DNA of 64,000 nucleotides from Bacteroidales bacterium (GTDB lineage: Bacteria > Bacteroidota > Bacteroidia > Bacteroidales > UBA932), in the NCBI GenBank assembly GCA_024401695.1, contig JAKSKN010000009.1, positions 30,150-94,149 on the forward strand. Direction: 5' to 3'. Numbering within the stretch: position 1 is the stretch's first letter; the number at the start of each line of letters is the position of its first letter. Shown here one piece after another: positions 1 through 64,000 of this stretch. Under the pieces are notes generated by a model, which saw only the letters and a list, made by a program, of their open reading frames with translations, had not been told where the DNA came from and searched no databases. A program made the translations under genes and the position numbers.

Positions 1-48
1 GTGACCATCCTTGATGCCAAGGGTGAGACAATAGAGGTAAACGAATAA
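1..48 (+). CDS. 3' end of an unidentified gene
   Basis: An open frame runs from the window edge to a TAA at 46-48 and encodes the last 15 residues, ending in VNE. The next gene starts 11 bases downstream, so it is probably the upstream member of the same plus-strand operon. Too little is present to name it. Confidence 0.5.
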   Translation: MTILDAKGETIEVNE

Positions 49-59
49 ATCAAATCAAA

Positions 60-611
60 ATGGGATACGATTCAAATTTCAATTTGAGGTTCTGGAAGCA
101 GAACAGGGAGGATTTCACAAAGGATGAATCCAAGAAGATAATTGACGAAGTCGAAAAGATTTCGGGATACAACGTCGATGACTTTTACGCTGACGGGCAG
201 ACAAACTCCCTGTTTGCCTTCATCTATTCAGTCCATTGGTATGACTGGAACAAGGACCTGACAAAACTGATGAAAAAACATCCGGAACTCTCACTGGAAG
301 TCAGCCGCGAAGGCGAAGACAGGGAGGATACGGAAAGGGTTTTCTGGCCCTTCGAAGGGAAAGGGTTCAAGGATTTCTCAGATGTGACCATCAGCCTTCC
401 ATATCCGGATAAGGCGACAGTCTCAGTTGCCATCATTGACACAAAGGATTCAAGCCTGTCTTTGATTGCAGTTCCCGCCGATGCCGAAGATATCGAAGAA
501 TGGCTGATGGAACATGACGACAGTTATGACAGCAACTGTACTTATCAGGTTGTCACAAAAGCCAGCCTTTTCGGAACTCAGATAAATCTCAATAAAACAA
601 ACTCAGATTAA
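60..611 (+). CDS. hypothetical protein, 183 aa
   Basis: Acidic soluble protein starting MGYDSNFNL, with no signal peptide or membrane segment. It is rich in aromatic residues (FWPF, VHWYDW) and has a predicted alpha/beta composition. I do not recognise a catalytic motif. It sits directly upstream of the SSB-like gene (7-base gap to its start), which suggests co-transcription with a replication gene. Proteins beginning MGYD are familiar as small hypotheticals in phage and plasmid genomes, but I cannot give a function. Confidence 0.75.
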   Translation: MGYDSNFNLRFWKQNREDFTKDESKKIIDEVEKISGYNVDDFYADGQTNSLFAFIYSVHWYDWNKDLTKLMKKHPELSLEVSREGEDREDTERVFWPFEGKGFKDFSDVTISLPYPDKATVSVAIIDTKDSSLSLIAVPADAEDIEEWLMEHDDSYDSNCTYQVVTKASLFGTQINLNKTNSD

Positions 612-618
612 CAGCGAT

Positions 619-972
619 ATGACTATGACATGTAAGAATTATGTTGAACTCATCGGAGTGGTGGGTGCGGTAAAGAACAGCGTTGTCGGCGGATGTAAGG
701 TCTGCCGCATTACTCTTGCGACAAACAGGGCATATAGGGACAGCGAAAATTGTCCGGTAATTGCCACCACCTGGTTTACGATTCGTTTTTTGGAAACGAA
801 TGAGTGCAAGATACCTGAAGGCCTTCAGAAAGGGGACAAACTTCATGTCGAGGGACGCATCGATGTCGTGAAATATGTGAATGCTGACGGCATGGGGCAG
901 ACGACATATGAGATAGCGGCCAAGCGAATAGAACGGATAGACCAGGAGGAATGCCTTCTGATGGAGGAATAG
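619..972 (+). CDS. single-stranded DNA-binding protein (SSB-like, OB fold)
   Basis: The 117-residue product begins with the SSB pattern of a hydrophobic strand (YVELIGVVGAV), a central strand set with an aromatic pair (TTWFTIRF) and the GDKLHVEGRIDV strand typical of bacterial and phage SSB OB folds. It would coat single-stranded DNA during replication or transfer of the element. The C terminus is acidic (EECLLMEE) but lacks the classic DDDIPF tip, so partner recruitment may differ from chromosomal SSB. The start at 619 is an ATG; a second ATG lies two codons later. The following gene begins 3 bases after the stop, indicating an operon. Confidence 0.8.
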   Translation: MTMTCKNYVELIGVVGAVKNSVVGGCKVCRITLATNRAYRDSENCPVIATTWFTIRFLETNECKIPEGLQKGDKLHVEGRIDVVKYVNADGMGQTTYEIAAKRIERIDQEECLLMEE

Positions 973-975
973 GCT

Positions 976-1272
976 ATGGGACGGGTGAGGAAGAACTACA
1001 TCCTCCTAAAAACCTCCGATGGAAAGGAGCCGACACTTGCCGGCTCCTTCTCTTCTATGAAAAGAGCGCGGGAGGCGGTAAAAGAAGATGCTGTGCGGGA
1101 AGTCGGAAGTCTTAAAGAAAAAGGTGGTTTCCTGCCAAACATTGAGTATAGGTCTGACGGCGGGAGGCTGCGATTATCGGAAAACAGGAATATCGAATAT
1201 GATATCAAAATAATTCTTGAAGATACGCTGATAGAGCGATCATTGACGATAATTGTCAAAACCCTTGATTAA
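976..1272 (+). CDS. hypothetical protein, 98 aa
   Basis: Small basic protein with an N-terminal MGRVRKNYILLKTSDG stretch and predicted helices (SMKRAREAVKEDAVREV). No known motif was recognised. It follows the SSB-like gene by 3 bases. Its last codons overlap the upstream box of a class 1 promoter (1244-1277) that appears to drive the structured RNA downstream. Confidence 0.7.
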   Translation: MGRVRKNYILLKTSDGKEPTLAGSFSSMKRAREAVKEDAVREVGSLKEKGGFLPNIEYRSDGGRLRLSENRNIEYDIKIILEDTLIERSLTIIVKTLD

Positions 1273-1277
1273 TTTTG
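1244..1277 (+). promoter_or_regulatory. class 1 promoter for the structured RNA
   Basis: TGACGATAATTG occupies 1244-1255, then 14 bp, then TAATTTTG at 1270-1277 (a TAnnTTTG -7 box). The first T of the upstream box lies 26 bp before the -7 box, as in the other class 1 sites. The expected start of transcription, about 7 bases downstream, coincides with the first base of hairpin 1 at 1284. Confidence 0.6.
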
Positions 1278-1283
1278 TATTGT

Positions 1284-1545
1284 AATCAGATCTCTAGTCT
1301 GATTGGCTCTGGGAAGATTTCAAGATCTTCGGTCGAAGACAGTCCATACGCTGTACAGGAAGAACCCGGGAGGTTCCCTGCAGCGGGCATTTCGTCCGCA
1401 AGATTCTTCCTCCAGCCCGGGTGGAGGAAGGAATCATTCCTTGGTCAGGACTTGAAAGTTCTGAGATTTAACGGGAAAACTCGTAATGCATCGCGAGCCC
1501 TCCAAGAGAGGCGCCAACCGAGCAGGGATGCCACGGTGGCAAATT
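1284..1545 (+). ncRNA. candidate structured non-coding RNA
   Basis: This stretch of about 260 bases is almost wholly composed of complementary segments. The stems are: AATCAGA/TCTGATT (1284-1304); GAAGAT/ATCTTC (1313-1330); an outer GGAAGAA/TTCTTCC around 1358-1410 enclosing GGGA/TCCC and a GC-rich GCGG/CCGC hairpin; CCTCCA/TGGAGG (1409-1427); AAGGAAT/ATTCCTT (1428-1442); an 8-bp CAGGACTT hairpin (1446-1463); GCATC/GATGC enclosing CCTC/GAGG (1488-1531); and TGCCAC/GTGGCA. CCCGGG appears both at 1365 and in the loop at about 1416, so a long-range or kissing contact is possible. A promoter ends 7 bases upstream. It does not match tmRNA, RNase P, SRP or any riboswitch core I know. An open frame through it looks coincidental. 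Confidence 0.6.
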
Positions 1546-1581
1546 GATGCGGATTATATAACAATCAAAACAACATCCATT

Positions 1582-2085
1582 ATGAAGGGTTATGACCTTT
1601 ATCGCGACAACGTCGCACTCCTGTACCGCAGGTTCGGTGAGTACCGAACACACTCCCGGTATTTCTTTTCCCCTTTGCCTTTCGAGGTGAAGTACGAGCT
1701 CTTCTCTGGCAGGAGCAAACGCCTCATGGACATTCGTTCTGTAAGGGTTCCGATACCACTTGGAGCGCTTTTTCTGTGCTGGGAGCAGTATCCTGACCTG
1801 TTCAGGGTTGCCACTCCTTCAGGAGATGCCATGATATTCTCATTCAATGGTTCTCCGCTTTCCGGAGCGAACAGCTATTCAGCAGTCAATCTGGAAACAG
1901 GTGAAGTGTTCCAGGGTAATAACGCCCCTGGGTTCTTAAATCGCTGCAAGTGCCTCGACAGTGCCATCGAAACGGTTGAACTGGGACTTGAACAGATGTG
2001 CGAGAGGAAGGGAGTACCAAGGGCTGAATTCTCCTCGGCATCCATCGAGGAGACGGTGGAATATGTAAGGGCCCTGGAAGGTTAG
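1582..2085 (+). CDS. hypothetical protein, 167 aa
   Basis: I start this protein at the ATG at 1582 (MKGYDLYRDN). The frame extends upstream to 1486, but those codons lie inside the structured RNA. The product is soluble, with aromatic-rich N-terminal strands (SRYFFSPLPFEVKYELF) and a helical C terminus (IEETVEYVRALEG). No catalytic motif is recognised. It could be translated from the same transcript as the upstream RNA. It is followed by a strong hairpin terminator. Confidence 0.65.
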   Translation: MKGYDLYRDNVALLYRRFGEYRTHSRYFFSPLPFEVKYELFSGRSKRLMDIRSVRVPIPLGALFLCWEQYPDLFRVATPSGDAMIFSFNGSPLSGANSYSAVNLETGEVFQGNNAPGFLNRCKCLDSAIETVELGLEQMCERKGVPRAEFSSASIEETVEYVRALEG

Positions 2086-2103
2086 TCGGTTATTCATTAA
2101 GTC

Positions 2104-2150
2104 AGACCGGAATCGATATCGAATAGGTATCGGTTCCGGTCTTTCTTTTT
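2104..2150 (+). terminator. rho-independent terminator
   Basis: AGACCGGAATCGAT (2104-2117) pairs with ATCGGTTCCGGTCT (2129-2142) across one mismatch. It is followed by a T-rich tract, CTTTCTTTTT. It ends plus-strand transcription just before the convergent exonuclease gene. Confidence 0.85.
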
Positions 2151-2166
2151 GTCCCAACAATGCTTG

Positions 2167-2658
2167 TCAGAGTAACGCCATTGCGATATAAGCACAGGCC
2201 TCAGCATCCGCAAGTGCGTGATGGTGATTGACGAGGTCATACCCGCAGGCAGCGGCGGCAGTCTGAAGCTGATGATTCTCCAATTCGGGCTGGAGACGTC
2301 TGGATGCAGCAAGAGTATCATAGAATGTGTAATCCGGGTAATCCATCTGATACACCTTGAACACTTCCTTGAGGCATCCTTCGTCAAACTGACTGTTATG
2401 GGCGACAAGAGGAAGTCCCTCTATCATAGGTGCGATTTTCTCCCAAACCCGAGGGAAGACCGGGGCATTGTCCGTGTCTTCTGCGCAGAGACCATGCACC
2501 TGACAGCAGAACCACTGATAGTATTCCGGTTCGGGATGTATCAGACTGTAAAATGAGTCGACAATCTTACCGTCCCGGACAATGATGACACCAACACTGC
2601 ATACGCTGCTTCGGCATTCATTCGCCGTTTCAAAATCGATTGCTGCAAAATCCTTCAT
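2167..2658 (-). CDS. DEDDh 3'-5' exonuclease (DnaQ-like)
   Basis: The 163-residue protein shows the DEDDh exonuclease motifs in order: ExoI D8-F-E10, ExoII around AHNSQFD, and ExoIII as HHALADAEA with the catalytic His and Asp. The length is that of a stand-alone DnaQ-like domain (proofreading, RNase T-like or oligo-degrading). It lies 37 bases downstream of the AAA+ ATPase gene on the same strand, so it is probably expressed from the class 1 promoter at 4431-4464. The substrate cannot be told from sequence. Confidence 0.85.
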   Translation of the reverse strand: MKDFAAIDFETANECRSSVCSVGVIIVRDGKIVDSFYSLIHPEPEYYQWFCCQVHGLCAEDTDNAPVFPRVWEKIAPMIEGLPLVAHNSQFDEGCLKEVFKVYQMDYPDYTFYDTLAASRRLQPELENHQLQTAAAACGYDLVNHHHALADAEACAYIAMALL

Positions 2659-2695
2659 ATCTTCCTTGATCCATTTGTAAAGATAATCATATTGC

Positions 2696-4408
2696 TCAGA
2701 ATCCTATTCTCGCCATTTTTTCTTTGTTGCCAAGAGTCTCGTCGCTGCAGTAGGACTTGATGAGCTCGAATGACGGCTCAACGCCGTCAAGAATCGACTG
2801 GATGGACCGCTTCCTGCTGATGTTCTCGATCTGTCCCCCTGAAAGGTCGAAGGCAAATGCGAGTTCTTCCGCCTGGTTGTCCGTAAGCTCAGGCATCAAT
2901 GATTTCCAGATGTGCATCTTGGCCTCATCGGTAGGGCGGTTGAAGTGAACCTTGTACAGGAATCTCCTTTCGAAAGCCTTGTCGAGATTTTCCGTGAGGT
3001 TCGTTGTGGCAATGAGGATACCGTCAAGGTCTTCCATCTGTTGAAGGATGATGTTCTGAAGACTGTTCTCCATCTTGTCCACGGCACTCTGCGCGCCTTC
3101 CTTCCTGATGCCGAAGATGGCATCCGCTTCATTGAACAGAAGGATGGGAGCCACAGGGGAGGACTTGACCATCTTGCGGTACCTGTCGAAGAGGCCCCTG
3201 ATGTTCTTTTCGCTTTCCCCGACCCAGCAGCTCTTCAGCTGGCTGACATCTACCATAAGCAGATCCCTTCCGGAAGCCTTTGCCAACTGGTAGACGGTTT
3301 CGGTCTTTCCGGTTCCGGGAGTCCCGTAGAACAGACAGGAGAAACCGGTTCGGAGTCCTTTGCTCTTGAGGCTCTCGCATACTCCGCTGTACCTATCCTG
3401 AGAGAGCATGCTGGAAAGAACGTCAATCTGGTGCTTTTCTTCCGGCCCGTAGAACATTTCACGGCCCACGATTGCATCGCAACGGATTACATCAGCAGGA
3501 ATCTGATTCCGCTTTGAGATTGTGCACGCATCCTCGAAGAGACGTTCCTTCACTTCATCAGCGATATGGATGTAATCCTTGCTCTTCATCCCGTCGGTGT
3601 TGACGAATTCAACAATTGAATCATCCATCAAACAGAGATTGCCCCTATGAATCCACGACAGGATACTGTCCCGATTATCTTCAGAGGCAAAGGCATCCTC
3701 TATCTGAGACCTGTTGATTTCGTCATCATCCTGATTATAGAACAAATGTGCAAGATAAAGGAACAGATGTGTCTCAATATGGCAGTAGTCCCTTATGCGA
3801 AGATTCTTGAACTCTTTTGAGAAAGACGTATCCGGATTGTCTTCAATCATTGCCAATGCTTCCTCGAGGAATACATTATCTTCCATCTCATCGTTGTCAA
3901 TCCTATCGAACATCTCCTTCAGACGTCTCATCATCCCGATTGTGGAGAGCCCAGTATTGCCGGGTTTGACATATGCCGTATTGCATTTGAGGGCATCGAG
4001 AACTTCGTGGGGTAATGAGACATTATTGTCCTTGTCGATACGCATATACCCGCGTTTCTTCAGATCCTGGATATCATCATTGAACTCCAGAAGGCGGAGA
4101 TAATTAATGCAGAGCGTCTCTGCAAGCACAGAAAGGTCATTGCGATGTCTGTTACAGCGCTCGAGACAGGCGGCCATCATGATGACCTGGACCTTGCTCA
4201 TGGACAGAAGGTTTGCAACGTATGCAACTTCCTTCTTTGATGCATCGATGATGTCTTCAACCTTCAGTTCCTCCACTTCATCGTTCTTGCTCCTTTCCTT
4301 AACAAGGGTCTTGACATTCGTGATGATCGTCCCCATACAACCGAGAACATTCTTCCTGTTCTTTCTCTTGCCGACATTGGCATTCTGCGTAATACTGATC
4401 GGGCTCAT
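2696..4408 (-). CDS. AAA+ ATPase, copy 1
   Basis: 570-residue protein with a helical N-terminal half and a C-terminal AAA+ module of the single-domain SpoVK/FtsH-like type. Walker A is GTPGTGKT near residue 362, the pore-loop-like segment is KSCWVGESEKN, Walker B is ILLFNEAD near 423, sensor 1 is ATTN, and the arginine finger lies in FERRF. Walker B has Asn in place of the usual first Asp; the paralogue at 42097-43836 has the same change, so it is a family trait. The enzyme probably remodels or unfolds a partner. It is the first gene after a class 1 promoter and precedes the exonuclease gene. Confidence 0.85.
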   Translation of the reverse strand: MSPISITQNANVGKRKNRKNVLGCMGTIITNVKTLVKERSKNDEVEELKVEDIIDASKKEVAYVANLLSMSKVQVIMMAACLERCNRHRNDLSVLAETLCINYLRLLEFNDDIQDLKKRGYMRIDKDNNVSLPHEVLDALKCNTAYVKPGNTGLSTIGMMRRLKEMFDRIDNDEMEDNVFLEEALAMIEDNPDTSFSKEFKNLRIRDYCHIETHLFLYLAHLFYNQDDDEINRSQIEDAFASEDNRDSILSWIHRGNLCLMDDSIVEFVNTDGMKSKDYIHIADEVKERLFEDACTISKRNQIPADVIRCDAIVGREMFYGPEEKHQIDVLSSMLSQDRYSGVCESLKSKGLRTGFSCLFYGTPGTGKTETVYQLAKASGRDLLMVDVSQLKSCWVGESEKNIRGLFDRYRKMVKSSPVAPILLFNEADAIFGIRKEGAQSAVDKMENSLQNIILQQMEDLDGILIATTNLTENLDKAFERRFLYKVHFNRPTDEAKMHIWKSLMPELTDNQAEELAFAFDLSGGQIENISRKRSIQSILDGVEPSFELIKSYCSDETLGNKEKMARIGF

Positions 4409-4430
4409 ATGCTTTAACTTTTTCTTGATG

Positions 4431-4464
4431 CAAAAGTAGCCGGAGGTTTTGCCAAAAAATGTCA
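4431..4464 (-). promoter_or_regulatory. class 1 promoter, AAA+ ATPase operon
   Basis: Reading the minus strand, TGACATTTTTTG (4464-4453), then 14 bp, then TACTTTTG (4438-4431). A further inverted TGACATTTTTTA lies at about 4479-4490, possibly a second regulator site. Confidence 0.7.
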
Positions 4465-4613
4465 GAGGGGCGGAATGTTGACATTTTTTATCAGTGTGTT
4501 CAATCAGATATCTATTACCTCCGGATGAGAGTACAGACAGTTTTGCAGTTCAAATAGACAAAGATAGGACGCCAGAACGAAAATAATCTTCGCCGAAGAA
4601 ATTCATAAAGGAA

Positions 4614-4643
4614 GGTCTGAAATCCATCGATGGAAATCAGACC
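4614..4643 (-). terminator. terminator-like hairpin after the PLD-like gene
   Basis: GGTCTGA and TCAGACC arms with an inner CCATCGATGG palindrome form a hairpin 34 bases after the stop of the minus-strand PLD-like gene. The downstream T content is modest (TTCCTTTA). The rest of 4465-4676 holds only a second inverted copy of the promoter box and no gene. Confidence 0.5.
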
Positions 4644-4676
4644 CTGCTGAGAAAAACCTTTAAATCTGAAATTATA

Positions 4677-5183
4677 TCATTTGATAGGAGCCCCGCAGAC
4701 ATCCCGTCTGAGACAATCCTTGCAATGTTTTCCCGTCCAGACATCATCGAACTGATTGCAGGCCGCATCAACAATCTCAAACTCATCCGTGAGGATGCCT
4801 GCTTCGAAATTTCTCTTCTTCGAGCCCTTGGCACCGATTCCGGCTCCAGTCAAGTTCGCGGAGCCGACATATACTTCCCTGTAGTCGAAGACCATGATCT
4901 TGAAATGCACTCTAGGGCACAATTGCCTGTCGAGTTTTTTGACAAGGACCGGATATCTGTCAAACTCCTCCCGGAATATCGGACCCGGCTCCTTGGCATG
5001 GATGAGACGCACCTCCTTACCAGCCTTGAGAAGACTTGCAAGCACTCCAAGGAAAGGCTCATCTCCCACATACAGATCCTTGATGTCGGCCGTTCCTATC
5101 CATAGCGATTCCTTCACACCGGCCGCCTTGCTGAGAACTTCTTTGAAGTGCTGCTCGTCCTTTATGTACTTGATATATGACAT
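4677..5183 (-). CDS. phospholipase D-like domain protein (single HKD motif)
   Basis: 168-residue protein with one PLD-type HKD motif, HFKIMVFD near residue 93, followed by the characteristic VGSANLTGAG segment. One-motif members dimerise to make an active site and are often nucleases. The C terminus has four cysteines (CKDCLRRDVC), a possible metal site. Its ATG overlaps the TAA of the upstream ClpP gene by one base, which implies translational coupling. It is plausibly a nuclease working with the ClpP unit, but the substrate is unknown. Confidence 0.75.
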   Translation of the reverse strand: MSYIKYIKDEQHFKEVLSKAAGVKESLWIGTADIKDLYVGDEPFLGVLASLLKAGKEVRLIHAKEPGPIFREEFDRYPVLVKKLDRQLCPRVHFKIMVFDYREVYVGSANLTGAGIGAKGSKKRNFEAGILTDEFEIVDAACNQFDDVWTGKHCKDCLRRDVCGAPIK

Positions 5184-5848
5184 TACTTCTTGCCTGTTAG
5201 AATCTCATCCGCCATACCGTAAGATACGGCCTCTTCGGCATTCATCCAATAGTCACGGTCAGCGTCAGCGAAGACCTTCTCATATGGCTGGCCGGAATGG
5301 TCGGAAATGATATGGCACAGTTCTGAGCGCGTCTTCTCAATCTCCTTGGCAGCAATGAGGATGTCGCTTGCCTGACCCTGAGCTCCTCCGAGAGGTTGAT
5401 GTATCAGGACTCTGGAGTGGGGGAGGACGGAGCGCTTCCCTTTGGTTCCGGCACAGAGAAGGACTGCTCCCATCGATGCCGCCATACCTGTGCAAACTGT
5501 TTTGATGTCCGGAGAGATGATCTGCATGGTATCATATATTGCAAGTCCGGAACTCACGTCTCCGCCAGGGGTGTTGAGATAGATGGAGATGTCGGATTTT
5601 GGATCCACGGATGCCAGATAGAGAAGCTGTGCCTGTACGATGTTTGCCACGTCACTGTCAATAGGGACACCGAGGAAGATGATTCTGTCCATCATCAGAC
5701 GGCTGAAGACATCCATCGATGCGACATTCATCTTACGCTCCTCGATGATGGAGGGGTTAATGTAGGAGTCCATGCTCCTTCCGTATCTGGAGAGTGCCGT
5801 CTGGCTGATTCCGCACCCGAAGGCGGCGTATTTCTCAAATTCTGTCAT
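5183..5848 (-). CDS. clpP: ClpP-type serine protease subunit, copy 1
   Basis: 221 residues with the full ClpP fold. The nucleophile Ser is in GMAASMG (about residue 124), the His in HSRVLIHQPLGG and the Asp in DADRDYWM. The extra N-terminal 35 residues and the NPSIIEERKMNVASMDVFSRL motif are typical of Bacteroidales ClpP. A second, similar copy is at 41416-42084. As no ClpX or ClpA is nearby, the partner may be the chromosomal unfoldase or the element's own AAA+ protein. Transcribed from its own class 1 promoter, with the PLD-like gene downstream. Confidence 0.93.
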   Translation of the reverse strand: MTEFEKYAAFGCGISQTALSRYGRSMDSYINPSIIEERKMNVASMDVFSRLMMDRIIFLGVPIDSDVANIVQAQLLYLASVDPKSDISIYLNTPGGDVSSGLAIYDTMQIISPDIKTVCTGMAASMGAVLLCAGTKGKRSVLPHSRVLIHQPLGGAQGQASDILIAAKEIEKTRSELCHIISDHSGQPYEKVFADADRDYWMNAEEAVSYGMADEILTGKK

Positions 5849-5894
5849 CTTTTAACCTCAATAATGTTAGAGAATTATTTTTTTATTCCGGGTA

Positions 5895-5928
5895 CAAAGT
5901 AAAGTCTCGCCTATGACAAAAATCGGCA
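5895..5928 (-). promoter_or_regulatory. class 1 promoter, clpP copy 1
   Basis: On the minus strand TGCCGATTTTTG (5928-5917), 14 bp, then TTACTTTG (5902-5895), which matches TAnnTTTG at seven of eight positions. Confidence 0.65.
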
Positions 5929-5945
5929 GAATGAAAAAATCTTGA

Positions 5946-6863
5946 TTATTTTTCGTCACCTTCGTACAGTGCCGCCGCATTGCGGAGAAATCCGGCGATC
6001 TGCTTTCTGAATTCGAGAGGCTCCAAAACTTCGTATGCCGCTCCTTTTCCCGCTATCTCCTGAACAAGGTCGTAGTCCGGACACATCCTGTAGGAGAAAA
6101 TGCAATACTTGTCGGTCTCCTCCACAAGCTTCTGAGATTTATGGAGCGGAAGGGACTTTGTGTATTTCTGCTGATTCTGCGATACCTTGATTTTGATGTC
6201 CAGCGGTTTTTCATCGCTATGGAAGATTCCATAGCTGTTGCGGAAGAAGTCATCAGGATCAAACCTCTTGGGATACTTGAATTTCTTTCCTGTAGGCTTG
6301 ATGTTCAGGACACGGTCAAGGGCATAGATGTGCGGATCCCCAGGATGCATGTCCGACGGGCCTATGACATACCAGCGTTGCTTGCTGATTTTTACGAAAT
6401 AGGGCTCCAACAGAATAGTATATTCGCTATCACTCCAGAAACTGTGATAAGTTAACTCCACCTTTACGCTGTCCCTCATGCAGGAGATCAGCGTTGAGAG
6501 ATACTGCTGTCCGGAAGGGATGTTCTCAAACTGAATTCTCCCGCACAGGTCCCGGCTCTGGTTCAGCATATTGTCTATGGCAATGGTGCTGAGCATCCAG
6601 GAACGAACTTCACTGCCCTCGACGTCACTTTCTTCGTCAATGTAATAGCGGTTCATATCCCGCTTGTCACACTTGATGCTTATGCCGAAGATACGCTCGA
6701 TTTCCTCGCGATGACGATGAAATGTGCGTTCGGTAAGTTCGCAGCCTTCAGGGTTGAGTGAGTCGTTATCCTGCCAGATTCTGCTGAGGTCTCTGAGTGT
6801 AATTTTCCTATGACGTTGGATGGTATCCACCAGCCAAGTCTGCTTTTCGATTGTTGTTGCCAT
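5946..6863 (-). CDS. WYL-domain transcriptional regulator 1
   Basis: 305 residues starting at ATG 6863 (MATTIEKQTW); the frame extends 9 codons upstream, but this start aligns with the other two WYL proteins here. The N-terminal helix-turn-helix region (about residues 5-75) is followed by a WYL domain with the signature QRWYVIGP near 170 and a conserved C-terminal helical region. WYL regulators sense ligands, often nucleic acid fragments or nucleotides, and commonly control defence or DNA-damage loci. It lies behind a class 1 promoter, suggesting autoregulation. Confidence 0.85.
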   Translation of the reverse strand: MATTIEKQTWLVDTIQRHRKITLRDLSRIWQDNDSLNPEGCELTERTFHRHREEIERIFGISIKCDKRDMNRYYIDEESDVEGSEVRSWMLSTIAIDNMLNQSRDLCGRIQFENIPSGQQYLSTLISCMRDSVKVELTYHSFWSDSEYTILLEPYFVKISKQRWYVIGPSDMHPGDPHIYALDRVLNIKPTGKKFKYPKRFDPDDFFRNSYGIFHSDEKPLDIKIKVSQNQQKYTKSLPLHKSQKLVEETDKYCIFSYRMCPDYDLVQEIAGKGAAYEVLEPLEFRKQIAGFLRNAAALYEGDEK

Positions 6864-6887
6864 AGTTGTGTGATGTCTTCGTATCTG

Positions 6888-6921
6888 CAAATATAGGATA
6901 ACATACCGACAAAAAATGGCA
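6888..6921 (-). promoter_or_regulatory. class 1 promoter, WYL regulator 1
   Basis: On the minus strand TGCCATTTTTTG (6921-6910), 14 bp, then TATATTTG (6895-6888), an exact -7 box. A further TTTTTTGGCAGAAT half-site lies just upstream at about 6933-6946. Confidence 0.75.
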
Positions 6922-6959
6922 GAGCGTTCATTTTTTGGCAGAATCTATCTTGACCCGCT

Positions 6960-8354
6960 TTATTGTCTCGACTTGATGTATTCAGTGAACTTCAGAACCC
7001 TCGGGTCGGTTTTGATTGAAGAAGGGGTCAACATTGATGTGAGGACCAGTCCGCCAAGAGACGTGCAGCGGCTCAGAGCCACATATGCCTGACCTGCAGA
7101 GAAAGAATCACCGATATCCGCAATTACCTTTTCGAACGTCAGACCCTGACTCTTGTGAACTGTGATTGCCCACGCAAGGCGCAGAGGGAATTGCTTGAAG
7201 GTCCCGATGACTTCTTCCTCAATACGTTTCTTCTCAGGATTCCATTTGTAGCGGACATTCTTCCATTCTTCACGCTTGATGGGAATATCTTCGGGAAGAT
7301 CATCGTCATAATCCACAGAAACAAAAATTTCGTCCTCATCCATACGACTGACCGTGCCAATCTTACCGTTGAAATATCTTCTGTCCCTGTCGTTCTTCAG
7401 GAACATTACCTGAGCTCCGGGTTTTAATCTGAGCTCTGCATCGGTAGGATAGTCCTTCTCCGAGAAGTCCCCGGTAACCTCCGCCTCGTACATCTCTTCC
7501 GAAGACCAGAGCTCTTCCAGTTTCTCCTCGTTGATGCAATCAACGGTGGCGTTTGTCGTGGCCAGTGTGATGTACCTTTCATTCTCGGATGGCCTGAAAG
7601 AAGGCCGAAGGATGGACTTGAAGAACTGAAAGTCCGACATCAGCATCTTGTTCTCCCGGACCCTGTTAAGCAGGTCGATGAATCCCCGGTCGCTCTGGCG
7701 GTATATCTTCTGCATTTCGACATAGCGTAAGGGCATTGACTTGACTACACGGGAACTGAAGAAGAACTCGCTCTTATAGAAACGGAACAGGATTTTCGCC
7801 TCTTCCGTAGTGACAACCGGAGGAAGCTGGAAGACATCTCCGATAAAAATCACCTGCACCCCGCCGAAAGGTGACAGCTCATCGTCGCGAAATGCCCGAA
7901 GAAGCTTGTCAACAACATCCATAAGGTCACACCTGACCATGGATACCTCATCGATGATCAACAGTTCCAGCTCTCGGATGATTTTTTTCTTCTCGTGGCT
8001 GTATCGGAAATTCTCATAGATGGAAGTAAGGGTATCTGTTTCACCATCATTATAAGTTGAGATGTCAGTGCTCAGTCTAGGGTCATCCGGAGCATATATT
8101 GATGGTGGAATCTGAAAGAAAGAGTGTATGGTCTGACCTCCTGCATTGATGGCCGCAACCCCTGTCGGGGCCAGTACAATCATCTCCTTCTTTGAAACCT
8201 TTCTAAGATACTTCAGGAACGTGGTCTTACCGGTCCCTGCTTTTCCCGTGAGAAAGAACGATTCATTGGTATTGACGGCCAGATCAAGGGCCTTTATGAA
8301 TTCGGCATTGTCATGGTCAAGCTTGACGCCGTCTATTTCCTGAATGTCTATCAT
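6960..8354 (-). CDS. Pif1/RecD-like superfamily 1 DNA helicase
   Basis: 464 residues with the SF1B helicase motifs in order: GKAGTGKTT (motif I, about residue 38), APTGVAA (Ia), IDEVSM (II), GDVFQLPP (III), a middle Q-IYRQSD region, HKSQGLTF (V) and VALSR (VI). It is a 5'-3' helicase by family, acting in replication or recombination. I use ATG 8354, which overlaps the TGA of the upstream gene as ATGA; the frame upstream to 8423 lies within that gene. The pair is therefore translationally coupled. Confidence 0.92.
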   Translation of the reverse strand: MIDIQEIDGVKLDHDNAEFIKALDLAVNTNESFFLTGKAGTGKTTFLKYLRKVSKKEMIVLAPTGVAAINAGGQTIHSFFQIPPSIYAPDDPRLSTDISTYNDGETDTLTSIYENFRYSHEKKKIIRELELLIIDEVSMVRCDLMDVVDKLLRAFRDDELSPFGGVQVIFIGDVFQLPPVVTTEEAKILFRFYKSEFFFSSRVVKSMPLRYVEMQKIYRQSDRGFIDLLNRVRENKMLMSDFQFFKSILRPSFRPSENERYITLATTNATVDCINEEKLEELWSSEEMYEAEVTGDFSEKDYPTDAELRLKPGAQVMFLKNDRDRRYFNGKIGTVSRMDEDEIFVSVDYDDDLPEDIPIKREEWKNVRYKWNPEKKRIEEEVIGTFKQFPLRLAWAITVHKSQGLTFEKVIADIGDSFSAGQAYVALSRCTSLGGLVLTSMLTPSSIKTDPRVLKFTEYIKSRQ

Positions 8355-9229
8355 AGTCTTGCTTGATTGGGTAAATCGTAACACGGTTCCTCCCGGATAG
8401 TCCAGCTGCAGCAGTTGAAACACCCTCCGTGGATTACAAGGTCGCTGGCATCCACCATCTCTATGCGCCCTGCATATTCCGGCATCAGGCGTGAAATCTG
8501 TTTAAGAGCCTGCTCATCCTCCTCGATGCCGAACTTCGGCAGAATCAGCACCTGCTCTGTCTGGAGCCAGTTGATATAGGCCCAGCTATGCTTGTGAGGC
8601 TTCCTGTGGGTGTTGAACGTCAATTCTTCCACCTGTTTGAAGCAGGACTTCAGGATATTGCGGAAGCGTTCGGCCATCCTGCTGTCGAAATCCGCATAGT
8701 TCGTCAGCAAGACTCTATCGTTTCCGATATACCGGCATATTCCGTCCGAGTGGCCGAATTCCTCGTTTGCATCCCAGGGCAGAATGACAAGCCTTGCGCT
8801 AAGAGCATTCTCGATATAATGGATGAACCAAGACAGGTTATCACTTGGATTCTCTTCGAAAACCTTGCTTGTCATTATCGCACGTCCGGCAGCCTTGACT
8901 ACATTGCCGCCATCTATCTTGGCCGTACCGAGCATATTGCTGCAGGCATATCCCCGTTTCCTGCAAATCTCGTTTCCGTCCGTTATCGTGGCCCTGTCCT
9001 TTGCACTTCGAAGCAGATAATCCGGATGATAGTCATACCCCATGAATTGGTTCGGCAGTATCTGGATAGGCATATAGTCCCGGCACCATATATCTTTCGT
9101 GCCCTCAAGCAGAGACCAGGGAACTTCATATCTGCCAAGGACTTCGGTCAGTCCTCTGAATGCAATAGGGCAGTGGTCCCTAAGCAGGGCAGAAAAGAAC
9201 ACCCTGTTACAGCAGTTGTCTTGAATCAT
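8351..9229 (-). CDS. agmatine/peptidyl-arginine deiminase-like protein
   Basis: 292 residues with features of the guanidine-modifying enzyme fold of the agmatine-deiminase/PAD family: IWCRDYMPIQ near the N terminus, KIDGGNVV, the EFGHSDG histidine motif, and a C-terminal HGGCFNCCSW with the putative nucleophile Cys. The family hydrolyses guanidino groups (agmatine, arginine). Its role on a mobile element is unclear. Translationally coupled to the Pif1-like helicase. Its promoter is of the canonical type (TTTG, 21 bp, TACATTTG), not the element-specific class. Confidence 0.75.
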   Translation of the reverse strand: MIQDNCCNRVFFSALLRDHCPIAFRGLTEVLGRYEVPWSLLEGTKDIWCRDYMPIQILPNQFMGYDYHPDYLLRSAKDRATITDGNEICRKRGYACSNMLGTAKIDGGNVVKAAGRAIMTSKVFEENPSDNLSWFIHYIENALSARLVILPWDANEEFGHSDGICRYIGNDRVLLTNYADFDSRMAERFRNILKSCFKQVEELTFNTHRKPHKHSWAYINWLQTEQVLILPKFGIEEDEQALKQISRLMPEYAGRIEMVDASDLVIHGGCFNCCSWTIREEPCYDLPNQARL

Positions 9230-9252
9230 AATTGTGAATACAGCCCGATTTT

Positions 9253-9295
9253 CTGGGCATTAGTGAGCGCAAATGTACTCCTTCTGCAACGATGC
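9253..9295 (-). promoter_or_regulatory. canonical Bacteroidota promoter
   Basis: On the minus strand a TTTG box, a 21-bp spacer and TACATTTG lie upstream of the deiminase-like gene. There is no TGCC box at the class 1 position, so this operon seems independently controlled. The coordinates are approximate. Confidence 0.5.
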
Positions 9296-9380
9296 AGCAA
9301 ACAAATTTCTGTTAAAAATTGTTAAAGTTTTCGAAAAAGATATTATTATTTAATATATTAATAATCAATATATTATAATG

Positions 9381-11885
9381 CTATTCTTCTATTATTGAAT
9401 AAAAGGTCTCACTTTCCGGAATAAATACCAGTCCGTGCTGGAGCGCATCATCATGAAGAACCTTCCTGTCTTCCTCCCATTTCAGAAGGGGATAGAGGGT
9501 GTTATAGAACAATGCAGGTTCATGAGCTTTCAGATAAGCGCATCGGTATCCGACCATAGTATAGCATACACTATGAGACTTGTTAAAAAGGTAAGCAGCC
9601 TTTGACGTGCGCACGAAGTCCGTCCAAAAACCTGAAAGTTCTTTCTTCCCATATCCTTTTGTCATACCTCCGGCGACGAACTTCTTTCCGAGATAGTCAA
9701 GGACGTTTTCATCTTTCCCGTTGATGACCTGACGGATTGTGTGCGGACCGGCAAACTTGCGCAGTCTCCTCTGCTCTTCCAAAGTGAAGGAAGCTACCTG
9801 GGAGACAATTTCCATCAGCTGTTCCTGATACAGGAACATTCCGAAGGTCTCATCCGTCACCTTTTGCAGATTCTCAAAAGGATTGTCCTTCTTGATGGAA
9901 GATACCGTCCCGTTCTTCAAGTCTGAGAAGGTCTGAAGGCGCTCCATAGCTACGGGCCTATACATTGTGTTCAAGGCCACCAGTTGCTCGAATGATTCAG
10001 GTCTGACCTGTCGAAGCCATTCCTTCATGCCCTCGGATTCAAACTGAAATACGCCTACAGTGTCACCCCGGGAGAAAAGTTCCATTGTTTCCTTGTCATT
10101 CAGCGATTCTGGCTCGGCAAGGGTGGATACGCCAAGAGCATAGAGTGACAGAAGATTCAACTTCAACAGGCCGCAATCCTCGACGTAATATCCGTCGTAT
10201 TGGCTTATCACACGGCTGATGCCGGTTTCATTGTCAATGTGGAGGGTGAGAGGAACGTAGTCTGTAAGCGGCTCCCTGCCAATCAGCCATCCGCAGGAGT
10301 GAACACCGAGAGACTGTACCGAATTTTCCATCCGGCAGGCATCTTCGTAAGCGGAAAGTTGTTCTTCCGTTGCCTTCTCGAACCATTGTTTGAGAGGCAA
10401 GTCCGGATAATGTGAGTAGAACTTCAGGAAATGAGAACGGGGGCTGCCGACATAGAATTCCTCCTTAAGGAGATTATCAATCATAGCGCAGAGCTCGCCT
10501 GCGGCATCATTACTGAGGCCGTGAACTCTGAAAGAGTCCTTTATTGCAGCCTTTGAACCGTGTTTCCCAAAGGTGATTATTCTGGCTACGTGTTCATTCC
10601 CAAATCTTTCTGACAGGTACTCCTGAGCAATCTTGAGACCCTTTTCGTCAAAATCGAGGTCAATCGCCGGAAGCATGTTCAAGTTGTATGAGAAGAACCT
10701 TTCCGGAAGCAACCTGAATTCAAACGGATTGATTTCTGTGATGCCGATAAGGTAATTCACGAATAGAGATGCTGCTGCACCGCGTCCTGGCCCGACAACG
10801 CCGCCGCGTTCCCAAACCTTTTCACATAGGTCGGAAATGATTAAGAAATACTCAGCGCAATGCCGCTCCCTGATCATCGAAAGTTCCTTCTCAATCCTTG
10901 ACTCAAATTCCTCATTCCCATTCCAGCCGTGGTCTTCAAGATACCAGTACACTTTTCCTCTGAGAGCATCATCGGCATCCTTGTATTTCTCGGGAATCTT
11001 GAATCCCGGAAGCTGAGGCTTGGACCAGATGCTGAATCGCTCTATCTTGTCGAGAACCTCGATGGTGTTGGAGATGGCTTCCGGATGATTCGGGAAAATG
11101 GCCATCATTTCCTCCTCACTTTTCAGGTACTCCTGGCCAGTATAGCATAGACGCTCCTTATCCTTGAGTAACTTCCCTGTAGAGCTGCACAAATGGGTGT
11201 CCTGTGCTGAAGCGTCCTCCGCGAAAACAAAATGGACGTCATTGGTCGCCACCACCTTGATTCCGAACTTCTCGGCCAGGGCAAATATGCCTTCGTTGGC
11301 TGCCTGCTGCATCTCAAGAAGTTCCGTGCCATAGTCCGGTTTGTTTGACTTGTGCTTCGAGACCTCCAGATAGAAGTCCTCTCCGAAGACCTTCCTGTAC
11401 CAGCGGAGACCATCTTCCGCCCCCTGCAAATCATCATCAAGTATTCTTTGAGGAATCTCCCCGCCTATGCAAGCAGAGAGTGCAATCAGGCCTTCTGCAT
11501 GTTCATTCAGGTATTCGTGACTGACTCTGGGCTTGCCACGATACTGGCCGGATACAGCCGCCTCTGAACATATCTTCAGGAGATTTTTATAGCCGGTATC
11601 ATTCTTTGCCAGAAGTATTAAATGGAAATATCTTCGATGCTCCTGATCCATTATGTGGTGGTCATAATGGTCAGTGAGATATATCTCGCAGCCGATAATG
11701 GGCTTGACGGAAGGATGTTTCTCGGCTTCCTTCATGAATTCCGGAACGCCATATAGAAAGCCGTGATCGGTAATGGCCAGACCTGGCTGTCCGAGTTCCT
11801 CGGCTCTTGAGAACAACTCTGAAATGGATGATAATCCATCCAATAATGAGTACGTTGTGTGAACGTGTAGGTGTGCGAATGACAT
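9381..11885 (-). CDS. dnaE: DNA polymerase III alpha subunit (DnaE-like), short form
   Basis: 834 residues, well short of chromosomal DnaE (about 1160). The N-terminal PHP domain starts HLHVHTTYSLLDG and contains VVATNDVHF. The polymerase core has GPGRGAAAS (about 365) and IDLDF (about 408), the first two catalytic Asp. The segment matching E. coli KFDFLGL, which supplies the third catalytic Asp, reads KLNLLSL here (about 573), i.e. Asn. The protein ends soon after KSHSVCYTM, so the helix-hairpin-helix, OB and tau-binding parts are missing. ATG 11885 is used; the longer frame begins with TTG inside the promoter. Has its own class 1 promoter. Confidence 0.88.
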   Translation of the reverse strand: MSFAHLHVHTTYSLLDGLSSISELFSRAEELGQPGLAITDHGFLYGVPEFMKEAEKHPSVKPIIGCEIYLTDHYDHHIMDQEHRRYFHLILLAKNDTGYKNLLKICSEAAVSGQYRGKPRVSHEYLNEHAEGLIALSACIGGEIPQRILDDDLQGAEDGLRWYRKVFGEDFYLEVSKHKSNKPDYGTELLEMQQAANEGIFALAEKFGIKVVATNDVHFVFAEDASAQDTHLCSSTGKLLKDKERLCYTGQEYLKSEEEMMAIFPNHPEAISNTIEVLDKIERFSIWSKPQLPGFKIPEKYKDADDALRGKVYWYLEDHGWNGNEEFESRIEKELSMIRERHCAEYFLIISDLCEKVWERGGVVGPGRGAAASLFVNYLIGITEINPFEFRLLPERFFSYNLNMLPAIDLDFDEKGLKIAQEYLSERFGNEHVARIITFGKHGSKAAIKDSFRVHGLSNDAAGELCAMIDNLLKEEFYVGSPRSHFLKFYSHYPDLPLKQWFEKATEEQLSAYEDACRMENSVQSLGVHSCGWLIGREPLTDYVPLTLHIDNETGISRVISQYDGYYVEDCGLLKLNLLSLYALGVSTLAEPESLNDKETMELFSRGDTVGVFQFESEGMKEWLRQVRPESFEQLVALNTMYRPVAMERLQTFSDLKNGTVSSIKKDNPFENLQKVTDETFGMFLYQEQLMEIVSQVASFTLEEQRRLRKFAGPHTIRQVINGKDENVLDYLGKKFVAGGMTKGYGKKELSGFWTDFVRTSKAAYLFNKSHSVCYTMVGYRCAYLKAHEPALFYNTLYPLLKWEEDRKVLHDDALQHGLVFIPESETFYSIIEE

Positions 11886-11900
11886 ATTATTGATTTTTTG

Positions 11901-11934
11901 CAAAAATATATCGCGACCCTGACAAATTTAGGCA
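11901..11934 (-). promoter_or_regulatory. class 1 promoter, dnaE-like gene
   Basis: On the minus strand TGCCTAAATTTG (11934-11923), 14 bp, then TATTTTTG (11908-11901). It is preceded by ATTC, as at several other sites. Confidence 0.75.
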
Positions 11935-11982
11935 GAATCGCGATTGAACGTTGAATTCTTTGGAAAATTTTAGAAAGCGGAA

Positions 11983-12495
11983 TCAATATCCTCCGTAGGA
12001 TCCGAACATATTTAGGAGAGCATCATCAGGTGAGCTTGCCTGAGGTTTTCTTGACAGATTCATACGGATGATCTTGATTGTACCCGGTTCATCCTGCGCG
12101 GCCATTATTGTGTCAAGATAAGGATTGCCGTATTCGCGCCAGACATAGTCGAATTTGGCTTTGCCGTCCGTGGATTCCATTGAGATTACCACAACCCAAC
12201 TGTCGTCGGTGAGGGTGTATTTCTTTGTGTCCGTCACCTTGATTATGTATTCGGTCTCTCCGCTTTTGAGCGTGCCGTTTTCAAAGTCGGCCAGCAACGT
12301 GCTTACTTCCGTGACGGGAATTGTAAGTTCGGAGTTCATTATTGCGTGATCAGCGTATGAAACGTAGCGCGGTGTTTTGAGCATCTCATATGACGCGATA
12401 TACATTTTCCCGCTGTAGTTGAGAGGGTTGGTGCTTTGCGCGAAGGCGGCTGCAAAACTGAGTAGCAATGCAGTGATAGTTAGGATTTTTTTCAT
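11983..12495 (-). CDS. secreted hypothetical protein with signal peptide
   Basis: 170 residues with a clear signal peptide (MKKILTITALLLSFAAAFAQ, cleavage after AFA or AQ). The mature part is beta-rich with no cysteine-type lipobox and no motif I know. It would be exported to the periplasm. Single-gene unit with its own class 1 promoter. It is one of the few exported products in the window. Confidence 0.75.
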   Translation of the reverse strand: MKKILTITALLLSFAAAFAQSTNPLNYSGKMYIASYEMLKTPRYVSYADHAIMNSELTIPVTEVSTLLADFENGTLKSGETEYIIKVTDTKKYTLTDDSWVVVISMESTDGKAKFDYVWREYGNPYLDTIMAAQDEPGTIKIIRMNLSRKPQASSPDDALLNMFGSYGGY

Positions 12496-12518
12496 AATTC
12501 TGTGAATGTTTATTTTCG

Positions 12519-12552
12519 CAAAATTATGTCCCGATTCCGCAAAAATCCGGCG
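12519..12552 (-). promoter_or_regulatory. class 1 promoter, secreted protein gene
   Basis: On the minus strand CGCCGGATTTTTG (12552-12540), 13 bp, then TAATTTTG (12526-12519). The upstream box begins 26 bp before the -7 box although it is one base longer, as in the other 13-base variants. Confidence 0.65.
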
Positions 12553-12560
12553 TAAGAAAA

Positions 12561-13127
12561 TTAAATTTCAAAAATTTTCGGCTGGTACGTCAACTCCTTG
12601 GAATCATCCAGGAGCGAGGCGTTGGAAAAAATGATTCCATCCTTCTTAAGAATGCCATGTGCGCTATGCGCATGGCCGAAAAGATGATATTTCGGCTTGA
12701 CCTCCAAAATCCTTTTCCATAGGAAGAAGTTCCCCCATTGCCTATCACCGGTCTTGTCCAGAATATCAAGCGGCGGCTCGTGAGTCACGACAATGTCCGT
12801 CCCTTCCGGGATGAGAGATTCCTTGTGGTCATAGCACAACCCGAAGAATTTAATTCCATCTATGGTAACTTCGCAATCCTGGAGGAAATGGATATTGTCA
12901 GGCAAATCCTCGATATTGTCCGCATTCCTGAGGCATAGGTCGTGATTGCCCGTCACGAATATCTTGTGAGGATAGGGGAAACCTATGAACCAGTTCAGGA
13001 AATCCAGCACTTCATCCTCCGTTCCGTCTTCCGTGAAGTCTCCGCAATGAACAATCACTTCACCTTCCGGAAGGTTCTTCAGAAGATGGTGCTTGCCGTG
13101 AGTGTCGGAGATTTGAATTATGCGCAT
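12561..13127 (-). CDS. metallophosphoesterase
   Basis: 188 residues with the calcineurin-like metallophosphatase motifs: ISDTHGKH at the N terminus, CGDFTEDG, GNHD (VTGNHDLC), THEPP and GHAHSAHG. A short MPPED-like phosphodiesterase or phosphatase; the substrate cannot be inferred. I start at ATG 13127 (MRIIQISDTHG) rather than the upstream in-frame GTG at 13133. It follows the nuclease-like gene by 2 bases and is the last gene of the operon that begins at 15646. Confidence 0.88.
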   Translation of the reverse strand: MRIIQISDTHGKHHLLKNLPEGEVIVHCGDFTEDGTEDEVLDFLNWFIGFPYPHKIFVTGNHDLCLRNADNIEDLPDNIHFLQDCEVTIDGIKFFGLCYDHKESLIPEGTDIVVTHEPPLDILDKTGDRQWGNFFLWKRILEVKPKYHLFGHAHSAHGILKKDGIIFSNASLLDDSKELTYQPKIFEI

Positions 13128-13129
13128 GA

Positions 13130-14032
13130 TCACAAGTGTTTTACCACGTCCTTGAAATTCGTCTGGTCACACACAATAAACTTAAAATGATCCTTGTCTG
13201 AGATTAATTCGATTTCCTTATCAGTGTAACGAGTTTTCTTTTTATTGAAGTATTTAAGGATAGCGCAAAATATGTCATTGAAAGGAATCCTCTCCGCTGT
13301 CTCTTTCTCTTTGCAAAATAACTCAAGTATTTTGTCTTTATCTTCTTCTGAAGAAATATTATCTAATAACTCTGTAGTCGGTTTATATATGAGATAAATA
13401 AAGTTGACTTTTTGCAAGCCATTCCTATTTCTAAGGACTCTATTGGCAATGCCGCATAGGTGGCAGAGCATTTGCTTTAAATCAAAATTATAGATGTCCC
13501 CATCAAAGCTAAGACATACCCTTTTTCCGATTTCTTTTGGCTCATAAGAAAACTGAGGGAGCAAATCGATAATTCCGTCAAATAAGTTTTTATGGCCTTT
13601 CCTTAGTTTTGGATTTGAGTGAGAGTAGAATTCATGGCACTTCGCTTCTACATAAAGATTCTTAGATGCCAGATAGCCATCAAGGCTGGCCGGACGGCCC
13701 CCTAGACCCGTCGATAATTTTTCTTCGACTGTGAACCCGTCTAGTGCAATAGCCATTTCATACATTAATCTGCTGGAGGAGGCATATGAGGCCATCTTTG
13801 GTGGACGAGGCTTTCCATCATCATCTATATAAGTAGTGATTTCACCTCCATCTCCATCCCGGAATTTCAACCATATATCATGATGAGTACGTTCCATTTC
13901 TGAAACGAAGTCATCCCATTCCTTGTTTGAATAATAACAATTAAATGGAGTTCCATCGATGACATATCCGGAATCCAAGCACCCTCCATCGGCCTGTTTT
14001 TTTGCTTTATCAAATATGTTAGAAATAGCCAT
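13130..14032 (-). CDS. putative PD-(D/E)XK nuclease-like protein
   Basis: 300 residues. The segment ASLDGYLASKNLYVEAKC fits a PD-(D/E)XK active site (Asp, then E-x-K after a short strand), preceded by a conserved Glu-containing helix (RLMYEMAIALDG). The A+T content is higher than in neighbouring genes, as seen in its codons (AAT, ATA, TTT). It is probably an endonuclease or restriction-like protein. It lies between WYL regulator 2 and the metallophosphoesterase in one operon, so WYL-controlled nuclease activity is an attractive but unproven reading. Confidence 0.6.
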   Translation of the reverse strand: MAISNIFDKAKKQADGGCLDSGYVIDGTPFNCYYSNKEWDDFVSEMERTHHDIWLKFRDGDGGEITTYIDDDGKPRPPKMASYASSSRLMYEMAIALDGFTVEEKLSTGLGGRPASLDGYLASKNLYVEAKCHEFYSHSNPKLRKGHKNLFDGIIDLLPQFSYEPKEIGKRVCLSFDGDIYNFDLKQMLCHLCGIANRVLRNRNGLQKVNFIYLIYKPTTELLDNISSEEDKDKILELFCKEKETAERIPFNDIFCAILKYFNKKKTRYTDKEIELISDKDHFKFIVCDQTNFKDVVKHL

Positions 14033-14052
14033 TTCAGTCTATTATTATTCTG

Positions 14053-14958
14053 TTATTCACTATATTTTTCTCTAAGGGCAAGAATAATGTTATTCATTTC
14101 ATCCCGTAGGTGTTTTGGAGATAGAATCTCCACTCTGGTCCCAAAAGATAATACATCCTGCTTGAAATCATAGTCAGGAGTGAGGTAATACTTGAAAACA
14201 GAGTATTTCGGAGTAGCCAAGATTTCCTCCTGAGAAGAGTGAAGAGGGAGCGAACGGAAATGCTTCGATTGGAAGGCGTCTGCCTTCAACTCAATGAATT
14301 CCTTCTTGAGATCCTTGTACGGACGAATGCCATATATGCCACTGAAGAATTCATGGGCATCGAACTTCTTTGGAAGCTTGAAACTTTTTCCTCCGACTTC
14401 AGCTGAAATCATCCTGTCAAGGGCGAACATATGCGGTTCCTCGTCCTTGCACTTATGGGCGAAGAGATACCATCTCTTCTTGAACTCCCTGAGGCAATAC
14501 GGCTCAAGGATCAGATCCTCCGGGCCTGGCTTGCTGTAGCTCTGGTAAGTCACCTCTAGGACCTTTCCGTCCCTGATGGCCTGGATGACAGTCGTGAGAT
14601 GTTTCTGACTGGAAGGAACATTCTCAAAGATGATTCTGTCCTTCATCCCGGCGCTCTCATTAAGGAGACTGTTCAAACTAAGAGCCTCAAGCATCCATGT
14701 CCTGACAGAGCCGCTCCCAATCTCATCTGCATTCTTGATGAAATATGTGTTGTCGCTTCTGTCGCATGAAATCTCGATGCCGAACACATCAAAAATAGAC
14801 TGTATGTGGTTTGAAAGCGTCCTTGGTGCCAACTCTTTGTATTCGTCATTGACAGAACTTCTCATCCAGAGGGACTGGAGTTCCTTCAACGTGAGATGGC
14901 CATGGCTTTGGAGCGTCTCCAGCAGCCAGATATATGATTTGAAATAGTTCTTTGCCAT
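14053..14958 (-). CDS. WYL-domain transcriptional regulator 2
   Basis: 301 residues with the same architecture as WYL proteins 1 and 3: N-terminal HTH (MAKNYFKSYIWLLETLQ onward, then RTLSNHIQSIFDVFG), WYL signature KRWYLFAH near 166, and the C-terminal LSPKHLRDEM region. Unlike the other two it is not first in its operon; it follows the 227-aa gene by 4 bases and precedes the nuclease-like gene. By family it is a ligand-sensing repressor or activator. Confidence 0.85.
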   Translation of the reverse strand: MAKNYFKSYIWLLETLQSHGHLTLKELQSLWMRSSVNDEYKELAPRTLSNHIQSIFDVFGIEISCDRSDNTYFIKNADEIGSGSVRTWMLEALSLNSLLNESAGMKDRIIFENVPSSQKHLTTVIQAIRDGKVLEVTYQSYSKPGPEDLILEPYCLREFKKRWYLFAHKCKDEEPHMFALDRMISAEVGGKSFKLPKKFDAHEFFSGIYGIRPYKDLKKEFIELKADAFQSKHFRSLPLHSSQEEILATPKYSVFKYYLTPDYDFKQDVLSFGTRVEILSPKHLRDEMNNIILALREKYSE

Positions 14959-14962
14959 AGTG

Positions 14963-15646
14963 CTATTTGAAATATGTAATGAAGTCCGGGCCTAACAGCT
15001 TTCTTAGAAAACCTTCCGGGTCATCATCCGCCGCCGAGGGCGTGTTCCAACGGTTCGTGACGGAGTCTATTGACCCATCCGGGTTGACAATCACGCAATA
15101 TATTGAAGTTCCATAGCTGTCATCTGGGAATCCCGGACAAGGCTTCTTGGGAACATCCCGGTAGTCATCTCTCAGCAGAAGAAAGAACCGGTTTTCACCG
15201 CCTTTCGAATATCCGTCGAACGCCAGCTCGGAAGCCGTGATACACCAGTCTGCCGTCCAGTTCTTGAACCTCATCAATGCGTCATAATCTTGAACTCTGA
15301 CGGCCGTGTACCTGGCATCTTTCGGAGCAACGTAGTCAGGCGCATCCAGAGCCAAATCAAATATCTTGACAACATCCTTATACGGCATCCCATTGAAATT
15401 GCCATCATAAAAATCTCCCGCTTCGGTGTTGCTGATAAACATCAGGAACAGATTCAGTTTCTCAAGCTCCCCGTCATTTTCAACATCTATCTCTTCTTCC
15501 ATTATCCAGCGGAGAACGCCTATGCAGAACTTCCCGTAGAATGCCGGGACTTTATCACACAGGTCTTTTACGAAGGCCTCCGCCTCCTGTCGATCTGCTC
15601 CAAGGTCGGTCAGATACTTTACAGATGTATCGAAAATCTTATCCAT
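14963..15646 (-). CDS. hypothetical protein, 227 aa
   Basis: Helical N-terminal half, then a conserved-looking C-terminal domain with TADWCIT, a YDSYGTS-like block (DDSYGTSIYCVIV) and an NPDGSI...TNRWN segment. Such WCI/RWN patterns occur in uncharacterised phage and mobile-element proteins, but I cannot assign a role. First gene of the operon that includes WYL regulator 2, the nuclease-like protein and the metallophosphoesterase. Confidence 0.7.
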   Translation of the reverse strand: MDKIFDTSVKYLTDLGADRQEAEAFVKDLCDKVPAFYGKFCIGVLRWIMEEEIDVENDGELEKLNLFLMFISNTEAGDFYDGNFNGMPYKDVVKIFDLALDAPDYVAPKDARYTAVRVQDYDALMRFKNWTADWCITASELAFDGYSKGGENRFFLLLRDDYRDVPKKPCPGFPDDSYGTSIYCVIVNPDGSIDSVTNRWNTPSAADDDPEGFLRKLLGPDFITYFK

Positions 15647-15662
15647 CGTCTGAGTACATTTA

Positions 15663-15696
15663 CAAAGCTAATAAATAATTCGGCGAGATTATGGCA
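15663..15696 (-). promoter_or_regulatory. class 1 promoter, WYL 2 operon
   Basis: On the minus strand TGCCATAATCTCG (15696-15684), 13 bp, then TAGCTTTG (15670-15663). Confidence 0.65.
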
Positions 15697-15708
15697 TAAT
15701 CAGCTCTT

Positions 15709-16269
15709 TCAAATAACTTTCTGAAGTCCTTTGAATGTGCAGCTGATGCGTTTCTCTCCGCAGGTAGCGAAATTGACCGTTAGAATCAATCCATCTATGC
15801 TTAAGACAACACCTTCTCCAAAGGCACTGTGAATCAATTTGTCTCCAACTGCGTATGGGTTTTCGACCTTGGGAGTTTTGAGTGAGATTTTCTCCGCTGG
15901 ATTAGTTTTGGATGGTTTGGAGATTTCATGAACATACAGGCGTTTGCCGAGTGCTTTTGCCTTTTTGATACCGTCATGAGTACCGGCAGAACCGTCTTTC
16001 ACCGGAATGGCCAGAACGATGTCGGCATATTCAATAATCTGAGTGTTACGCTGAATTGGGGCACCTCTTCCGTAGCGGCCATAATCCGGAAGAAACTCCG
16101 TCAACTTCAGGTTGTTTTCCTGGGCGTAAGCCCTGGCCAGGGAGTCAACTCCCTTGGCGCCGCCGGAGACAATTTCTGTAATGGTTCCAAGACAGGGAAT
16201 CTCTTTCAATGCCTCCAACAAAATTTTGGGGTCACTGATTTCCCGTGACCCGATAATTGCAAGTCTCAT
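15709..16269 (-). CDS. SLOG-domain protein with C-terminal PcrA-type Tudor domain
   Basis: 186 residues. Residues 1-115 form a SLOG/DprA-like Rossmann domain (RLAIIGSRE at the N terminus, VSGGAKGVDSLA nucleotide-binding loop, GTHDGIKKAKALGK). The last 50 residues resemble the small C-terminal Tudor-like domain of PcrA/UvrD helicases (GDKLIHSAFGEGVVLSIDG...GLQKVI). SLOG proteins bind or process nucleotide-derived ligands and are common in conflict systems; the C-terminal domain may contact RNA polymerase or DNA. Single-gene unit with its own class 1 promoter. Confidence 0.75.
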   Translation of the reverse strand: MRLAIIGSREISDPKILLEALKEIPCLGTITEIVSGGAKGVDSLARAYAQENNLKLTEFLPDYGRYGRGAPIQRNTQIIEYADIVLAIPVKDGSAGTHDGIKKAKALGKRLYVHEISKPSKTNPAEKISLKTPKVENPYAVGDKLIHSAFGEGVVLSIDGLILTVNFATCGEKRISCTFKGLQKVI

Positions 16270-16288
16270 ATGTCAAAGAAATTTTCTG

Positions 16289-16322
16289 CAAAGATAACGG
16301 GAGCATCGGCAAAAAAGTGGCA
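16289..16322 (-). promoter_or_regulatory. class 1 promoter, SLOG gene
   Basis: On the minus strand TGCCACTTTTTTG (16322-16310), 13 bp, then TATCTTTG (16296-16289), an exact -7 box. Confidence 0.75.
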
Positions 16323-16346
16323 TAATTACAATGACGCCCCTTTTAT

Positions 16347-16553
16347 TTACAAGATGGAGGCTATTGCGCCAATGCCAAATACTATGAGAAGTGCCAAAAT
16401 GACTATGACGTTCAAAGTGTCTGAAATTTTGGCTTGAACAGGGTTCGCAAGTCTTGAATAATACTTGTTAATCTGCTGAAGGGTATCTATTTCAAGGGCT
16501 CTTTTCTGATCGTCCGAGAGCCATTCGGGGTGGGTGTTTGCATATGGACTCAT
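16347..16553 (-). CDS. small membrane protein, 68 aa
   Basis: Polar N-terminal 45 residues, then one C-terminal transmembrane segment (LNVIVILALLIVFGIGAIASIL), giving a tail-anchored topology. Its start overlaps the stop of the degenerate DnaE-like gene by four bases, so it is translationally coupled to it. No motif is recognised. Confidence 0.65.
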   Translation of the reverse strand: MSPYANTHPEWLSDDQKRALEIDTLQQINKYYSRLANPVQAKISDTLNVIVILALLIVFGIGAIASIL

Positions 16554-17650
16554 ATTATAGAATTAATGTTTGATTCCTGATTTTGAGATTCCATCCTCTT
16601 CCGTATCCTTTCCCGTGCGGTCTTGATGGCTTCGATTCTGACAATACGCTGGATTACTTTATACCTGTACGGAATTCTGGCTTTATAGTAAGCCAGTTCA
16701 ACACTCATCATTGTTCTGGAGATTGCATGCCCTTTCGGATAAAGTATCACTCCTGGGATGTCAAGCATCTTTTTTACTGCAGTTACCCTTTCATCATCAT
16801 CCATAGACCTGAGTACCTGCTTGATTCTGATGGCCTGCTCCCGATAGACAAGGGCGCCATAGGATTCCATCAAGATGCTATCCACTTCGGGAATTCCGGT
16901 TGCAGGAATGTCATTCTCGCGTTTGCGTCTCTGGATCTCAAGAATCATATCAAGTGTACCCTTTTGACGAATATGGCGGTACAGCGTTTCGAATAGACAA
17001 ATATCGGAGAAACATTCCGGTTGGAATTCTTTCAGAAGACGCTGATGTTCGTGCCCGGCAAAGCCATAGATGTCATTAGTGTCTCCATCCCTGAAGATGT
17101 CCAATGCTTTCTTGTCCAGCTCAATTTTTGAAGGCTTGATTGTCCTTTCCTCTGAAAGGGCCTTGATGATGTCAAGATTGGTATGGTGCGCGATGGCCAG
17201 GTGCAGGTTGAAGAACTGCTGGTCATCCGGAAGCACTATGTCGATTACGAGTTTATTGTACGGATTGAGTGAAATCGGGTATTCGCATCTATGACTCAGG
17301 AACTCGAAGGCTTTTTCGAATCCACCGGTACTTGTCTCAATCCAAAACTCGTTATCCTGATTGAATGAGTTGGTGAAGTGTTCGAAAGGAAGACCCCATC
17401 TTACCGGTTCGATATCTGTGATTCCGAGCCCGTAACAGAGAAGAGAGCAGGTCGAATATCCGTAGCCGGGGCCCACATAGATGTCCTCTGACTTCAGGTG
17501 TCGGACCAGATCGGAGAGGAGAAGCAGGGCATCGGCCCCGCCGTGGTCATTGACATGGTCAAGTTCATCGTATAAGCGGTTCGGCATCCGGCCAAAGGCC
17601 TTGAGGCGGAAGACCGCCCTATCTTTGAGTTTGTTTATTGTATCTGTCAT
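16550..17650 (-). CDS. degenerate DnaE-like protein without PHP domain
   Basis: 366 residues that align by eye with the polymerase core of the 9381-11885 DnaE. VGPGYGYST (about residue 58) parallels GPGRGAAAS, LGITDIEPVRW parallels IGITEINPFEF, FRDGDTNDIYGF parallels FSRGDTVGVFQF, YGALVYREQ parallels FGMFLYQEQ, and KGHAISRTM parallels KSHSVCYTM. The PHP domain is absent. The catalytic IDLDF block is replaced by STGGFEKAF, with no acidic pair, so polymerase activity is very unlikely. It may be a structural, decoy or regulatory relative of the polymerase. It lies in an operon between a 105-aa protein and a small membrane protein. Confidence 0.75.
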   Translation of the reverse strand: MTDTINKLKDRAVFRLKAFGRMPNRLYDELDHVNDHGGADALLLLSDLVRHLKSEDIYVGPGYGYSTCSLLCYGLGITDIEPVRWGLPFEHFTNSFNQDNEFWIETSTGGFEKAFEFLSHRCEYPISLNPYNKLVIDIVLPDDQQFFNLHLAIAHHTNLDIIKALSEERTIKPSKIELDKKALDIFRDGDTNDIYGFAGHEHQRLLKEFQPECFSDICLFETLYRHIRQKGTLDMILEIQRRKRENDIPATGIPEVDSILMESYGALVYREQAIRIKQVLRSMDDDERVTAVKKMLDIPGVILYPKGHAISRTMMSVELAYYKARIPYRYKVIQRIVRIEAIKTARERIRKRMESQNQESNINSII

Positions 17651-17667
17651 ATTTGTTTGTTCATTGA

Positions 17668-17985
17668 TTAGTCATCAAGAAACCATTCCCTGAGGTAGTC
17701 TGAGAGCCATTTTGCGAGGCAAGTGATTCTCTGTTTGTTGTAGCGCTTGATCCTGCACTGCCGCACCAGTTGCGTGAATCTTCCGTGGCAGCGCTCATTG
17801 GGGGCCGTTATGCGCCATTCGGTTTGTGAAGGGAAGTCCAGGGCGAACTTGCTGCCGAATCTGAAGGACTGTGAGAAATTGTTGTGCTCGTTGGTGAAAA
17901 TCTCGGTGAGCACGGTTTCGAGGGTTCCGTTTTCCATCCAGTCGAGAAGATGACCATTGTTGCAAATCTGTATCGTTTCTTTCAT
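17668..17985 (-). CDS. hypothetical protein, 105 aa
   Basis: Begins at ATG 17985 (MKETIQICNNGH), though the frame is open further upstream into the promoter. Basic C-terminal half (RQCRIKRYNKQR). No motif is known. The -7 box ends only five bases before the ATG, so the mRNA would be almost leaderless. First gene of the operon with the degenerate DnaE-like protein. Confidence 0.65.
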   Translation of the reverse strand: MKETIQICNNGHLLDWMENGTLETVLTEIFTNEHNNFSQSFRFGSKFALDFPSQTEWRITAPNERCHGRFTQLVRQCRIKRYNKQRITCLAKWLSDYLREWFLDD

Positions 17986-17990
17986 GACTG

Positions 17991-18024
17991 CAAAATTACA
18001 GGAGAATTCGGCAAGAAAGTGGCA
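17991..18024 (-). promoter_or_regulatory. class 1 promoter, degenerate DnaE operon
   Basis: On the minus strand TGCCACTTTCTTG (18024-18012), 13 bp, then TAATTTTG (17998-17991). Divergent from the class 1 promoter at 18050-18083. Confidence 0.75.
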
Positions 18025-18049
18025 GAATAATATAATTTTTGATGCATTC

Positions 18050-18083
18050 TGCAAGAAAATGACACATTCGACGTCGAATTTTG
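18050..18083 (+). promoter_or_regulatory. class 1 promoter, 105-aa protein gene
   Basis: TGCAAGAAAATGA (18050-18062), 13 bp, then GAATTTTG (18076-18083), seven of eight -7 positions. Preceded by TTC as at other sites. This is the weakest match of the class, but its geometry is exact. Confidence 0.55.
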
Positions 18084-18106
18084 CATCGAAACAAAACAAA
18101 TGTGTT

Positions 18107-18424
18107 ATGAAATATACTATTGAACTGGAATTCGAAAAGACCATTGAAATGTGCCACAAGCACGCAAGACAGCAAGCAGAAACTCTGTCAATCCTAAAGA
18201 ACGCTATCAATGACGAGGGCCTTCAGCTCTCAGAAATCCTGGAAGCCGTGTCCAACGAAAGCGGGACTGAACATCTGATGAAGAAGTATTCTTTTTCAAA
18301 AGCGACAATCGCGCGTATAATGGATATGCCGATTGAAGAGTTGGCAAGTATTGAAGAGTTTCTGGAATACTATGCTGTGGCAGAGAATAACTTGAAGGAG
18401 ATAATTAACGCTCGTTCTGAGTGA
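18107..18424 (+). CDS. hypothetical protein, 105 aa
   Basis: Starts at ATG 18107 (MKYTIELEFEKT). Helix-rich and acidic, with a segment that could be an HTH-like or DnaJ-independent helical bundle (MKKYSFSKATIARIMDMPIEEL). No firm family. It is a lone plus-strand gene between two minus-strand operons, and diverges from the degenerate DnaE operon across two class 1 promoters. Confidence 0.65.
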   Translation: MKYTIELEFEKTIEMCHKHARQQAETLSILKNAINDEGLQLSEILEAVSNESGTEHLMKKYSFSKATIARIMDMPIEELASIEEFLEYYAVAENNLKEIINARSE

Positions 18425-18456
18425 CATCCCGGTCGTCATCCGTTACGTTACGCTCA

Positions 18457-18876
18457 TTATCTTAATGGCTTTTCCTTAAGATAGGCTTTCCATGCATGTA
18501 AGGCCTGTCGATAGTCCCGGTATGTAAGGCCCTCGCTTTTACCAAAGTACTTTGGGATGAAATTATCCTGCTGAGATAACATCATTACATACGTCTTCCG
18601 CTCTCCGTCAAAGAGGTTATGGGCGACTACACAATCATGAAGCGGTCCACGTAGGGAGAATTCATAAATAAAATCATCTAATGTCTTCTTGTTCAGCAAG
18701 GAATAGTAATATTTTATGTTGATGTTGCAGAACCATCTGTATTTCCTGTCAACAACATACATTATCCGGTTGTTCCCTTCTATCCATCCCTCGATCCAGA
18801 GATTGTAATAGTGACGTATCAACTGAAAGAGAGCTGCCGCTGACAGTATACTCTCGAAAATAATAAAGTATATCAT
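18457..18876 (-). CDS. hypothetical membrane-anchored protein, 139 aa
   Basis: An N-terminal hydrophobic segment (IYFIIFESILSAAALFQLI) followed by a tyrosine-rich soluble domain. Its start overlaps the stop of the upstream 271-aa gene by four bases. Last gene of the minus-strand operon that begins with the primase at 25269. The function is unknown. Confidence 0.65.
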   Translation of the reverse strand: MIYFIIFESILSAAALFQLIRHYYNLWIEGWIEGNNRIMYVVDRKYRWFCNINIKYYYSLLNKKTLDDFIYEFSLRGPLHDCVVAHNLFDGERKTYVMMLSQQDNFIPKYFGKSEGLTYRDYRQALHAWKAYLKEKPLR

Positions 18877-19688
18877 TGCTTCATTGCTTTTTGTGGTTTC
18901 TCATTGTTCTCACGAGTAATCATTTTCACAGAATTGAGTCTTGACTCCTTTGCCTGAATCTTCGTATCGATGTTATCCTTGAGCTTTTCCACATTACCGG
19001 GCTCTGTGAAGATGTCAAGGATACGGCCGGAAACAAGCTCGGGATTTCCATTGCAGGCTATGATTGAAGTTGTTGCCTGAAGCATCCGCTCCAGGTCATC
19101 CGGAACCATCTTGGGAGTAAGATGGGGAGGAAAGGTGTTGGTTCGGAAGAAAGTGACCTTATCGGAGACCTCCTTCCCTTCCACTGTTTTGGTGACGGTC
19201 TTTTCCTGCCTTGTAAGTGTCGCTACGGCCAGGCCCTGATAAGTAAGCGTCAACTTTTCCCCCTGTTCGACAATCACATTGAATCCCATGAATTCCTTTC
19301 CGGCCAGAGCCCTGTTGTTGACTTCCAGGTATGACAAGGAGCTTCCTGAGACGCACTTGTCTGCAAAAGACTTCGAATCTATGGAAAAATCCGTCTTCTC
19401 ATTCCAGAACGCCTCGGTTATTCCTGCCCGGTGGGCAGCGGCGAAGCGGTTGCTCTGCTCTTCGCTCAGAGTAACCTTCTCCTCCTCCGCCTTCTCCTGC
19501 ACTGTCTCTGTTTTTACTTCTTTTGCTGTCTCCGACTTTTCTTTACCACCATCAGACTTCCCCTTCTCCTTTGAAGGTTTTTCTTCAGGAGCAGACTTTG
19601 CCGCAGAGAACACGGATTTTATCACTTTTGAAACGATGGTCGCTGCCGCAATCAGTACAACTACCAATACAATCAGTGCTAAAAACAT
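18873..19688 (-). CDS. membrane-anchored protein with charged linker, 271 aa
   Basis: One N-terminal transmembrane helix (LALIVLVVVLIAAATIV), a Lys/Glu/Ser-rich linker of about 60 residues, then a soluble domain (from about 75) with beta-rich character and a helical end. The topology suggests a membrane-tethered cytoplasmic or periplasmic domain on a flexible arm. It belongs to the primase operon, so a role in transfer or replication at the membrane is possible. No motif is recognised. Confidence 0.65.
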   Translation of the reverse strand: MFLALIVLVVVLIAAATIVSKVIKSVFSAAKSAPEEKPSKEKGKSDGGKEKSETAKEVKTETVQEKAEEEKVTLSEEQSNRFAAAHRAGITEAFWNEKTDFSIDSKSFADKCVSGSSLSYLEVNNRALAGKEFMGFNVIVEQGEKLTLTYQGLAVATLTRQEKTVTKTVEGKEVSDKVTFFRTNTFPPHLTPKMVPDDLERMLQATTSIIACNGNPELVSGRILDIFTEPGNVEKLKDNIDTKIQAKESRLNSVKMITRENNEKPQKAMKQ

Positions 19689-19691
19689 ATC

Positions 19692-22154
19692 CTATCTCTT
19701 TTTGAATTTCATATAATCGTATGACCCCATATGTAGCAGGGGCTCCTTCGGTTTGTAACCCCGTTCCTCGTTCATGATTTTATAAGCCTCGCCCAGCTGC
19801 TCCTTGTAAGATCCGGAGCATACAAGGGAAATCTTGTTGAGCCTCGTGTACTTTTCGACCAGGCGGGCCTCCATCTCATCGTGCTTGACAATCTCTCCGT
19901 TGGGGAGGATATGTCGAACGTCCATCCCGTCCTCGGCAAGTGCCCTTGACAAAAGCCCGAACCTGTGGCAGGAGAGGGGATCCCCCTCGCTGCATACCAC
20001 GGCGACGATATGGCCTTCATCGCACAGACCTTCAAGCGAAGCGATACCGCTTTGGAACTCTTCGCTACCGGCAACCTTCTCCCAGGATACACGGCCATGG
20101 TCAAAGAGAGACAGGTCTGTGACCCGACCTCCAAGCTTCTCGCCCCCGCTGAGGTATCCGATGCCTTCGGCCTCCAGGACATCATATATGACGTCTTCGT
20201 TGAAGTGAGGAACGTACTTGCTGCGAGGTATGCTCCTCACATCGACAACCATATCGACCCCTGCCATCTTCAGTGTGTTCACGAATCCCTCCTGGGTCCT
20301 CGTGCCGTACCCTATCGAGAAGATCCTGTCAGTGGCCTGGCTCTTTCCTTTCACCGGGTCTTCGGTGCCTTCAGGGATGCCATTATCGGAAGGGGAGACG
20401 CTGATGCCGCTGATCTCTCTATCATCGAGTTTCTCCAGGCGGTCGAGATTGCTCACGGAGTGCATCTGCTGCTTTTCGTCATCATCCTTATAGCGGATAT
20501 CGATCTCGTGGTTCTCTCCTCCGGTGCCTTCGTCAAGAAGACGGTATGAGATGGCCTCACGGATCTGCTGGAGGCGGTTCATCGGACAAAGGGAGTCCTC
20601 CATCGAGAAGACACCACGCGCCGCCCACGCCTGCTCATGGTGATTTTCGAAACGGGCGTCAGCGGATATCTGACGCTGCTGCTCGAATTCCAGCTTCAGA
20701 AGGCCTCGGTTGTCAAGGCGTATGCACTCGCACATCTGCTCCCCGCTGTAGAACTCTATCCGGCGGCTGCCAATCCACATATGATAGGCGTTGCCGTAGT
20801 GTATCTGTCCGGCTCCTTCGTTCCCTGCCAGTCGGTTCATCTCGGCCTGCTTCTCCACGCAGAAGGCCCTCAGCTTGAGAAACTCTTCAAGGTTGCGCTT
20901 CCTTTCCTGAAGGGGCGGCATCCCGGGAGCTATGTACTGGGATGGGGAGACAAGCGTTTCCCCATCCTGGAGAAACAGAACCCTGCGCTCCGGCTTCACG
21001 GCAAAAGGACGTGTCCCTTCCTTCGTCTGGGGGAACCCTTTCAGGAAGCCTTCCACCTCGGACGGGGTGATTATCTTCGGGTCTGGAACCTTTCCGGTGA
21101 TGGCACTGCGCATATCCGCACGGTCCTCCGGAACGACATACACCGTCCGTCCTGGTCCCAGAGATATGATCTCAAGGGCATCCCTTTCCATGGAGTCGAA
21201 GACGCTGCCGTGGCGACTGACTCTGACATGAGGGGAAGACTCGAGAGCCTCTATCTGACGGGAGAGGTCCGTCGGCAGGTGATTGAAGAGCTTACCGACG
21301 ATACTTGGGGTGACTTCGCCGTAAAGTGCTTCAGACAGTCCTCCGGCTATGGCAGCCACAGCATTGGACGGGCCACCGTAGGAGACCGCCCTGCGGACGG
21401 CATCCTCCCAGGAGTCGCTTCTCATGACGGCCATAAGCGCCGCTTCGGTGACGACCTTCGCGGAAGGGGTGACGGGAGATTCGGGGACGATGTAACGATA
21501 TGCTCCCTCGACAGTCTTTCCCATCATGACAAGCGGGGCTCTGACCTCCCCGCGCAGTTCCGCCCGAAGGTCTTCTTCGTTCCAGGTGAGGTTGAGCCCG
21601 TACTGGTGCTCCAGCATGGTGAATATCTCCGGAGCGATCTTGCCCCGTAGGGCCATGTCGGCGCTCTGGGTGATGGCCTTGGCCATGGTGAGGGCCTCTT
21701 CGTTCGCACAGGTGGCCTTCACGCAGGCTTCGGTGAGTTCGATGGCACGGAAAAAGTCATCCCGCACAACGGCTGCGACGGGAAGAACCCTCACAACGGC
21801 TGCCCAGTCGGATGTTTGGCTGGGCTCGCGAACATCGGAGGTGAAAAAGAGCCTTGTGGTCTCCGTCCATCCTCCCTTGGGATGATGGTCATAGGCATCG
21901 CGAAGCATCTCCTGGAGATTTTCAGCAGTGGGGTTGTCTCGGTTCACCGAGAGCCAGCGGGCGACTGCGCTGCAGGCATGTGACACCTCCGTCACCTCCG
22001 GAAAGAATGTGCGGACCCTGCCGTGTGAGTAAGCCTTCCTGCTTTCACCAAGTTCAAAATACCTGTTGTATGTGTTCTCTATCATATAGGGGGCTCCGAC
22101 AAGGTCGCCGTAGACGGCTCCCTTGAGTGTCCCCCGCGAATTTTCTCTGTCCAT
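19692..22154 (-). CDS. ADP-ribosylglycohydrolase-DUF488 fusion protein
   Basis: 820 residues. The N-terminal ~300 residues resemble the DraG/ADP-ribosylglycohydrolase fold (GTLKGAVYGDLVGAPY start, helical body). A middle region of unknown type follows. The last ~190 residues are a DUF488 domain (IFSIGYGTRTQEGFV, VVDVRSIPRSKY, the C-terminal CSEGDPLSCHR block with two conserved Cys and a His). DraG enzymes remove ADP-ribose; DUF488 is uncharacterised. Joining the two is unusual. The gene is visibly G+C rich compared with the flanks. It belongs to the primase operon. Confidence 0.75.
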   Translation of the reverse strand: MDRENSRGTLKGAVYGDLVGAPYMIENTYNRYFELGESRKAYSHGRVRTFFPEVTEVSHACSAVARWLSVNRDNPTAENLQEMLRDAYDHHPKGGWTETTRLFFTSDVREPSQTSDWAAVVRVLPVAAVVRDDFFRAIELTEACVKATCANEEALTMAKAITQSADMALRGKIAPEIFTMLEHQYGLNLTWNEEDLRAELRGEVRAPLVMMGKTVEGAYRYIVPESPVTPSAKVVTEAALMAVMRSDSWEDAVRRAVSYGGPSNAVAAIAGGLSEALYGEVTPSIVGKLFNHLPTDLSRQIEALESSPHVRVSRHGSVFDSMERDALEIISLGPGRTVYVVPEDRADMRSAITGKVPDPKIITPSEVEGFLKGFPQTKEGTRPFAVKPERRVLFLQDGETLVSPSQYIAPGMPPLQERKRNLEEFLKLRAFCVEKQAEMNRLAGNEGAGQIHYGNAYHMWIGSRRIEFYSGEQMCECIRLDNRGLLKLEFEQQRQISADARFENHHEQAWAARGVFSMEDSLCPMNRLQQIREAISYRLLDEGTGGENHEIDIRYKDDDEKQQMHSVSNLDRLEKLDDREISGISVSPSDNGIPEGTEDPVKGKSQATDRIFSIGYGTRTQEGFVNTLKMAGVDMVVDVRSIPRSKYVPHFNEDVIYDVLEAEGIGYLSGGEKLGGRVTDLSLFDHGRVSWEKVAGSEEFQSGIASLEGLCDEGHIVAVVCSEGDPLSCHRFGLLSRALAEDGMDVRHILPNGEIVKHDEMEARLVEKYTRLNKISLVCSGSYKEQLGEAYKIMNEERGYKPKEPLLHMGSYDYMKFKKR

Positions 22155-22172
22155 AATGCTGCTGAAGGGGGG

Positions 22173-23315
22173 CTAAAAGTGTACTGAACGGCCAGTGCGT
22201 ATCTGAGGCTTGCCGGTGCGTTCATTGGTGGCCGCATGGACTCCCCGGTGATGGAAACGGTCGGGGTGAAGAGCATGCCGCTGCTCCTGTGCCTGACGAA
22301 TCTGCTCCCCGAGCGTCGAGCAAACGTCCGGGGCTTCCTTCTGTGAGAGGTGCATGCAGTCGCTCATCAGCTGCACAGCATACTTGCTCTCGCGCGTGAC
22401 CTGCTTGATTACGCTTGGGTCATCGGAGAGGATCTGAGTCCACTGCTTGAGATACTGAAGGTTGCTTTGCGAAAGCGTCTGGCTAAGACCAAGCCTTCCC
22501 GCAACCACAGCTGCGGCAAGTTCCGAAGCCAGGTTGAGACGGGCCATGTCGGCAAGAGGATCCTCGCTGCCCTTGGCCGTCGCGAAGGACAGCTCGACTA
22601 TTGCCGAATGGGCCATGGTATGAAGCAGGGTGTTGTAGAACTCACGAGGGTCGGCGAAGTGTTCCTTGGACGGAACCTCGATACACCGCAGCCGTCTGTC
22701 GTACTGAGGGGCACTGTCCTCACCGAGGACTATCCTGCAGTTGTGTGCGTCATCCGGATACCAGCTGCCATTCTCAAGGAACCGGTCAAGAGTGGCCTCG
22801 CTCAGGTCCGATGACGCCTTTGCGAACGCTCCCCGGAGGTTTTCCCAGGTATCGGGATGCTTGTCTGGGAAGTCGGTCTGCTCAAGGTTCCAGACATAGT
22901 TCACGTTGCCAAAGTTCTCCCTCAGGGTGTACCGTTCCTTCTCGGTCTTGGATAGCTTCTGATAATCAGACCATCTCATCTCCGAGTCGAGAGCGCCCTT
23001 CTCCTTGTCGAAGAAGGAAGTGCCGCCCCAATAGACGGGCATCCCGCCCTCTCCCTTGAGACGGAGAACGCCAAGGTCCTTGCATTGAAGGGATGTTAGC
23101 CATACGGGGACTTGATAACCTTTGAGCGCGCATACGAGTGACAGGTTCACGTCATTGACACCGGAATACAGATGGCCCGCGGCATTCTGCGCGCTGAAGG
23201 GAAGTGTCGGGAGCCAGGGCTTTCGCCAATCTCCTGCAATGGTGTCGAACTTGGCGATGAAGAGGTCTGCATACGCCTTTACGTGACTGTCTATTGAATT
23301 GCTGTTGTCTGCCAT
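22173..23315 (-). CDS. ArdC-like ssDNA-binding/zincin protein with degenerate active site
   Basis: 380 residues. The N terminus follows the ArdC pattern (FDTIAGDWRKPWLPT, then NAAGHLYSGVNDVNLSL), a domain that binds single-stranded DNA and protects incoming plasmid DNA from restriction. The expected HExxH zinc motif appears as LHTMAHSAIVE: both His remain but the catalytic Glu is replaced by Thr, so peptidase activity is doubtful. Antirestriction proteins of this type are typical of conjugative elements. G+C rich; within the primase operon. Confidence 0.7.
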   Translation of the reverse strand: MADNSNSIDSHVKAYADLFIAKFDTIAGDWRKPWLPTLPFSAQNAAGHLYSGVNDVNLSLVCALKGYQVPVWLTSLQCKDLGVLRLKGEGGMPVYWGGTSFFDKEKGALDSEMRWSDYQKLSKTEKERYTLRENFGNVNYVWNLEQTDFPDKHPDTWENLRGAFAKASSDLSEATLDRFLENGSWYPDDAHNCRIVLGEDSAPQYDRRLRCIEVPSKEHFADPREFYNTLLHTMAHSAIVELSFATAKGSEDPLADMARLNLASELAAAVVAGRLGLSQTLSQSNLQYLKQWTQILSDDPSVIKQVTRESKYAVQLMSDCMHLSQKEAPDVCSTLGEQIRQAQEQRHALHPDRFHHRGVHAATNERTGKPQIRTGRSVHF

Positions 23316-23396
23316 TTCGTTGTCGGTTAAGAGTGATAAAATAGGGGAGGACGGCTGCCCGCCCTCCCCAAAGGAACTGCTGAAAGAGGGCTCTGA

Positions 23397-24305
23397 CTAA
23401 CCCAGTTTAGGAACTGATTTCTTGACCGTGGTCTTCTGGACGACGGTTGCTTTCTTCTCGGGTTCCTGCTGTTTTGCCGTCTCCTCCTTCGGAGCGGTCT
23501 TCTTCAGGTAGTCATAGGCCGCTGCCCTGATGGCCTGGCCCTTGGCGCTGTGGTCCTCGGTGATCTCACCGCGTGCCACGTTGAAGGAGATGGCGGTGCC
23601 GAAGGCTTCGCCGGTCTTGCTGCCCTTGCCGAAGGCGGCGCTGATCTGGCCTGAGGCAAGAGCCTGGGCCATGCGGTCGTCCACGTTGATGCCCTTGCCG
23701 AAGAGCTCGTGATTGACCTTGGAGTGTCCGTCCTCATCGAGGAAACGTGCCCTGAGGGCTGCTTCCGAGATGGCTACGGGACGCAGAGACCTGCTGTCCA
23801 GGCCGAGGAAGAACTTCTGTTCGCGACCGTCCTTGTAGACCATGGTGAGAGGCTCCGGACAGATGTTGCATACATGCTGGCGGTACTGCTCACCGGTCTC
23901 CTTATTGGTGACGGTGCGTGACTCGAGAAGGTAGTCGATGATGACCTTGTCCTTCTCGGGGTCGAGGCGGTAGGAATTGCCGTTGTCGAAGACAACCTTG
24001 AGGTTGTCGCGTTTGAGACGGTAGTCCTCGTTCATCTCGCGGACTCCCACCTTAGGGTCAAGAACCCATTCTCCGGACTCCTCGTCCTTCATCTTGCGTG
24101 CTACGAGCTGCACGGTCTTCTCGGTCGGCTCGGGGATACCCGGGATCTCGACGGTGTAGGTGATAAGGTCGGTGGACTTGCCTGCGGCAAGCTGCTCGGC
24201 GACCTTCGGATTGGCTTCCACGACTTCGCGTGGAACCTCAAGCGCTGACCAGTCAATCCGGTCAAGAGCTTCGCGCGTTTCAGCGCTGATCTGGTTTTCT
24301 GCCAT
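23397..24305 (-). CDS. mobile-element protein resembling DUF3945/DUF4099 types
   Basis: 302 residues with low-complexity ends (Lys/Glu/Thr-rich C terminus with KKATVVQKTTVKKS) and a central region with NGNSYRLDPEKDKV and DNLKVVFDNG. The composition and neighbourhood recall DUF3945-type proteins found beside primases in Bacteroidales conjugative elements; I recognise the style rather than a motif. Directly downstream of the primase (4 bases). Confidence 0.5.
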   Translation of the reverse strand: MAENQISAETREALDRIDWSALEVPREVVEANPKVAEQLAAGKSTDLITYTVEIPGIPEPTEKTVQLVARKMKDEESGEWVLDPKVGVREMNEDYRLKRDNLKVVFDNGNSYRLDPEKDKVIIDYLLESRTVTNKETGEQYRQHVCNICPEPLTMVYKDGREQKFFLGLDSRSLRPVAISEAALRARFLDEDGHSKVNHELFGKGINVDDRMAQALASGQISAAFGKGSKTGEAFGTAISFNVARGEITEDHSAKGQAIRAAAYDYLKKTAPKEETAKQQEPEKKATVVQKTTVKKSVPKLG

Positions 24306-24309
24306 AGCT

Positions 24310-25269
24310 TTACTTTTTAATTGTTAATGAATTGTTTTGTATGTTACTTGGGATAACATTCTTCTGAGAGTTTCTTAGGAGCAGGAGCTCGTTCACATCA
24401 TTGCATCCCGCCATCTCGGCGATATGATCCCGTACTCCGGAACATCTTCCTTTCAAGGTGTCGAGGGCCTTGTAGCCTGCCTGGTCACAGTCGGTCCAGA
24501 CGGAGATGTCCCTGTGGGCGGAGATGAACTCCAGACCGCGGTCGATGTTGTTCACGCTGTTCAGGACACAGACATCTGCGAAAGGCTTGGTGATGTCCTT
24601 GAGCATGAGCCAGGAGAGGAAATCAAAGAACCCCTCGAACACCTCGACCCTCTCGCAGGTTGGCTTGAGGGTGTTCTCCCCGGAGGCTCCGAGAAGCGAA
24701 CAGGAGGAACCTGTACATCTCTTGGAGAAAGGCCCGTCATAGCTGTGCCTGAGCACCCAGCCGTCACCGGCAGGAAAGCCGATGGCGGTGAACCTGCGGT
24801 CGTTCCTGCCATCGATATGGTAAGAGACCTCGCTGCAGTAACGCTCCAGGATATGACGCGGGATACCGCGTCTCTGGGCATAAGCCACAAGACCGCGATA
24901 CTTGAAAGGGGAGATGACTGAGTCGATGATGATGCGGGACGAGTGAGACGATTGGCGGGATGAAGGAGCGGGCGTGTCGATGACGGTTATTCCGCTGCCC
25001 TCCAGAGATGCGACATAGTCCCAGCAGTCGGAGAGGGATATTCCCGCAAGGAGATTCACCAGAGTCAGGACGTTTCCGCCCCGACCGGTCCCGAAGTCCA
25101 TCCATACATTCTCGCTGCGCTTTATGTGAAAGGAGGGCTCGGCTTCATCACGGAAAGGGGAGAAGTACATCTCTCCTCTGTGATCTGTCCGTTTCCCGAA
25201 ATGTGCAAGAACGTTTTCTATGGGATACCCCATTATTCTTGCCTTCTGATTCTCGTCGTATGTCGCCAT
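24310..25269 (-). CDS. CHC2/Toprim-type DNA primase
   Basis: 319 residues. The N-terminal CHC2-like region keeps the SPFRDEAEPSFHI and WMDFGTGRGGNVL blocks but lacks the zinc-binding Cys residues. The Toprim domain has the Glu in VEVFEGFFDFLSW (about 215) and the Asp pair in WTDCDQAG (about 265). Such zinc-less primases are common on Bacteroidales plasmids and conjugative transposons, and initiate replication. First gene of a G+C-rich operon, with a 10-bp inverted repeat just upstream that may be its operator. Confidence 0.85.
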   Translation of the reverse strand: MATYDENQKARIMGYPIENVLAHFGKRTDHRGEMYFSPFRDEAEPSFHIKRSENVWMDFGTGRGGNVLTLVNLLAGISLSDCWDYVASLEGSGITVIDTPAPSSRQSSHSSRIIIDSVISPFKYRGLVAYAQRRGIPRHILERYCSEVSYHIDGRNDRRFTAIGFPAGDGWVLRHSYDGPFSKRCTGSSCSLLGASGENTLKPTCERVEVFEGFFDFLSWLMLKDITKPFADVCVLNSVNNIDRGLEFISAHRDISVWTDCDQAGYKALDTLKGRCSGVRDHIAEMAGCNDVNELLLLRNSQKNVIPSNIQNNSLTIKK

Positions 25270-25294
25270 TGTCTATCCAAACCCTAAGGTTTAC

Positions 25295-25320
25295 TCAAAT
25301 AAAAGTGTTATTTTATTTGA
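25295..25320. promoter_or_regulatory. palindromic operator between primase and HTH regulator
   Basis: TCAAATAAAA, 6 bp, TTTTATTTGA: a perfect 10-bp inverted repeat in the divergent intergenic region. A further TCAAATAAAAGTGT half-site lies at 25398-25411 in the leader of the HTH gene. It is likely bound by the tandem-HTH protein, which would give joint control of primase and regulator. Confidence 0.7.
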
Positions 25321-25325
25321 TTTGT

Positions 25326-25356
25326 TTTGATATGCTTTGATTTATTATTACCTTTG
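25326..25356 (+). promoter_or_regulatory. canonical promoter of the tandem-HTH gene
   Basis: TTTG at 25326-25329, 19 bp, TACCTTTG at 25349-25356. This is an ordinary Bacteroidota promoter with a leader of about 90 bases that holds a third operator half-site. Confidence 0.65.
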
Positions 25357-25397
25357 TGTTAATACAAAAGGTTGAATTTGACAAAGCTTTCAAGTAG

Positions 25398-25411
25398 TCA
25401 AATAAAAGTGT
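25398..25411. repeat. direct repeat of operator half-site
   Basis: TCAAATAAAAGTGT, identical to 25295-25308. It sits in the transcribed leader of the HTH regulator. Confidence 0.7.
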
Positions 25412-25452
25412 AACAAAGTAAGAAATAATTTTATTACTAAACAAAACTTGTT

Positions 25453-25971
25453 ATGCCTGAAAATGAAAAAAGATTGCAGTTTCTGCTCGACATGCTCAAG
25501 GAAACGGGGGTAAGCAAGCGCGAGCTCGCACGCCGGATGGAGATGTCCTATCAGAACATGTTCGTATATTTCCAGAGGGATGATATGAAGATGTCCCAGG
25601 CAGAGGTTATGGCTTCCAAATTGGGCTATGAACTCAATTTCTCCCTGAACGGTAACAAGAGAAAACAGAAGGCCGACAAACTTGTGATGGAATTGGAAGG
25701 CATAGTAGGGGATAATGCTAAACTGCAGCGTCTCGCATTCCTCCAGATAGCGATGAAGCTCAATGGCATTGAGAGAAAGGCCCTTGCCCAACAGCTTGAA
25801 CTGAACTACACGGGCGTGAACAGATGGTTCAGAGTTGACGACATCGCGATTTCATATCTGTTCAAGATAGCGGAACTGTATGGATTGAAACTCTGTATCT
25901 CCTCAAAAAAGACGGGGAGGGCAAAATTTGGAGAAATAAGTTCTAATGAGGTGACAAAGGAGTCAGAATAA
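25453..25971 (+). CDS. tandem helix-turn-helix regulator
   Basis: 172 residues with two similar HTH-like repeats: the first around VSKRELARRMEMSYQNMFVYF (residues 20-40), the second around IERKALAQQLELNYTGVNRWF (about 105-125), each followed by a recognition-helix-like stretch. Basic linker between them (NKRKQKADK). It probably represses the divergent primase operon and itself through the 25295-25411 sites. Ends at a perfect hairpin terminator. Confidence 0.8.
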   Translation: MPENEKRLQFLLDMLKETGVSKRELARRMEMSYQNMFVYFQRDDMKMSQAEVMASKLGYELNFSLNGNKRKQKADKLVMELEGIVGDNAKLQRLAFLQIAMKLNGIERKALAQQLELNYTGVNRWFRVDDIAISYLFKIAELYGLKLCISSKKTGRAKFGEISSNEVTKESE

Positions 25972-26003
25972 GTCGCCAAGATTTCAATAGGCAGAAAAAC
26001 AGA

Positions 26004-26038
26004 AAATCTGAGGCTGGTCATTGACCAGCCTCAGATTT
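26004..26038. terminator. bidirectional hairpin terminator
   Basis: AAATCTGAGGCTGGTCA (26004-26020) and TGACCAGCCTCAGATTT (26022-26038) are perfectly complementary with a one-base centre. It lies between two convergent genes and has A/T flanks on both sides. Confidence 0.88.
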
Positions 26039-26066
26039 CTTGGTTCCCTTGACGTTCTAAAAGGTA

Positions 26067-27329
26067 TCACACCTTATGTTTCATCCACACAAATCCATCG
26101 GTCTTCGTAATAACAGCAACATCAACAGGACCTCCAACCGATTCTTCCGAGGCGGTGATGTGTCGCTGAAGGTTGGTGATTGATATCAAACTCTCCGCCA
26201 TATTCGCCATGTCATCCACACCGAAGGCTTCGACGGTATCCACAAGACCGTTGACGTACTCGGTCTGAATAAAGTCCTGGATCTGCTCTTCGTGCTTATT
26301 TGTGACATCCCTGAGGTCTGTTTCTTGAACCTTGGCAATTGTGCCAGCATCAACCCCTGCTGCCTTCATGGCCTCAATCATTTTTTCCATGGTCATAGAG
26401 ACGGCTTCACTTGTCGCCTCATCAACTTTCTTCCGAAAAGCCGGAGATATGCCCTTCATTACGGTCATCATCACATCGCATTGAGCAAACGGACAGATGG
26501 CGGATGCGTTGTCCCATCCGATATGTTCTTCCTCGTCGCGTGAGTATGTGTAGCGGATTCTGCCGTCAACTATTCCAGAGACATAGACGGGTATCAGGGA
26601 AGGGAACAGCTCGTCTGACCCGTAACCGACAAAGACAATCCCTGTACCATCCTCGTAGAACTGTGAACACAAGTATTCGTAAAATCCTTTTGCCCAGTCT
26701 TCGCTCATATCTGTAGGGAGGCCGTCTTCCTCGCAGAGTTCGTTCAGGCCCTCGAAATCATCCTTTGCATACGCCATGAATTTCTTGAAAGTGTATTTCT
26801 CGAACTCGGGACTTTTCTTTCTAAGATCTTCTAATTTATCGATGGTGTCTGCAATGGACTGCATCCCTTCTTTAATTCTGGAATGTTTGATGTGGATGAG
26901 TTCTTCTTCAGAAATGGAATGTCCATCTTCCGGACTCAGATCTTCTTTTATCCATTCCTCCGCATAGGTTTTCACGTTGTTATAATAATTTCCCATCTCT
27001 CCACGCAGATATCTGTGCTGCAACTCGGCATCAGCAAAATGCGGTTCTTTGGCAAGGAACGATATGAAGTTGTCAACATATCCTTGAAGTGAGGGAAAGG
27101 ATAGGTCTCCGGAGTTCTTTCGATAGATGTCGAACAGCACAGAGAGGGGAACACCCATAAAGCTGTCGCTGCTGAATATCATTGCTCCCACGGGCTGGCT
27201 GTCGGAGAGTTTGAATATCTTGGTGGCATTATTGTAAATGCGGATGTTGTTTCCATGCTGCACGGTAATGGCGCTATCTGCGGCAATTACTGCGGCTTTC
27301 TTATTGAGTATTCCTACTATTGCTGTCAT
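26067..27329 (-). CDS. proteasome-like Ntn-hydrolase
   Basis: 420 residues. After removal of Met the N terminus is TAIVGILNKKAAVIAADSAIT, the pattern of 20S proteasome beta/HslV subunits: Thr1 as nucleophile and Asp at position 17. ATKIFKL supplies a Lys at 36 where the proteasome has Lys33. The core is followed by a long helical region (about 130-330) not found in canonical beta subunits. It may be an ATP-dependent peptidase chamber or a self-processing hydrolase. It lies at the end of a long operon headed by WYL regulator 3 and close to the MoxR/VWA unit. Confidence 0.65.
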   Translation of the reverse strand: MTAIVGILNKKAAVIAADSAITVQHGNNIRIYNNATKIFKLSDSQPVGAMIFSSDSFMGVPLSVLFDIYRKNSGDLSFPSLQGYVDNFISFLAKEPHFADAELQHRYLRGEMGNYYNNVKTYAEEWIKEDLSPEDGHSISEEELIHIKHSRIKEGMQSIADTIDKLEDLRKKSPEFEKYTFKKFMAYAKDDFEGLNELCEEDGLPTDMSEDWAKGFYEYLCSQFYEDGTGIVFVGYGSDELFPSLIPVYVSGIVDGRIRYTYSRDEEEHIGWDNASAICPFAQCDVMMTVMKGISPAFRKKVDEATSEAVSMTMEKMIEAMKAAGVDAGTIAKVQETDLRDVTNKHEEQIQDFIQTEYVNGLVDTVEAFGVDDMANMAESLISITNLQRHITASEESVGGPVDVAVITKTDGFVWMKHKV

Positions 27330-27331
27330 AA

Positions 27332-27538
27332 TCAGTATGCCTCGTGCATTTCTTCAAGGTCCTCATCATCAAACATCATATCAAGATCTTCTTCAGGGTC
27401 ATATGAGCTATCCTCATCGTCATCATCCGAGTCGTAGTTGCCCATCTTCATTGAATTCGGTTCTTCATGGTAGATTGCGTGTGAAAGGAATGAATCAATA
27501 AGCGGATTCGACCTTCTTGTAGGGAAATTCATGTTCAT
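27332..27538 (-). CDS. small acidic protein, 68 aa
   Basis: Extremely acidic (a run of Asp/Glu at residues 36-62). Two possible starts, ATG 27538 or ATG 27532. Ends 2 bases before the Ntn-hydrolase start, so the two are tightly coupled. An acidic partner or inhibitor of the hydrolase is conceivable, but no family is recognised. Confidence 0.65.
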   Translation of the reverse strand: MNMNFPTRRSNPLIDSFLSHAIYHEEPNSMKMGNYDSDDDDEDSSYDPEEDLDMMFDDEDLEEMHEAY

Positions 27539-27592
27539 ATTTTGTGTTTTTTTACCGTCTCCATATCCAAGGAGAAGGGGTGTTGTTGATAA

Positions 27593-27931
27593 TTAGAACC
27601 ACTGAGAGAGTTTGTCATTAACCTTCTGCTCAATTTCTGGGGCAGCAGAGACTTTGACGATATCGTATGTAAGTTTAAAGGCCACAACATCATCCGAGAG
27701 ACCGACGATTGGAATGGCATCAGGAATGATATCGAGCGGGAGGACAAGATATCCTAGAGCGCCCATAATCATTGCCTTGTCTCCAAGGGAAACATCGTGT
27801 GACTTGAGAACATAGTAGATGGTGAGTGCATAATAGCACACTTTGCTTCCGAGGTGTCTAACCACCTTCTTGAATTTACTCCAAAACTTTGAGTCTGAGT
27901 TGAATTTCTTACTATTCCGATTTCTATGCAT
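27593..27931 (-). CDS. DUF1232 (YkvA-type) membrane protein
   Basis: 112 residues from ATG 27931 (MHRNRNSKKF). A basic N-terminal part is followed by the DUF1232 hallmark GALGYLVLPLDIIPDAIPIVGLSDD, a hydrophobic helical hairpin. The family is small and membrane-associated with no known reaction. Probably part of the WYL 3 operon. Confidence 0.8.
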   Translation of the reverse strand: MHRNRNSKKFNSDSKFWSKFKKVVRHLGSKVCYYALTIYYVLKSHDVSLGDKAMIMGALGYLVLPLDIIPDAIPIVGLSDDVVAFKLTYDIVKVSAAPEIEQKVNDKLSQWF

Positions 27932-27983
27932 ATAATAATACTTTAAGTTCCAAAGGCAATACAAGCATGTGATTATAGAATGC

Positions 27984-29156
27984 TTACGGTTTTTTCGTGT
28001 ATGCTGTCCTGAGGAATTCCTCTATCAAGGAGTCATCCTTACGGCAGTCGGGAAGGGATGAGATTCTGTCTGCCTTATAAAAGGAATTGTCGCGCTTGAA
28101 CTCTCTGTCCGGGTGTTTTTCCTCGAATTCAAGATTTTGCTTTATCATTCTCCGATCCTCCTCGTCGCGCTCTTCAAATTCGAAGTACTCGACAACCCTC
28201 TTCCAGATGAATTCACCCTTGCTCATTCCTTCAGGACGGTGCTCTGCCTCGTGAAGGAACTTGTCAGTAAACTGACGTTCGCTGCAGTTGTCCCACCACC
28301 AAAGGCGGCTGCCATCCTGTTCACAAATCTGTTGCAGTTTGACTTCAACCTTCACCTCGAATGTGTTCATCCGAAGGAAATCCGGAATACTGTACAAATA
28401 GTGCGTCACAACGGCGTGGGTGGCATAACACATTACTATATGGTCAAGTTTCGGATGATAAAGCCATCCTTCGGCCCAGGTTGTACCATCATCAAGTTCA
28501 TTCTCGATGCGGAGCTCTTTATCTGTCATTGAGGATTTTCGGCCATCGTCCTTCCGCCAATGAGGACTGCATTGGATGATTGCAAGGTCGCCTTTCAGTT
28601 CCTGTTCTACTGTGGCCATGATGGGGATCATTCTGAGGAAGTCAGACCCATAGAAATCATCGTCCTCAAGGCGCAGAACGTCCTGCGGAGATTCACCCCA
28701 GTATCGCAATGTGCCGTCTATATCGATATCGTCATCCTTCTGATCAAGGGGCATATCCAAAATATAGCGGTACATTTTCGCCGTCCTCGCAAACATATCT
28801 TTGGTAAGCTCAAAAAGATGAGCATCCTGATGTTCGAAACGCTTCACCTCAGCCTCGCTGCAGTGAATTGTAAACATCTTCTCAAGCGCGTATCCACGGC
28901 TCATCAGCCACCACCATGCGCTTTCCATATCATCCTCAGAACAGGAGAACTTATACAGCGAACCATCATACTTGCCGTCCACGATTTCAAGCACTTTCGC
29001 TTCCATCTCCTTTACCTCGGCCCGGTACTTCTCGATACGTTCTTCTTCCGGAAGGGACTCGTAACTGTCCATCCTTTCGTGAAATGCATCACTCTCTGCT
29101 GATAATTTATCAAAAAGGTCCATATTTCTTTCTCTTAATTTCAAATGTCTACTCAT
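27984..29156 (-). CDS. hypothetical protein, 390 aa
   Basis: Large acidic, tryptophan- and aspartate-rich cytosolic protein (WWWLMSRGY, ERDEEDRRM). No motif is recognised. Its first ATG (29156) overlaps the end of the WYL 3 gene by 8 bases; an alternative start is ATG 29123 (MDLFDKLSAES), which would give 379 aa. Co-transcribed with WYL 3. Confidence 0.65.
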   Translation of the reverse strand: MSRHLKLRERNMDLFDKLSAESDAFHERMDSYESLPEEERIEKYRAEVKEMEAKVLEIVDGKYDGSLYKFSCSEDDMESAWWWLMSRGYALEKMFTIHCSEAEVKRFEHQDAHLFELTKDMFARTAKMYRYILDMPLDQKDDDIDIDGTLRYWGESPQDVLRLEDDDFYGSDFLRMIPIMATVEQELKGDLAIIQCSPHWRKDDGRKSSMTDKELRIENELDDGTTWAEGWLYHPKLDHIVMCYATHAVVTHYLYSIPDFLRMNTFEVKVEVKLQQICEQDGSRLWWWDNCSERQFTDKFLHEAEHRPEGMSKGEFIWKRVVEYFEFEERDEEDRRMIKQNLEFEEKHPDREFKRDNSFYKADRISSLPDCRKDDSLIEEFLRTAYTKKP

Positions 29157-30063
29157 CCCATTTCCCGTTATAAAGGTCTGTTATGTTCTGTGCATGTTCC
29201 TTCATCATCTCACGAAGGCTCAGCGGCTCCAGTACCTCCACATAGTCATTGTATTGGAGCAGATCCATCTCCAAATCCCAGGTCGGGGCCATGAAATACT
29301 CGAATATCGACCAGTCGTCGTGAACCTCGACTTCCTGCTGCGAGTCGTGAAGCCTCAGCGTGCGGAAGTAATGCCTCTGGCGGTCCCAGACTTTAAGACG
29401 GATCATCTGTGGTTTGTAGTTTTCCTCATCGTGAACAATTCCGAACCAATTCGCGAAATACTCCTTTGCATTGAATTTCTCCGGAACGGTAAAGCTCCTG
29501 AGTGTCTGACGCAGACCCTGAATGCGGTCGAGCGCATAGATTCTCAATTCCTTATGGTCAGATGGCTTTGCGGCCACATACCAGCGCTGCTTGAAGAGTT
29601 TTACGCAGTACGGAGCAATAACCAGATTGTACACCTGAGTGTCCTTGAAATTCTGGTATTCCATCTCCAGCATTTTACCTTCTTTCATTGCGTTGATTAT
29701 AGCTCTCAAGTAATCTTGGCTGGAAGGTATATCCTCCAGGATGATACGGTCACGCAGCGTGGAACTCTCATTTATAAGGTTATTGACCGAAAGTGATGTC
29801 ATCAGCCAGTTGCGGATACCGTTGGCATTCATATCTTCATTGGAGATATAATATCCAAGAGTCTTGTCGAATTTGATATCAATTCCGAACATATCCAGAA
29901 TAGCTTCTCGGTGATTATGGAAGGTTCTTGGCGGGAGCGGTACGCTGTGTTCGTTCAGTGCACTGCGCTGCCACAGGTCACTCAAATCGGTCTGAGTAAT
30001 GTGTCCATGCTGCATTATCGTATCCAGCAGCCAAACATAACGTTTGAAATAATCTTTTGCCAT
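29149..30063 (-). CDS. WYL-domain transcriptional regulator 3
   Basis: 304 residues from ATG 30063 (MAKDYFKRYVWLL); the frame upstream to 30171 lies in the promoter region. N-terminal HTH, WYL signature KQRWYVAAK near 170, and the C-terminal EPLSLREMMKEHAQ region. Closest in N-terminal sequence to WYL 2 (MAKNYFKSYIWLL). It heads a long operon that includes the 390-aa protein, DUF1232, an acidic protein and the proteasome-like hydrolase. Divergent from the MoxR/VWA operon. Confidence 0.85.
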   Translation of the reverse strand: MAKDYFKRYVWLLDTIMQHGHITQTDLSDLWQRSALNEHSVPLPPRTFHNHREAILDMFGIDIKFDKTLGYYISNEDMNANGIRNWLMTSLSVNNLINESSTLRDRIILEDIPSSQDYLRAIINAMKEGKMLEMEYQNFKDTQVYNLVIAPYCVKLFKQRWYVAAKPSDHKELRIYALDRIQGLRQTLRSFTVPEKFNAKEYFANWFGIVHDEENYKPQMIRLKVWDRQRHYFRTLRLHDSQQEVEVHDDWSIFEYFMAPTWDLEMDLLQYNDYVEVLEPLSLREMMKEHAQNITDLYNGKWDE

Positions 30064-30081
30064 AGTCTTTCTAATTGATTG

Positions 30082-30115
30082 CAAAATTACCTCATATCTC
30101 TGCCAAAGTCTGGCA
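30082..30115 (-). promoter_or_regulatory. class 1 promoter, WYL 3 operon
   Basis: On the minus strand TGCCAGACTTTG (30115-30104), 14 bp, then TAATTTTG (30089-30082). Confidence 0.75.
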
Positions 30116-30145
30116 CTATGCAAATTTATCAAAATTTTTATGGTT

Positions 30146-30179
30146 TGCCACTCTTTGGCATACTCGCACAATATTTTTG
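30146..30179 (+). promoter_or_regulatory. class 1 promoter, MoxR/VWA operon 1
   Basis: TGCCACTCTTTG (30146-30157), 14 bp, then TATTTTTG (30172-30179). Divergent from the WYL 3 promoter, 31 bp apart. Confidence 0.75.
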
Positions 30180-30199
30180 CAGCATTGAAAAAAACGAGT

Positions 30200-30706
30200 A
30201 TGGAAACAACTACATTGAAAACAGCACTTGTGCAGTACCTTATGGCAATGGCATTGCCGCAGGAACTTGGGTTCCTTCACGTTCCTTGGGGAGAAAACCC
30301 GTTTATATCTGTGAACAAAAGAACAGGCAAGAAGACCTGTCGGATTGACGACTCGGAATTGAATAGATTCAGAGAGGAGACGGGAATGGAATTGTCACGC
30401 GCAGAGATCCTGTCCTGCCGAACGATGAGGGAATTGGAGAATCTGGTCGGTTCCAAGGCGGACAAGGTCCCAATCGGGACTCTTGCTCATCTGATTCTCG
30501 AACTGACAGAAGTCCTCGGTACCATCTGGAACAATCTCGAGCTGGTGGAGAGCCTCGATGAAATCTCTGACGGCGGGAAGGTTGACCCGGCATATGTATG
30601 GCCGGCATATGATTACATTAAGCCGGATCCTGCGGAAAAGGAAAAATTGGAAAGAGAATGTGAAGGCCTGGTATCTTGGGGGAGAATAGGCAATATTTCA
30701 TCTTAG
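30200..30706 (+). CDS. hypothetical protein, 168 aa
   Basis: Starts at ATG 30200 (METTTLKTALVQYL). Soluble, helical, with no recognised motif. First gene of the operon running through the MoxR and VWA genes. The next start is 5 bases after its stop, suggesting co-expression and a shared role in the MoxR/VWA unit. Confidence 0.7.
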   Translation: METTTLKTALVQYLMAMALPQELGFLHVPWGENPFISVNKRTGKKTCRIDDSELNRFREETGMELSRAEILSCRTMRELENLVGSKADKVPIGTLAHLILELTEVLGTIWNNLELVESLDEISDGGKVDPAYVWPAYDYIKPDPAEKEKLERECEGLVSWGRIGNISS

Positions 30707-30711
30707 AGAAT

Positions 30712-31296
30712 ATGGCGAAAACTGAAAATTACAGAAGATATGGCGCAGGCGGCCCCAAGCAGGTCGTCGAGCCTCAGTGGGTAAAGGATTTGCCCAAGGA
30801 CGATTTGGAGTGGACTCCGGAACAGGATATGGCATATTATGAATGGTCCTCCATATACGGCAGGAGAGGCTATTCCAAGAAAGAGTGGGAAGCCATCCAC
30901 AAGGAAAGGCAGAGAATCAAGGAGAAGGAGTTCAAGGAACTTTCCTATATAGATGACTATAACGGAGAAAGCATACTCTTGGTCTTGAAGAAGAAGTTGG
31001 AGTGGCAGGCGGAGTACTTCGAGAACTTCGGGCATTGCGAGAGCAACCCTTACAAGGCCGCAAGGATGAGGTTGTGCTGCCGTTTGATTGATATCATCTG
31101 TTGGGGAGGCTTGACGAAGGAATATCAGCGGTCTTTCAGGAAATATGTGAATACCCGGAATGCCAAACGGTTTGAAAACGTTCCGACCTGGAATATGTCG
31201 TATTTGCACGGAGAAAAGCAGAAGCTCAGGTATCAGAAGGCCTATGTCTTGTTGTTCAGAACATTGTACGAAAATATATTAAGGTGGTGGGATTAA
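30712..31296 (+). CDS. hypothetical protein, 194 aa
   Basis: ATG 30712 (MAKTENYRRYG) is preferred over the TTG at 30676, which lies in the preceding gene. Basic, aromatic-rich and helical (KKEWEAIHKERQRIKEKEFKEL; WNMSYLHGEKQKLRYQKAYVLL). No known family. Its TAA directly abuts the ATG of the MoxR gene. Confidence 0.7.
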   Translation: MAKTENYRRYGAGGPKQVVEPQWVKDLPKDDLEWTPEQDMAYYEWSSIYGRRGYSKKEWEAIHKERQRIKEKEFKELSYIDDYNGESILLVLKKKLEWQAEYFENFGHCESNPYKAARMRLCCRLIDIICWGGLTKEYQRSFRKYVNTRNAKRFENVPTWNMSYLHGEKQKLRYQKAYVLLFRTLYENILRWWD

Positions 31297-32358
31297 ATGG
31301 CTATCAATATTAACGCAAAAGAACTCCAGAACCTGCTGGAGAGCACACCTGCTTCGCACAACATAATGTTGTCGGGAAGGCACGGTATCGGAAAGTCCAG
31401 GATTCTTACGGACTGGTTCGAAGCAAAAGGTACTAAGGTCGTAACGCTTTTCCTCGGTCAGATGAGCGACCCGGGAGATCTCATCGGTCTTCCGCGCAAG
31501 GATGAAGCGACCGGAAAGACGGTGTTCATGCCACCTTACTGGTTCCCGACTGACGGCAAGCCCGTGGTGCTGTTTCTGGACGAACTCAACCGTGCCCGTC
31601 CGGAGATTCTCCAGACAATAATGGACTTGGCGTTGAATCGCAAGCTTGCCGGAAGGCCGCTTCCGGAGGGAAGCCGTATCATCTCAGCCGTCAATGACGG
31701 AGAGGAGTATCAGCTCAATGAACTTGATCCGGCTCTCGTTTCAAGATTCAACATCTATAATTTCAAGCCTACCGTTGGAGAATGGCTGCTGTGGGCATCA
31801 CAAGCCGGCATCGACAAGAATGTGCTTAACTTCATTGAGAACAATTCTTCAATGTTGGACGGAGACGGGAAGGCCACCAATGACAGTTCCTGCCTTGAGA
31901 AGACTCCTGACCGTCGAGCATGGGAGAGGGTGTCCGACATCGTCAAATCGGCCCCGGCCATCGGCCCGACCACGAAGAAGGTGGTTGCCGGAATTGTCGG
32001 AGCGAAGGCGGCAGCATCATTCTTTGAGAGTTTTTCGCAGAATAGACTCATATCTGCAGAGTCTATCCTGAAAGACTTCATTGCTCAGAAGAAAACGCTT
32101 GAGTCATACAAGGCCCACGACCTTGCAATCATCAATGACAGCATCTACCGTTGCATCGAGAACGGCAAGGGAGGTCCTTACTGCGCAGACAATCTTATGA
32201 AATACATGGACTGGCTCATAACATCAGGGCGGAAGGAGAGCATGGCCCATTTCTGCTCTGTATTTGAGGGTGCCACATATTCTCAGGCGAACCTCTTCAT
32301 GATGAGCGGTGCGCCGAAGTGCTTCAAGACAATCACTGACTTTATCAGTAATCTGTAG
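31297..32358 (+). CDS. MoxR-family AAA+ ATPase, copy 1
   Basis: 353 residues with the MoxR/dynein-related AAA+ motifs: Walker A GRHGIGKS (about residue 27), Walker B VVLFLDELNRA (about 88), sensor 1 around SAVNDG (about 130), and the arginine-containing LVSRF. MoxR proteins act as chaperones that load or activate a partner, typically a VWA protein encoded next door, as here (start 2 bases downstream). A second MoxR copy at 46432-47511 shares long identical blocks (FLGQMSDPGDLIGLP, TIMDLALNRKLAGR). Confidence 0.9.
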   Translation: MAININAKELQNLLESTPASHNIMLSGRHGIGKSRILTDWFEAKGTKVVTLFLGQMSDPGDLIGLPRKDEATGKTVFMPPYWFPTDGKPVVLFLDELNRARPEILQTIMDLALNRKLAGRPLPEGSRIISAVNDGEEYQLNELDPALVSRFNIYNFKPTVGEWLLWASQAGIDKNVLNFIENNSSMLDGDGKATNDSSCLEKTPDRRAWERVSDIVKSAPAIGPTTKKVVAGIVGAKAAASFFESFSQNRLISAESILKDFIAQKKTLESYKAHDLAIINDSIYRCIENGKGGPYCADNLMKYMDWLITSGRKESMAHFCSVFEGATYSQANLFMMSGAPKCFKTITDFISNL

Positions 32359-32360
32359 AG

Positions 32361-33626
32361 ATGGAAGAAATAATCGGAAAAATCGTTGAGGATTGGTTCC
32401 TCAGCGAACCGGCTCTGTTCGCTACATACTGCACGCACACCTTGGAAGAGAACTCCAGGATGAGCGTGCCTATGCGTAGCGGCAAGATGCGCATCGAGTA
32501 CAATCCGGAAATCTTGAAGGAGTGGGCTCCGCAGATGATAGAGGAGAGACTCAAGTTCGAGGTTATCAGAATCCTCCTCGCCCATCCGTATCAGAGACAG
32601 CCGTACAAGGCCACGAAAGCAGCCCTTGGTATGGCCAGTGATGTAACTCTCTCTACTCTCTACAAAAGGCCAACTTCAATCACTATACCTTCCGGACTTA
32701 AATTCGACAGGGGACTGTGCTTCGAAGAATACTACAACATCGTGAAAGCTTACCTTGAGCAGCCTGCCCAGCAGATGCAGTCGCATCAATATGAGATGAA
32801 AGGGCAAGCCCTTGATGGAGGTGGTGGCGCATCGGACGATCCTGCACCAAAGTTGAATGATGATACCCACAGTGAAATTGATGACTCCGATGACATTGAA
32901 TCCCAGATAGCCCGAGAGCAGGCCGAGACTGCTGAACTGTGGGAAGAAGATCAATTGATGCAGGAGGCGGTTAAGGATGTTATCGAAAGGGCGAGACGCA
33001 CTCATCAGTGGGGCTCTCTCTCCGGCCATCTTTCTGATATGATTGAGGCATCAACAATAGTAAGGATAGATTACAGACGAATTCTGTCCTGGTTCAGGGC
33101 GAGCATCCTCTCCTCGAAAAGAAAGCTGACAAGGATGATTCCAAGCCGTCGGTACGGTTTTGAGTATATGGGCAGCAAGAGGGACTTCTGTACCAAGCTC
33201 CTTGTGGCCGTGGATGTCAGCGGCTCAGTGGACAACAAGCAGGTGTCCCAGGCTCTCTCCATAATAAACAGGTTCTTCAAGTATGGCGTCGAAAATGTGG
33301 ATGTAATAATGTTTGACTGCGGTCTTGTCGGCGAGCCGATGTCGATGAAGAAAGCGCCAAGGACACTCAAAATAGGAGGAAGAGGCGGGACGGAATTCCA
33401 AGCACCGATTGACTACTTCGCCAAGGGGCAATATGACGGACTTGTTATGATTACTGACGGCTATGCCGAAGTCCCGACCCTCCCTGAGAATACAAAAGGA
33501 AGGATCCTTTGGATGATTTACAATGACGAGCTGTTCCGGAAGGGCGATTCCCAGACTCTCAATGAGTACTTGACGTGGATTGCCTCGTTCCCTAGATCGA
33601 AATATGTCATTTTACCACCGGTGTAG
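32361..33626 (+). CDS. VWA-domain protein (DUF2201-like), copy 1
   Basis: 421 residues. The N-terminal half holds the helical DUF2201-type region (EYNPEILKEW...IRILLAHPYQRQP), then an acidic linker (about 165-205), then a VWA domain from about 270 with the MIDAS motif DVSGS (AVDVSGSVDNK), the Thr-containing GRGGTEFQ loop and the DG segment (MITDGYAE). It is expected to bind Mg and be remodelled by the adjacent MoxR ATPase. Paralogue at 45242-46423. Its stop precedes a bidirectional terminator. Confidence 0.88.
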   Translation: MEEIIGKIVEDWFLSEPALFATYCTHTLEENSRMSVPMRSGKMRIEYNPEILKEWAPQMIEERLKFEVIRILLAHPYQRQPYKATKAALGMASDVTLSTLYKRPTSITIPSGLKFDRGLCFEEYYNIVKAYLEQPAQQMQSHQYEMKGQALDGGGGASDDPAPKLNDDTHSEIDDSDDIESQIAREQAETAELWEEDQLMQEAVKDVIERARRTHQWGSLSGHLSDMIEASTIVRIDYRRILSWFRASILSSKRKLTRMIPSRRYGFEYMGSKRDFCTKLLVAVDVSGSVDNKQVSQALSIINRFFKYGVENVDVIMFDCGLVGEPMSMKKAPRTLKIGGRGGTEFQAPIDYFAKGQYDGLVMITDGYAEVPTLPENTKGRILWMIYNDELFRKGDSQTLNEYLTWIASFPRSKYVILPPV

Positions 33627-33671
33627 CCTATGATTTTAAAACATTCGCCCGCACTATAACCATTAAAATGA

Positions 33672-33703
33672 ACAATGGAAGCACCTGTAGATGCTTCCAT
33701 TGT
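33672..33703. terminator. bidirectional terminator, convergent genes
   Basis: ACAATGGAAGCA (33672-33683) pairs perfectly with TGCTTCCATTGT (33692-33703). It terminates the MoxR/VWA operon from the left and the micro-protein operon from the right. Confidence 0.85.
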
Positions 33704-33705
33704 CA

Positions 33706-33774
33706 TTAATACCAGATTTTGAGAAATCTCATCCACTTCCAGAATCTGTTCCATGGCATTTCAGGATGAATCAT
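33706..33774 (-). CDS. micro-protein, 22 aa
   Basis: MIHPEMPWNRFWKWMRFLKIWY: very rich in Trp, Phe and Lys/Arg, an amphipathic cationic peptide. It is preceded by AAGGAGGTGA at 7-8 bases, a near-perfect Shine-Dalgarno sequence, which is rare in Bacteroidota and makes translation likely. Third gene of a three-member micro-protein operon ending at the terminator at 33672-33703. Confidence 0.6.
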   Translation of the reverse strand: MIHPEMPWNRFWKWMRFLKIWY

Positions 33775-33789
33775 AACAGTCACCTCCTT

Positions 33790-33927
33790 TTATTGATTGT
33801 CTGGGTTGTTGTTCAGGAAACTGACACGCGATGCATTGTCAAGTCCGTTTTTGATGAGCTTGCCGCCTGCGGCAACACATCCGGCTCCAACGAATACCTT
33901 TACTATAAACTTTATGAATTCGCTCAT
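33790..33927 (-). CDS. small membrane-associated protein, 45 aa
   Basis: MSEFIKFIVKVFVGAGCVAAG start with a hydrophobic, glycine-rich helix, then GKLIKNGLDNASR. The ATG overlaps the TGA of the 55-aa gene (ATGA). It could insert in the membrane as a holin-like or toxin-like peptide. No family is recognised. Confidence 0.6.
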   Translation of the reverse strand: MSEFIKFIVKVFVGAGCVAAGGKLIKNGLDNASRVSFLNNNPDNQ

Positions 33928-34091
33928 TTCTCTCCGAAGATAAAGTCAACGATGTCATCGATAATGTCAGACGCTTTCTGGCCGACGGCATCACCTGTAT
34001 GCATGCCTGCTTCCCAGGCAACCTTGCTGATGGTGGATGTGTCCGTCGGGACATTCACCGCGCTTAGAATCCTTTGTACAGTCTTGTTCAT
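33924..34091 (-). CDS. small protein, 55 aa
   Basis: Starts MNKTVQRILSAVNVP and ends DDIVDFIFGEK. It is amphipathic and acidic at the C terminus. First gene of the micro-protein operon. Its class 1 promoter shares its box with the divergent 134-aa gene. No family is recognised. Confidence 0.6.
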   Translation of the reverse strand: MNKTVQRILSAVNVPTDTSTISKVAWEAGMHTGDAVGQKASDIIDDIVDFIFGEK

Positions 34092-34117
34092 AATAAGTTC
34101 CTTTTATTTTACGATTG

Positions 34118-34151
34118 CAAAACTATTTAACTTGTTTGCCAAACTTCAGCA
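34118..34151 (-). promoter_or_regulatory. class 1 promoter, micro-protein operon
   Basis: On the minus strand TGCTGAAGTTTG (34151-34140), 14 bp, then TAGTTTTG (34125-34118). The box overlaps the divergent promoter below, making a near-palindrome TTTGCC...GCAAA. Confidence 0.7.
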
Positions 34152-34170
34152 AAGACGAGAAATATCTTTG
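34137..34170 (+). promoter_or_regulatory. class 1 promoter, 134-aa protein gene
   Basis: TGCCAAACTTCA (34137-34148), 14 bp, then TATCTTTG (34163-34170). It shares the upstream box with the micro-protein promoter, so one bound protein could control both. Confidence 0.75.
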
Positions 34171-34178
34171 TAATTGTT

Positions 34179-34583
34179 ATGAATGAAACAAAAAAACAAT
34201 TAATCGATGTGGAGCAGGAGATATCCGCTGCACTCTCCGACGGGGCGCATATAAATGAGGACCAGCTGATGCGTCTGATGGATGCGTATGGCAGGCAAAA
34301 TGCCAAGAATGACAAAATCTTTGACATGGTGAAAGGTACAATCGCTAATGCCATTGATAACGTACTTAAGGACTGTGGCTATGAGTACATCTATGAATTC
34401 ATCAATGATGAAACGGCTATATTATCAGTCAAACTGGAAGAGAACCTTAAGTTCGAATGTTACATAAGTGCCGGTAATCTGCTGAAAAGCACAAAAGCGC
34501 TGAAGGGAACGATTGATACAATACAGGTATTAAGGGGACAGGCCGGGACTTTCTTTATCAGGCCAATACATAAGCTGGGATGA
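34179..34583 (+). CDS. hypothetical protein, 134 aa
   Basis: Soluble, helical N-terminal half (LIDVEQEISAALSDG) and a beta-rich C terminus. No motif. It diverges from the micro-protein operon. Only nine bases separate its -7 box and ATG, so its leader is minimal. Confidence 0.65.
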   Translation: MNETKKQLIDVEQEISAALSDGAHINEDQLMRLMDAYGRQNAKNDKIFDMVKGTIANAIDNVLKDCGYEYIYEFINDETAILSVKLEENLKFECYISAGNLLKSTKALKGTIDTIQVLRGQAGTFFIRPIHKLG

Positions 34584-34604
34584 GAGTAAATCGCCGATAT
34601 TTCG

Positions 34605-34612
34605 TAGATTTG
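34605..34612 (+). promoter_or_regulatory. -7 box of the 34.6-40 kb operon
   Basis: TAGATTTG matches TAnnTTTG. No class 1 or class 2 upstream box is at the expected position. It precedes the 168-aa gene by about 48 bases. Confidence 0.45.
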
Positions 34613-34659
34613 TAGAGTCATACTGGCAGAGATAATTGTATAATTTATAACACAGAAAG

Positions 34660-35166
34660 ATGGATATGGTTCAATGCAGCAAGGAAGTTTATGACGTATT
34701 AACAGCGTTCAATAACCTTCCATCTCTATCTGAACAGGAAGAAGTCCTTGATCTGATATATGATGCGCTGTACAAAAGAAATTATAAGGCAGTTCTAGAA
34801 AATCAGGTAATTCAAAGTCTGCGTCAGGACAATCATAAGCTGGAAGATACTAGAAGGGAACTAAAAAAAGACTTGATAGATGCGAAGCATAAGATTGATA
34901 ATCTTCAAGGGCAAATCAAAACTTTTGAATCTGGCAGGAAGGGAAAACTTCGTTCCGTTATACGAGAATTGCTGATAATTATAAACAACGTTAAGCACTA
35001 TCTGGGCGAAGGCTGGGATACAATCTTTCCAAATGGGGTCGAGGATGTCGAAGCATTTCTTAAAGAGGTGGACACCCAGAAAATCCTTGAAATGGATACT
35101 TGGAGCAAGTATGAGATGATGGCTGCAGAAGAAAGTGACAACAGCCCTGAAGAAGAGACATTCTAA
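34660..35166 (+). CDS. coiled-coil hypothetical protein, 168 aa
   Basis: A long central coiled-coil (QSLRQDNHKLEDTRRELKKD through LQGQIKTFE, about residues 50-90), with a short conserved-looking C-terminal part (YLGEGWDTIFPNGVEDVEAFL). No membrane segment. First gene of the plus-strand operon to 39978; its stop is 3 bases before the next start. Confidence 0.65.
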   Translation: MDMVQCSKEVYDVLTAFNNLPSLSEQEEVLDLIYDALYKRNYKAVLENQVIQSLRQDNHKLEDTRRELKKDLIDAKHKIDNLQGQIKTFESGRKGKLRSVIRELLIIINNVKHYLGEGWDTIFPNGVEDVEAFLKEVDTQKILEMDTWSKYEMMAAEESDNSPEEETF

Positions 35167-35169
35167 ACA

Positions 35170-35691
35170 ATGAAAAAAAGAACACTTGTTATAGGATTAG
35201 TTTCTCTTGCTGTATTAATCCTTGCATATTGCGCAACCTTCCTGTATGAGCGTTCCAAGGTCGCTATGATAATTGATGATGAAGCTGCATGGGATGTCCT
35301 TGACAGTCTTTCATATGCAACGCAGATGAAAGTTGTAATTCTCACTGATGGTACTGTAGCTCGTTATGTCAATGAAGATGAAGACACTTATACAGTGGAT
35401 ATTCAAGATTCTTTCTTAGTAAGGAAAGAAGGTACCAGTGTAGAAATCCGGTCGGCGGCAGAAGGGGAGGGCATCGTGTATATGAAAACTCCCGGTATGG
35501 TGCAGGTTCTCTATGAGCCGGATCCAACCGCCGGGGTAAAATGTGATATCATCTACGAAGAAGGGATGTGCCCGGATACATACAGATGCCTGGGGCTTAA
35601 TGATGGATGGTATGAGATAAGCCTTGGAGAAGGCGGAACCGGATTCATTCCGGCCCAGCTGATGAACTGGGATGCGATAGACACTTTCTGA
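35170..35691 (+). CDS. membrane-anchored protein with SH3-like C terminus, 173 aa
   Basis: One N-terminal transmembrane segment ([21 protein letters not shown]), a central strand-rich region, and a C-terminal [20 protein letters not shown] pattern typical of bacterial SH3-like domains that bind cell-wall or partner peptides. Probably periplasmic with the SH3 outside. The function is unknown. Confidence 0.6.
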
Positions 35692-35704
35692 AAATATTGG
35701 AAAT

Positions 35705-36025
35705 ATGATACTGACAACAACACCTACAATAGAAGGCCATAGAATAATCGAGTACAAGGAAGTGGTATTCGGTGAAGTGGTCAACGGAGTGAATTTTCTG
35801 CGGGACATCGGCGCAAGCATCCGCAACTTTGTCGGTGGCCGGTCCGGTTCCTATGAGAGCGAGCTCATCGAAGCTCGCCATAATGCGATGAAGGAGATGG
35901 AAAGTCGCGCCCGCGCCATAGGAGCCAATGCCGTAGTGGGAATCGACATCGACTATGAAGTCCTTGGAGCGGACAACGGAATGCTTATGGTTACAGCATC
36001 GGGCACTGCCGTAGTGATAGACTGA
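35705..36025 (+). CDS. ybjQ: YbjQ-family protein (UPF0145)
   Basis: 106 residues matching the YbjQ/DUF74 family: N-terminal [25 protein letters not shown], then the helix [24 protein letters not shown] with a C-terminal strand. The family forms oligomers with unknown function and is often carried on mobile elements. Confidence 0.85.
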
Positions 36026-36053
36026 GACCTGAAATAACTAATACTGCATTGAT

Positions 36054-37109
36054 ATGGAATTCGACAGGAAAGAAACCATTCTGGACAATCTGATGGCCAG
36101 AACAAAGGCGGAGATTGATGATCTCCGCAAGCTTCTTGATGCTGACGTGAAATCCAACCTTAACAAGGCTGAGATGGCGAAACAGCTCGCAGACTATATT
36201 CTTCATGAAGGCGAATTCTGGATACGCAGATTCCCGAAAAGGGATGTGCTTCTTATGCAGAAGCTTTCTGAACTGCCCAAAGGTAGCAAACTGAACATCG
36301 GCCACCAGCCTTATGCAACTCTTCTAGAGATGCTGGGGCTCATCCATGGCGAATCTGTTAAGACAGGGGAGAGGGTGTACTACGCTACGGATGAAATGCG
36401 TGATGCCTTCAAGCGCGGCATTCACAATGCCGAAGCTGCGATGTGCTGCATGAACTATCCGATGTACGAGCGCTACGTCATGGGACTCACCAACCTTTAT
36501 GGAGTAGTCCCTTACCCGATGGTCTATGACACACTCATGGAAGCTGCGAAATCGGAGACTTCGGATTTCGACAGGATGAGAAACCCTCACGCTTTTGCTC
36601 ATGAGTCGCTCCTAATGGATTTCTATACCATGTCTGTCAACGGCAAGCTGTATGTCATCAGTCCAACAATAGACCATCCGGAGGAAGTTTTCGCAGAGCA
36701 GCAGGAACGTATCGGCTTCATTAAGGATTATAAGAAGTTTACTCTTTCTGAGATATACGAAGCGGGGGCCGAAACCGACTTCCCGTTTGTCGGAGAGGAA
36801 ACTTCGGAAGGGAAGAGAATAACCGAGATGCTCGAGAAACTTGGAATGGATGAGGACATGTCCTCGTATCTGAAATATGCCTTCTGGAGATTCGGGCAGG
36901 ATACCAAAATAAACGTCATAACGGACATAATGCAGATGTGCAACGGTCTGTTCCGCTCCATTGAGGAGCTCAACGGATTCCTTCAGGCTGTGACCGCCTA
37001 TCAGAACAGCATGCCGAAATGGTGTCTCTTGGGTAGGAGTTCCGACGAGGTGCAGCGCGCCAGCCGGAATACCAAACCGAAGGCCAAAGACGGGAAAATT
37101 TACAGTTAA
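36054..37109 (+). CDS. hypothetical protein, 351 aa
   Basis: An N-terminal SAP/Rho-N-like helical stretch (SNLNKAEMAKQLADYIL, residues 35-52) is the only recognisable piece; such segments often bind nucleic acid. The remaining 300 residues are predicted helical with conserved-looking aromatic patches. Within the 34.6-40 kb operon. Confidence 0.65.
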   Translation: MEFDRKETILDNLMARTKAEIDDLRKLLDADVKSNLNKAEMAKQLADYILHEGEFWIRRFPKRDVLLMQKLSELPKGSKLNIGHQPYATLLEMLGLIHGESVKTGERVYYATDEMRDAFKRGIHNAEAAMCCMNYPMYERYVMGLTNLYGVVPYPMVYDTLMEAAKSETSDFDRMRNPHAFAHESLLMDFYTMSVNGKLYVISPTIDHPEEVFAEQQERIGFIKDYKKFTLSEIYEAGAETDFPFVGEETSEGKRITEMLEKLGMDEDMSSYLKYAFWRFGQDTKINVITDIMQMCNGLFRSIEELNGFLQAVTAYQNSMPKWCLLGRSSDEVQRASRNTKPKAKDGKIYS

Positions 37110-37120
37110 GGCAGAACGCT

Positions 37121-37486
37121 ATGAGCATAATAGGAAACATTCTGTGGTTCGTTCTGGGAGGCTTTCTTGTCGCCCTGATGTACTTTGCTGCAGGACTGCT
37201 GATGTGTATAACGATTATCGGCATTCCTTTCGGGGTGCAGCTGATGAAAATTGGTGTTCTGGCACTCGCTCCGTTCGGCAAGGATGTGACTACGAAGGAC
37301 AATGCCGGGTGCCTTTCAATAGGCTTCTCGGTGCTGTGGATACTTTGTGGCTGGTGGGAGATTGCCATAGTGCATCTGGTGCTGTCTGTCATCTTTGCCA
37401 TAACAATCATTGGGATACCATTTGCCAAGGCACATTGGAGGTTGATGAAGATGAGTTTCATGCCGTTTGGCCTTACAACGAAATAG
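37121..37486 (+). CDS. yccF: YccF-family inner-membrane protein
   Basis: 121 residues with two repeated hydrophobic blocks of the YccF type (CITIIGIPFGVQLMKI at about 30 and AITIIGIPFAKAHW at about 95) separated by a loop. The family is an integral membrane protein without known transport substrate. Its presence between soluble genes suggests the operon has an envelope component. Confidence 0.85.
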   Translation: MSIIGNILWFVLGGFLVALMYFAAGLLMCITIIGIPFGVQLMKIGVLALAPFGKDVTTKDNAGCLSIGFSVLWILCGWWEIAIVHLVLSVIFAITIIGIPFAKAHWRLMKMSFMPFGLTTK

Positions 37487-37488
37487 AT

Positions 37489-38001
37489 ATGGACTTTCTT
37501 GAACTAGCTACGAGACGTTTCTCCGTCCGTGAATTCTCTTTCAGGCCGGTGGAAGAAGAGAAGAACACAAAGATCCTTCAGGCCGCAAAGGTCGCCCCTA
37601 CGGCTGTTAACTACCAGCCTCAGAAGCTATATGTCATAAAGAGCCCGGAGGGGATAAGGACACTCGCGGGCTTGAGGAACATTTTTGGAGCTCCATTGGC
37701 TGTTGTCATCTGCTACGATGATACTCTCTCCTGGAAAAACGGCAAGGACAACGGGCACGACAGCGGGGAAGTGGATGCCTCCATCGTAACCACCCATATG
37801 ATGCTTCAGGCATGGGAACTGGGAATCGGAAGCTGCTGGATAGGGTCGTTCAACCCGAAGGAGGTTGCCGAAGCTTTCGGCATTCCAGCGAACGAACATC
37901 CGGTGGCTATACTTCCTCTCGGATATCCTGACGAAGGTTGCCGCCCCTCAGACAGACATGCGGCATATCGCCCGGATGATGAAATGGTACGTTACAAATA
38001 A
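37489..38001 (+). CDS. nitroreductase-family flavoprotein
   Basis: 170 residues with the nitroreductase signature: N-terminal RRFSVREF (FMN phosphate binding), KVAPTAVNYQPQ, and WELGIGSCWIGSF before a PLGYP C-terminal strand. A FMN- and NAD(P)H-dependent oxidoreductase; the substrate is not determinable. Starts 2 bases after the yccF stop. Confidence 0.85.
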   Translation: MDFLELATRRFSVREFSFRPVEEEKNTKILQAAKVAPTAVNYQPQKLYVIKSPEGIRTLAGLRNIFGAPLAVVICYDDTLSWKNGKDNGHDSGEVDASIVTTHMMLQAWELGIGSCWIGSFNPKEVAEAFGIPANEHPVAILPLGYPDEGCRPSDRHAAYRPDDEMVRYK

Positions 38002-38009
38002 TATCTCTT

Positions 38010-38513
38010 ATGGAAAAGGCTGTCGGATTCCCTCCTTTGATGTGTGAAAACCCTGAGATTCTTATCCTTGGAACAATCCCTGGAAAGAGTTCCATTGATG
38101 CCGGGGAGTATTATCATGACAATAGCAACAGGATGTGGCGGTTGCTGGCCAGGCTCTGTGGCGAAGATCCGCCATCGGACTATGTCGGCAAGAAAGCCAT
38201 GATTGCACGCCATCACATTGTTATCTGGGACTATTATAAGACTGTCACCAGACTCGACAGCACCGATAAGGGAATCAAGTTTGGCGACACGAATGAACTT
38301 GCCCCTCTGCTTGTCAATAATCCGTCACTCAATACCATTGCAATCAATGGTTACGGCAAATACAAGGAATTCGGGGCCTCCCTTCAGGAAATCGTAAGCC
38401 AGTGTTTCCCTTGCCGGAAAATACGTGTCCTTAGACTGCCTGAAACCAGCGGTCTGAATGCTGCCTGGAACCTTGACAGGCTGTATGAAGAATGGAAAAT
38501 CATCTTTGAATAG
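38010..38513 (+). CDS. DNA-deoxyinosine (hypoxanthine) glycosylase-like protein
   Basis: 167 residues of the uracil-DNA glycosylase superfamily. ILILGTIPGKSS near the N terminus matches the hypoxanthine-DNA-glycosylase group (LILGTxPG), followed by YYHDNSNRMWRLL and a C-terminal RVLRLPETSGLNA. It excises deaminated bases. Lies between the nitroreductase and an acidic protein; it may protect element DNA from deamination. Confidence 0.8.
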   Translation: MEKAVGFPPLMCENPEILILGTIPGKSSIDAGEYYHDNSNRMWRLLARLCGEDPPSDYVGKKAMIARHHIVIWDYYKTVTRLDSTDKGIKFGDTNELAPLLVNNPSLNTIAINGYGKYKEFGASLQEIVSQCFPCRKIRVLRLPETSGLNAAWNLDRLYEEWKIIFE

Positions 38514-38516
38514 GAT

Positions 38517-39224
38517 ATGTTTGAAGACAAATCAGAACTGCTGCGTGGCCATATAGAATTCTTCAAGTCGTTTCTTTCCGAAAAGGAAGATACGGAATTT
38601 GACCTTCAGGAGGTCGAGCAGAGGCTTGAAGATAGCGAGAATGATATTGCAGGAACACGCTCAAACCTGCCTTATGACGAGATAGATGACGATGACGTCC
38701 CAGTCGAGGACTTCTCCGGCGACAACCTTGAAGATGGTGAACTGGAGGATGAAATCGTCGAGGTCGAAGGCTTGATAGACGAGTTGGAGGACCTGATGGA
38801 TGAGGTCAGGGAAAGCATTGACTATGACCACGACGAATCCAACGAGGATACTGGTGATACCGTGGAAACATCCGATAGTCAGGGTTTCTATTCAAAGTTG
38901 GAGAAATGGCTTGTTGACGAGCTCTCTGCCAAATGTGTTCGGAAGAACCTGCAGCTGTCACAGGAAGAAATTTCTCGCAAGGCAAAAGCTATCATACTTG
39001 GCGCAAGATGTTGTGGCAGGTTCGAGCAGGCTGAAGACTTGGCCAGGGAGAACTGTCCGGAATATCGCCTCACTGCCGAAGAATTGAAGCAGGACGATTT
39101 GTTTGCTCCAGATTTATTCCATGTTTCGATGGAGATGATCCAGACCTACGATATATTGAAAGAGCGTTTTGACTTCGAAGGGTGGCTGAAATTCAAAAAA
39201 GAGATTTGGATGAAAACATTATGA
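38517..39224 (+). CDS. acidic hypothetical protein, 235 aa
   Basis: Central residues 45-120 are extremely acidic (long Asp/Glu runs). The C-terminal half is helical (KLEKWLVDELSAKC, EISRKAKAIILGARCC). No family is recognised. Its stop overlaps the ATG of the GNAT gene (ATGA). Confidence 0.6.
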   Translation: MFEDKSELLRGHIEFFKSFLSEKEDTEFDLQEVEQRLEDSENDIAGTRSNLPYDEIDDDDVPVEDFSGDNLEDGELEDEIVEVEGLIDELEDLMDEVRESIDYDHDESNEDTGDTVETSDSQGFYSKLEKWLVDELSAKCVRKNLQLSQEEISRKAKAIILGARCCGRFEQAEDLARENCPEYRLTAEELKQDDLFAPDLFHVSMEMIQTYDILKERFDFEGWLKFKKEIWMKTL

Positions 39225-39754
39225 AGCTGGTCAAGATAACATCGAGCTCTGACCCAAGAATCTCACGAGTCCCTGAGCTATATGAAGAGGCATATCCAAT
39301 AGAGGAAAGGACGGAGACAAAGCGTCTTCTTCAGATGATAGAGGACTGCCCTCAGATGACCTTCAATGCCATAATGGATGATAACGATGAATTCTCCGGA
39401 ATGGCCGTCATCTGGGACCTGGGCATTTGCAGGTATCTCCTCTATCTGGCCATCCTGAATGAGAAACGAAACCTGGGCCTTGGAGAAGCTGCGCTGAAAG
39501 CCCTGAAGGATGAGTCGGATCTGCCGATAATCCTTGAAGTGGAACTTCCATCGGATAATCTGAAACAGCGCAGAATCGGTTTCTATATGCGAAACGGATT
39601 CCACATAGAGACAGAGAACCCGACTATACTGAACTCATCTCATACATACGAAGACTGTTTCCTTATGCTGATGTCCAGCGCTGAACTCCCCGACTGCGAA
39701 GAGTGTCAGAGACGAGTCGTTGACATTGTTTACAGAGGAATGCACGAATATTAG
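39221..39754 (+). CDS. GNAT-like N-acetyltransferase
   Basis: 177 residues from ATG 39221 (MKLVKITSSSDP); the frame upstream lies in the preceding gene. Contains the acetyl-CoA-binding motif A-like stretch LYLAILNEKRNLGLGEAALKAL and a C-terminal GFYMRNGFHIE strand characteristic of GNAT. Substrate unknown. The end (CEECQRRVVDIVY) is polar. Confidence 0.75.
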   Translation: MKLVKITSSSDPRISRVPELYEEAYPIEERTETKRLLQMIEDCPQMTFNAIMDDNDEFSGMAVIWDLGICRYLLYLAILNEKRNLGLGEAALKALKDESDLPIILEVELPSDNLKQRRIGFYMRNGFHIETENPTILNSSHTYEDCFLMLMSSAELPDCEECQRRVVDIVYRGMHEY

Positions 39755-39762
39755 GAGAACTA

Positions 39763-39978
39763 ATGGCCATGGCAATGAAAGATGAATTCACAACCCGTAT
39801 GCACTCCGAACTATTAGAAGGGGAGATGCCTCTCAGTGAGTTGAAATTGTGGGCGGTATTTGGAGCTCTCAAACAAGGTAAATCCAAAGCAGAAGCCTGC
39901 GCTAATGAAGGACTGACTGTCGAGGAATGGGAGGAAGGCTTCAGAAAACTCAGGCCTGATTCAATTTTCTTGAAATAG
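39763..39978 (+). CDS. small protein, 71 aa
   Basis: MAMAMKDEFTTRM start with alternative Met at residues 3 and 5. Contains ELKLWAVFGALKQGKSKAEACANEGLTVEEW, an HTH-like helical arrangement. Last gene of the operon. Confidence 0.6.
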   Translation: MAMAMKDEFTTRMHSELLEGEMPLSELKLWAVFGALKQGKSKAEACANEGLTVEEWEEGFRKLRPDSIFLK

Positions 39979-39999
39979 GAAGTAACTCCCGTCGGTCAA

Positions 40000-40206
40000 T
40001 CAGAAAGTGCCGGATGGAACCTCTATAACTTTCCCTTCAGACTGTATTTTTCTCATATTCCCGAGCCATAAACGTTCATCTTCAGTCTGAGGAGTGCGGC
40101 TTCCGGAAAGAAGCTTACGAAACTTATCGTCCAGTTCAAGGTCATCAGAGTTGCAGTACTCCTGATAGTCCTTGTATGTCTTGCCGCCGGCTGAAATATA
40201 GCTCAT
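40000..40206 (-). CDS. hypothetical protein, 68 aa
   Basis: Charged, helical small protein (DDKFRKLLSGSRTPQTEDERLWLGNMRKIQ). No motif. Starts 13 bases after the metallophosphoesterase stop, so the two are probably co-transcribed. Confidence 0.55.
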   Translation of the reverse strand: MSYISAGGKTYKDYQEYCNSDDLELDDKFRKLLSGSRTPQTEDERLWLGNMRKIQSEGKVIEVPSGTF

Positions 40207-40219
40207 AGGTTTTGTATAT

Positions 40220-41221
40220 CTATTGATTCCTGGCTTTGTGGAGCGTAATCACCGTAATTTCAGAAGGGCATCCTATGCGAAGCGGAACTACTCCGCCAAG
40301 TCCGGCATTAACGTACAGCATACGTCCTTCGTGGTCGTACCGCCCGTCGCACTCATTGAACATCAGATGTGCCAGAGACCACCCTAGAAGACGCACCTGA
40401 GCAGCGTGGGTATGCCCGGATAGGGTGACCTGTACGTGCGAGTCGGGAAGGACTTCCGCCTTCCAATGGCTTGGATCGTGAGTGAGCAATATTGTAAAGA
40501 TGCCGTCAAGCCCCTTGAGCGCACGCTTCAGGTCTCCCTTCTGAATGGTATGGAATCCCTGGTTTCCATTGATGTTGTCGACTCCAGCTACTGCTATAGA
40601 ATCCGAACAGCGATAAATAAGGAACGATTCATTTCGGAGCACTCTCCACCCGAGTGTCTGATCCTCGTACTGAGTGAGTCTGTCCGCTTCCGCGCTACGT
40701 TCTTCGTCAGTGTGGAACCGATGGTCATAGATGAAGAAATCGTGATTGCCTAGAACGCTCACCACTCCGTCTCTGGCATGCAGCGAACAAAGTTCCGATT
40801 CGTACTCACATACTCTTTCGAGGGTGCTTGTGGTGATGTCTCCGGTAAAGAGAATGATATCCGGGTTCTGGCCATCGATCTGCTTGAAGAGTTTTTCAAG
40901 ATGGCCGGGCTTGTCGAAGGAGTCCACATGCAGGTCGCTGATATGCACAATCCTGTAGCCATCAAAGGCCAGTGGCAGCTCAGTGGATACATACTCCACC
41001 TGCGTTACCTTCGAGCGAAATCTCCCGATATAGTGCCCGCAGAGGAAGAACACCCAGACGATGATGACTAGAGCAGCCGCGCTCCAACCGAATGGAGCAT
41101 AAGGCAGGTGATAGTCGAAGAGCAGACCTATGCACCAAGCCACAAGCCATAGCAGGTTTGGAACCAATGCAAACAGGATGCTGAAGAAAACTGCAACGAC
41201 GAATATCGAGTGCCAGAACAT
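40220..41221 (-). CDS. membrane-anchored metallophosphoesterase (YkuE-like)
   Basis: 333 residues from ATG 41221 (MFWHSIFVVAVFF); the longer frame would need a TTG. Two N-terminal membrane segments, then a calcineurin-like domain: VHISDLHVD, FTGDITTS, LGNHDF, THDPSHW and SGHTHAAQ, giving the full dimetal site. It likely acts on a phospholipid or sugar-phosphate at the membrane. Its promoter (AATATTTG near 41245) lacks the class 1 and class 2 boxes. Confidence 0.85.
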   Translation of the reverse strand: MFWHSIFVVAVFFSILFALVPNLLWLVAWCIGLLFDYHLPYAPFGWSAAALVIIVWVFFLCGHYIGRFRSKVTQVEYVSTELPLAFDGYRIVHISDLHVDSFDKPGHLEKLFKQIDGQNPDIILFTGDITTSTLERVCEYESELCSLHARDGVVSVLGNHDFFIYDHRFHTDEERSAEADRLTQYEDQTLGWRVLRNESFLIYRCSDSIAVAGVDNINGNQGFHTIQKGDLKRALKGLDGIFTILLTHDPSHWKAEVLPDSHVQVTLSGHTHAAQVRLLGWSLAHLMFNECDGRYDHEGRMLYVNAGLGGVVPLRIGCPSEITVITLHKARNQ

Positions 41222-41363
41222 TTCTATTGCATATTGATAATCTCTGTGCAAATATTTAATGAGATTCCGCGGATTCTTCAATGATTACAGACTACGACTA
41301 ATTCATCCGTTCGTACAATTGTAAACGCGCCCATAAACTTTTACTACCCATCCAAATTCTCTG

Positions 41364-41394
41364 TAACGATAATTACTTTTCGCGGTACTAATAG
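41364..41394 (+). promoter_or_regulatory. class 2 promoter, clpP copy 2
   Basis: TAACGATAATT (41364-41374), 11 bp, then TACTAATAG (41386-41394). The upstream box keeps TAACGATA but differs at the last bases; the spacing equals that of the other four sites. Confidence 0.65.
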
Positions 41395-41415
41395 AAAAGA
41401 TAATTATCATTCAGT

Positions 41416-42084
41416 ATGACACACGAGTTTGAAAAATTTGCAAGTAGTAATGGAATCAGTCCGATGACGCTCAATCGATACGGCACAACTGCCAATTCCT
41501 ACATCAATCCATCTATTATTGAGGAACGAAGGTTGAATGTTGCTTCAATGGATGTATTCAGCCGCCTGTTGATGGACCGCATTATATTCCTTGGTGTGCC
41601 GATTGACGATGACGTCGCCAATATTATACAGGCGCAGCTGCTGTTCCTGGCATCGAATGATCCAAAAGCGGATATCTCAATGTATATCAACACTGCGGGC
41701 GGCAGTGTTTCCGCCGGACTTGGGATATATGATACAATGCAGCTTGTTTCTCCCGATGTTGCAACGATTTGTACGGGGATGGCTGCCTCCATGGGAAGCG
41801 TCCTCCTCTGTGGCGGAGCAAAAGGAAAACGCTCGGCTCTCCCTCATTCAAGAGTGATGATTCATCAGCCTCTTGGAGGGATATCGGGTCAGGCTTCGGA
41901 TATTCTGATTGAAGCAAAGGAAATTGAAAGGTGTCGCACTGAACTTTTTGGAATCATCTCCGAACACAGCGGCCAGCCAATTGAAAAGATTGCAATTGAT
42001 GCAGACCGGAACTACTGGATGACGTCCGGAGAGGCTGTGGAGTATGGGATGATAGATAGAGTCCTTACCAAGAAAGTCGAGTAA
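41416..42084 (+). CDS. clpP: ClpP-type serine protease subunit, copy 2
   Basis: 222 residues. Catalytic Ser in GMAASMGSVLL, His in HSRVMIHQPLGG, Asp in DADRNYWM. Closely related to copy 1, including the extended N terminus (ISPMTLNRYGTTANSYINPSIIEE). The promoter is class 2 rather than class 1. With the AAA+ gene on its right (convergent) it may form an alternative proteolytic machine. Confidence 0.93.
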   Translation: MTHEFEKFASSNGISPMTLNRYGTTANSYINPSIIEERRLNVASMDVFSRLLMDRIIFLGVPIDDDVANIIQAQLLFLASNDPKADISMYINTAGGSVSAGLGIYDTMQLVSPDVATICTGMAASMGSVLLCGGAKGKRSALPHSRVMIHQPLGGISGQASDILIEAKEIERCRTELFGIISEHSGQPIEKIAIDADRNYWMTSGEAVEYGMIDRVLTKKVE

Positions 42085-42104
42085 CACGCCATTGTGTTAC
42101 TCGA
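42077..42104. terminator. bidirectional hairpin embedding both stop codons
   Basis: TCGAGTAACAC (42077-42087) and GTGTTACTCGA (42094-42104) pair perfectly over a 6-base loop. The left arm contains the TAA of the clpP copy and the right arm overlaps the end of the convergent AAA+ gene, so one hairpin terminates both transcripts. Confidence 0.75.
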
Positions 42105-43836
42105 ATCCAATCGTTTTTCGCCGACTGCTTCTTACAAAGCACTCTTCATTACAATATTTAGCAAGGTCCTCCATCGTAGGTTTCTCACCTTCGATGATGT
42201 AGTTGATTGCGCTCTTTCTCGTAATGTTCTCGATCTGGCCGCCGGAAAATTCATATCTCTGCGCCAGCACTTCGGCATCAGCCTCTGACAGCTCCGGTAG
42301 CATGCTTTGCCAGATCTTTTGCCTTGCACAGGCATCAGGCATATCGAAGTGGACCTTCATCAGGAAGCGCCTCTCAAACGCAGGATCCAGATTGGTTTCG
42401 AGATTTGTTGTTGCTATGAGTACACCGGATATAGTCTCCATTTCTTGAAGGATGATGTTCTGAATGGCGTTGTTCATCTTGTCCACGCCTTGTTCTGCAT
42501 TCTCCATTCTCCTGCCGAAGATGGCATCGGCCTCATTGAAAAGCAGGATTGGAGCTTTCTCGGAATGACGGACCAGATCACGGTAATAGAGGAACAGGCC
42601 GCGAACCTGCTTCTCGCTATTCCCGACATACTTGTCCTTCAGTTTCGCAACATCAACCATAAGGATGTCACGGCACGTCTGACGTGCCAGCTGGAGGCAG
42701 CTTTCAGTCTTGCCTGTGCCGGGAGCCCCATAGAAGATAAGGTTTATGCCATCCCTGAGTCCCTGTTCCTTCATCCTTTTCTGCACGTGCCTTAAATTGC
42801 TCTCATCGAGCATCTTTGTTATCCGCCGCATCTGCTCCTTCTCCGCCGGATTATATACCAGTTCTTTCCTTGAGATGGAGGTGAAACTTTTCAGGTCAGG
42901 GGATCTGGGGACCTCTTCCTCACGAATATCAAATTCGGTAAAGAAATCTTTCCGAATATCTTCACATAGGCATACCTGCTCCTCATTTACGAAACCTCCA
43001 TCAGAGGAAAACTCTATCAGGTCGTATTCCTGGAGAGGTGTATGCTCCCTTGCAAAGTCCCGTTCATGCTTCTTGTGGTCACACGACTCATCGAGAAGCA
43101 TCAGAAGGCGTTCAATGTCAATATTTACCTGTCCGTGACTTACATACCTGTGACACAGGTACATAAATATATTGAAGTAGTCATCATCCTTCACTGCCTC
43201 GTGGACAGCCATTGCTTTCCTGCAGAAGAGTATCTGCTGGTTCTTCCCGATGATGTCTGTCATTTCTTCAGTCAGACGTTCTGTCGTGAGGGCATCATCA
43301 AAATATTCGGAAAACAGAATCCTGAGCTGCGAGAACACTTCATCTGCGGTGAGCCCTTCAAGACTTGGAGCGGAGTATTCCCGGTCATTTCTAATTGCTT
43401 CCATTGCATCGTTGTAAATCATATAGAAGTCGCCGCGACGCTTGGTATTTCTGACGATACGTACAATGTGCATTGAAGACATTTCCTCTATGTCGCGGGT
43501 GAAATTCATGAGTTCAAGGTTAGTGATTCCCATAGACTGGGTAATATCATCGCTGTCTGCCGAACCACCTGACGGACCTGCTTCTTCTGCTATTACGGCA
43601 AGAAGTATGGACTGGATAGGAGTTAGGGACAGTTTCTTTCCGATATATGCCGTCTCTTTTTCCATCCTGTCCATCACATCTTTGCAGAAGTTGTATTCTC
43701 TCAGCATCTTGATAATGTTGTTCATACAGGCTATGGTACTCTCCTGACCAGACAGTTCATTGAGCTTAGCCCTCGATTTTGCACGCCTCTTCTTCTCTAC
43801 GGAAAATTCTTCGATTGAATCCAGATTATGTCTCAT
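42097..43836 (-). CDS. AAA+ ATPase, copy 2
   Basis: 579 residues with the same layout as the copy at 2696-4408: helical N-terminal half, Walker A GAPGTGKT (about 373), Walker B ILLFNEAD (Asn for Asp), sensor 1 ATTN and FERRFLMKVHF. The pore-loop region KDKYVGNSEKQ is closer to the usual YVG than the copy 1 CWVG. It ends in FVRSSRRKTIGFE. Last gene of the operon beginning at 44606, under class 2 control. Confidence 0.85.
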   Translation of the reverse strand: MRHNLDSIEEFSVEKKRRAKSRAKLNELSGQESTIACMNNIIKMLREYNFCKDVMDRMEKETAYIGKKLSLTPIQSILLAVIAEEAGPSGGSADSDDITQSMGITNLELMNFTRDIEEMSSMHIVRIVRNTKRRGDFYMIYNDAMEAIRNDREYSAPSLEGLTADEVFSQLRILFSEYFDDALTTERLTEEMTDIIGKNQQILFCRKAMAVHEAVKDDDYFNIFMYLCHRYVSHGQVNIDIERLLMLLDESCDHKKHERDFAREHTPLQEYDLIEFSSDGGFVNEEQVCLCEDIRKDFFTEFDIREEEVPRSPDLKSFTSISRKELVYNPAEKEQMRRITKMLDESNLRHVQKRMKEQGLRDGINLIFYGAPGTGKTESCLQLARQTCRDILMVDVAKLKDKYVGNSEKQVRGLFLYYRDLVRHSEKAPILLFNEADAIFGRRMENAEQGVDKMNNAIQNIILQEMETISGVLIATTNLETNLDPAFERRFLMKVHFDMPDACARQKIWQSMLPELSEADAEVLAQRYEFSGGQIENITRKSAINYIIEGEKPTMEDLAKYCNEECFVRSSRRKTIGFE

Positions 43837-43839
43837 GCG

Positions 43840-44322
43840 TTATTTCTTGAAGGATGGGAACTCAGATACACATTTACGATAAAGTTCACCGTACACTTCT
43901 TCCTTATCGGAAGGATAAGAGCAGTTTATCTCATAGAACAGCGGATCGACTCCATAGTATGCAATCACTTTATTCATGATGATATTGGTGCCTTCCACAA
44001 AGGTGGTATCCAACACGACGATCGGCCCCTTACCATCATAGAGGCAGTTGGTGGCATATTCTTCCCTAAGGTCTTCCTCGGAGTCACCACAGAGTCTCAT
44101 AAGGTAGCAGTCAGCCCATAGGGTGCTTTCTTCGTTCCCGACACTGAACCCTTTCCCGTTTTGAGCGTGGTCGATTTCTCCAAAAATGGCGGGATAGAGG
44201 GCGCCATACTCATAGTACTTGTTCCAGTGGTACGACAATTCTGAAGCGTGATGCCGACAGGATACTGCGCTGATTGCTGCAATGAGAATCAGGGCTGGGA
44301 TAATGCAGGAATGTTTCATCAT
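43840..44322 (-). CDS. lipoprotein, 160 aa
   Basis: Signal peptide with lipobox (LILIAAISAVSC, Cys at residue 22), then a soluble domain with no known motif. It would be anchored to a membrane facing the periplasm or exterior. Start overlaps the stop of the 95-aa gene; the AAA+ ATPase starts 3 bases after its stop. Confidence 0.75.
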   Translation of the reverse strand: MMKHSCIIPALILIAAISAVSCRHHASELSYHWNKYYEYGALYPAIFGEIDHAQNGKGFSVGNEESTLWADCYLMRLCGDSEEDLREEYATNCLYDGKGPIVVLDTTFVEGTNIIMNKVIAYYGVDPLFYEINCSYPSDKEEVYGELYRKCVSEFPSFKK

Positions 44323-44606
44323 TTTTTCAAAGAGTTCAGGAAGTTCTTTTCACCGGTGCGGATAAGTTCCGAATAGATGCTCTCCGCTGCATCCGAGACA
44401 CTCACGAAGACCTTTTTGCCGTCATTGATGTAAGTGGGAATGGCTTTGTATGTGCCGTTGTGTCTGTCGGTAATCATCCCTGTCCTGCCATCAGAGAATC
44501 TGACGGTATAGAATGTGCCGGTGAAGGGATTGTTTGCAGCCAGGCTGACTGCGTACTTCGGGGTTTTGATTAATCCAAGTCGCCTGAGAATAAATTTTGT
44601 ATTCAT
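44319..44606 (-). CDS. small hypothetical protein, 95 aa
   Basis: Basic N terminus (MNTKFILRRLGLIKTPK), beta-rich centre (FTGTFYTVRFSDGRTG), helical end. First gene behind the class 2 promoter at 44626-44659. No family is recognised. Confidence 0.6.
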   Translation of the reverse strand: MNTKFILRRLGLIKTPKYAVSLAANNPFTGTFYTVRFSDGRTGMITDRHNGTYKAIPTYINDGKKVFVSVSDAAESIYSELIRTGEKNFLNSLKK

Positions 44607-44625
44607 AGCTGTTTCTTTTGATGTT

Positions 44626-44659
44626 CTATTAATAATACTTTGCTGTCCGAATATCGTTA
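44626..44659 (-). promoter_or_regulatory. class 2 promoter, AAA+ copy 2 operon
   Basis: On the minus strand TAACGATATTC (44659-44649), 11 bp, then TATTATTAATAG (44637-44626). Confidence 0.75.
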
Positions 44660-44673
44660 TCAGGCGATTGCTG

Positions 44674-45237
44674 TTATCGTTCCCATTGAATGTAATGTTT
44701 CTCTGAATGCATTATGACTGAATCCCCATATTTGTTTATTGCAATGCAAATGGAGGCAATGTCATTCAACAGTGTGTCCAGAACGCCCGGCTCATGGAGT
44801 TTCTTATAATCCAATCCGAATTCGATGCAGTTTCTTCGTTTCCCCGAGAAAAGCACGGCAACCCACAGACATCCGACTTTCTGATATGTTCTGAACATTA
44901 ATCCTTTCCCGCTAAGGAATCCTCTCACTTTTTCTTCGCCGATATTTCTGACCATTGCTTCCCCGAGGAGCCGTACTCCTTCGTCGTTTGCCTGCTTGTA
45001 GATTGTCGGCCACATAGCATTGATAAGCCAGTCCCGACCGCCCTGATCATCGCATGGTGGAAGGTTGGGGTATTTCTTGCAGAACCGCGGATAGAGCCGG
45101 TTCTCGGTACATGAATTTGCCGAGCAGTGGTCAAAGGCTTGCCTGATGTCTTTGAATAGTTTGACTGCATCCCGAAAAAGGGCGAGGTAATAGCGGACAA
45201 TAGCTTCTTCCGCTGTTGTATTCGATAAGTTGTTCAT
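44674..45237 (-). CDS. hypothetical protein, 187 aa
   Basis: Five or more cysteines in the N-terminal half (HCSANSCTENRLYPRFCKKYP...LPPC), which may bind a metal. The C-terminal half is strand-rich. Third gene of the MoxR/VWA operon 2 (4 bases after the VWA stop), so possibly its third component or target. Confidence 0.65.
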   Translation of the reverse strand: MNNLSNTTAEEAIVRYYLALFRDAVKLFKDIRQAFDHCSANSCTENRLYPRFCKKYPNLPPCDDQGGRDWLINAMWPTIYKQANDEGVRLLGEAMVRNIGEEKVRGFLSGKGLMFRTYQKVGCLWVAVLFSGKRRNCIEFGLDYKKLHEPGVLDTLLNDIASICIAINKYGDSVIMHSEKHYIQWER

Positions 45238-45241
45238 TTTG

Positions 45242-46423
45242 TCAATGTATTTCTATTGTACATACTCTTCCTGATTTCTCCATCCATTGATGGTGCTTCT
45301 CATAACAGTCCTTGTCCTGACACACCCAGATTACCTTGCACCGCATATTGTCCGGGATTACCGGCTCCGGAGCATTTCCATCAGTGAGGACCAGCAGGCC
45401 GTCATATCCGTTCTCATGGGCATAGTTGACCGGTTCCTGGAAGGAAGTCCCTCCTCGTCCGAGCACCGTCACATCACGCATAACCCGCTTGAGGTTCTGG
45501 ACCACGCGCGCACCACAGTCGAACTGGATCACGTCTATCGCTTCAAAGCCATATCGGAAGGCACTGTTGATAACTCCGTAAAAGTAGCTCAGGCTTTCGC
45601 TGGAAACTGAGCCGCTGACATCGACGGCCACAAGGAGCCGGGTGTCGTACTCTCGCTTGCTGCCCATCTGCTCAAAACCGTAGCGACGGCTAGGACGCAT
45701 CCTCGTAAGCTTTCTGCGTGAAGAAAGGATGCTGGCACGGAATCCGCTGAGGACATTGCGCCAGTTGATCTTCGCTTTCGTGGATGCCTTAAGCATTTCA
45801 ACAAAGCCACCTGGCATCGACCCCCAGTTCAGACATCCCTCAATGATACCGTTAATCATCGCAACGGCAAGTTCATCCTCATCCCAGAGCTCGGACAGAG
45901 ACCTGTTCCTGTCGGCATTCCCATTGAGCTTATCCGAGTACTTTCCTTCTTCTTCTCCTTCTTCTCCTTCTTCTCTGCCTTCTCTGCCTTCTCCGTTCCC
46001 GCCAGCACCTCCCTCGCCGGGAGGCAGCATCTCCTGAATTTTTCTGGAGTACCACTCATATGGCATTCCGCTCTTGAGCTCATAGTCCTCCGGCCTTTCA
46101 ATCTGGAAATTGCCGTAATGGTAGTTGTCTCCTATTGTGATATTGCTGCCTATGGCGACTGCCTGATCGCAGCATTGGTCGGGCTTTCTCTCGTAAGGGT
46201 GCTTGAGAAGGAGTCTGATGCCTTCCGTTTTGAGAGCTTCTTCTAATCCTTCGTCTGTCATTTGTGAAAGGAAATCGGGATTGTACTCGACTCTGCGTCG
46301 GCCACAACGTACCGGACACGCCATCCTTGTGTTCTCTGCAAGTTTGTGGGTGCAGAGAACACTGAATATGGGTGGTTCGCTGATAAAGAAGCGCTCAAAT
46401 ATTCTTGTAATACGTTCCTTCAT
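45242..46423 (-). CDS. VWA-domain protein (DUF2201-like), copy 2
   Basis: 393 residues. N-terminal helical domain shared with copy 1 (EYNPDFLSQ..., IRLLLKHPYERKP), a Gly/Glu-rich linker (GEGGAGGNGEGREGREEGEE, about 133-153), then the VWA domain with MIDAS AVDVSGS, GRGGTSFQ and LTDGNAPEP. Partner of the MoxR ATPase immediately upstream (9-base gap). It ends before the 187-aa gene. Confidence 0.88.
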   Translation of the reverse strand: MKERITRIFERFFISEPPIFSVLCTHKLAENTRMACPVRCGRRRVEYNPDFLSQMTDEGLEEALKTEGIRLLLKHPYERKPDQCCDQAVAIGSNITIGDNYHYGNFQIERPEDYELKSGMPYEWYSRKIQEMLPPGEGGAGGNGEGREGREEGEEGEEEGKYSDKLNGNADRNRSLSELWDEDELAVAMINGIIEGCLNWGSMPGGFVEMLKASTKAKINWRNVLSGFRASILSSRRKLTRMRPSRRYGFEQMGSKREYDTRLLVAVDVSGSVSSESLSYFYGVINSAFRYGFEAIDVIQFDCGARVVQNLKRVMRDVTVLGRGGTSFQEPVNYAHENGYDGLLVLTDGNAPEPVIPDNMRCKVIWVCQDKDCYEKHHQWMEKSGRVCTIEIH

Positions 46424-46431
46424 AATTCAAG

Positions 46432-47511
46432 CTATTTTATGCCTTTTACATATATTACGAGGCTCATAGTAAGAACTCGGCAATCTCTTGCGAAAAAGCT
46501 GACGGCATTCGGGTATGTCTTTGAGACGTACAAGTTGGCGAAGTGTGCGGCAGCTTCCTTCTTGCTCTTGGCGAGGTAGTCGAAATAAGCCTCAGCATTT
46601 TTTGCAACCTTGGCCTTGTCGGCCTCAGGAACCTTCTCGACTTCCAGAAAACGGTAGATTCCGTCATTGACCACTGACAGCTCGTGAATCTGGTAGGAGT
46701 CCAGAACAGTCCTTTTCTCATTGAAATTGTACAGAATATCTCTGCCGGAGAGAATTTTGTGGGCTGACACGCTTGAGAGGAATGCGCTTGCTGCCTTGGC
46801 TCCGACGATGGAACTGATTGCCTTGGAATACACACCTGAAAGTGTGTGGGCATTCTTAATGATGTCGGAAACCCGTTTCCACGCACGACGGTCAGGAGTC
46901 TTGTCAAGACCGGTATCTGCGCCTTCCTTCGCATCGGGAGTCTTGTCGAGCCAGATGTTGTCCTCCTGGATGAACTCTATAACACGGTGGTCAAGTCCTG
47001 TCTTCTTTGCCCAAAGCAACCACTCCTGCGGTGTTGGTGCGAAGGTTACAATGTTGAATCGTGAAACCAACGCCGGGTCAAGGTCAGTCAACTGATACTG
47101 GTCACCTTCATTGACGGCCGCGATGATACGGCTGCCTTCGGGAAGTATACGACCGGCAAGCTTGCGGTTCAGGGCAAGGTCCATGATTGTTTGAAGGATC
47201 TCCGGACGGGCACGGTTAAGCTCGTCAAGGAACAAGCAGATGGGCTTGCCGTCGATAGGAAACCAGTATGGCGGCATAAAGTCGGTTTTTCCGGTGCTTT
47301 CGTCCTTGTTAGGGAGGCCTATAAGGTCTCCCGGATCACTCATCTGGCCGAGGAAAAGGGCTACAACCCTCATGTCCTTTGACTTGTAGTATTCCGTGAG
47401 GATTTCGCTCTTGCCGATTCCGTGATTGCCGACAAGCATAATGTTGTGCTTGGCAGGCATAATGTCAAGCACTTGTATAAGTTCTGTGATATTACATCTG
47501 ATATTGCTCAT
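46432..47511 (-). CDS. MoxR-family AAA+ ATPase, copy 2
   Basis: 359 residues with Walker A GNHGIGKS, Walker B ICLFLDELNRA, sensor 1 AAVNEGDQY and LVSRFNIV, as in copy 1. Copy 2 carries an extra ~20-residue insertion with a repeated motif (LDKTPDA...LDKTPDR) around 190-210. First gene of MoxR/VWA operon 2, behind the class 2 promoter at 47546-47579. Confidence 0.9.
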   Translation of the reverse strand: MSNIRCNITELIQVLDIMPAKHNIMLVGNHGIGKSEILTEYYKSKDMRVVALFLGQMSDPGDLIGLPNKDESTGKTDFMPPYWFPIDGKPICLFLDELNRARPEILQTIMDLALNRKLAGRILPEGSRIIAAVNEGDQYQLTDLDPALVSRFNIVTFAPTPQEWLLWAKKTGLDHRVIEFIQEDNIWLDKTPDAKEGADTGLDKTPDRRAWKRVSDIIKNAHTLSGVYSKAISSIVGAKAASAFLSSVSAHKILSGRDILYNFNEKRTVLDSYQIHELSVVNDGIYRFLEVEKVPEADKAKVAKNAEAYFDYLAKSKKEAAAHFANLYVSKTYPNAVSFFARDCRVLTMSLVIYVKGIK

Positions 47512-47545
47512 AACTTCATAATTATATTGATTGATTATTTGATTT

Positions 47546-47579
47546 CTAATAATAATATTTGCTGATGCGGATATCGTTA
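47546..47579 (-). promoter_or_regulatory. class 2 promoter, MoxR/VWA operon 2
   Basis: On the minus strand TAACGATATCC (47579-47569), 11 bp, then TATTATTATTAG (47557-47546). The upstream box touches the end of the preceding gene. Confidence 0.75.
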
Positions 47580-48359
47580 CCTCATGATGTATTTCGTTAT
47601 AGTACTGAACCCCAAACCATCCTCAGCGATTCTGTCCGGGCGCTTGAGCAGGTAGGGGATGATTCCAAGAATCCGGTCGACGTTTTCAAGATTTACAGTG
47701 TTGTTGACCATCCAGAATTTACCCGTCATCTGCACTTCCAGAACAGTCTTTCCCTCGTTGTCAATAAGAAGATGATAATTGCTGATACTCTTCTTCTGCA
47801 TGAAGTCTTTGACTTTTTGCTCAATGATAGGCATCTGGATTTCGCTCAACAAATTCTGCTGCCGGAGGCCGTTTTCTGCAGAGGCAATGACTTTATGGCA
47901 CAAGTCAAGGAAATGGTCGAACATTTCAAGCAGGTCGGCAATGTCTTCTTCTGATGCCGTAACGTGTTCCTTTGAACGGGTGGCTCCATATACGACATCC
48001 GCTCCTCTGTACTTGACACTTTCAAGAGTGAGGAAAAGGCCTTTGCCGTTCTGTCTTTCGATAATCGTGCAACAGTTGCTCAGCTTTACCGATACCGATT
48101 CATTTTTGCAGTCCGGGATTGAATGGTAGTCTACTCCACGATTATGAAGTATCTGAGCCAGGGTGTCGAGTTGTTTTCTTCTTCGAACACCTGCCTTTGT
48201 GTTTATTAATCTAATGAAGGTTCCGAAACGACTCTGGATAAAGGTTCGGAAATCATAAGTGTTGTTTTTATCAAGTAAGCCGCCGTTATGAGAGAGCGAT
48301 GCAAATGGGATTGCAGATGATTCTGCCATTTCTGATAATTTGGTCTCTGAATATTTCAT
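47577..48359 (-). CDS. hypothetical protein, 260 aa
   Basis: Soluble, with helical and basic regions (KAGVRRRKQLDTLAQIL) and a polar C terminus. No motif. The first ATG (48359) lies about 6 bases from the class 2 -10 box, which would make the mRNA nearly leaderless; an ATG 11 codons later (48326) is an alternative. Immediately divergent from the sigma factor gene. Confidence 0.65.
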   Translation of the reverse strand: MKYSETKLSEMAESSAIPFASLSHNGGLLDKNNTYDFRTFIQSRFGTFIRLINTKAGVRRRKQLDTLAQILHNRGVDYHSIPDCKNESVSVKLSNCCTIIERQNGKGLFLTLESVKYRGADVVYGATRSKEHVTASEEDIADLLEMFDHFLDLCHKVIASAENGLRQQNLLSEIQMPIIEQKVKDFMQKKSISNYHLLIDNEGKTVLEVQMTGKFWMVNNTVNLENVDRILGIIPYLLKRPDRIAEDGLGFSTITKYIMR

Positions 48360-48360
48360 A

Positions 48361-48391
48361 CCAGTAATACAACCCTTTTCGAATATCGTTA
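48361..48391 (-). promoter_or_regulatory. class 2 promoter, 260-aa protein gene
   Basis: On the minus strand TAACGATATTC (48391-48381), 11 bp, then TATTACTGG (48369-48361). Confidence 0.7.
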
Positions 48392-48402
48392 CATAAAATA
48401 AA

Positions 48403-48434
48403 TTTTACGGTACGGAAAACATTTGATACTTTTG
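48403..48434 (+). promoter_or_regulatory. canonical promoter of the sigma factor gene
   Basis: TTTA (48403-48406, near TTTG), 20 bp, TACTTTTG (48427-48434). This is an ordinary Bacteroidota promoter without the class 1 or class 2 boxes. It is divergent from a class 2 promoter. Confidence 0.6.
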
Positions 48435-48468
48435 AAGCAAACAATAATCCCCTTTTATTTTTAGACAC

Positions 48469-49350
48469 ATGCGTACTGATTTCCAAAAGAGCAGCTTGGA
48501 AGAAGCTATTTTCAAAAAAGATTATGGGCAACTTATCAGACATGCCAAGCATATTGTAATAAGTAGTTGCAGAATTCCCGATTCTGATTTGACGGGAGTG
48601 TCTCAGGAAGATTTTATCAATGACGTTGCATATCGGGGAATACAATATGCAATGACGGACTATGAAAATGGATTGTTTGATAGAAGACGTGGAACTATTG
48701 AGACTTTTGTGTGGGGTAGAGTATGTAAGAAAGCGTTCTACGAGGTCCTTAAAGAATTTACTTCATACCTCGGAATGGCTCGTTTTGACGAACGCCTTGG
48801 GAAATACTACGAAGGTTCTGCCGGCCATGAAACCACATTCGACGATGAGCAGGATGATGCAGTTCCTGCAAAGACTGATTTATTAGAACATTATTACTAT
48901 AGCGCAGAAAAAGAACAAATTCTTGAAGATGTCAGGGATGCCAAAATGGAGTATATCAATACAATAAAAAACCTTGTTTCAAAGATGAGTCCGATGGATC
49001 AGCGCTTGTTTGACATACGTTTTGGATTCAACCTTTCAGAAGAAGACTACCAGAAAATAGATGAGATTCAGAAGACTCCGCACGTCAAGGAATACTATAA
49101 TAAATTGGCTGCTGAGGAGTTTGGCATAAGCGAAGGAGCAGCGCGCAAGCGTGTCAATGATTTGTTGGTATATATCAAGAAAAATCTTACTGCAAACGGG
49201 ACGATGGCCTCTTACAGGCAGAACACTTCACTTCCCGGACTTTCCGAATTCAAAGTTACCCAACCTGAAACGGACTTTCCTGATTTTAATCTGAACAATC
49301 TGTCCGAGTACGACTGCATTGATATCCTGATTGGACTGAAATTTCAATAA
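48469..49350 (+). CDS. sigma-70-family RNA polymerase sigma factor
   Basis: 293 residues. A region 2-like block spans about 20-110 (LIRHAKHIVIS, EDFINDVAYRGIQYAM, TIETFVWGRVCKKAFYEVLKE). The region 4-like HTH lies around 215-245 (KLAAEEFGISEGAARKRVNDLLVYIKK) after a helix beginning MSPMDQRLFDIRFG. The spacing is longer than in minimal ECF factors, with a poorly conserved linker and a C-terminal tail of about 50 residues. Centred in the cluster of class 2 promoters, it is the best candidate to read them. Transcribed from an ordinary promoter. Confidence 0.7.
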   Translation: MRTDFQKSSLEEAIFKKDYGQLIRHAKHIVISSCRIPDSDLTGVSQEDFINDVAYRGIQYAMTDYENGLFDRRRGTIETFVWGRVCKKAFYEVLKEFTSYLGMARFDERLGKYYEGSAGHETTFDDEQDDAVPAKTDLLEHYYYSAEKEQILEDVRDAKMEYINTIKNLVSKMSPMDQRLFDIRFGFNLSEEDYQKIDEIQKTPHVKEYYNKLAAEEFGISEGAARKRVNDLLVYIKKNLTANGTMASYRQNTSLPGLSEFKVTQPETDFPDFNLNNLSEYDCIDILIGLKFQ

Positions 49351-49364
49351 GCGAAGATTGGCAG

Positions 49365-49399
49365 TAACGATATTCAATCATTGACGTATTATATACTAG
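49365..49399 (+). promoter_or_regulatory. class 2 promoter, 271-aa protein gene
   Basis: TAACGATATTC (49365-49375), 11 bp, then TATTATATACTAG (49387-49399). Confidence 0.75.
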
Positions 49400-49462
49400 A
49401 CTCTATTATATGGACAAAGATAGAGCGAGTTGAATAGAATCATTATCCCAAATTATCATTAT

Positions 49463-50278
49463 ATGGCAAAAAAGATTTATCCTTCTTATCCTTCTGTTTT
49501 CTATGGAATGTGGGAACAATTTATCAATGATTGGTACAACGGAAAATCTGTTGCGCCGTGGTCGGATCCTAATTTAACACCTCTTATTAACAACCCTAAG
49601 ACGAAATCTCTTTCTATTGATTATATCCCTGAGCCGTGGTGGGGCAACCATGAGGAAGATGTGCCACTTCATAGTGTTGTTGTTAATTTTAACCCTGGCC
49701 AAGGCGACGTTTTTCAGCATCGTTCGCGCATCCCTTTCCATGGTTGTTATGCTCACAATATTGTTGATAGTAAGGTTCTTCCGTTAACAGAAAAATGGCA
49801 TGCTTCATTACGGGCAAAGCCCATCCATTCTGCTCTATCAATTATTAATCCTACTGGCTGGAAGAACTTATCTCTGAAGAACCATCTCAGTGTCGAACTG
49901 ATTCCTTGGCACACCCGTGCTATTGCTGGCTGTGGCTTTGACAATTATCTGAAGCAAAATGCGATACAAATAATGGAATGCTCATTAATGTTCGCGGCTA
50001 ATGAATCAAAAAGGATTGCAAACGATAAACTACGGAACGTTGTTATTCTAAAAATGTCAAAAGGGAACACGGATAAATTGTTGAATGTGCTTGACAGTGC
50101 GGGGTATAACTATGTCCCATATTCCGTAAAGACCGTACCTGGAACAAGCTCTCATTGTTATGAGTTTTCTATTGAACACATTCCTTCAGTTAGATTCGTC
50201 AGTATTTGGGGAGAACATGCCATGAACAAATTCCCCAACAAAAGTGATTTGAAATACATCCTTGATAAATTTATCTAG
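49463..50278 (+). CDS. hypothetical protein, 271 aa
   Basis: Starts at ATG 49463 (MAKKIYPSYP); the TTG at 49430 is less likely. SVVVNFNPGQGD (about 80) recalls the N-terminal loop of uracil-DNA-glycosylase-like folds, but the rest is not diagnostic. The codon use is visibly more A+T rich than the neighbours. Driven by a class 2 promoter. Confidence 0.6.
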   Translation: MAKKIYPSYPSVFYGMWEQFINDWYNGKSVAPWSDPNLTPLINNPKTKSLSIDYIPEPWWGNHEEDVPLHSVVVNFNPGQGDVFQHRSRIPFHGCYAHNIVDSKVLPLTEKWHASLRAKPIHSALSIINPTGWKNLSLKNHLSVELIPWHTRAIAGCGFDNYLKQNAIQIMECSLMFAANESKRIANDKLRNVVILKMSKGNTDKLLNVLDSAGYNYVPYSVKTVPGTSSHCYEFSIEHIPSVRFVSIWGEHAMNKFPNKSDLKYILDKFI

Positions 50279-50292
50279 TAGTTCTAGTATTT

Positions 50293-51858
50293 ATGGCAGA
50301 TAGGCACACAATAGAAGCAGAAATAACAACAAGAGTTGATAAACTTCTTAAACTGGTCGAAGTTGAATCCGGTCGCGATGACGGGTATGATCCTAATGAT
50401 TTGATTTCCGATGTATTGGACGTGTTCAATGACAATGCCACTCCGTTCGGAATAAAAAACAAGGCCTTGATATTATTAATGGATATCCTTAAATATGAGG
50501 CCAGTGATTCGTGGGTAGATTCCTGTTTTTTGGAAAAATCGCCCATAGAAGTCCAAAAGACATTGTTTACTGTTCTTTACGATGAAATGATTAAACTCTG
50601 CTTCGGCTGGACACCTGAGAACATCGAATTCAGCGATTTAGCTCACGACCATGTAAAGGAAGTTCTTGACTGTTTGAAAGACAAGTCATTATTGGGTGAT
50701 ATCCGTGGTAAAATATTATCAGCCGCAATCGATTATGAATGGAAGGATGTCATTAATATGATTTTAGAGGATGACACTAAGGCTTGGCCAGATGGAACTT
50801 TAGATATAATCACAGTCTGCGCAATAAAGAAAGAATGGAATGAAATCATTGTAACAATTATTAACGATGACAAATTCTCTTTTTTGAAAGAAGGTACGAT
50901 ATATTGTCTGTTCGATTATTTTTACACAGATGTCAATCGGTTCCATAGCGAGTTGAACTCTCTTTATAATCGTGTGGAAATAAACCTTTCATCCTCTTTC
51001 TCCGGGATAATTTGTCGGGATGAAGAACGGTTTTTGAAAGATTTGAGTAATGCCCATATTGCTGGATTACCTTTCTTGATTTCCTATTATCCTTTCCCGG
51101 GCTTTCTGCTCGCCTTGCACTCGTCACCTGCAGTCGTTTCGGAAGTCTTGGTTCATCAAAGACAGTGGATTCAAATGAGGGCCTCGCAAATTTCAGGGGA
51201 GCCTGTTAATGGCAACGTCAGTTGGTGGAGTATATACAATGGGTTGCTTTCGGACAATCGTGGACTAATTACTGATGTCGACAGTTCTCTTATCGGTATC
51301 TGCAATTCGATTCTTGAAAAGTCTGGATTTAATGGGGTAGGGTTGCCTCTGATTGTTTTCAAAGATGAAGAGAAGGCGTTGTCGCGAGATGAAAATTGGT
51401 TTAACGTCCTAGGTGAATATATCGCAGAAAAACAGGAAGTCATATTGTATGGACACGCAATCGCGAAGGCTTCTCTTGAATTGGATGTTGATGAAAATAT
51501 TCTTCGCGCTGTTGTGCTGATTCATGAACTCGGCCACTATATCACTCATGCTCATCCTCTCAAGAACATCGCTGAAGAACCGTTTGACAATGTTTTGTTT
51601 TCACGCTCAGACCCTGATTTTCTGGAATGTATTGCGCAGCTGGTTGCTTATTGGGTAACGGAGCGAGACGGACAGCACAATTCACATGATGTGTTTAATA
51701 AACTTGCCAGCAAGCAGAGCGGGCCATATAAGGTGTATCTCAAATATTTGAAAGAGTCACCAAAAATAATTCTCCAATCAATTGCAGTATTAAGAGCAAA
51801 TGACAAAGTGACCACGATATCTGATTTCGACATGGTTATCAATAAATTAAAGAACTGA
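50293..51858 (+). CDS. large protein with HExxH zinc-protease motif, 521 aa
   Basis: Helical, repeat-like N-terminal 300 residues with no known motif. The C-terminal part contains HELGHYITHAHP (about 413-424), a classic HExxH zinc-binding motif, followed 35 residues later by FLECIAQL, where Glu could be the third ligand. Likely a zincin-type metallopeptidase. A+T-rich codon usage. It is the second of a plus-strand series behind the class 2 promoter at 49365. Confidence 0.7.
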   Translation: MADRHTIEAEITTRVDKLLKLVEVESGRDDGYDPNDLISDVLDVFNDNATPFGIKNKALILLMDILKYEASDSWVDSCFLEKSPIEVQKTLFTVLYDEMIKLCFGWTPENIEFSDLAHDHVKEVLDCLKDKSLLGDIRGKILSAAIDYEWKDVINMILEDDTKAWPDGTLDIITVCAIKKEWNEIIVTIINDDKFSFLKEGTIYCLFDYFYTDVNRFHSELNSLYNRVEINLSSSFSGIICRDEERFLKDLSNAHIAGLPFLISYYPFPGFLLALHSSPAVVSEVLVHQRQWIQMRASQISGEPVNGNVSWWSIYNGLLSDNRGLITDVDSSLIGICNSILEKSGFNGVGLPLIVFKDEEKALSRDENWFNVLGEYIAEKQEVILYGHAIAKASLELDVDENILRAVVLIHELGHYITHAHPLKNIAEEPFDNVLFSRSDPDFLECIAQLVAYWVTERDGQHNSHDVFNKLASKQSGPYKVYLKYLKESPKIILQSIAVLRANDKVTTISDFDMVINKLKN

Positions 51859-51860
51859 TT

Positions 51861-52079
51861 ATGGCTTTTCCGGCAGAATTTATCAATTATGGAAGGCTGG
51901 ATTTTTCCAGCGGTTCAGTCAAGGTATATCGCAACCAATATGATAGCAGATACCTTCCTAACGTACCAAATGGCATTATCAACGCCTATTGGCAGGGTAA
52001 TCACGTTGTTGTAGAAACCAATACCACGGTTTACATTTACGATGATATTGCAAACTATTCCAATTACTGGAGGAAGTGA
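51861..52079 (+). CDS. small beta-rich protein, 72 aa
   Basis: Short beta-rich protein (VKVYRNQYDSRYLPNVPNG, HVVVETNTTVYIYD) with KTFN-like aromatic strands, starting 2 bases after the metalloprotease stop. Short proteins of this look accompany toxin or defence genes, but I cannot name it. Confidence 0.55.
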   Translation: MAFPAEFINYGRLDFSSGSVKVYRNQYDSRYLPNVPNGIINAYWQGNHVVVETNTTVYIYDDIANYSNYWRK

Positions 52080-52112
52080 TAGAATCTTCTATAAAATAGG
52101 AGTGTATTTAAT

Positions 52113-52742
52113 ATGGATGAATTTAAGAAAATCAGAATAGATTACTTTCACTACAGAATCCGGAAAGGACGGGTGGATATCTTTTTACAGCAGACGGAAT
52201 CTCCTAAGAAATATGCGATTCCTTATCACCATGTTACCAAGGATGAATCGGTTCATATGAGTGAATTCCTAGAGGATGATGGGGATTTCGTTATTTTGGA
52301 TGCCAAACTGAATGAAAGCCACCTAAGCAGAGCAGGCAGATGCTGGGTTCCTTTATCCGGAATTCAGGAGATTCCGTTCCTGTGCGACAATAAAGCTGAT
52401 GTCGTCCGGCGTTGTCTAGCAGTGTTCCTTGACTTATGCCCTTCTGAAGAAACATTTTTGCATAGTACCATTGAAAATATGCTGGATGAGCTTCTTATTT
52501 ATGAGGCAAAGGAGGAATATCGGAGCGAACTGGCAAAAATGCTGGACCGGAAGATTGCAACGGTTATTACGATTGACGCCTATACATCATCTCCTAACCG
52601 TGACTTGATGGAAGAGGAAATCAGGACGCTGAAGAATTTTGTCCTCGTTAAGCCGGAAAATCACGTGGGCTACTGGCATTTAAAATATCACTATAAGCCC
52701 ATTGATTGGGAAGCATTAGGCTCAAAAAAGTCACATTTCTGA
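52113..52742 (+). CDS. hypothetical protein, 209 aa
   Basis: Basic N terminus (MDEFKKIRIDYFHYRIRKGR), a beta-rich middle and helical C terminus. No motif. Last gene of the operon from 49463; a GGAG-like sequence precedes the start. Confidence 0.6.
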   Translation: MDEFKKIRIDYFHYRIRKGRVDIFLQQTESPKKYAIPYHHVTKDESVHMSEFLEDDGDFVILDAKLNESHLSRAGRCWVPLSGIQEIPFLCDNKADVVRRCLAVFLDLCPSEETFLHSTIENMLDELLIYEAKEEYRSELAKMLDRKIATVITIDAYTSSPNRDLMEEEIRTLKNFVLVKPENHVGYWHLKYHYKPIDWEALGSKKSHF

Positions 52743-52797
52743 TGAATGTTTTGGAATGAACTCCGTTATTGTCGATTATTTGCAAATAACTTATACG

Positions 52798-52819
52798 TTC
52801 ATCTGTCCATACGGATGAA
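52798..52819. repeat. 22-bp imperfect palindrome, copy 1
   Basis: TTCATCTGTCCATACGGATGAA, symmetric TTCATC...GATGAA. A near-identical copy is at 54244-54265. It lies about 60 bases upstream of the promoter of the acetyltransferase gene. Confidence 0.7.
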
Positions 52820-52890
52820 GCAGTAGTCTTTTCAAATTGTGCCTATGATTAGGAATGCGTATCTTTGTTGGGATTATTATCATAAAGCCT

Positions 52891-53526
52891 ATGAAGATTG
52901 CCAATAAGAGAGTTATTGATATTCCTACATGGGACAGAAAAGAGCACTATGCATTTTTTGGGAATATGCCTGACCCGTTTTTCGGGCTTACGATGAAAGT
53001 TGACTTTACCGATTGCTACAGGAGAGCGAAGGCTGATGGAAAATCGTTTTTCCTGTATTCTCTGCACAGTATTCTCAAGGTTCTCAATTCAATTCCTGAA
53101 TTCCGTTACAGAATAGAAGACGGAAATGTAGTTCAATACGATCATATTAGTGCCAGTCCTACCATCGCACGTGAAGATGGCTCATTCGGCTTTGCTTATT
53201 TCGATTGGGACGAAGACCTGAACAACTTCGTTGATGCCGCAATATCGGAGATCGCGCGTGTTAAAGAGGGGTCCGGATTGAGCATCAACGAAAACGAAGG
53301 ACGAAATGACATTATATATTATACATCTATTCCTTGGGTTGATTTTTCAGATATTAAGCATGCTGGAGGGCATCGTATGGGAGACAGTATTCCGGAAGTC
53401 GCAGTTGGGAAATTGCACGAAGAAAACGGCAGGATGATAATGAGTGTCTCGATAGAGGTCAACCATGGTCTCGTGGACGGCAGACATATCGGATTGTTTG
53501 TAGATACTCTCCCAAGCGTTTTCTAG
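52891..53526 (+). CDS. chloramphenicol acetyltransferase-like protein
   Basis: 211 residues from ATG 52891 (MKIANKRVIDIPTW). Contains the CAT/class A acyltransferase active site HxxxDG as VNHGLVDGRHIG near residue 190, plus the N-terminal RKEHYAFF and a SPTIAREDGSFGFAYF strand. CoA-dependent O-acetylation of chloramphenicol or another hydroxyl substrate; resistance cannot be claimed from sequence. Followed by the NapH-like gene, 24 bases later. Confidence 0.8.
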   Translation: MKIANKRVIDIPTWDRKEHYAFFGNMPDPFFGLTMKVDFTDCYRRAKADGKSFFLYSLHSILKVLNSIPEFRYRIEDGNVVQYDHISASPTIAREDGSFGFAYFDWDEDLNNFVDAAISEIARVKEGSGLSINENEGRNDIIYYTSIPWVDFSDIKHAGGHRMGDSIPEVAVGKLHEENGRMIMSVSIEVNHGLVDGRHIGLFVDTLPSVF

Positions 53527-53550
53527 TTCCGACAGCCCATATATTTTATA

Positions 53551-54228
53551 ATGGAAATAAGACAATTTCAAAGGCTCAGATGGTATCTCAGATTATTCAA
53601 TCTCTTACTCATTGCGGGATTGATACTTTTGATTGTGTTCAACTGCCACCCTATGCCGTGGTGGTTGATAACGCTGATATCTGTGATTGGGCTGATGATT
53701 CTGTTGACGGGAAGAGTCTGGTGCGGCTATGCGTGCCCCGTAGGACTCTTACTTGATCTTCTGACTGCACTTTTCAAAAAGCTGAAGGTCCGCCAGATAA
53801 AAAGGAGTGAGAAGTTCAATCGGTCAATCCGTATTTTCAAGTATTTCTTTTTTGTATTCTATTTCGTCCTGCATTTCTGGATAGGATTCGATCCCGGCTG
53901 GATTCTTGTTTTTCTGCTCGTTGTAACCGCGCCGTTCATCGTTCGTTTCTGGTGCAGCTTCTGTCCCTGCGGCCTGCTTTTCGGCTGGCTGAACGCAATC
54001 AGCCCGCTCAAACTTGAGAAAGACAGTACAAAATGTCTGTCCTGCGGTGCTTGCAGCAAGCTGTGCCCTATGCAATCCAAGAGAATATCTATCCAGAAAA
54101 CAAATGGAGCAGTATACTCTGCAGAGTGTATGATGTGTGGAGAATGTATAGGAAAATGCCCGGCAGCAGGTGCTATCAAACTCACTGTCTTCGGAAAGCC
54201 TTTGACGGAATCCAAACGGTTGAAATAA
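53551..54228 (+). CDS. NapH/CcoG-type 4Fe-4S membrane ferredoxin
   Basis: 225 residues. Four or five transmembrane helices, with the typical membrane cysteine motifs RVWCGYACPVG (about 52-62) and WCSFCPCG. The C-terminal domain has two 4Fe-4S motifs, CLSCGACSKLCP (about 160) and CMMCGECIGKCP (about 190). Function: membrane electron transfer, as in NapH, CcoG or NosR-type proteins. The operon partner is the acetyltransferase; the combination is unusual. Confidence 0.88.
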   Translation: MEIRQFQRLRWYLRLFNLLLIAGLILLIVFNCHPMPWWLITLISVIGLMILLTGRVWCGYACPVGLLLDLLTALFKKLKVRQIKRSEKFNRSIRIFKYFFFVFYFVLHFWIGFDPGWILVFLLVVTAPFIVRFWCSFCPCGLLFGWLNAISPLKLEKDSTKCLSCGACSKLCPMQSKRISIQKTNGAVYSAECMMCGECIGKCPAAGAIKLTVFGKPLTESKRLK

Positions 54229-54243
54229 TCGGAATTTTACTGA

Positions 54244-54265
54244 TTCATCCGTCCATACGAATGAA
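54244..54265. repeat. 22-bp imperfect palindrome, copy 2
   Basis: TTCATCCGTCCATACGAATGAA, 20 of 22 bases as at 52798-52819 and in the same orientation. With copy 1 it brackets the acetyltransferase/4Fe-4S gene pair. Confidence 0.7.
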
Positions 54266-54387
54266 CCATAGGCCTCTAAATAGAAGAAGCCAGCATCTTT
54301 CGATACCAGCTTCAGCGGGGGCCCAAAGCAGGACAATGTCCTGCGATGAACCGCTGCAAATATACGCATTTTATGTAAATTCGCACT

Positions 54388-54567
54388 ATGAAAAGCATCC
54401 TGATAAAAGACACGACATCTATTGAGCGTATCCAAATAGTCAAAGACGCGCTTGAGGGAGAATACGATGAGTTCTATGATGATTATGTTGCTGGAAAGAA
54501 GGAGCTTGCCGAGCTGAACCGTGTATTCAGCGAACAGTATGCCGGAACGGGAACCGATGAAGATTGA
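54388..54567 (+). CDS. small protein, 59 aa
   Basis: Starts MKSILIKDTTSIERIQIVK and is acidic in the middle (EGEYDEFYDDYV). Overlaps the next gene by 11 bases. Too short to name; likely co-transcribed with the 68-aa protein. Confidence 0.55.
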   Translation: MKSILIKDTTSIERIQIVKDALEGEYDEFYDDYVAGKKELAELNRVFSEQYAGTGTDED

Positions 54568-54763
54568 AGAAGCTATACTGACCGTTTTGGTTGGTAGATA
54601 TGGCGGTCTTACCACGCAGCAGATCGCCGACATAATCAATAGGCGCAAACTTTATGTCTGCGCTGACGGCCATCCCGTTTCGTCCGCCTATGTCTACAGG
54701 ACTGTCATGCTATTCCCTGATACCTTCACCAAAGCAGAGGGAAGGATATTTCTGATGATCTAA
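54557..54763 (+). CDS. small winged-helix-like protein, 68 aa
   Basis: Starts at ATG 54557 (MKIEEAILTVLVGRYG). TTQQIADIINRRKLY...VSSAYVYRTVMLFPDTF has a helix-turn-helix/winged-helix pattern, so a small DNA-binding protein is plausible. Overlaps the 59-aa gene by 11 bases. Confidence 0.6.
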   Translation: MKIEEAILTVLVGRYGGLTTQQIADIINRRKLYVCADGHPVSSAYVYRTVMLFPDTFTKAEGRIFLMI

Positions 54764-54774
54764 CAGCCTGGAAA

Positions 54775-55299
54775 TTACATGATATTACCTCTGATTTCCT
54801 GAAAGGCTGCAAACACTTCGCTTATATAGAATGCAGCAGTCTCAGGGCCCATTTCTGTAATATCTACACACTGTTGCCCCGTTGCGTTCAATTGTAGCTG
54901 CCTATCTCTCGCTGTCATTATATCTGATGATTTCAAGATAGGGAGAAAGTAAAGAAATATCTCTCCGGATTCATTTTCAACCATCCATATTTTAGCTCCT
55001 GTCCTTTCCGAGTACACCTCATATATGCTGTCTTCAAGTTGCAGAACACGCAGACCAGGACATTCTGAAAGGATAGCATCGGCTATTGCACCTGCCGATT
55101 CACTCAGTTCCATATTGGCATCAATCCTTTCCGCAATTCTTTGAGAAATGCACCGCCATAGGCGGGGAACTGTATCGATTGGAGAATATATCCTCATCTC
55201 GATATCTTCCTTTTTGAACGACTCGACGGTCTCGTCAATCTGCCTTCTTGAAAAAATGACCGGCTTTACGGTCGTGGGATAAATTCTTATATTCTGCAT
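54775..55299 (-). CDS. hypothetical protein, 174 aa
   Basis: ATG 55299 (MQNIRIYPTTV) is used; the frame extends to a TTG at 55335. Alpha/beta soluble protein with a strand-rich middle (IWMVENESGEIFLYF). No motif. Upstream, on the minus strand, TGCCGAAAATTG (55348-55337) resembles the class 1 box but no -7 box is at the expected distance. Confidence 0.6.
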   Translation of the reverse strand: MQNIRIYPTTVKPVIFSRRQIDETVESFKKEDIEMRIYSPIDTVPRLWRCISQRIAERIDANMELSESAGAIADAILSECPGLRVLQLEDSIYEVYSERTGAKIWMVENESGEIFLYFLPILKSSDIMTARDRQLQLNATGQQCVDITEMGPETAAFYISEVFAAFQEIRGNIM

Positions 55300-55379
55300 G
55301 ATGTCATATACGGTGGTATCCTGAAATCCTTTCAAACAATTTTCGGCAACGAATGAATATGGATTCCATAGAATTATAG

Positions 55380-55391
55380 CATTGCGGTAAA
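55380..55391 (+). repeat. 12-mer CATTGCGGTAAA
   Basis: Identical to one arm of the inverted repeat at 59848-59877. Located 50 bases upstream of the integrase gene. Confidence 0.55.
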
Positions 55392-55441
55392 TTTTCTTGA
55401 TAATCCATTCGTTGGGAGCAATTTATGCCTATATTTGTGTT

Positions 55442-56407
55442 ATGATTGAGGTGTTTGAACAATATCTAAAAAGTGTTGATGCCAAGGAGTCCACAAAGGC
55501 AACCTACGGCAAAGCCTTGGATTGCTTCTCAAAGTGGCTTGAGGGTAGGGGAACCTCTATATACGAACTAAGAAGAGAGAATCTCCTGGAATATAAGTCA
55601 TTCCTTGTAGACAGCAACAAATCTACCCTTACCATCAACTTATATCTGTCGACGATACGAGGGTTCTTCAAATGGGCGGACGGCGAATCCATCTGTCCTA
55701 ATATCGCCAACGGGGTGGGTTCGCTTCGCACCAACAAGAATACCTTCCGCCGTATGCATCTTGAGAATGAACAAGGAGCCCAGCTTCTGACGGATGCTTA
55801 TCTTCCGAAAAGGGTATCAGGAGTGAATGCAGGAGTAACGAGAAAACTCAACTCCAACGAAGAGCTTATTGCCCTTCGGGACTTTGCTATGCTTAACCTG
55901 ATGCTTAGGACCGGGCTCAGAACAATTGAAGTGTCCAGAGCTGACATAAAAGATATTACGAAGAAGAAAGGCAGAAGAATACTCAAGGTATGGGGAAAGG
56001 GGCACTCTGAAAAGGATGATTTTGTCGTGCTTACCGATGAAGCGTACCTGCCTATCAAGGAGTTCCTTTCAGAAAGGAAGGATGCAAAGCCGGAGGATCC
56101 GCTTTTTTGCGGTGCGGGATTCGGTCATTCGGGGAAGAGGATGTCTACAAGAACAATCCAGGACATCTGCAAGAAACACCTGAGGGCTATCGGGCTTGAT
56201 GGCCATGAATATTCCGCCCATTCGCTCAGACATACTACCGGCACTCAGATTCTCCTTAATGGAGGTAATATGTTCGATGTTCAGAATGTCCTACGGCATG
56301 CGTCACCTGCGACATCTCAGATTTATGTCAACACTATTATGGAGGACAAGAGGCTTGATGATGCCAGCGAGGAACTGCTTGATACTTCATTCAAAAACAA
56401 TCAGTGA
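55442..56407 (+). CDS. tyrosine recombinase/integrase
   Basis: 321 residues from ATG 55442 (MIEVFEQYLKSV). N-terminal SAM-like core-binding domain, catalytic domain with Arg in MLRTGLRTIEVSR, a Lys region (KVWGKGHSEKDD), HSLRHTTGT, and C-terminal HASPATSQIYVN carrying His and the nucleophile Tyr. The size matches XerC/D-type or element integrases. A -7 box TATATTTG lies just upstream. It probably integrates or resolves the element. Confidence 0.93.
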   Translation: MIEVFEQYLKSVDAKESTKATYGKALDCFSKWLEGRGTSIYELRRENLLEYKSFLVDSNKSTLTINLYLSTIRGFFKWADGESICPNIANGVGSLRTNKNTFRRMHLENEQGAQLLTDAYLPKRVSGVNAGVTRKLNSNEELIALRDFAMLNLMLRTGLRTIEVSRADIKDITKKKGRRILKVWGKGHSEKDDFVVLTDEAYLPIKEFLSERKDAKPEDPLFCGAGFGHSGKRMSTRTIQDICKKHLRAIGLDGHEYSAHSLRHTTGTQILLNGGNMFDVQNVLRHASPATSQIYVNTIMEDKRLDDASEELLDTSFKNNQ

Positions 56408-56450
56408 AAGAAAAACCGGCAGCTGAGGTATATAATAGAAACGGCCGAAT

Positions 56451-58613
56451 ATGAAACAGAAGCTTTTTACCAAATCCGCATTCAAGCAGGCTATAACCTG
56501 CCAGACCGGCCTGTATTATTACTACAGGAGCGATATCTACGCAAATCAGAACAACGAGGACGATTTCCTGCAGTCTCTTGCTGAAGGCGGCTTCCAAGTA
56601 GGAGAGCTGGCGAAGGTATATTACGGCATCGACGCTTCCCACGACATAGAAGAACTGAGTTACGACAGGGCTCTCGAAAGGACGGCCGTACTCTTCAGAG
56701 AGGATAAGGTGAACATCGCCGAAGCTGCGTTCCGCTGGGAGAACTGCTTTATCCGTACGGATATTCTCGTCAAGGAGGGACACGATATAAAGCTCATCGA
56801 GGTAAAGGCAAAGTCCTGGAATGAGGCCGAGGACAGTTTTGTCACAAAGGGTGATTCGAACTGCGTAGCGGGCCCCATCCTGGAATATGTCTATGATGTC
56901 GCTTTCCAGAAATATGTGCTTGAGAACGCTCTAAAAGTCCTTTATCCCGGAGAAAACTACAACGTGCACGCATATTTGATGATGGCGGACAAGCTGACAG
57001 TATCGGACGTTGACGGAATCAACCAGAAGTTTATAATCAAGGCTGACAGCCGCGGGCGCAAGCGCGCCGTCAGGGCGGAAGGAGCTGAAAGTCTCAGTGC
57101 TGCCAAACACGTCCTCACCCCATATGACGTGGACGAACTCTGCGATAGGATTATCAACGGACAGACCACCGAGCAGTCGGCCCTTCTTCTTGGTACATTT
57201 AAAGATTTCGTGAAGAACTCAGCGGAGGCTTACTGCAATCAGGACAGGTTGTGGACACCGCTTGGGGCCAAGTGCTTCAAATGCCCTTTCCGTACTACGG
57301 AAATGGACGATCCGTCAATGCAGGACGGATACCGTGAATGCTGGTGCCATCAGGCTGGATTCAAGCCGGAGGACTTTGACATACCTCACGTAAAGGATCT
57401 CTGGGGCGCGTTCATCAAACGCGGGGACTTTGTCGATCAGGGCAAGTACTTCCTTTCAGACCTTAAAGATGGAGACATCAAGGACGCCAAGACATCAAAA
57501 CCGGGCCTCAGCCATAGCGAGCGCAAATGGCTCCAGATAGGAATGTGGACGGGAAATCAGGAAATACTCAAGCGTTTCGCCGGGAACATCAAAGGAAATG
57601 CCTATCTTGACAGGGATGAACTGAGACAGCGGATGGAGAGTTGGACGTTCCCTCTTCATATGATTGACTTTGAGACCTCTGCCGTTGCCCTTCCTTTCTA
57701 CAAGGGAATGCATCCGTACGAACAAGTCGCCTTCCAATTCTCTCATCATATCATCAGAAGAAAGCCGGACGGGAAATATTCGATCGAGCATGCCGGGCAG
57801 TACATCAACGTCGAGAAAGGACATTTCCCCAACTTCGACTTCGTTCGTGAGCTCAAGCGTCAGTTGGAGAAGGACAACGGCACGATATTCCGCTATGCCG
57901 CTCACGAGAATACCATCCTTCGCTGCATACACGACCAGCTTGCAGAGAGCAGCGAGCCTGACCGTCAGGAACTGATGGACTGGATAGATACAATCACCAC
58001 ATATAAGGAGGGTGGGCATAAGATATCCGGGCCCCGCAATATGGAGGATCTTCTGGAGGTCGTGAAGAGTTTCTACTACCACAAGTCAATGAAGGGGAGC
58101 AATTCCATCAAGGTTGTGCTCCCGGCTGTGCTGAACTCATCCAAGTTCATTCAGGACAAGTACTCCAAAGCAATATATGGATCGGAGATTAAGAGCTGCA
58201 CCTATACTCCCGAGGAGGCCATCGCCTGGATCACATACGAGGCGGATGGAAAGACCGTGCAGAATCCTTACAAGCATCTCCCTCCAGTCGGCAATTACAT
58301 AGAGGTGGACGACAGCCTGATAGACTATGACTGTGAAGACGAGGATATGACAGTTGCAAACGGAGGTGCGGCCCTGACGGCATACTCAAAACTCCAGTTC
58401 AGCGACATTGTCGCCACAGAAGCCCTTTCCAAGGCCCTGCTCAGATACTGTGAGCTTGACACGATGTCGATGGTCTTCATTTGGGAATATTTCTATCACG
58501 AACTTTATACCGATTTTCCAGAGGTAACACCTATGGAAAACCCTGAAGAGTATCTAAGAAATAATGGAGCAATAACCCTTGAAGAGTTTATTGCAAGAGT
58601 TGGGAATTCGTAG
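56451..58613 (+). CDS. DUF2779-like nuclease (PD-(D/E)XK plus RNase H-like)
   Basis: 720 residues. The N-terminal half has a PD-(D/E)XK-type core (DIKLIEVKAKSW, about residues 105-120). A Cys cluster follows, CNQDRLWTPLGAKCFKCPFR and a later CWC, resembling the Cas4/RecB iron-sulphur module. The C-terminal half has an exonuclease-like DFETSAVALPF (about 405), and a DTITTY/ELDTMSM region fitting an RNase H-like fold. Such proteins are DNA-end processing nucleases of unknown biology. It is downstream of the integrase. Confidence 0.8.
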   Translation: MKQKLFTKSAFKQAITCQTGLYYYYRSDIYANQNNEDDFLQSLAEGGFQVGELAKVYYGIDASHDIEELSYDRALERTAVLFREDKVNIAEAAFRWENCFIRTDILVKEGHDIKLIEVKAKSWNEAEDSFVTKGDSNCVAGPILEYVYDVAFQKYVLENALKVLYPGENYNVHAYLMMADKLTVSDVDGINQKFIIKADSRGRKRAVRAEGAESLSAAKHVLTPYDVDELCDRIINGQTTEQSALLLGTFKDFVKNSAEAYCNQDRLWTPLGAKCFKCPFRTTEMDDPSMQDGYRECWCHQAGFKPEDFDIPHVKDLWGAFIKRGDFVDQGKYFLSDLKDGDIKDAKTSKPGLSHSERKWLQIGMWTGNQEILKRFAGNIKGNAYLDRDELRQRMESWTFPLHMIDFETSAVALPFYKGMHPYEQVAFQFSHHIIRRKPDGKYSIEHAGQYINVEKGHFPNFDFVRELKRQLEKDNGTIFRYAAHENTILRCIHDQLAESSEPDRQELMDWIDTITTYKEGGHKISGPRNMEDLLEVVKSFYYHKSMKGSNSIKVVLPAVLNSSKFIQDKYSKAIYGSEIKSCTYTPEEAIAWITYEADGKTVQNPYKHLPPVGNYIEVDDSLIDYDCEDEDMTVANGGAALTAYSKLQFSDIVATEALSKALLRYCELDTMSMVFIWEYFYHELYTDFPEVTPMENPEEYLRNNGAITLEEFIARVGNS

Positions 58614-58619
58614 CACGGA

Positions 58620-59198
58620 TTATCCCAAATCTGAGAAATCAAATGTCCCTTCCGGAAGGACGTACTCAAGTTTCCCTTTGTCGCGCAATTCCATAAGAAG
58701 CCTTCCCATAAGGTTTGGACCTGAATAAGAGATTCCGTCCTTTGAGAGTTTGGCTCCATAGGTATCCGCCGGCTTTGTGAAGGTGGTTTGATCTTCGACA
58801 ATGAATTTTCCCCGGCTGCGTTCAAGTTCCTTTCGGAATTCTTCACTCTGCTCATATTTGGCGGCCAGGCAGAACTTGAGTGCATCTACGATAATCCTGC
58901 CCCAATCCTCACGGACCCCGACTGTCTTCTCGAGATGCTTGGCCTGCATCTTCAGTCCCTGTCCCTTGTAGCTGTAGATTGCCTTCCTCGCAGATGTATC
59001 GCTGAACTTCATCACCTGAAAGAGGGACTCTGCGCTATAGAATGTAACACCTCCAATAGTTATGGGCGTCTGCGCGAAATTTGAGAAAATGCCCCATTCG
59101 TCTGCAACTTTGCAAAAGCCGACGGTCCGGTCGGCAGGATATTCATTCCAGGAGTAGTACTCCGGATAGTATTTCTCTATGAACTGGGATACGTGCAT
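58620..59198 (-). CDS. NADAR (YbiA-like) domain protein
   Basis: 192 residues with the NADAR signature: EWGIFSNFAQTPITI near residue 35, SAESLFQVMKFSD, and the C-terminal DALKFCLAAKYEQSEEFRKEL plus GRLLMELR. NADAR proteins act on ADP-ribose derivatives; some remove ADP-ribose from guanine bases in DNA and act as antitoxins. It starts 2 bases from the stop of an ADP-ribosyltransferase-like gene, so it is likely the immunity partner. Confidence 0.85.
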   Translation of the reverse strand: MHVSQFIEKYYPEYYSWNEYPADRTVGFCKVADEWGIFSNFAQTPITIGGVTFYSAESLFQVMKFSDTSARKAIYSYKGQGLKMQAKHLEKTVGVREDWGRIIVDALKFCLAAKYEQSEEFRKELERSRGKFIVEDQTTFTKPADTYGAKLSKDGISYSGPNLMGRLLMELRDKGKLEYVLPEGTFDFSDLG

Positions 59199-59200
59199 AT

Positions 59201-59800
59201 CTAGAATTCCTTTACCGTTGTCTGACTTCCCGGAACCAACTGAACCTTTTCGTCAAGTTTTATCCGCTCAATCTTTCTGATGCTGACAGCCGCATCATCA
59301 AGAATAGCCCTGTTCTGAAGACCGTCCGGATTGCATTGGCTCTGTGGCCAGATCAGCATCACCACACCTATTGTGAGCAGGAACTCTGCCGCTGCTTTCT
59401 CCGCGTCGAAATCAGCCGCCCCGCTCAGTTTCTTTGCAGTCCCGGTCCTACCAAGAGCTCTGTTGCCGATGTATTTGCGGAAAGTCTTACCGAGAGCCGT
59501 AACTTCCTGCGGAATTGATTCCCCAAGCCTGCCTTCCGCCCTTTTTACGATAACGGGGTTCACCGGTCGGCAGGAGAACAGATAGTTGTCGTCCGTCTGT
59601 TCCGGAACATCCACGGTATATACATAATAAGCTTTGTCATCGCTGACAGTCTCGCCTCGGATGACCGTGTAATGAGCCGCCGACTCATATTTCTGTGTAA
59701 CATAAACCCCAAAACCGAACTTGAGTCCGGTACCCTCCTTTGCGTGGCTCATATCGAACTTATCGAAGAGTTTTTGAGTCCCGTGATAAAATGTCTGCAT
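59201..59800 (-). CDS. ADP-ribosyltransferase-like protein
   Basis: 199 residues. Begins YHGTQKLFDKFD, with GLKFGFGVYVTQKYESAAHY (about 25-44), the pattern of small ART-fold proteins (HG...FG.G.Y.T...A..Y) such as DUF3990. It probably transfers ADP-ribose from NAD+ to a target. The next gene encodes a NADAR protein that could reverse the modification, so the two resemble a toxin-antitoxin pair. Which target is unknown. Confidence 0.7.
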   Translation of the reverse strand: MQTFYHGTQKLFDKFDMSHAKEGTGLKFGFGVYVTQKYESAAHYTVIRGETVSDDKAYYVYTVDVPEQTDDNYLFSCRPVNPVIVKRAEGRLGESIPQEVTALGKTFRKYIGNRALGRTGTAKKLSGAADFDAEKAAAEFLLTIGVVMLIWPQSQCNPDGLQNRAILDDAAVSIRKIERIKLDEKVQLVPGSQTTVKEF

Positions 59801-59847
59801 ATAATAATTGTCTAATATATTGAAAATGAACTACTCCCCTATCATTG

Positions 59848-59877
59848 CATTGCGGTAAAATAGTATTTACCGCAATG
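59848..59877. repeat. inverted repeat CATTGCGGTAAA/TTTACCGCAATG
   Basis: Two 12-base arms (59848-59859 and 59866-59877) separated by 6 bases, upstream of the ART-like gene. A single identical arm lies at 55380-55391. It may be an operator of the ART/NADAR pair or a hairpin after the next gene; it lacks a T-run, so I do not call it a terminator. Confidence 0.6.
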
Positions 59878-59893
59878 ATGTGAATATTAGACT

Positions 59894-60334
59894 TCAGTCA
59901 CTTGCTCCGGTCAAAATTTCTATGATGTCATCTTCTAAGATCCCAACCACCTCTGACTCAATATCCTCATCAGCATAAAGCTCAGTCACTGTGTGCTCTG
60001 AAAGAGCGAAATCCCAGTAGTGATAGAACTTACCATCAATGTTTACAAGCACGGGGTTCTTTGCCGTGTAATTGATGATAAGGTCGAAGTCGAGTTCGTG
60101 GATGGAAAGAGCCGTACACGTTTCACTTAATTCTGCTTTTTCCGGCTCAGCCAAATCCTTTCTGAGTCCAACAATAAATTTGGGAGAATCTTCACCATAG
60201 GGATAGGGATTTTCAAAAGCCTTGTCAAGAAGCTCTTTGATTTCATTCACAACAACATCCTCGTCCTGCACATTGAAGACGATGTGTTCGTTGACAATCT
60301 GATAATGTTTTTCCATATTTATATAAACAGCCAT
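59894..60334 (-). CDS. hypothetical acidic protein, 146 aa
   Basis: Start at ATG 60334 (MAVYINMEKHYQ) or ATG 60316 (MEKHYQIVN). Acidic C terminus with no motif. A -7 box TACGTTTG is just upstream at about 60346-60353. Unlinked to a recognised pathway. Confidence 0.6.
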   Translation of the reverse strand: MAVYINMEKHYQIVNEHIVFNVQDEDVVVNEIKELLDKAFENPYPYGEDSPKFIVGLRKDLAEPEKAELSETCTALSIHELDFDLIINYTAKNPVLVNIDGKFYHYWDFALSEHTVTELYADEDIESEVVGILEDDIIEILTGASD

Positions 60335-60410
60335 TTTATCGATTATTTACAAACGTAAATATAAGAAATTTAATTTGAATCATTTAGGATGATTATGCAA
60401 ATGAACAAGA

Positions 60411-60899
60411 CTATTCTCGAGAATATCGCTGTTGATAATACAACTTACGCAATAATTCATTTGCGCACCGGATACCCTTCTCATTGATCTCACTTCCCAG
60501 AAATGGTCCTTCGGTATATCGCATAGAAGAGAAAGGCAGAATAACCGACTTCAGGCTTTTTGTCACCCCAGCGTGGATAAGGCTAACCGTAATTTCCTTC
60601 GGACTGAACTTTATTTTTCCGTTTACGCTCTGCCCTTCCACAAGGCATCTGATGTTGCCACTTTCAGCGTCTATTGTCAGGAACGTATTTGTACTTATCT
60701 TGAGATTGTATTTCCTCTCAATCTGTCGTGCAATGAAATTATGCATATCGGGGCAAACCTCCGGGTTATTTGAATCGGCCGAGAAAAAAGCTACCGCCTT
60801 CTCTACTAGAGTGAAGCCGTTGTCCGATGCGTATTCCTGAATGGTGAAATCAAAATCCTCCAGGACAGTCAATGCATGAATCTTTTCTTCTTCTTTCAT
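60411..60899 (-). CDS. hypothetical protein, 162 aa
   Basis: Helical N terminus (MKEEEKIHALTVLEDFDF) and a beta-rich C-terminal half. No motif. Follows the methyltransferase gene by 30 bases on the same strand, and may be an accessory of it. Confidence 0.6.
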   Translation of the reverse strand: MKEEEKIHALTVLEDFDFTIQEYASDNGFTLVEKAVAFFSADSNNPEVCPDMHNFIARQIERKYNLKISTNTFLTIDAESGNIRCLVEGQSVNGKIKFSPKEITVSLIHAGVTKSLKSVILPFSSMRYTEGPFLGSEINEKGIRCANELLRKLYYQQRYSRE

Positions 60900-60929
60900 G
60901 CATTAATATACCTGCAAAGAATTGAATTC

Positions 60930-63626
60930 TTACTCTGAGACTATTTCCCAGTTCTTCGCTAAAAAGTAGACTTTATGGCCGTCATCATCAATGAACGGTT
61001 CCTTCTCAAAATCTATTTCAAGTATATTGATCTTCATCCCCGTCCTCGGCTCCCGATTTTTGAGCTTGATGACATGAGTATTCTCGCAGTAGAAGTAGTC
61101 CTGACCTCCTCGCTTCAAGCAGCCGACAGCCAACGCTGGGCCTCCGGTTCTGAACTCTTCAAGGACGTGCCTTTCAATGCCCCAATATTCCCTTTTCTGC
61201 CTTGGCTCTTTAAATACTCCATTCTCAATCATCTTCTTGACGTGAACAGCAAATGAGCATAGGAAATGGAACAGTGCAATACCTATGTTTCCGTCAGGTG
61301 TTGTGTAATGGATAGCGCTGTTTGCGACGGTAGTAATCATTTGCAGCCCCTGGGCTATCGTATAAGGCATCGGGCACTTGTACAGGTAATAGTATGTTCC
61401 TTTGCCAGCACTTGCCTTATATGTCCGTTTCGCCAAAAAATCCGCAGCTGCGCCTCCTGACATCTCAGCTGGAAGGATGTTCACTTTTTGAAACTCCCCG
61501 ATGAGGCAGTCGCGTACTTTGCGAATTTCATCGAATGATTTCTCTGCGACGATTCTTGTTCCTTGCTTGCATCTGCTTAGAATGAATGATAAGAACAGTT
61601 TATGGACAGAAGTCTCGAAACGGAAAGTCTCATCAATAATTCGGGCAGCATCCAGTTCTTCCTTATATTGATTCTTCAGCAACGACTCTGGAGTTGACAT
61701 TACATCCAAGGTCTGACGGATAGCCTTGAGCATGGAGAGTTCATCTCCTGGAGCAAAAAGCCGGCTTTCCAACTTATGCGTTACCTCATCCTCCCCCGCA
61801 ACGATTCCTTTTAGTTTTTCTTTCCTAGTAGAAACAATGAAGACTGGAACTTGACGGTCCAACAAGTTAAATATCTTAGATACTGGAATATTGTTGTCAT
61901 TTACTACAATAACATCATATAATCCATCAGAACCGTTTACCAGTTTATCTAGATTTTCGAGATCCTGACTTCTACCTGAGATACTGATCTTGTTTTTCTC
62001 AAAATCTTTGCTGCCAATTTCTCCGCACAAAAGGGCATTATACGTCTTTTCGGACAATGTCTTCGAGACATATCCTGCCTCCGGCCTTTCGCTCACATAA
62101 TTTTTGACAGCGGCTATCTGCTCCTTCAAGGGTAAATCAGGTATCTGTATGTCGCGCATCTCCTTCCAAGAGAAACGCACATATGAGGCTCCATAATCAG
62201 GGATTTTCGCCCTTGTCAATTCCAATGCGAGATATCGCTGATAAACCTTGTCCTCATCTATGGAGAAAGCTATAAGATTACGCTGGTAATAAGCCGGATT
62301 TAATTCGGATGCCTTTACATAGCCGATTTTTATCTCGCTGTTTCTTGTTGCCATTATCAGCATTGCGGGACTTCTTAGCACACAACACTGTTGAGTTTCA
62401 GTCTTTGCACTTGACTGAATGGGTTCAATGTCAATATTCAATGGATCAGATGACAGATAAGTATAATTGATTATCTGTGTGCTCTCTGCTTCAACCTTTT
62501 CTGGAGAAATGGGAATCACAATATTTGACAATGACACTCTCGGTATCCCATCTTTCGGTTCTTCTTTAGGTGAATATAAGGCAGGAGCCCATTGATATCC
62601 TGCCGCTATCACATCGCTCTTTTGAATCAAGATACAATTGTCGGGATTATTATAGGCATTGAGCAATTCCGCGACATTCACGACTTTCTTGTTCCGGACG
62701 TAAGCCTGCTCGTTGAAATAAGTCGAAGCATCAAGCATTCTAATCGGTTCATCTTCCTTTCTGCCCTTCCTCAATTTGATAATATAAAGGGGGATAGATG
62801 TATTGAACAAAGTGTTGTCTGGCAAAGTTATGACCGCATCAAGATAGTTGTTGTCAGAGAGGAACTTTCGATAATGCTCATATCTCAAGCTAATGGCAAC
62901 GGCACCGTTAACTACAAAAATAAATGTTCCATTATCTGTGAGGTTTCCTTTATCATATAATGCGTTATTAATCAGGCGTTCAGCAAATTCCTCACGGATT
63001 CCCCTCCCTATCGGCCCATATGGCGGGGTGCAAACTATATAGTCAAATTGTTCCGTTCTGGGCAATAAAGAATCCCCCGTCACATAATTGTCGGAATACG
63101 CCTCTCCGCCGGACATCAAAAGACGAATCAGGCCAAGGCACCATACTTCAGGCTCAATCTCCTCGCCATAGTAGTTTTGACCAGCCTTGAAGAACTTGCC
63201 ATATGATGCCACACCGGCAAAAGGGTTATATATCGAACCTCCCTTGTAGTCACAAATTGCTGCCACTACTTCCGTCAGTCCCTGGGGCTGGAGCGAAATA
63301 AACTCATGTCCGAATCCTTGCGCGGCATCCAATAGGAGATCCTCGAATGTTCCAATATAATCCGTATCACTCGTGGACATCATCTCTTCGATGATCGTCA
63401 CCAGGGCTTCGTCATTTTCATTCTCCATCAAAGCCCATATCGGTTCAACCGTTTCATAAATTTTGGTGAAAGGATGCTCAAGTTTTAGGTTTTTCCTGTC
63501 AACATTCAGTTTCTTGAACTTGGCAAAACATAACAATGCTGACTGAAAGAGCAATATTTCCATGTTCCTTGCCCTTAACGGTTTCAAGGATAGACGAAGT
63601 TCTTTGACTATTTCACGGAGATTCAT
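60930..63626 (-). CDS. N-6 adenine DNA methyltransferase with HsdS-like C terminus
   Basis: 898 residues from ATG 63626 (MNLREIVKELRLSL); a GTG at 63665 would add 13. Methyltransferase motif I as YNPFAGVASYG (about 140), motif IV as TPPYGP (about 212, in place of NPP[FY]), with IVCTPPYG preceding it. The middle and C-terminal regions resemble a target-recognition domain (TRD) of type I specificity subunits (IPRVSLSN, SWKEMRDIQIPDLPLKEQ). No restriction subunit is seen in the window, so it may be solitary or act as a protective methylase. Confidence 0.82.
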   Translation of the reverse strand: MNLREIVKELRLSLKPLRARNMEILLFQSALLCFAKFKKLNVDRKNLKLEHPFTKIYETVEPIWALMENENDEALVTIIEEMMSTSDTDYIGTFEDLLLDAAQGFGHEFISLQPQGLTEVVAAICDYKGGSIYNPFAGVASYGKFFKAGQNYYGEEIEPEVWCLGLIRLLMSGGEAYSDNYVTGDSLLPRTEQFDYIVCTPPYGPIGRGIREEFAERLINNALYDKGNLTDNGTFIFVVNGAVAISLRYEHYRKFLSDNNYLDAVITLPDNTLFNTSIPLYIIKLRKGRKEDEPIRMLDASTYFNEQAYVRNKKVVNVAELLNAYNNPDNCILIQKSDVIAAGYQWAPALYSPKEEPKDGIPRVSLSNIVIPISPEKVEAESTQIINYTYLSSDPLNIDIEPIQSSAKTETQQCCVLRSPAMLIMATRNSEIKIGYVKASELNPAYYQRNLIAFSIDEDKVYQRYLALELTRAKIPDYGASYVRFSWKEMRDIQIPDLPLKEQIAAVKNYVSERPEAGYVSKTLSEKTYNALLCGEIGSKDFEKNKISISGRSQDLENLDKLVNGSDGLYDVIVVNDNNIPVSKIFNLLDRQVPVFIVSTRKEKLKGIVAGEDEVTHKLESRLFAPGDELSMLKAIRQTLDVMSTPESLLKNQYKEELDAARIIDETFRFETSVHKLFLSFILSRCKQGTRIVAEKSFDEIRKVRDCLIGEFQKVNILPAEMSGGAAADFLAKRTYKASAGKGTYYYLYKCPMPYTIAQGLQMITTVANSAIHYTTPDGNIGIALFHFLCSFAVHVKKMIENGVFKEPRQKREYWGIERHVLEEFRTGGPALAVGCLKRGGQDYFYCENTHVIKLKNREPRTGMKINILEIDFEKEPFIDDDGHKVYFLAKNWEIVSE

Positions 63627-63666
63627 TTCAAGGCTATTTTTACGAAGATATGCAATTTTCGGCACA

Positions 63667-63810
63667 AAGAAAAAACACTATGACCTGAAGAGAGTCAAGG
63701 CCCGGACGAAGCTGACGGAAATCCTGTACATCTTCTTCGGCATCCACACGGCGAACGTGGTGCAGCTGGCTGACAGGATAGAGCAGAGAACCCCGCTTAC
63801 GGCTGCCTGA
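63667..63810 (+). pseudogene. 3' remnant of an unidentified gene
   Basis: The last ~48 codons (KKKHYDLKRVKARTKLTEIL through RIEQRTPLTAA) read as strongly coding (G/C-biased third positions) and end at TGA 63808-63810. No start or upstream part exists, since the methyltransferase gene begins 40 bases to the left. It looks like the C-terminal piece of a gene cut off by an insertion, perhaps a transposase, but I cannot confirm the family. Confidence 0.45.
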
Positions 63811-63877
63811 CACGAAAATATGCACATAAAAATTTGCTTCCGCAGGGGAACTGTGCCTCTGCCGTAGGAAACAGACG

Positions 63878-63901
63878 AAAAATCCGGCCGAAACGGCCGG
63901 A
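63878..63901 (-). terminator. minus-strand terminator hairpin
   Basis: TCCGGCCG AAA CGGCCGGA (63883-63901) forms an 8-bp stem followed, on the minus strand, by TTTTT. It would stop transcription entering from beyond the right edge. The rest of 63811-64000 shows no gene that I can support. Confidence 0.65.
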
Positions 63902-64000
63902 ATGAGATATAAAAAAGTAAATTTGATGAGTCGAACGCAGAAAACGGATGGGACCAGTCGCTGCTTCGCTCAAATTGAAAACATTAAACGACAATCCCTA

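Follow-up and report, generated by a model that had tools for sequence, protein, structure and literature searches.

The window analysed here is a stretch of 64,000 nucleotides from a Bacteroidales genome. A sigma-like gene coding for 293 aa is found at 48469..49350 on the plus strand, and five copies of a two-part motif lie around it. Motif site 1 (41363..41390, +), with the -10 box TACTA, is located upstream of a clpP-like gene. Site 2 (44633..44660, -) precedes the gene run 44606..42097, and site 3 (47553..47580, -) precedes a MoxR-VWA gene run. Site 4 (48365..48392, -) is divergent from the sigma gene, and site 5 (49364..49391, +) directly follows it, upstream of a Brig1-like gene.

The genes behind these sites are the predicted targets. 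Target 1 is a ClpP-family protease (41416..42084, +; Pfam CLP_protease, 1.2e-75). Its gene stands tail to tail with that of the AAA+ ATPase of target 2 (42097..43836, -; Pfam AAA, 1.3e-20; PADLOC IetA, 6.8e-31), the ends being 12 bp apart. Against the NCBIfam model IteA this ATPase reaches 96 bits, below the cut-off of 510. The target 2 run opens with a 95-aa protein without a family above cut-off (44319..44606, -), whose start codon lies 31 nt past the -10 box, and includes a 160-aa protein (43840..44322, -) with a lipoprotein-like signal recognised by eye and no family match. Target 3 consists of a leading MoxR-type AAA ATPase (46432..47511, -; Pfam AAA_5, 1.5e-9; phrog_1297, 4.4e-51), a VWA protein (DUF2201; 45242..46423, -; Pfam DUF2201, 2.6e-12; phrog_1314, 1.1e-31) and a 187-aa protein without a match in Pfam or PHROGs (44674..45237, -). 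Target 4 (47577..48359, -) is a protein without assigned function. The first ATG of its ORF is only 10 nt past the T that opens the -10 box and precedes the predicted transcription start site, thus translation probably starts at a later ATG. Target 5 (49463..50278, +; ORF listed from 49430) is distantly related to Brig1, an anti-phage DNA glycosylase, its NCBIfam antiviral_Brig1 match (1.1e-7, 31.6 bits) being far below the cut-off of 230. It probably shares a transcript with the gene of a 521-aa protein (50293..51858, +), for which no family match was obtained and a metallopeptidase-like HELGH stretch was noted by eye. An ART-like and NADAR pair is found 9 kb off.

The gene at 48469 had been called sigma-like in a first-pass annotation, and profile comparison agrees. 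An hhalign run of five homologues against the nine ordinary ECF-type sigma factors of the same genome, which also encodes a primary-type one, gives a probability of 93.6 and a P of 2.1e-7. The score is 52.5, while 100 column shuffles stay at or below 20.5. Without realignment, positions 49-246 of the family are aligned to ECF positions 32-163; after realignment the confident part of the match is region 4 only. The curated models of Pfam, PHROGs and NCBIfam give no sigma match for the 293-aa protein. Sigma70_r4_2 appears below threshold in two of its relatives (E 0.013 and 0.034) and is absent in a third. Structural matches of the protein model lean to the sigma-70 family, none reaching E 0.001. 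A search of solved structures with the protein sequence returned nothing of weight, and a 4-row profile finds FliA as its best match (E 0.036). By its comparison with the ECF factors of its own genome, the product is a remote sigma-70-family protein. Region 2 spans approximately residues 9-98 and region 4 approximately 150-242. The linker between them carries a conserved FDERLGKYYEG, and the C-terminus is extended by a conserved stretch of about 50 aa. Among the scanned neighbours of the gene there is no match to anti-sigma families; a class I anti-sigma neighbour is reported for only 6% of Bacteroidetes ECFs (PMC7406223).

The sigma gene itself had been placed on an ordinary promoter, and a housekeeping-type TAnnTTTG box, TACTTTTG, is indeed present at 48427..48434 (+). 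The same box lies 5' of the homologues in four other genomes (G003, G057, G912 and G294), and 5/5 close homologues have one. Of 110-base stretches drawn at random from the window, 2.9% contain such a box.

The motif was originally described as TAACGATATNC-N11-TATTA at five starts. All five sites are present, four of them (44659-, 47579-, 48391- and 49365+) as exact matches, while the start at 41364+ departs from the pattern at three positions. The whole genome holds exactly four perfect matches, all within the cluster. Allowing up to three mismatches yields 8 matches in the window; 100 shuffles average 1.14 and reach 4 at the most. The two-part form is real and the box was slightly misplaced: an improved consensus from the sites of relatives reads GTAACGATA-N14-TANTA, and under it the site at 41363+ is unexceptional. 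In the site at 44660- the first G is replaced by A. With GTAACGATA-N14-TATTA and at most one mismatch, five matches are found in the window, and 120 letter-permuted versions average 0.04 with no more than 1. Other gaps from 8 to 20 give no window match at this stringency save gap 17 (three) and gap 20 (one); we ascribe the three gap-17 matches to repeated TATTATTATTA. Unrelated host genes with the motif equally nearby had been named as the observation that would speak against the proposal. The opposite is found: in the 2.65 Mb genome all five matches with up to one mismatch lie in the cluster, and a reversed-pattern control gives 1. A chance origin of the motif was rejected on the shuffle, permuted-pattern and reversed-pattern controls together with the whole-genome counts. 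A sixth window site, 21492+, is seen only at two mismatches and has no TANTA box; it was left out of the 28 collected sites before the logo was made, leaving 27 sites, which come from nine genomes. Counted from the T that opens the -10 box, there is a purine 12 nt further on in 27/27 sites and a start codon 27-35 nt further on in 21/27 (2/5 for the window sites). Neither distance played a part in site selection.

Joint searches for sigma gene and motif in relatives had been proposed as a check, and the two are found together in all three full-length carriers and in G912 from another genus. Among 400 genomes of the genus a full-length sigma homologue occurs in 3, each with a motif cluster adjoining the sigma gene, and at least two motif matches on one contig occur in 5, including all 3 carriers. 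By counting, this co-occurrence has a probability of 9e-7, which becomes 8e-5 when the own genome is left out (post hoc). Matches with up to one mismatch lie beside the sigma gene in 6/6 cases in G057 and 2/3 in G003. G912 was picked by the sigma protein alone; its 2.2 Mb contain one such match, which is exact and located on the sigma contig 9 kb from the sigma gene, and a near-motif is divergent from that gene. In G294, similarity of the sigma protein is lost after region 2. Over seven genomes together the motif has 24 matches with up to one mismatch and the reversed pattern 6. The scan of all 400 genomes gives 33 motif matches in 20 genomes versus 18 in 16 for the reversed control, of which G438 alone contributes 3. 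Thirteen of the 33 fall elsewhere than in motif loci. Eleven of them sit within ORFs 467-974 aa long, and the remaining two (G183 and G134) have no ORF of 60 aa opening with ATG within 80 bases. The check covered 18 of the 20 that do belong to motif loci, and 4 of these 18 overlap an ORF of at least 100 aa antisense to the site. The driven genes largely differ between related loci, while sigma gene and motif are retained. For this comparison the longest ORFs free of mutual overlap were taken as genes, a choice that leaves some true genes unseen; the MoxR gene of G003 was added by hand.

Among 393 genomes of the order, the only sigma homologue is that of the own genome. In genome contigs the single sigma protein finds none and the profile finds two, the G057 and G003 loci. 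Viral contigs searched with both the single protein and a 3-row profile yielded no sigma relative, nor did the phage and plasmid searches, and a phage or plasmid origin was rejected on these results. The motif extended by TT matches 29 viral stretches, once each. A candidate second sigma factor in G335, F18, was also set aside. Its hhalign comparison with the 3-row sigma family was unsuccessful. With the ECF profile F18 later scored 28.8, its 100 shuffles reaching no more than 21.4; with the 5-row sigma family the corresponding figures are 28.6 and 28.0. Its structure model is useless (pLDDT 36), it is present in 1/320 genomes, G335 itself, and a TAnnTTTG box is found upstream of it as well.

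Taken together, these observations point to a divergent ECF-type sigma factor that drives a local regulon with exchangeable cargo, a reading to which we give a probability of roughly 0.86. The gene at 48469 would be expressed from its housekeeping-type TAnnTTTG promoter. Once active, the factor would take the host RNA polymerase to the five GTAACGATA-N14-TANTA promoters within 8 kb, which would drive the clpP-like gene, the AAA+ run, the MoxR-VWA run, the target 4 gene and the Brig1-like run. Related loci would keep the factor and the promoter code and swap most of the driven genes. That the 293-aa protein reads the motif is a strong inference. Since no anti-sigma neighbour is recognised, the factor is perhaps controlled after synthesis, with the C-terminal extension as a possible means. 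A control sequence common to the cluster starts is almost absent elsewhere in the genome, therefore a private on-switch very probably comes with the cluster itself.

The motif might instead be the operator of another regulator, with the housekeeping sigma factor transcribing the genes and the sigma-like gene a bystander. A DUF2779 protein is the sole other family shared, among the compared ORFs, by all four sigma loci, and five genomes (G335, G179, G025, G398 and G404) have the motif and no detected sigma homologue. However, nothing found suggests a DNA-binding role for DUF2779, and the motif itself has two parts, lacks symmetry, keeps to a single gap length and stands at a set distance from a purine and, mostly, from the start codon. 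Within 110 bases upstream, the sigma gene has a TAnnTTTG box and the five leading target genes have none (0/5), a weak argument because only 4/23 upstream regions checked have the box. We consider an operator improbable. Still less credible is that one of the nine host ECF factors reads the motif, the sigma factor of the locus having other targets or being dead: a host factor without a site beyond one cluster would be odd, and the motif accompanies the locus sigma gene into other genomes and even another genus.

What the cargo does is a separate matter. We infer a role for it in conflict with phages or other elements. The sigma-motif unit could instead be combined with a protein quality-control or envelope-stress module, and this has somewhat less than an even chance: ClpP, the AAA+ ATPase and the MoxR-VWA pair are among the targets, together with the lipoprotein-like and metallopeptidase-like proteins. 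Against it stand the IetA-like ATPase, the weakly Brig1-like target 5 and the ART-like/NADAR pair, which are linked to conflict by name, and the largely different cargo of the relatives. A more specific proposal is tentative and rather doubtful, namely a family of Bacteroidales islands in which a private sigma factor and a fixed promoter code form a plug for exchangeable conflict genes induced by infection or DNA damage. Its cargo here would be the IetA-like ATPase with ClpP, the MoxR-VWA pair and the Brig1-like protein, and elsewhere leucine-rich-repeat proteins with SSB-like tails. If it were true, any cargo gaining the promoter would join the response.

The alternative sigma factors known so far for the most part control genes dispersed over the chromosome, or the late genes of a phage, while here one locus seems to carry the factor together with a conserved promoter code as the cargo changes. 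In the literature searched, we came across no account of either the motif or the sigma family. If the sigma-driven regulon is confirmed, the motif provides a ready list of co-regulated genes in uncultured Bacteroidales, many without assigned function, and sigma factor and promoter form a compact pair that may be orthogonal. The E. coli sigma-E promoter has the form GAACTT-N16-TCTGA, in which AAC and the -10 box are as far apart as they are here. The protein appears to share regions 2 and 4 with ECF (group 4) sigma-70 factors in profile match and model, and its predicted promoters share the -35 box with AAC, which is described as common among ECF factors (PMC8791391). Unlike these factors it is too diverged for Pfam, has a long linker that includes a conserved stretch of its own and a conserved C-terminal extension, and every predicted target found at this stringency adjoins its gene. 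ECF factors with C-terminal extensions, ECF41 and ECF42, are named in the references of PMC7406223; the protein here likewise has a conserved extension after region 4, which could regulate activity. In the same phylum, alternative-sigma promoters of Flavobacterium psychrophilum with the motif SM6 are ascribed to ECF factors; SM6 differs by a CGT box in the -10 region, and the genes listed for it include secretion-system components (PMC9723704). The IetAS anti-phage system combines an IetA-type AAA+ ATPase with IetS, a protease of the subtilisin type. The locus departs from this composition: 42097-43836 encodes an IetA-like ATPase, but the protease adjoining it is of the ClpP type. The MoxR ATPase gene lying next to a VWA gene also recalls MoxR-VWA pairs such as RavA-ViaA, except that the putative pair here sits behind a motif common to the cluster.

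All five sites that the first-pass annotation had proposed as promoters of the cluster (41364+, 44659-, 47579-, 48391-, and 49365+) are found at their positions. Its motif form, with boxes 11 bases apart, is exact at four of them but the fifth deviates at three places, and the whole genome has four exact matches to this form, all among the five sites. The motif boundaries have to be shifted. Alignment of the relatives' sites places the conservation in GTAACGATA and TANTA, separated by 14 bases, and this GTAACGATA-N14-TANTA form, allowing at most one mismatch, matches five times in the whole genome (a 2.65 Mb draft), every time inside the cluster. In the window, which covers bases 30150-94149 of the 94,149-base contig, permuted motifs match 0.04 times on average.

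The geometry was analysed on 27 sites from nine genomes, which are not independent cases because several are orthologous. An extra G stands before GTAACGATA in 23 sites and a G precedes the -10 box in 25, and the bases between the two boxes are highly variable. Counted from the first T of the -10 box, a purine is found 12 bases downstream in all 27 sites, and in 21 an ORF of at least 60 aa begins with an ATG 27-35 bases downstream; in the window alone, the start codon falls within this range at two of five sites. This matches the expected place of a start site for a -10 box at TATTA; the motif looks like a promoter. E. coli sigma-E promoters have the same spacing between AAC and the -10 box as the motif. 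AAC in the -35 box is described for many ECF factors (PMC8791391).

The sigma-like gene (48469-49350, + strand) and the motif occur together in relatives, the association that the first-pass annotation had suggested looking for. A profile search of 400 genomes of the genus matches the sigma in five: full-length in its own genome, G003, and G057, cut after region 2 in G294, and as a distant homologue in G363. In the same genomes, the motif has 33 matches in 20 genomes. At least two matches on one contig are found in five genomes, including all three with a full-length sigma; G179, on a contig of 7.4 kb, and G335 complete the five. By counting, the probability of this co-occurrence is 9e-7, or 8e-5 with the own genome excluded; the loci being related, the count therefore shows linkage. 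Searching 199 genomes of the family with four sequences gave matches in two, the own genome and G912, where the homologue is new and the genus is another one. In this 2.2 Mb genome, the sole motif match with at most one mismatch is exact and lies on the contig of the sigma; a divergent near-motif (TAATA, gap 13) adjoins the sigma gene and precedes a small gene. In G335, which carries four motif sites on one contig, the place of the sigma is taken by a protein whose likeness to sigma factors is doubtful. This protein, F18 (L097:2629-3897, 422 aa), is weakly sigma-like and stands before ART-like and NADAR genes.

A motif site is divergent from the sigma gene in the window, G003, G294, and G912, and from F18 or its fragment in G335 and G404. 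No such divergent site is found in G057, where the nearest is 1.1 kb off. The sigma, ART-like, and NADAR genes of that genome all point the same way, overlapping or abutting one another. The "ordinary promoter" previously assigned to the sigma gene is borne out by an upstream TAnnTTTG, reported as the primary-sigma box of Bacteroidetes (PMC9723704, PMC7366714). Each of the five close sigma homologues, namely the own one, those of G003, G057, and G912, and the cut homologue in G294, has this box upstream, as does F18; it is not found upstream of the fragment in G404 or the distant homologue in G363. It occurs in 4 of 23 upstream regions checked, the sigma gene's included, and in 2.9% of 110-base stretches taken at random. 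The five leading genes all lack it within 110 bases, as do most other regions.

Most likely, the sigma factor would be produced from this housekeeping promoter and then kept inactive pending a signal. No anti-sigma gene was recognised among its neighbours, and its conserved C-terminal extension would be the first candidate for control. By eye, the upstream boxes of the window's two divergent promoters are about a dozen bases apart; therefore a polymerase bound at one promoter may get in the way at the other, which could act as negative feedback.

The genes predicted to be driven in the window encode ClpP, an AAA+ protein (IetA-like), MoxR, VWA, and a Brig1-like protein, besides several unknowns; among the products of those in G057 and G912 are leucine-rich-repeat proteins and unknown families. 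MoxR, VWA, and AAA+ relatives are common to the window and G003, and those in G003 have no motif even at two mismatches. Among the ORFs compared, only the sigma and a DUF2779 protein are found in all four sigma loci. With the promoter code kept and most of the driven genes changing, the probable reader of the code is the one transcription protein that the loci share. The ClpP and AAA+ genes are convergent, tail to tail, and separate sites lead the ClpP gene and the AAA+ gene run, a layout that fits an ATPase-protease pair. Family resemblance is the basis for a possible defence role of the cargo. The Brig1-like match is far under the model's cut-off; Brig1 is described as removing a modified base from phage T4 DNA (PMC11078745).

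The loci, termed islands here, show signs of mobility in the window, namely a phage-type integrase gene (55397-56407) and an ArdC-like gene (22173-23315). The window's DUF2779 gene lies at 56451-58613, and its relatives in G057 and G335 have a motif site upstream. At 58620-59800, an ART-PolyVal-like gene (a sub-threshold match) adjoins a NADAR gene; in G057, G335, and G398, homologues of these lie beside the sigma or a motif site, and in G003 they are inside the locus. ART-NADAR pairs are described as toxin-antitoxin units (PMC11125620). A second MoxR-VWA pair and a second AAA+ gene (31297-33626 and 2696-4408) are without the motif, and the VWA of this pair is 40% identical to its G003 homologue. 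In G003, an ordinary ECF-like sigma ORF (L065:6066-6599, - strand, E 3e-11) is directly upstream of a relative of the window's AAA+ gene. The contig also carries two separate DNA polymerase III alpha-like genes and a PIF1-like helicase gene (9381-11903, 16550-17650, and 6960-8423), as well as two WYL-type regulators by Pfam and a third gene resembling a G363 protein of the same cluster (5946-6890, 14053-14958, and 29149-30171).

Eight of 304 ORFs examined end in [DE][LMIV]PF, all in the relatives' motif loci and none in the window: L014:10250-11005; L059:18081-19028; L029:233-1312; L057:1019-1522, 6159-6692, and 10180-11235; and L100:6668-7411 and 14017-15060. Five belong to the leucine-rich-repeat cluster F00, and the ORF at 14017-15060 in G912 is 48% identical to one of these five. 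Since the best-scoring SSB ends in DDLPF in four of four genomes, these tails look like mimics of the SSB tail.
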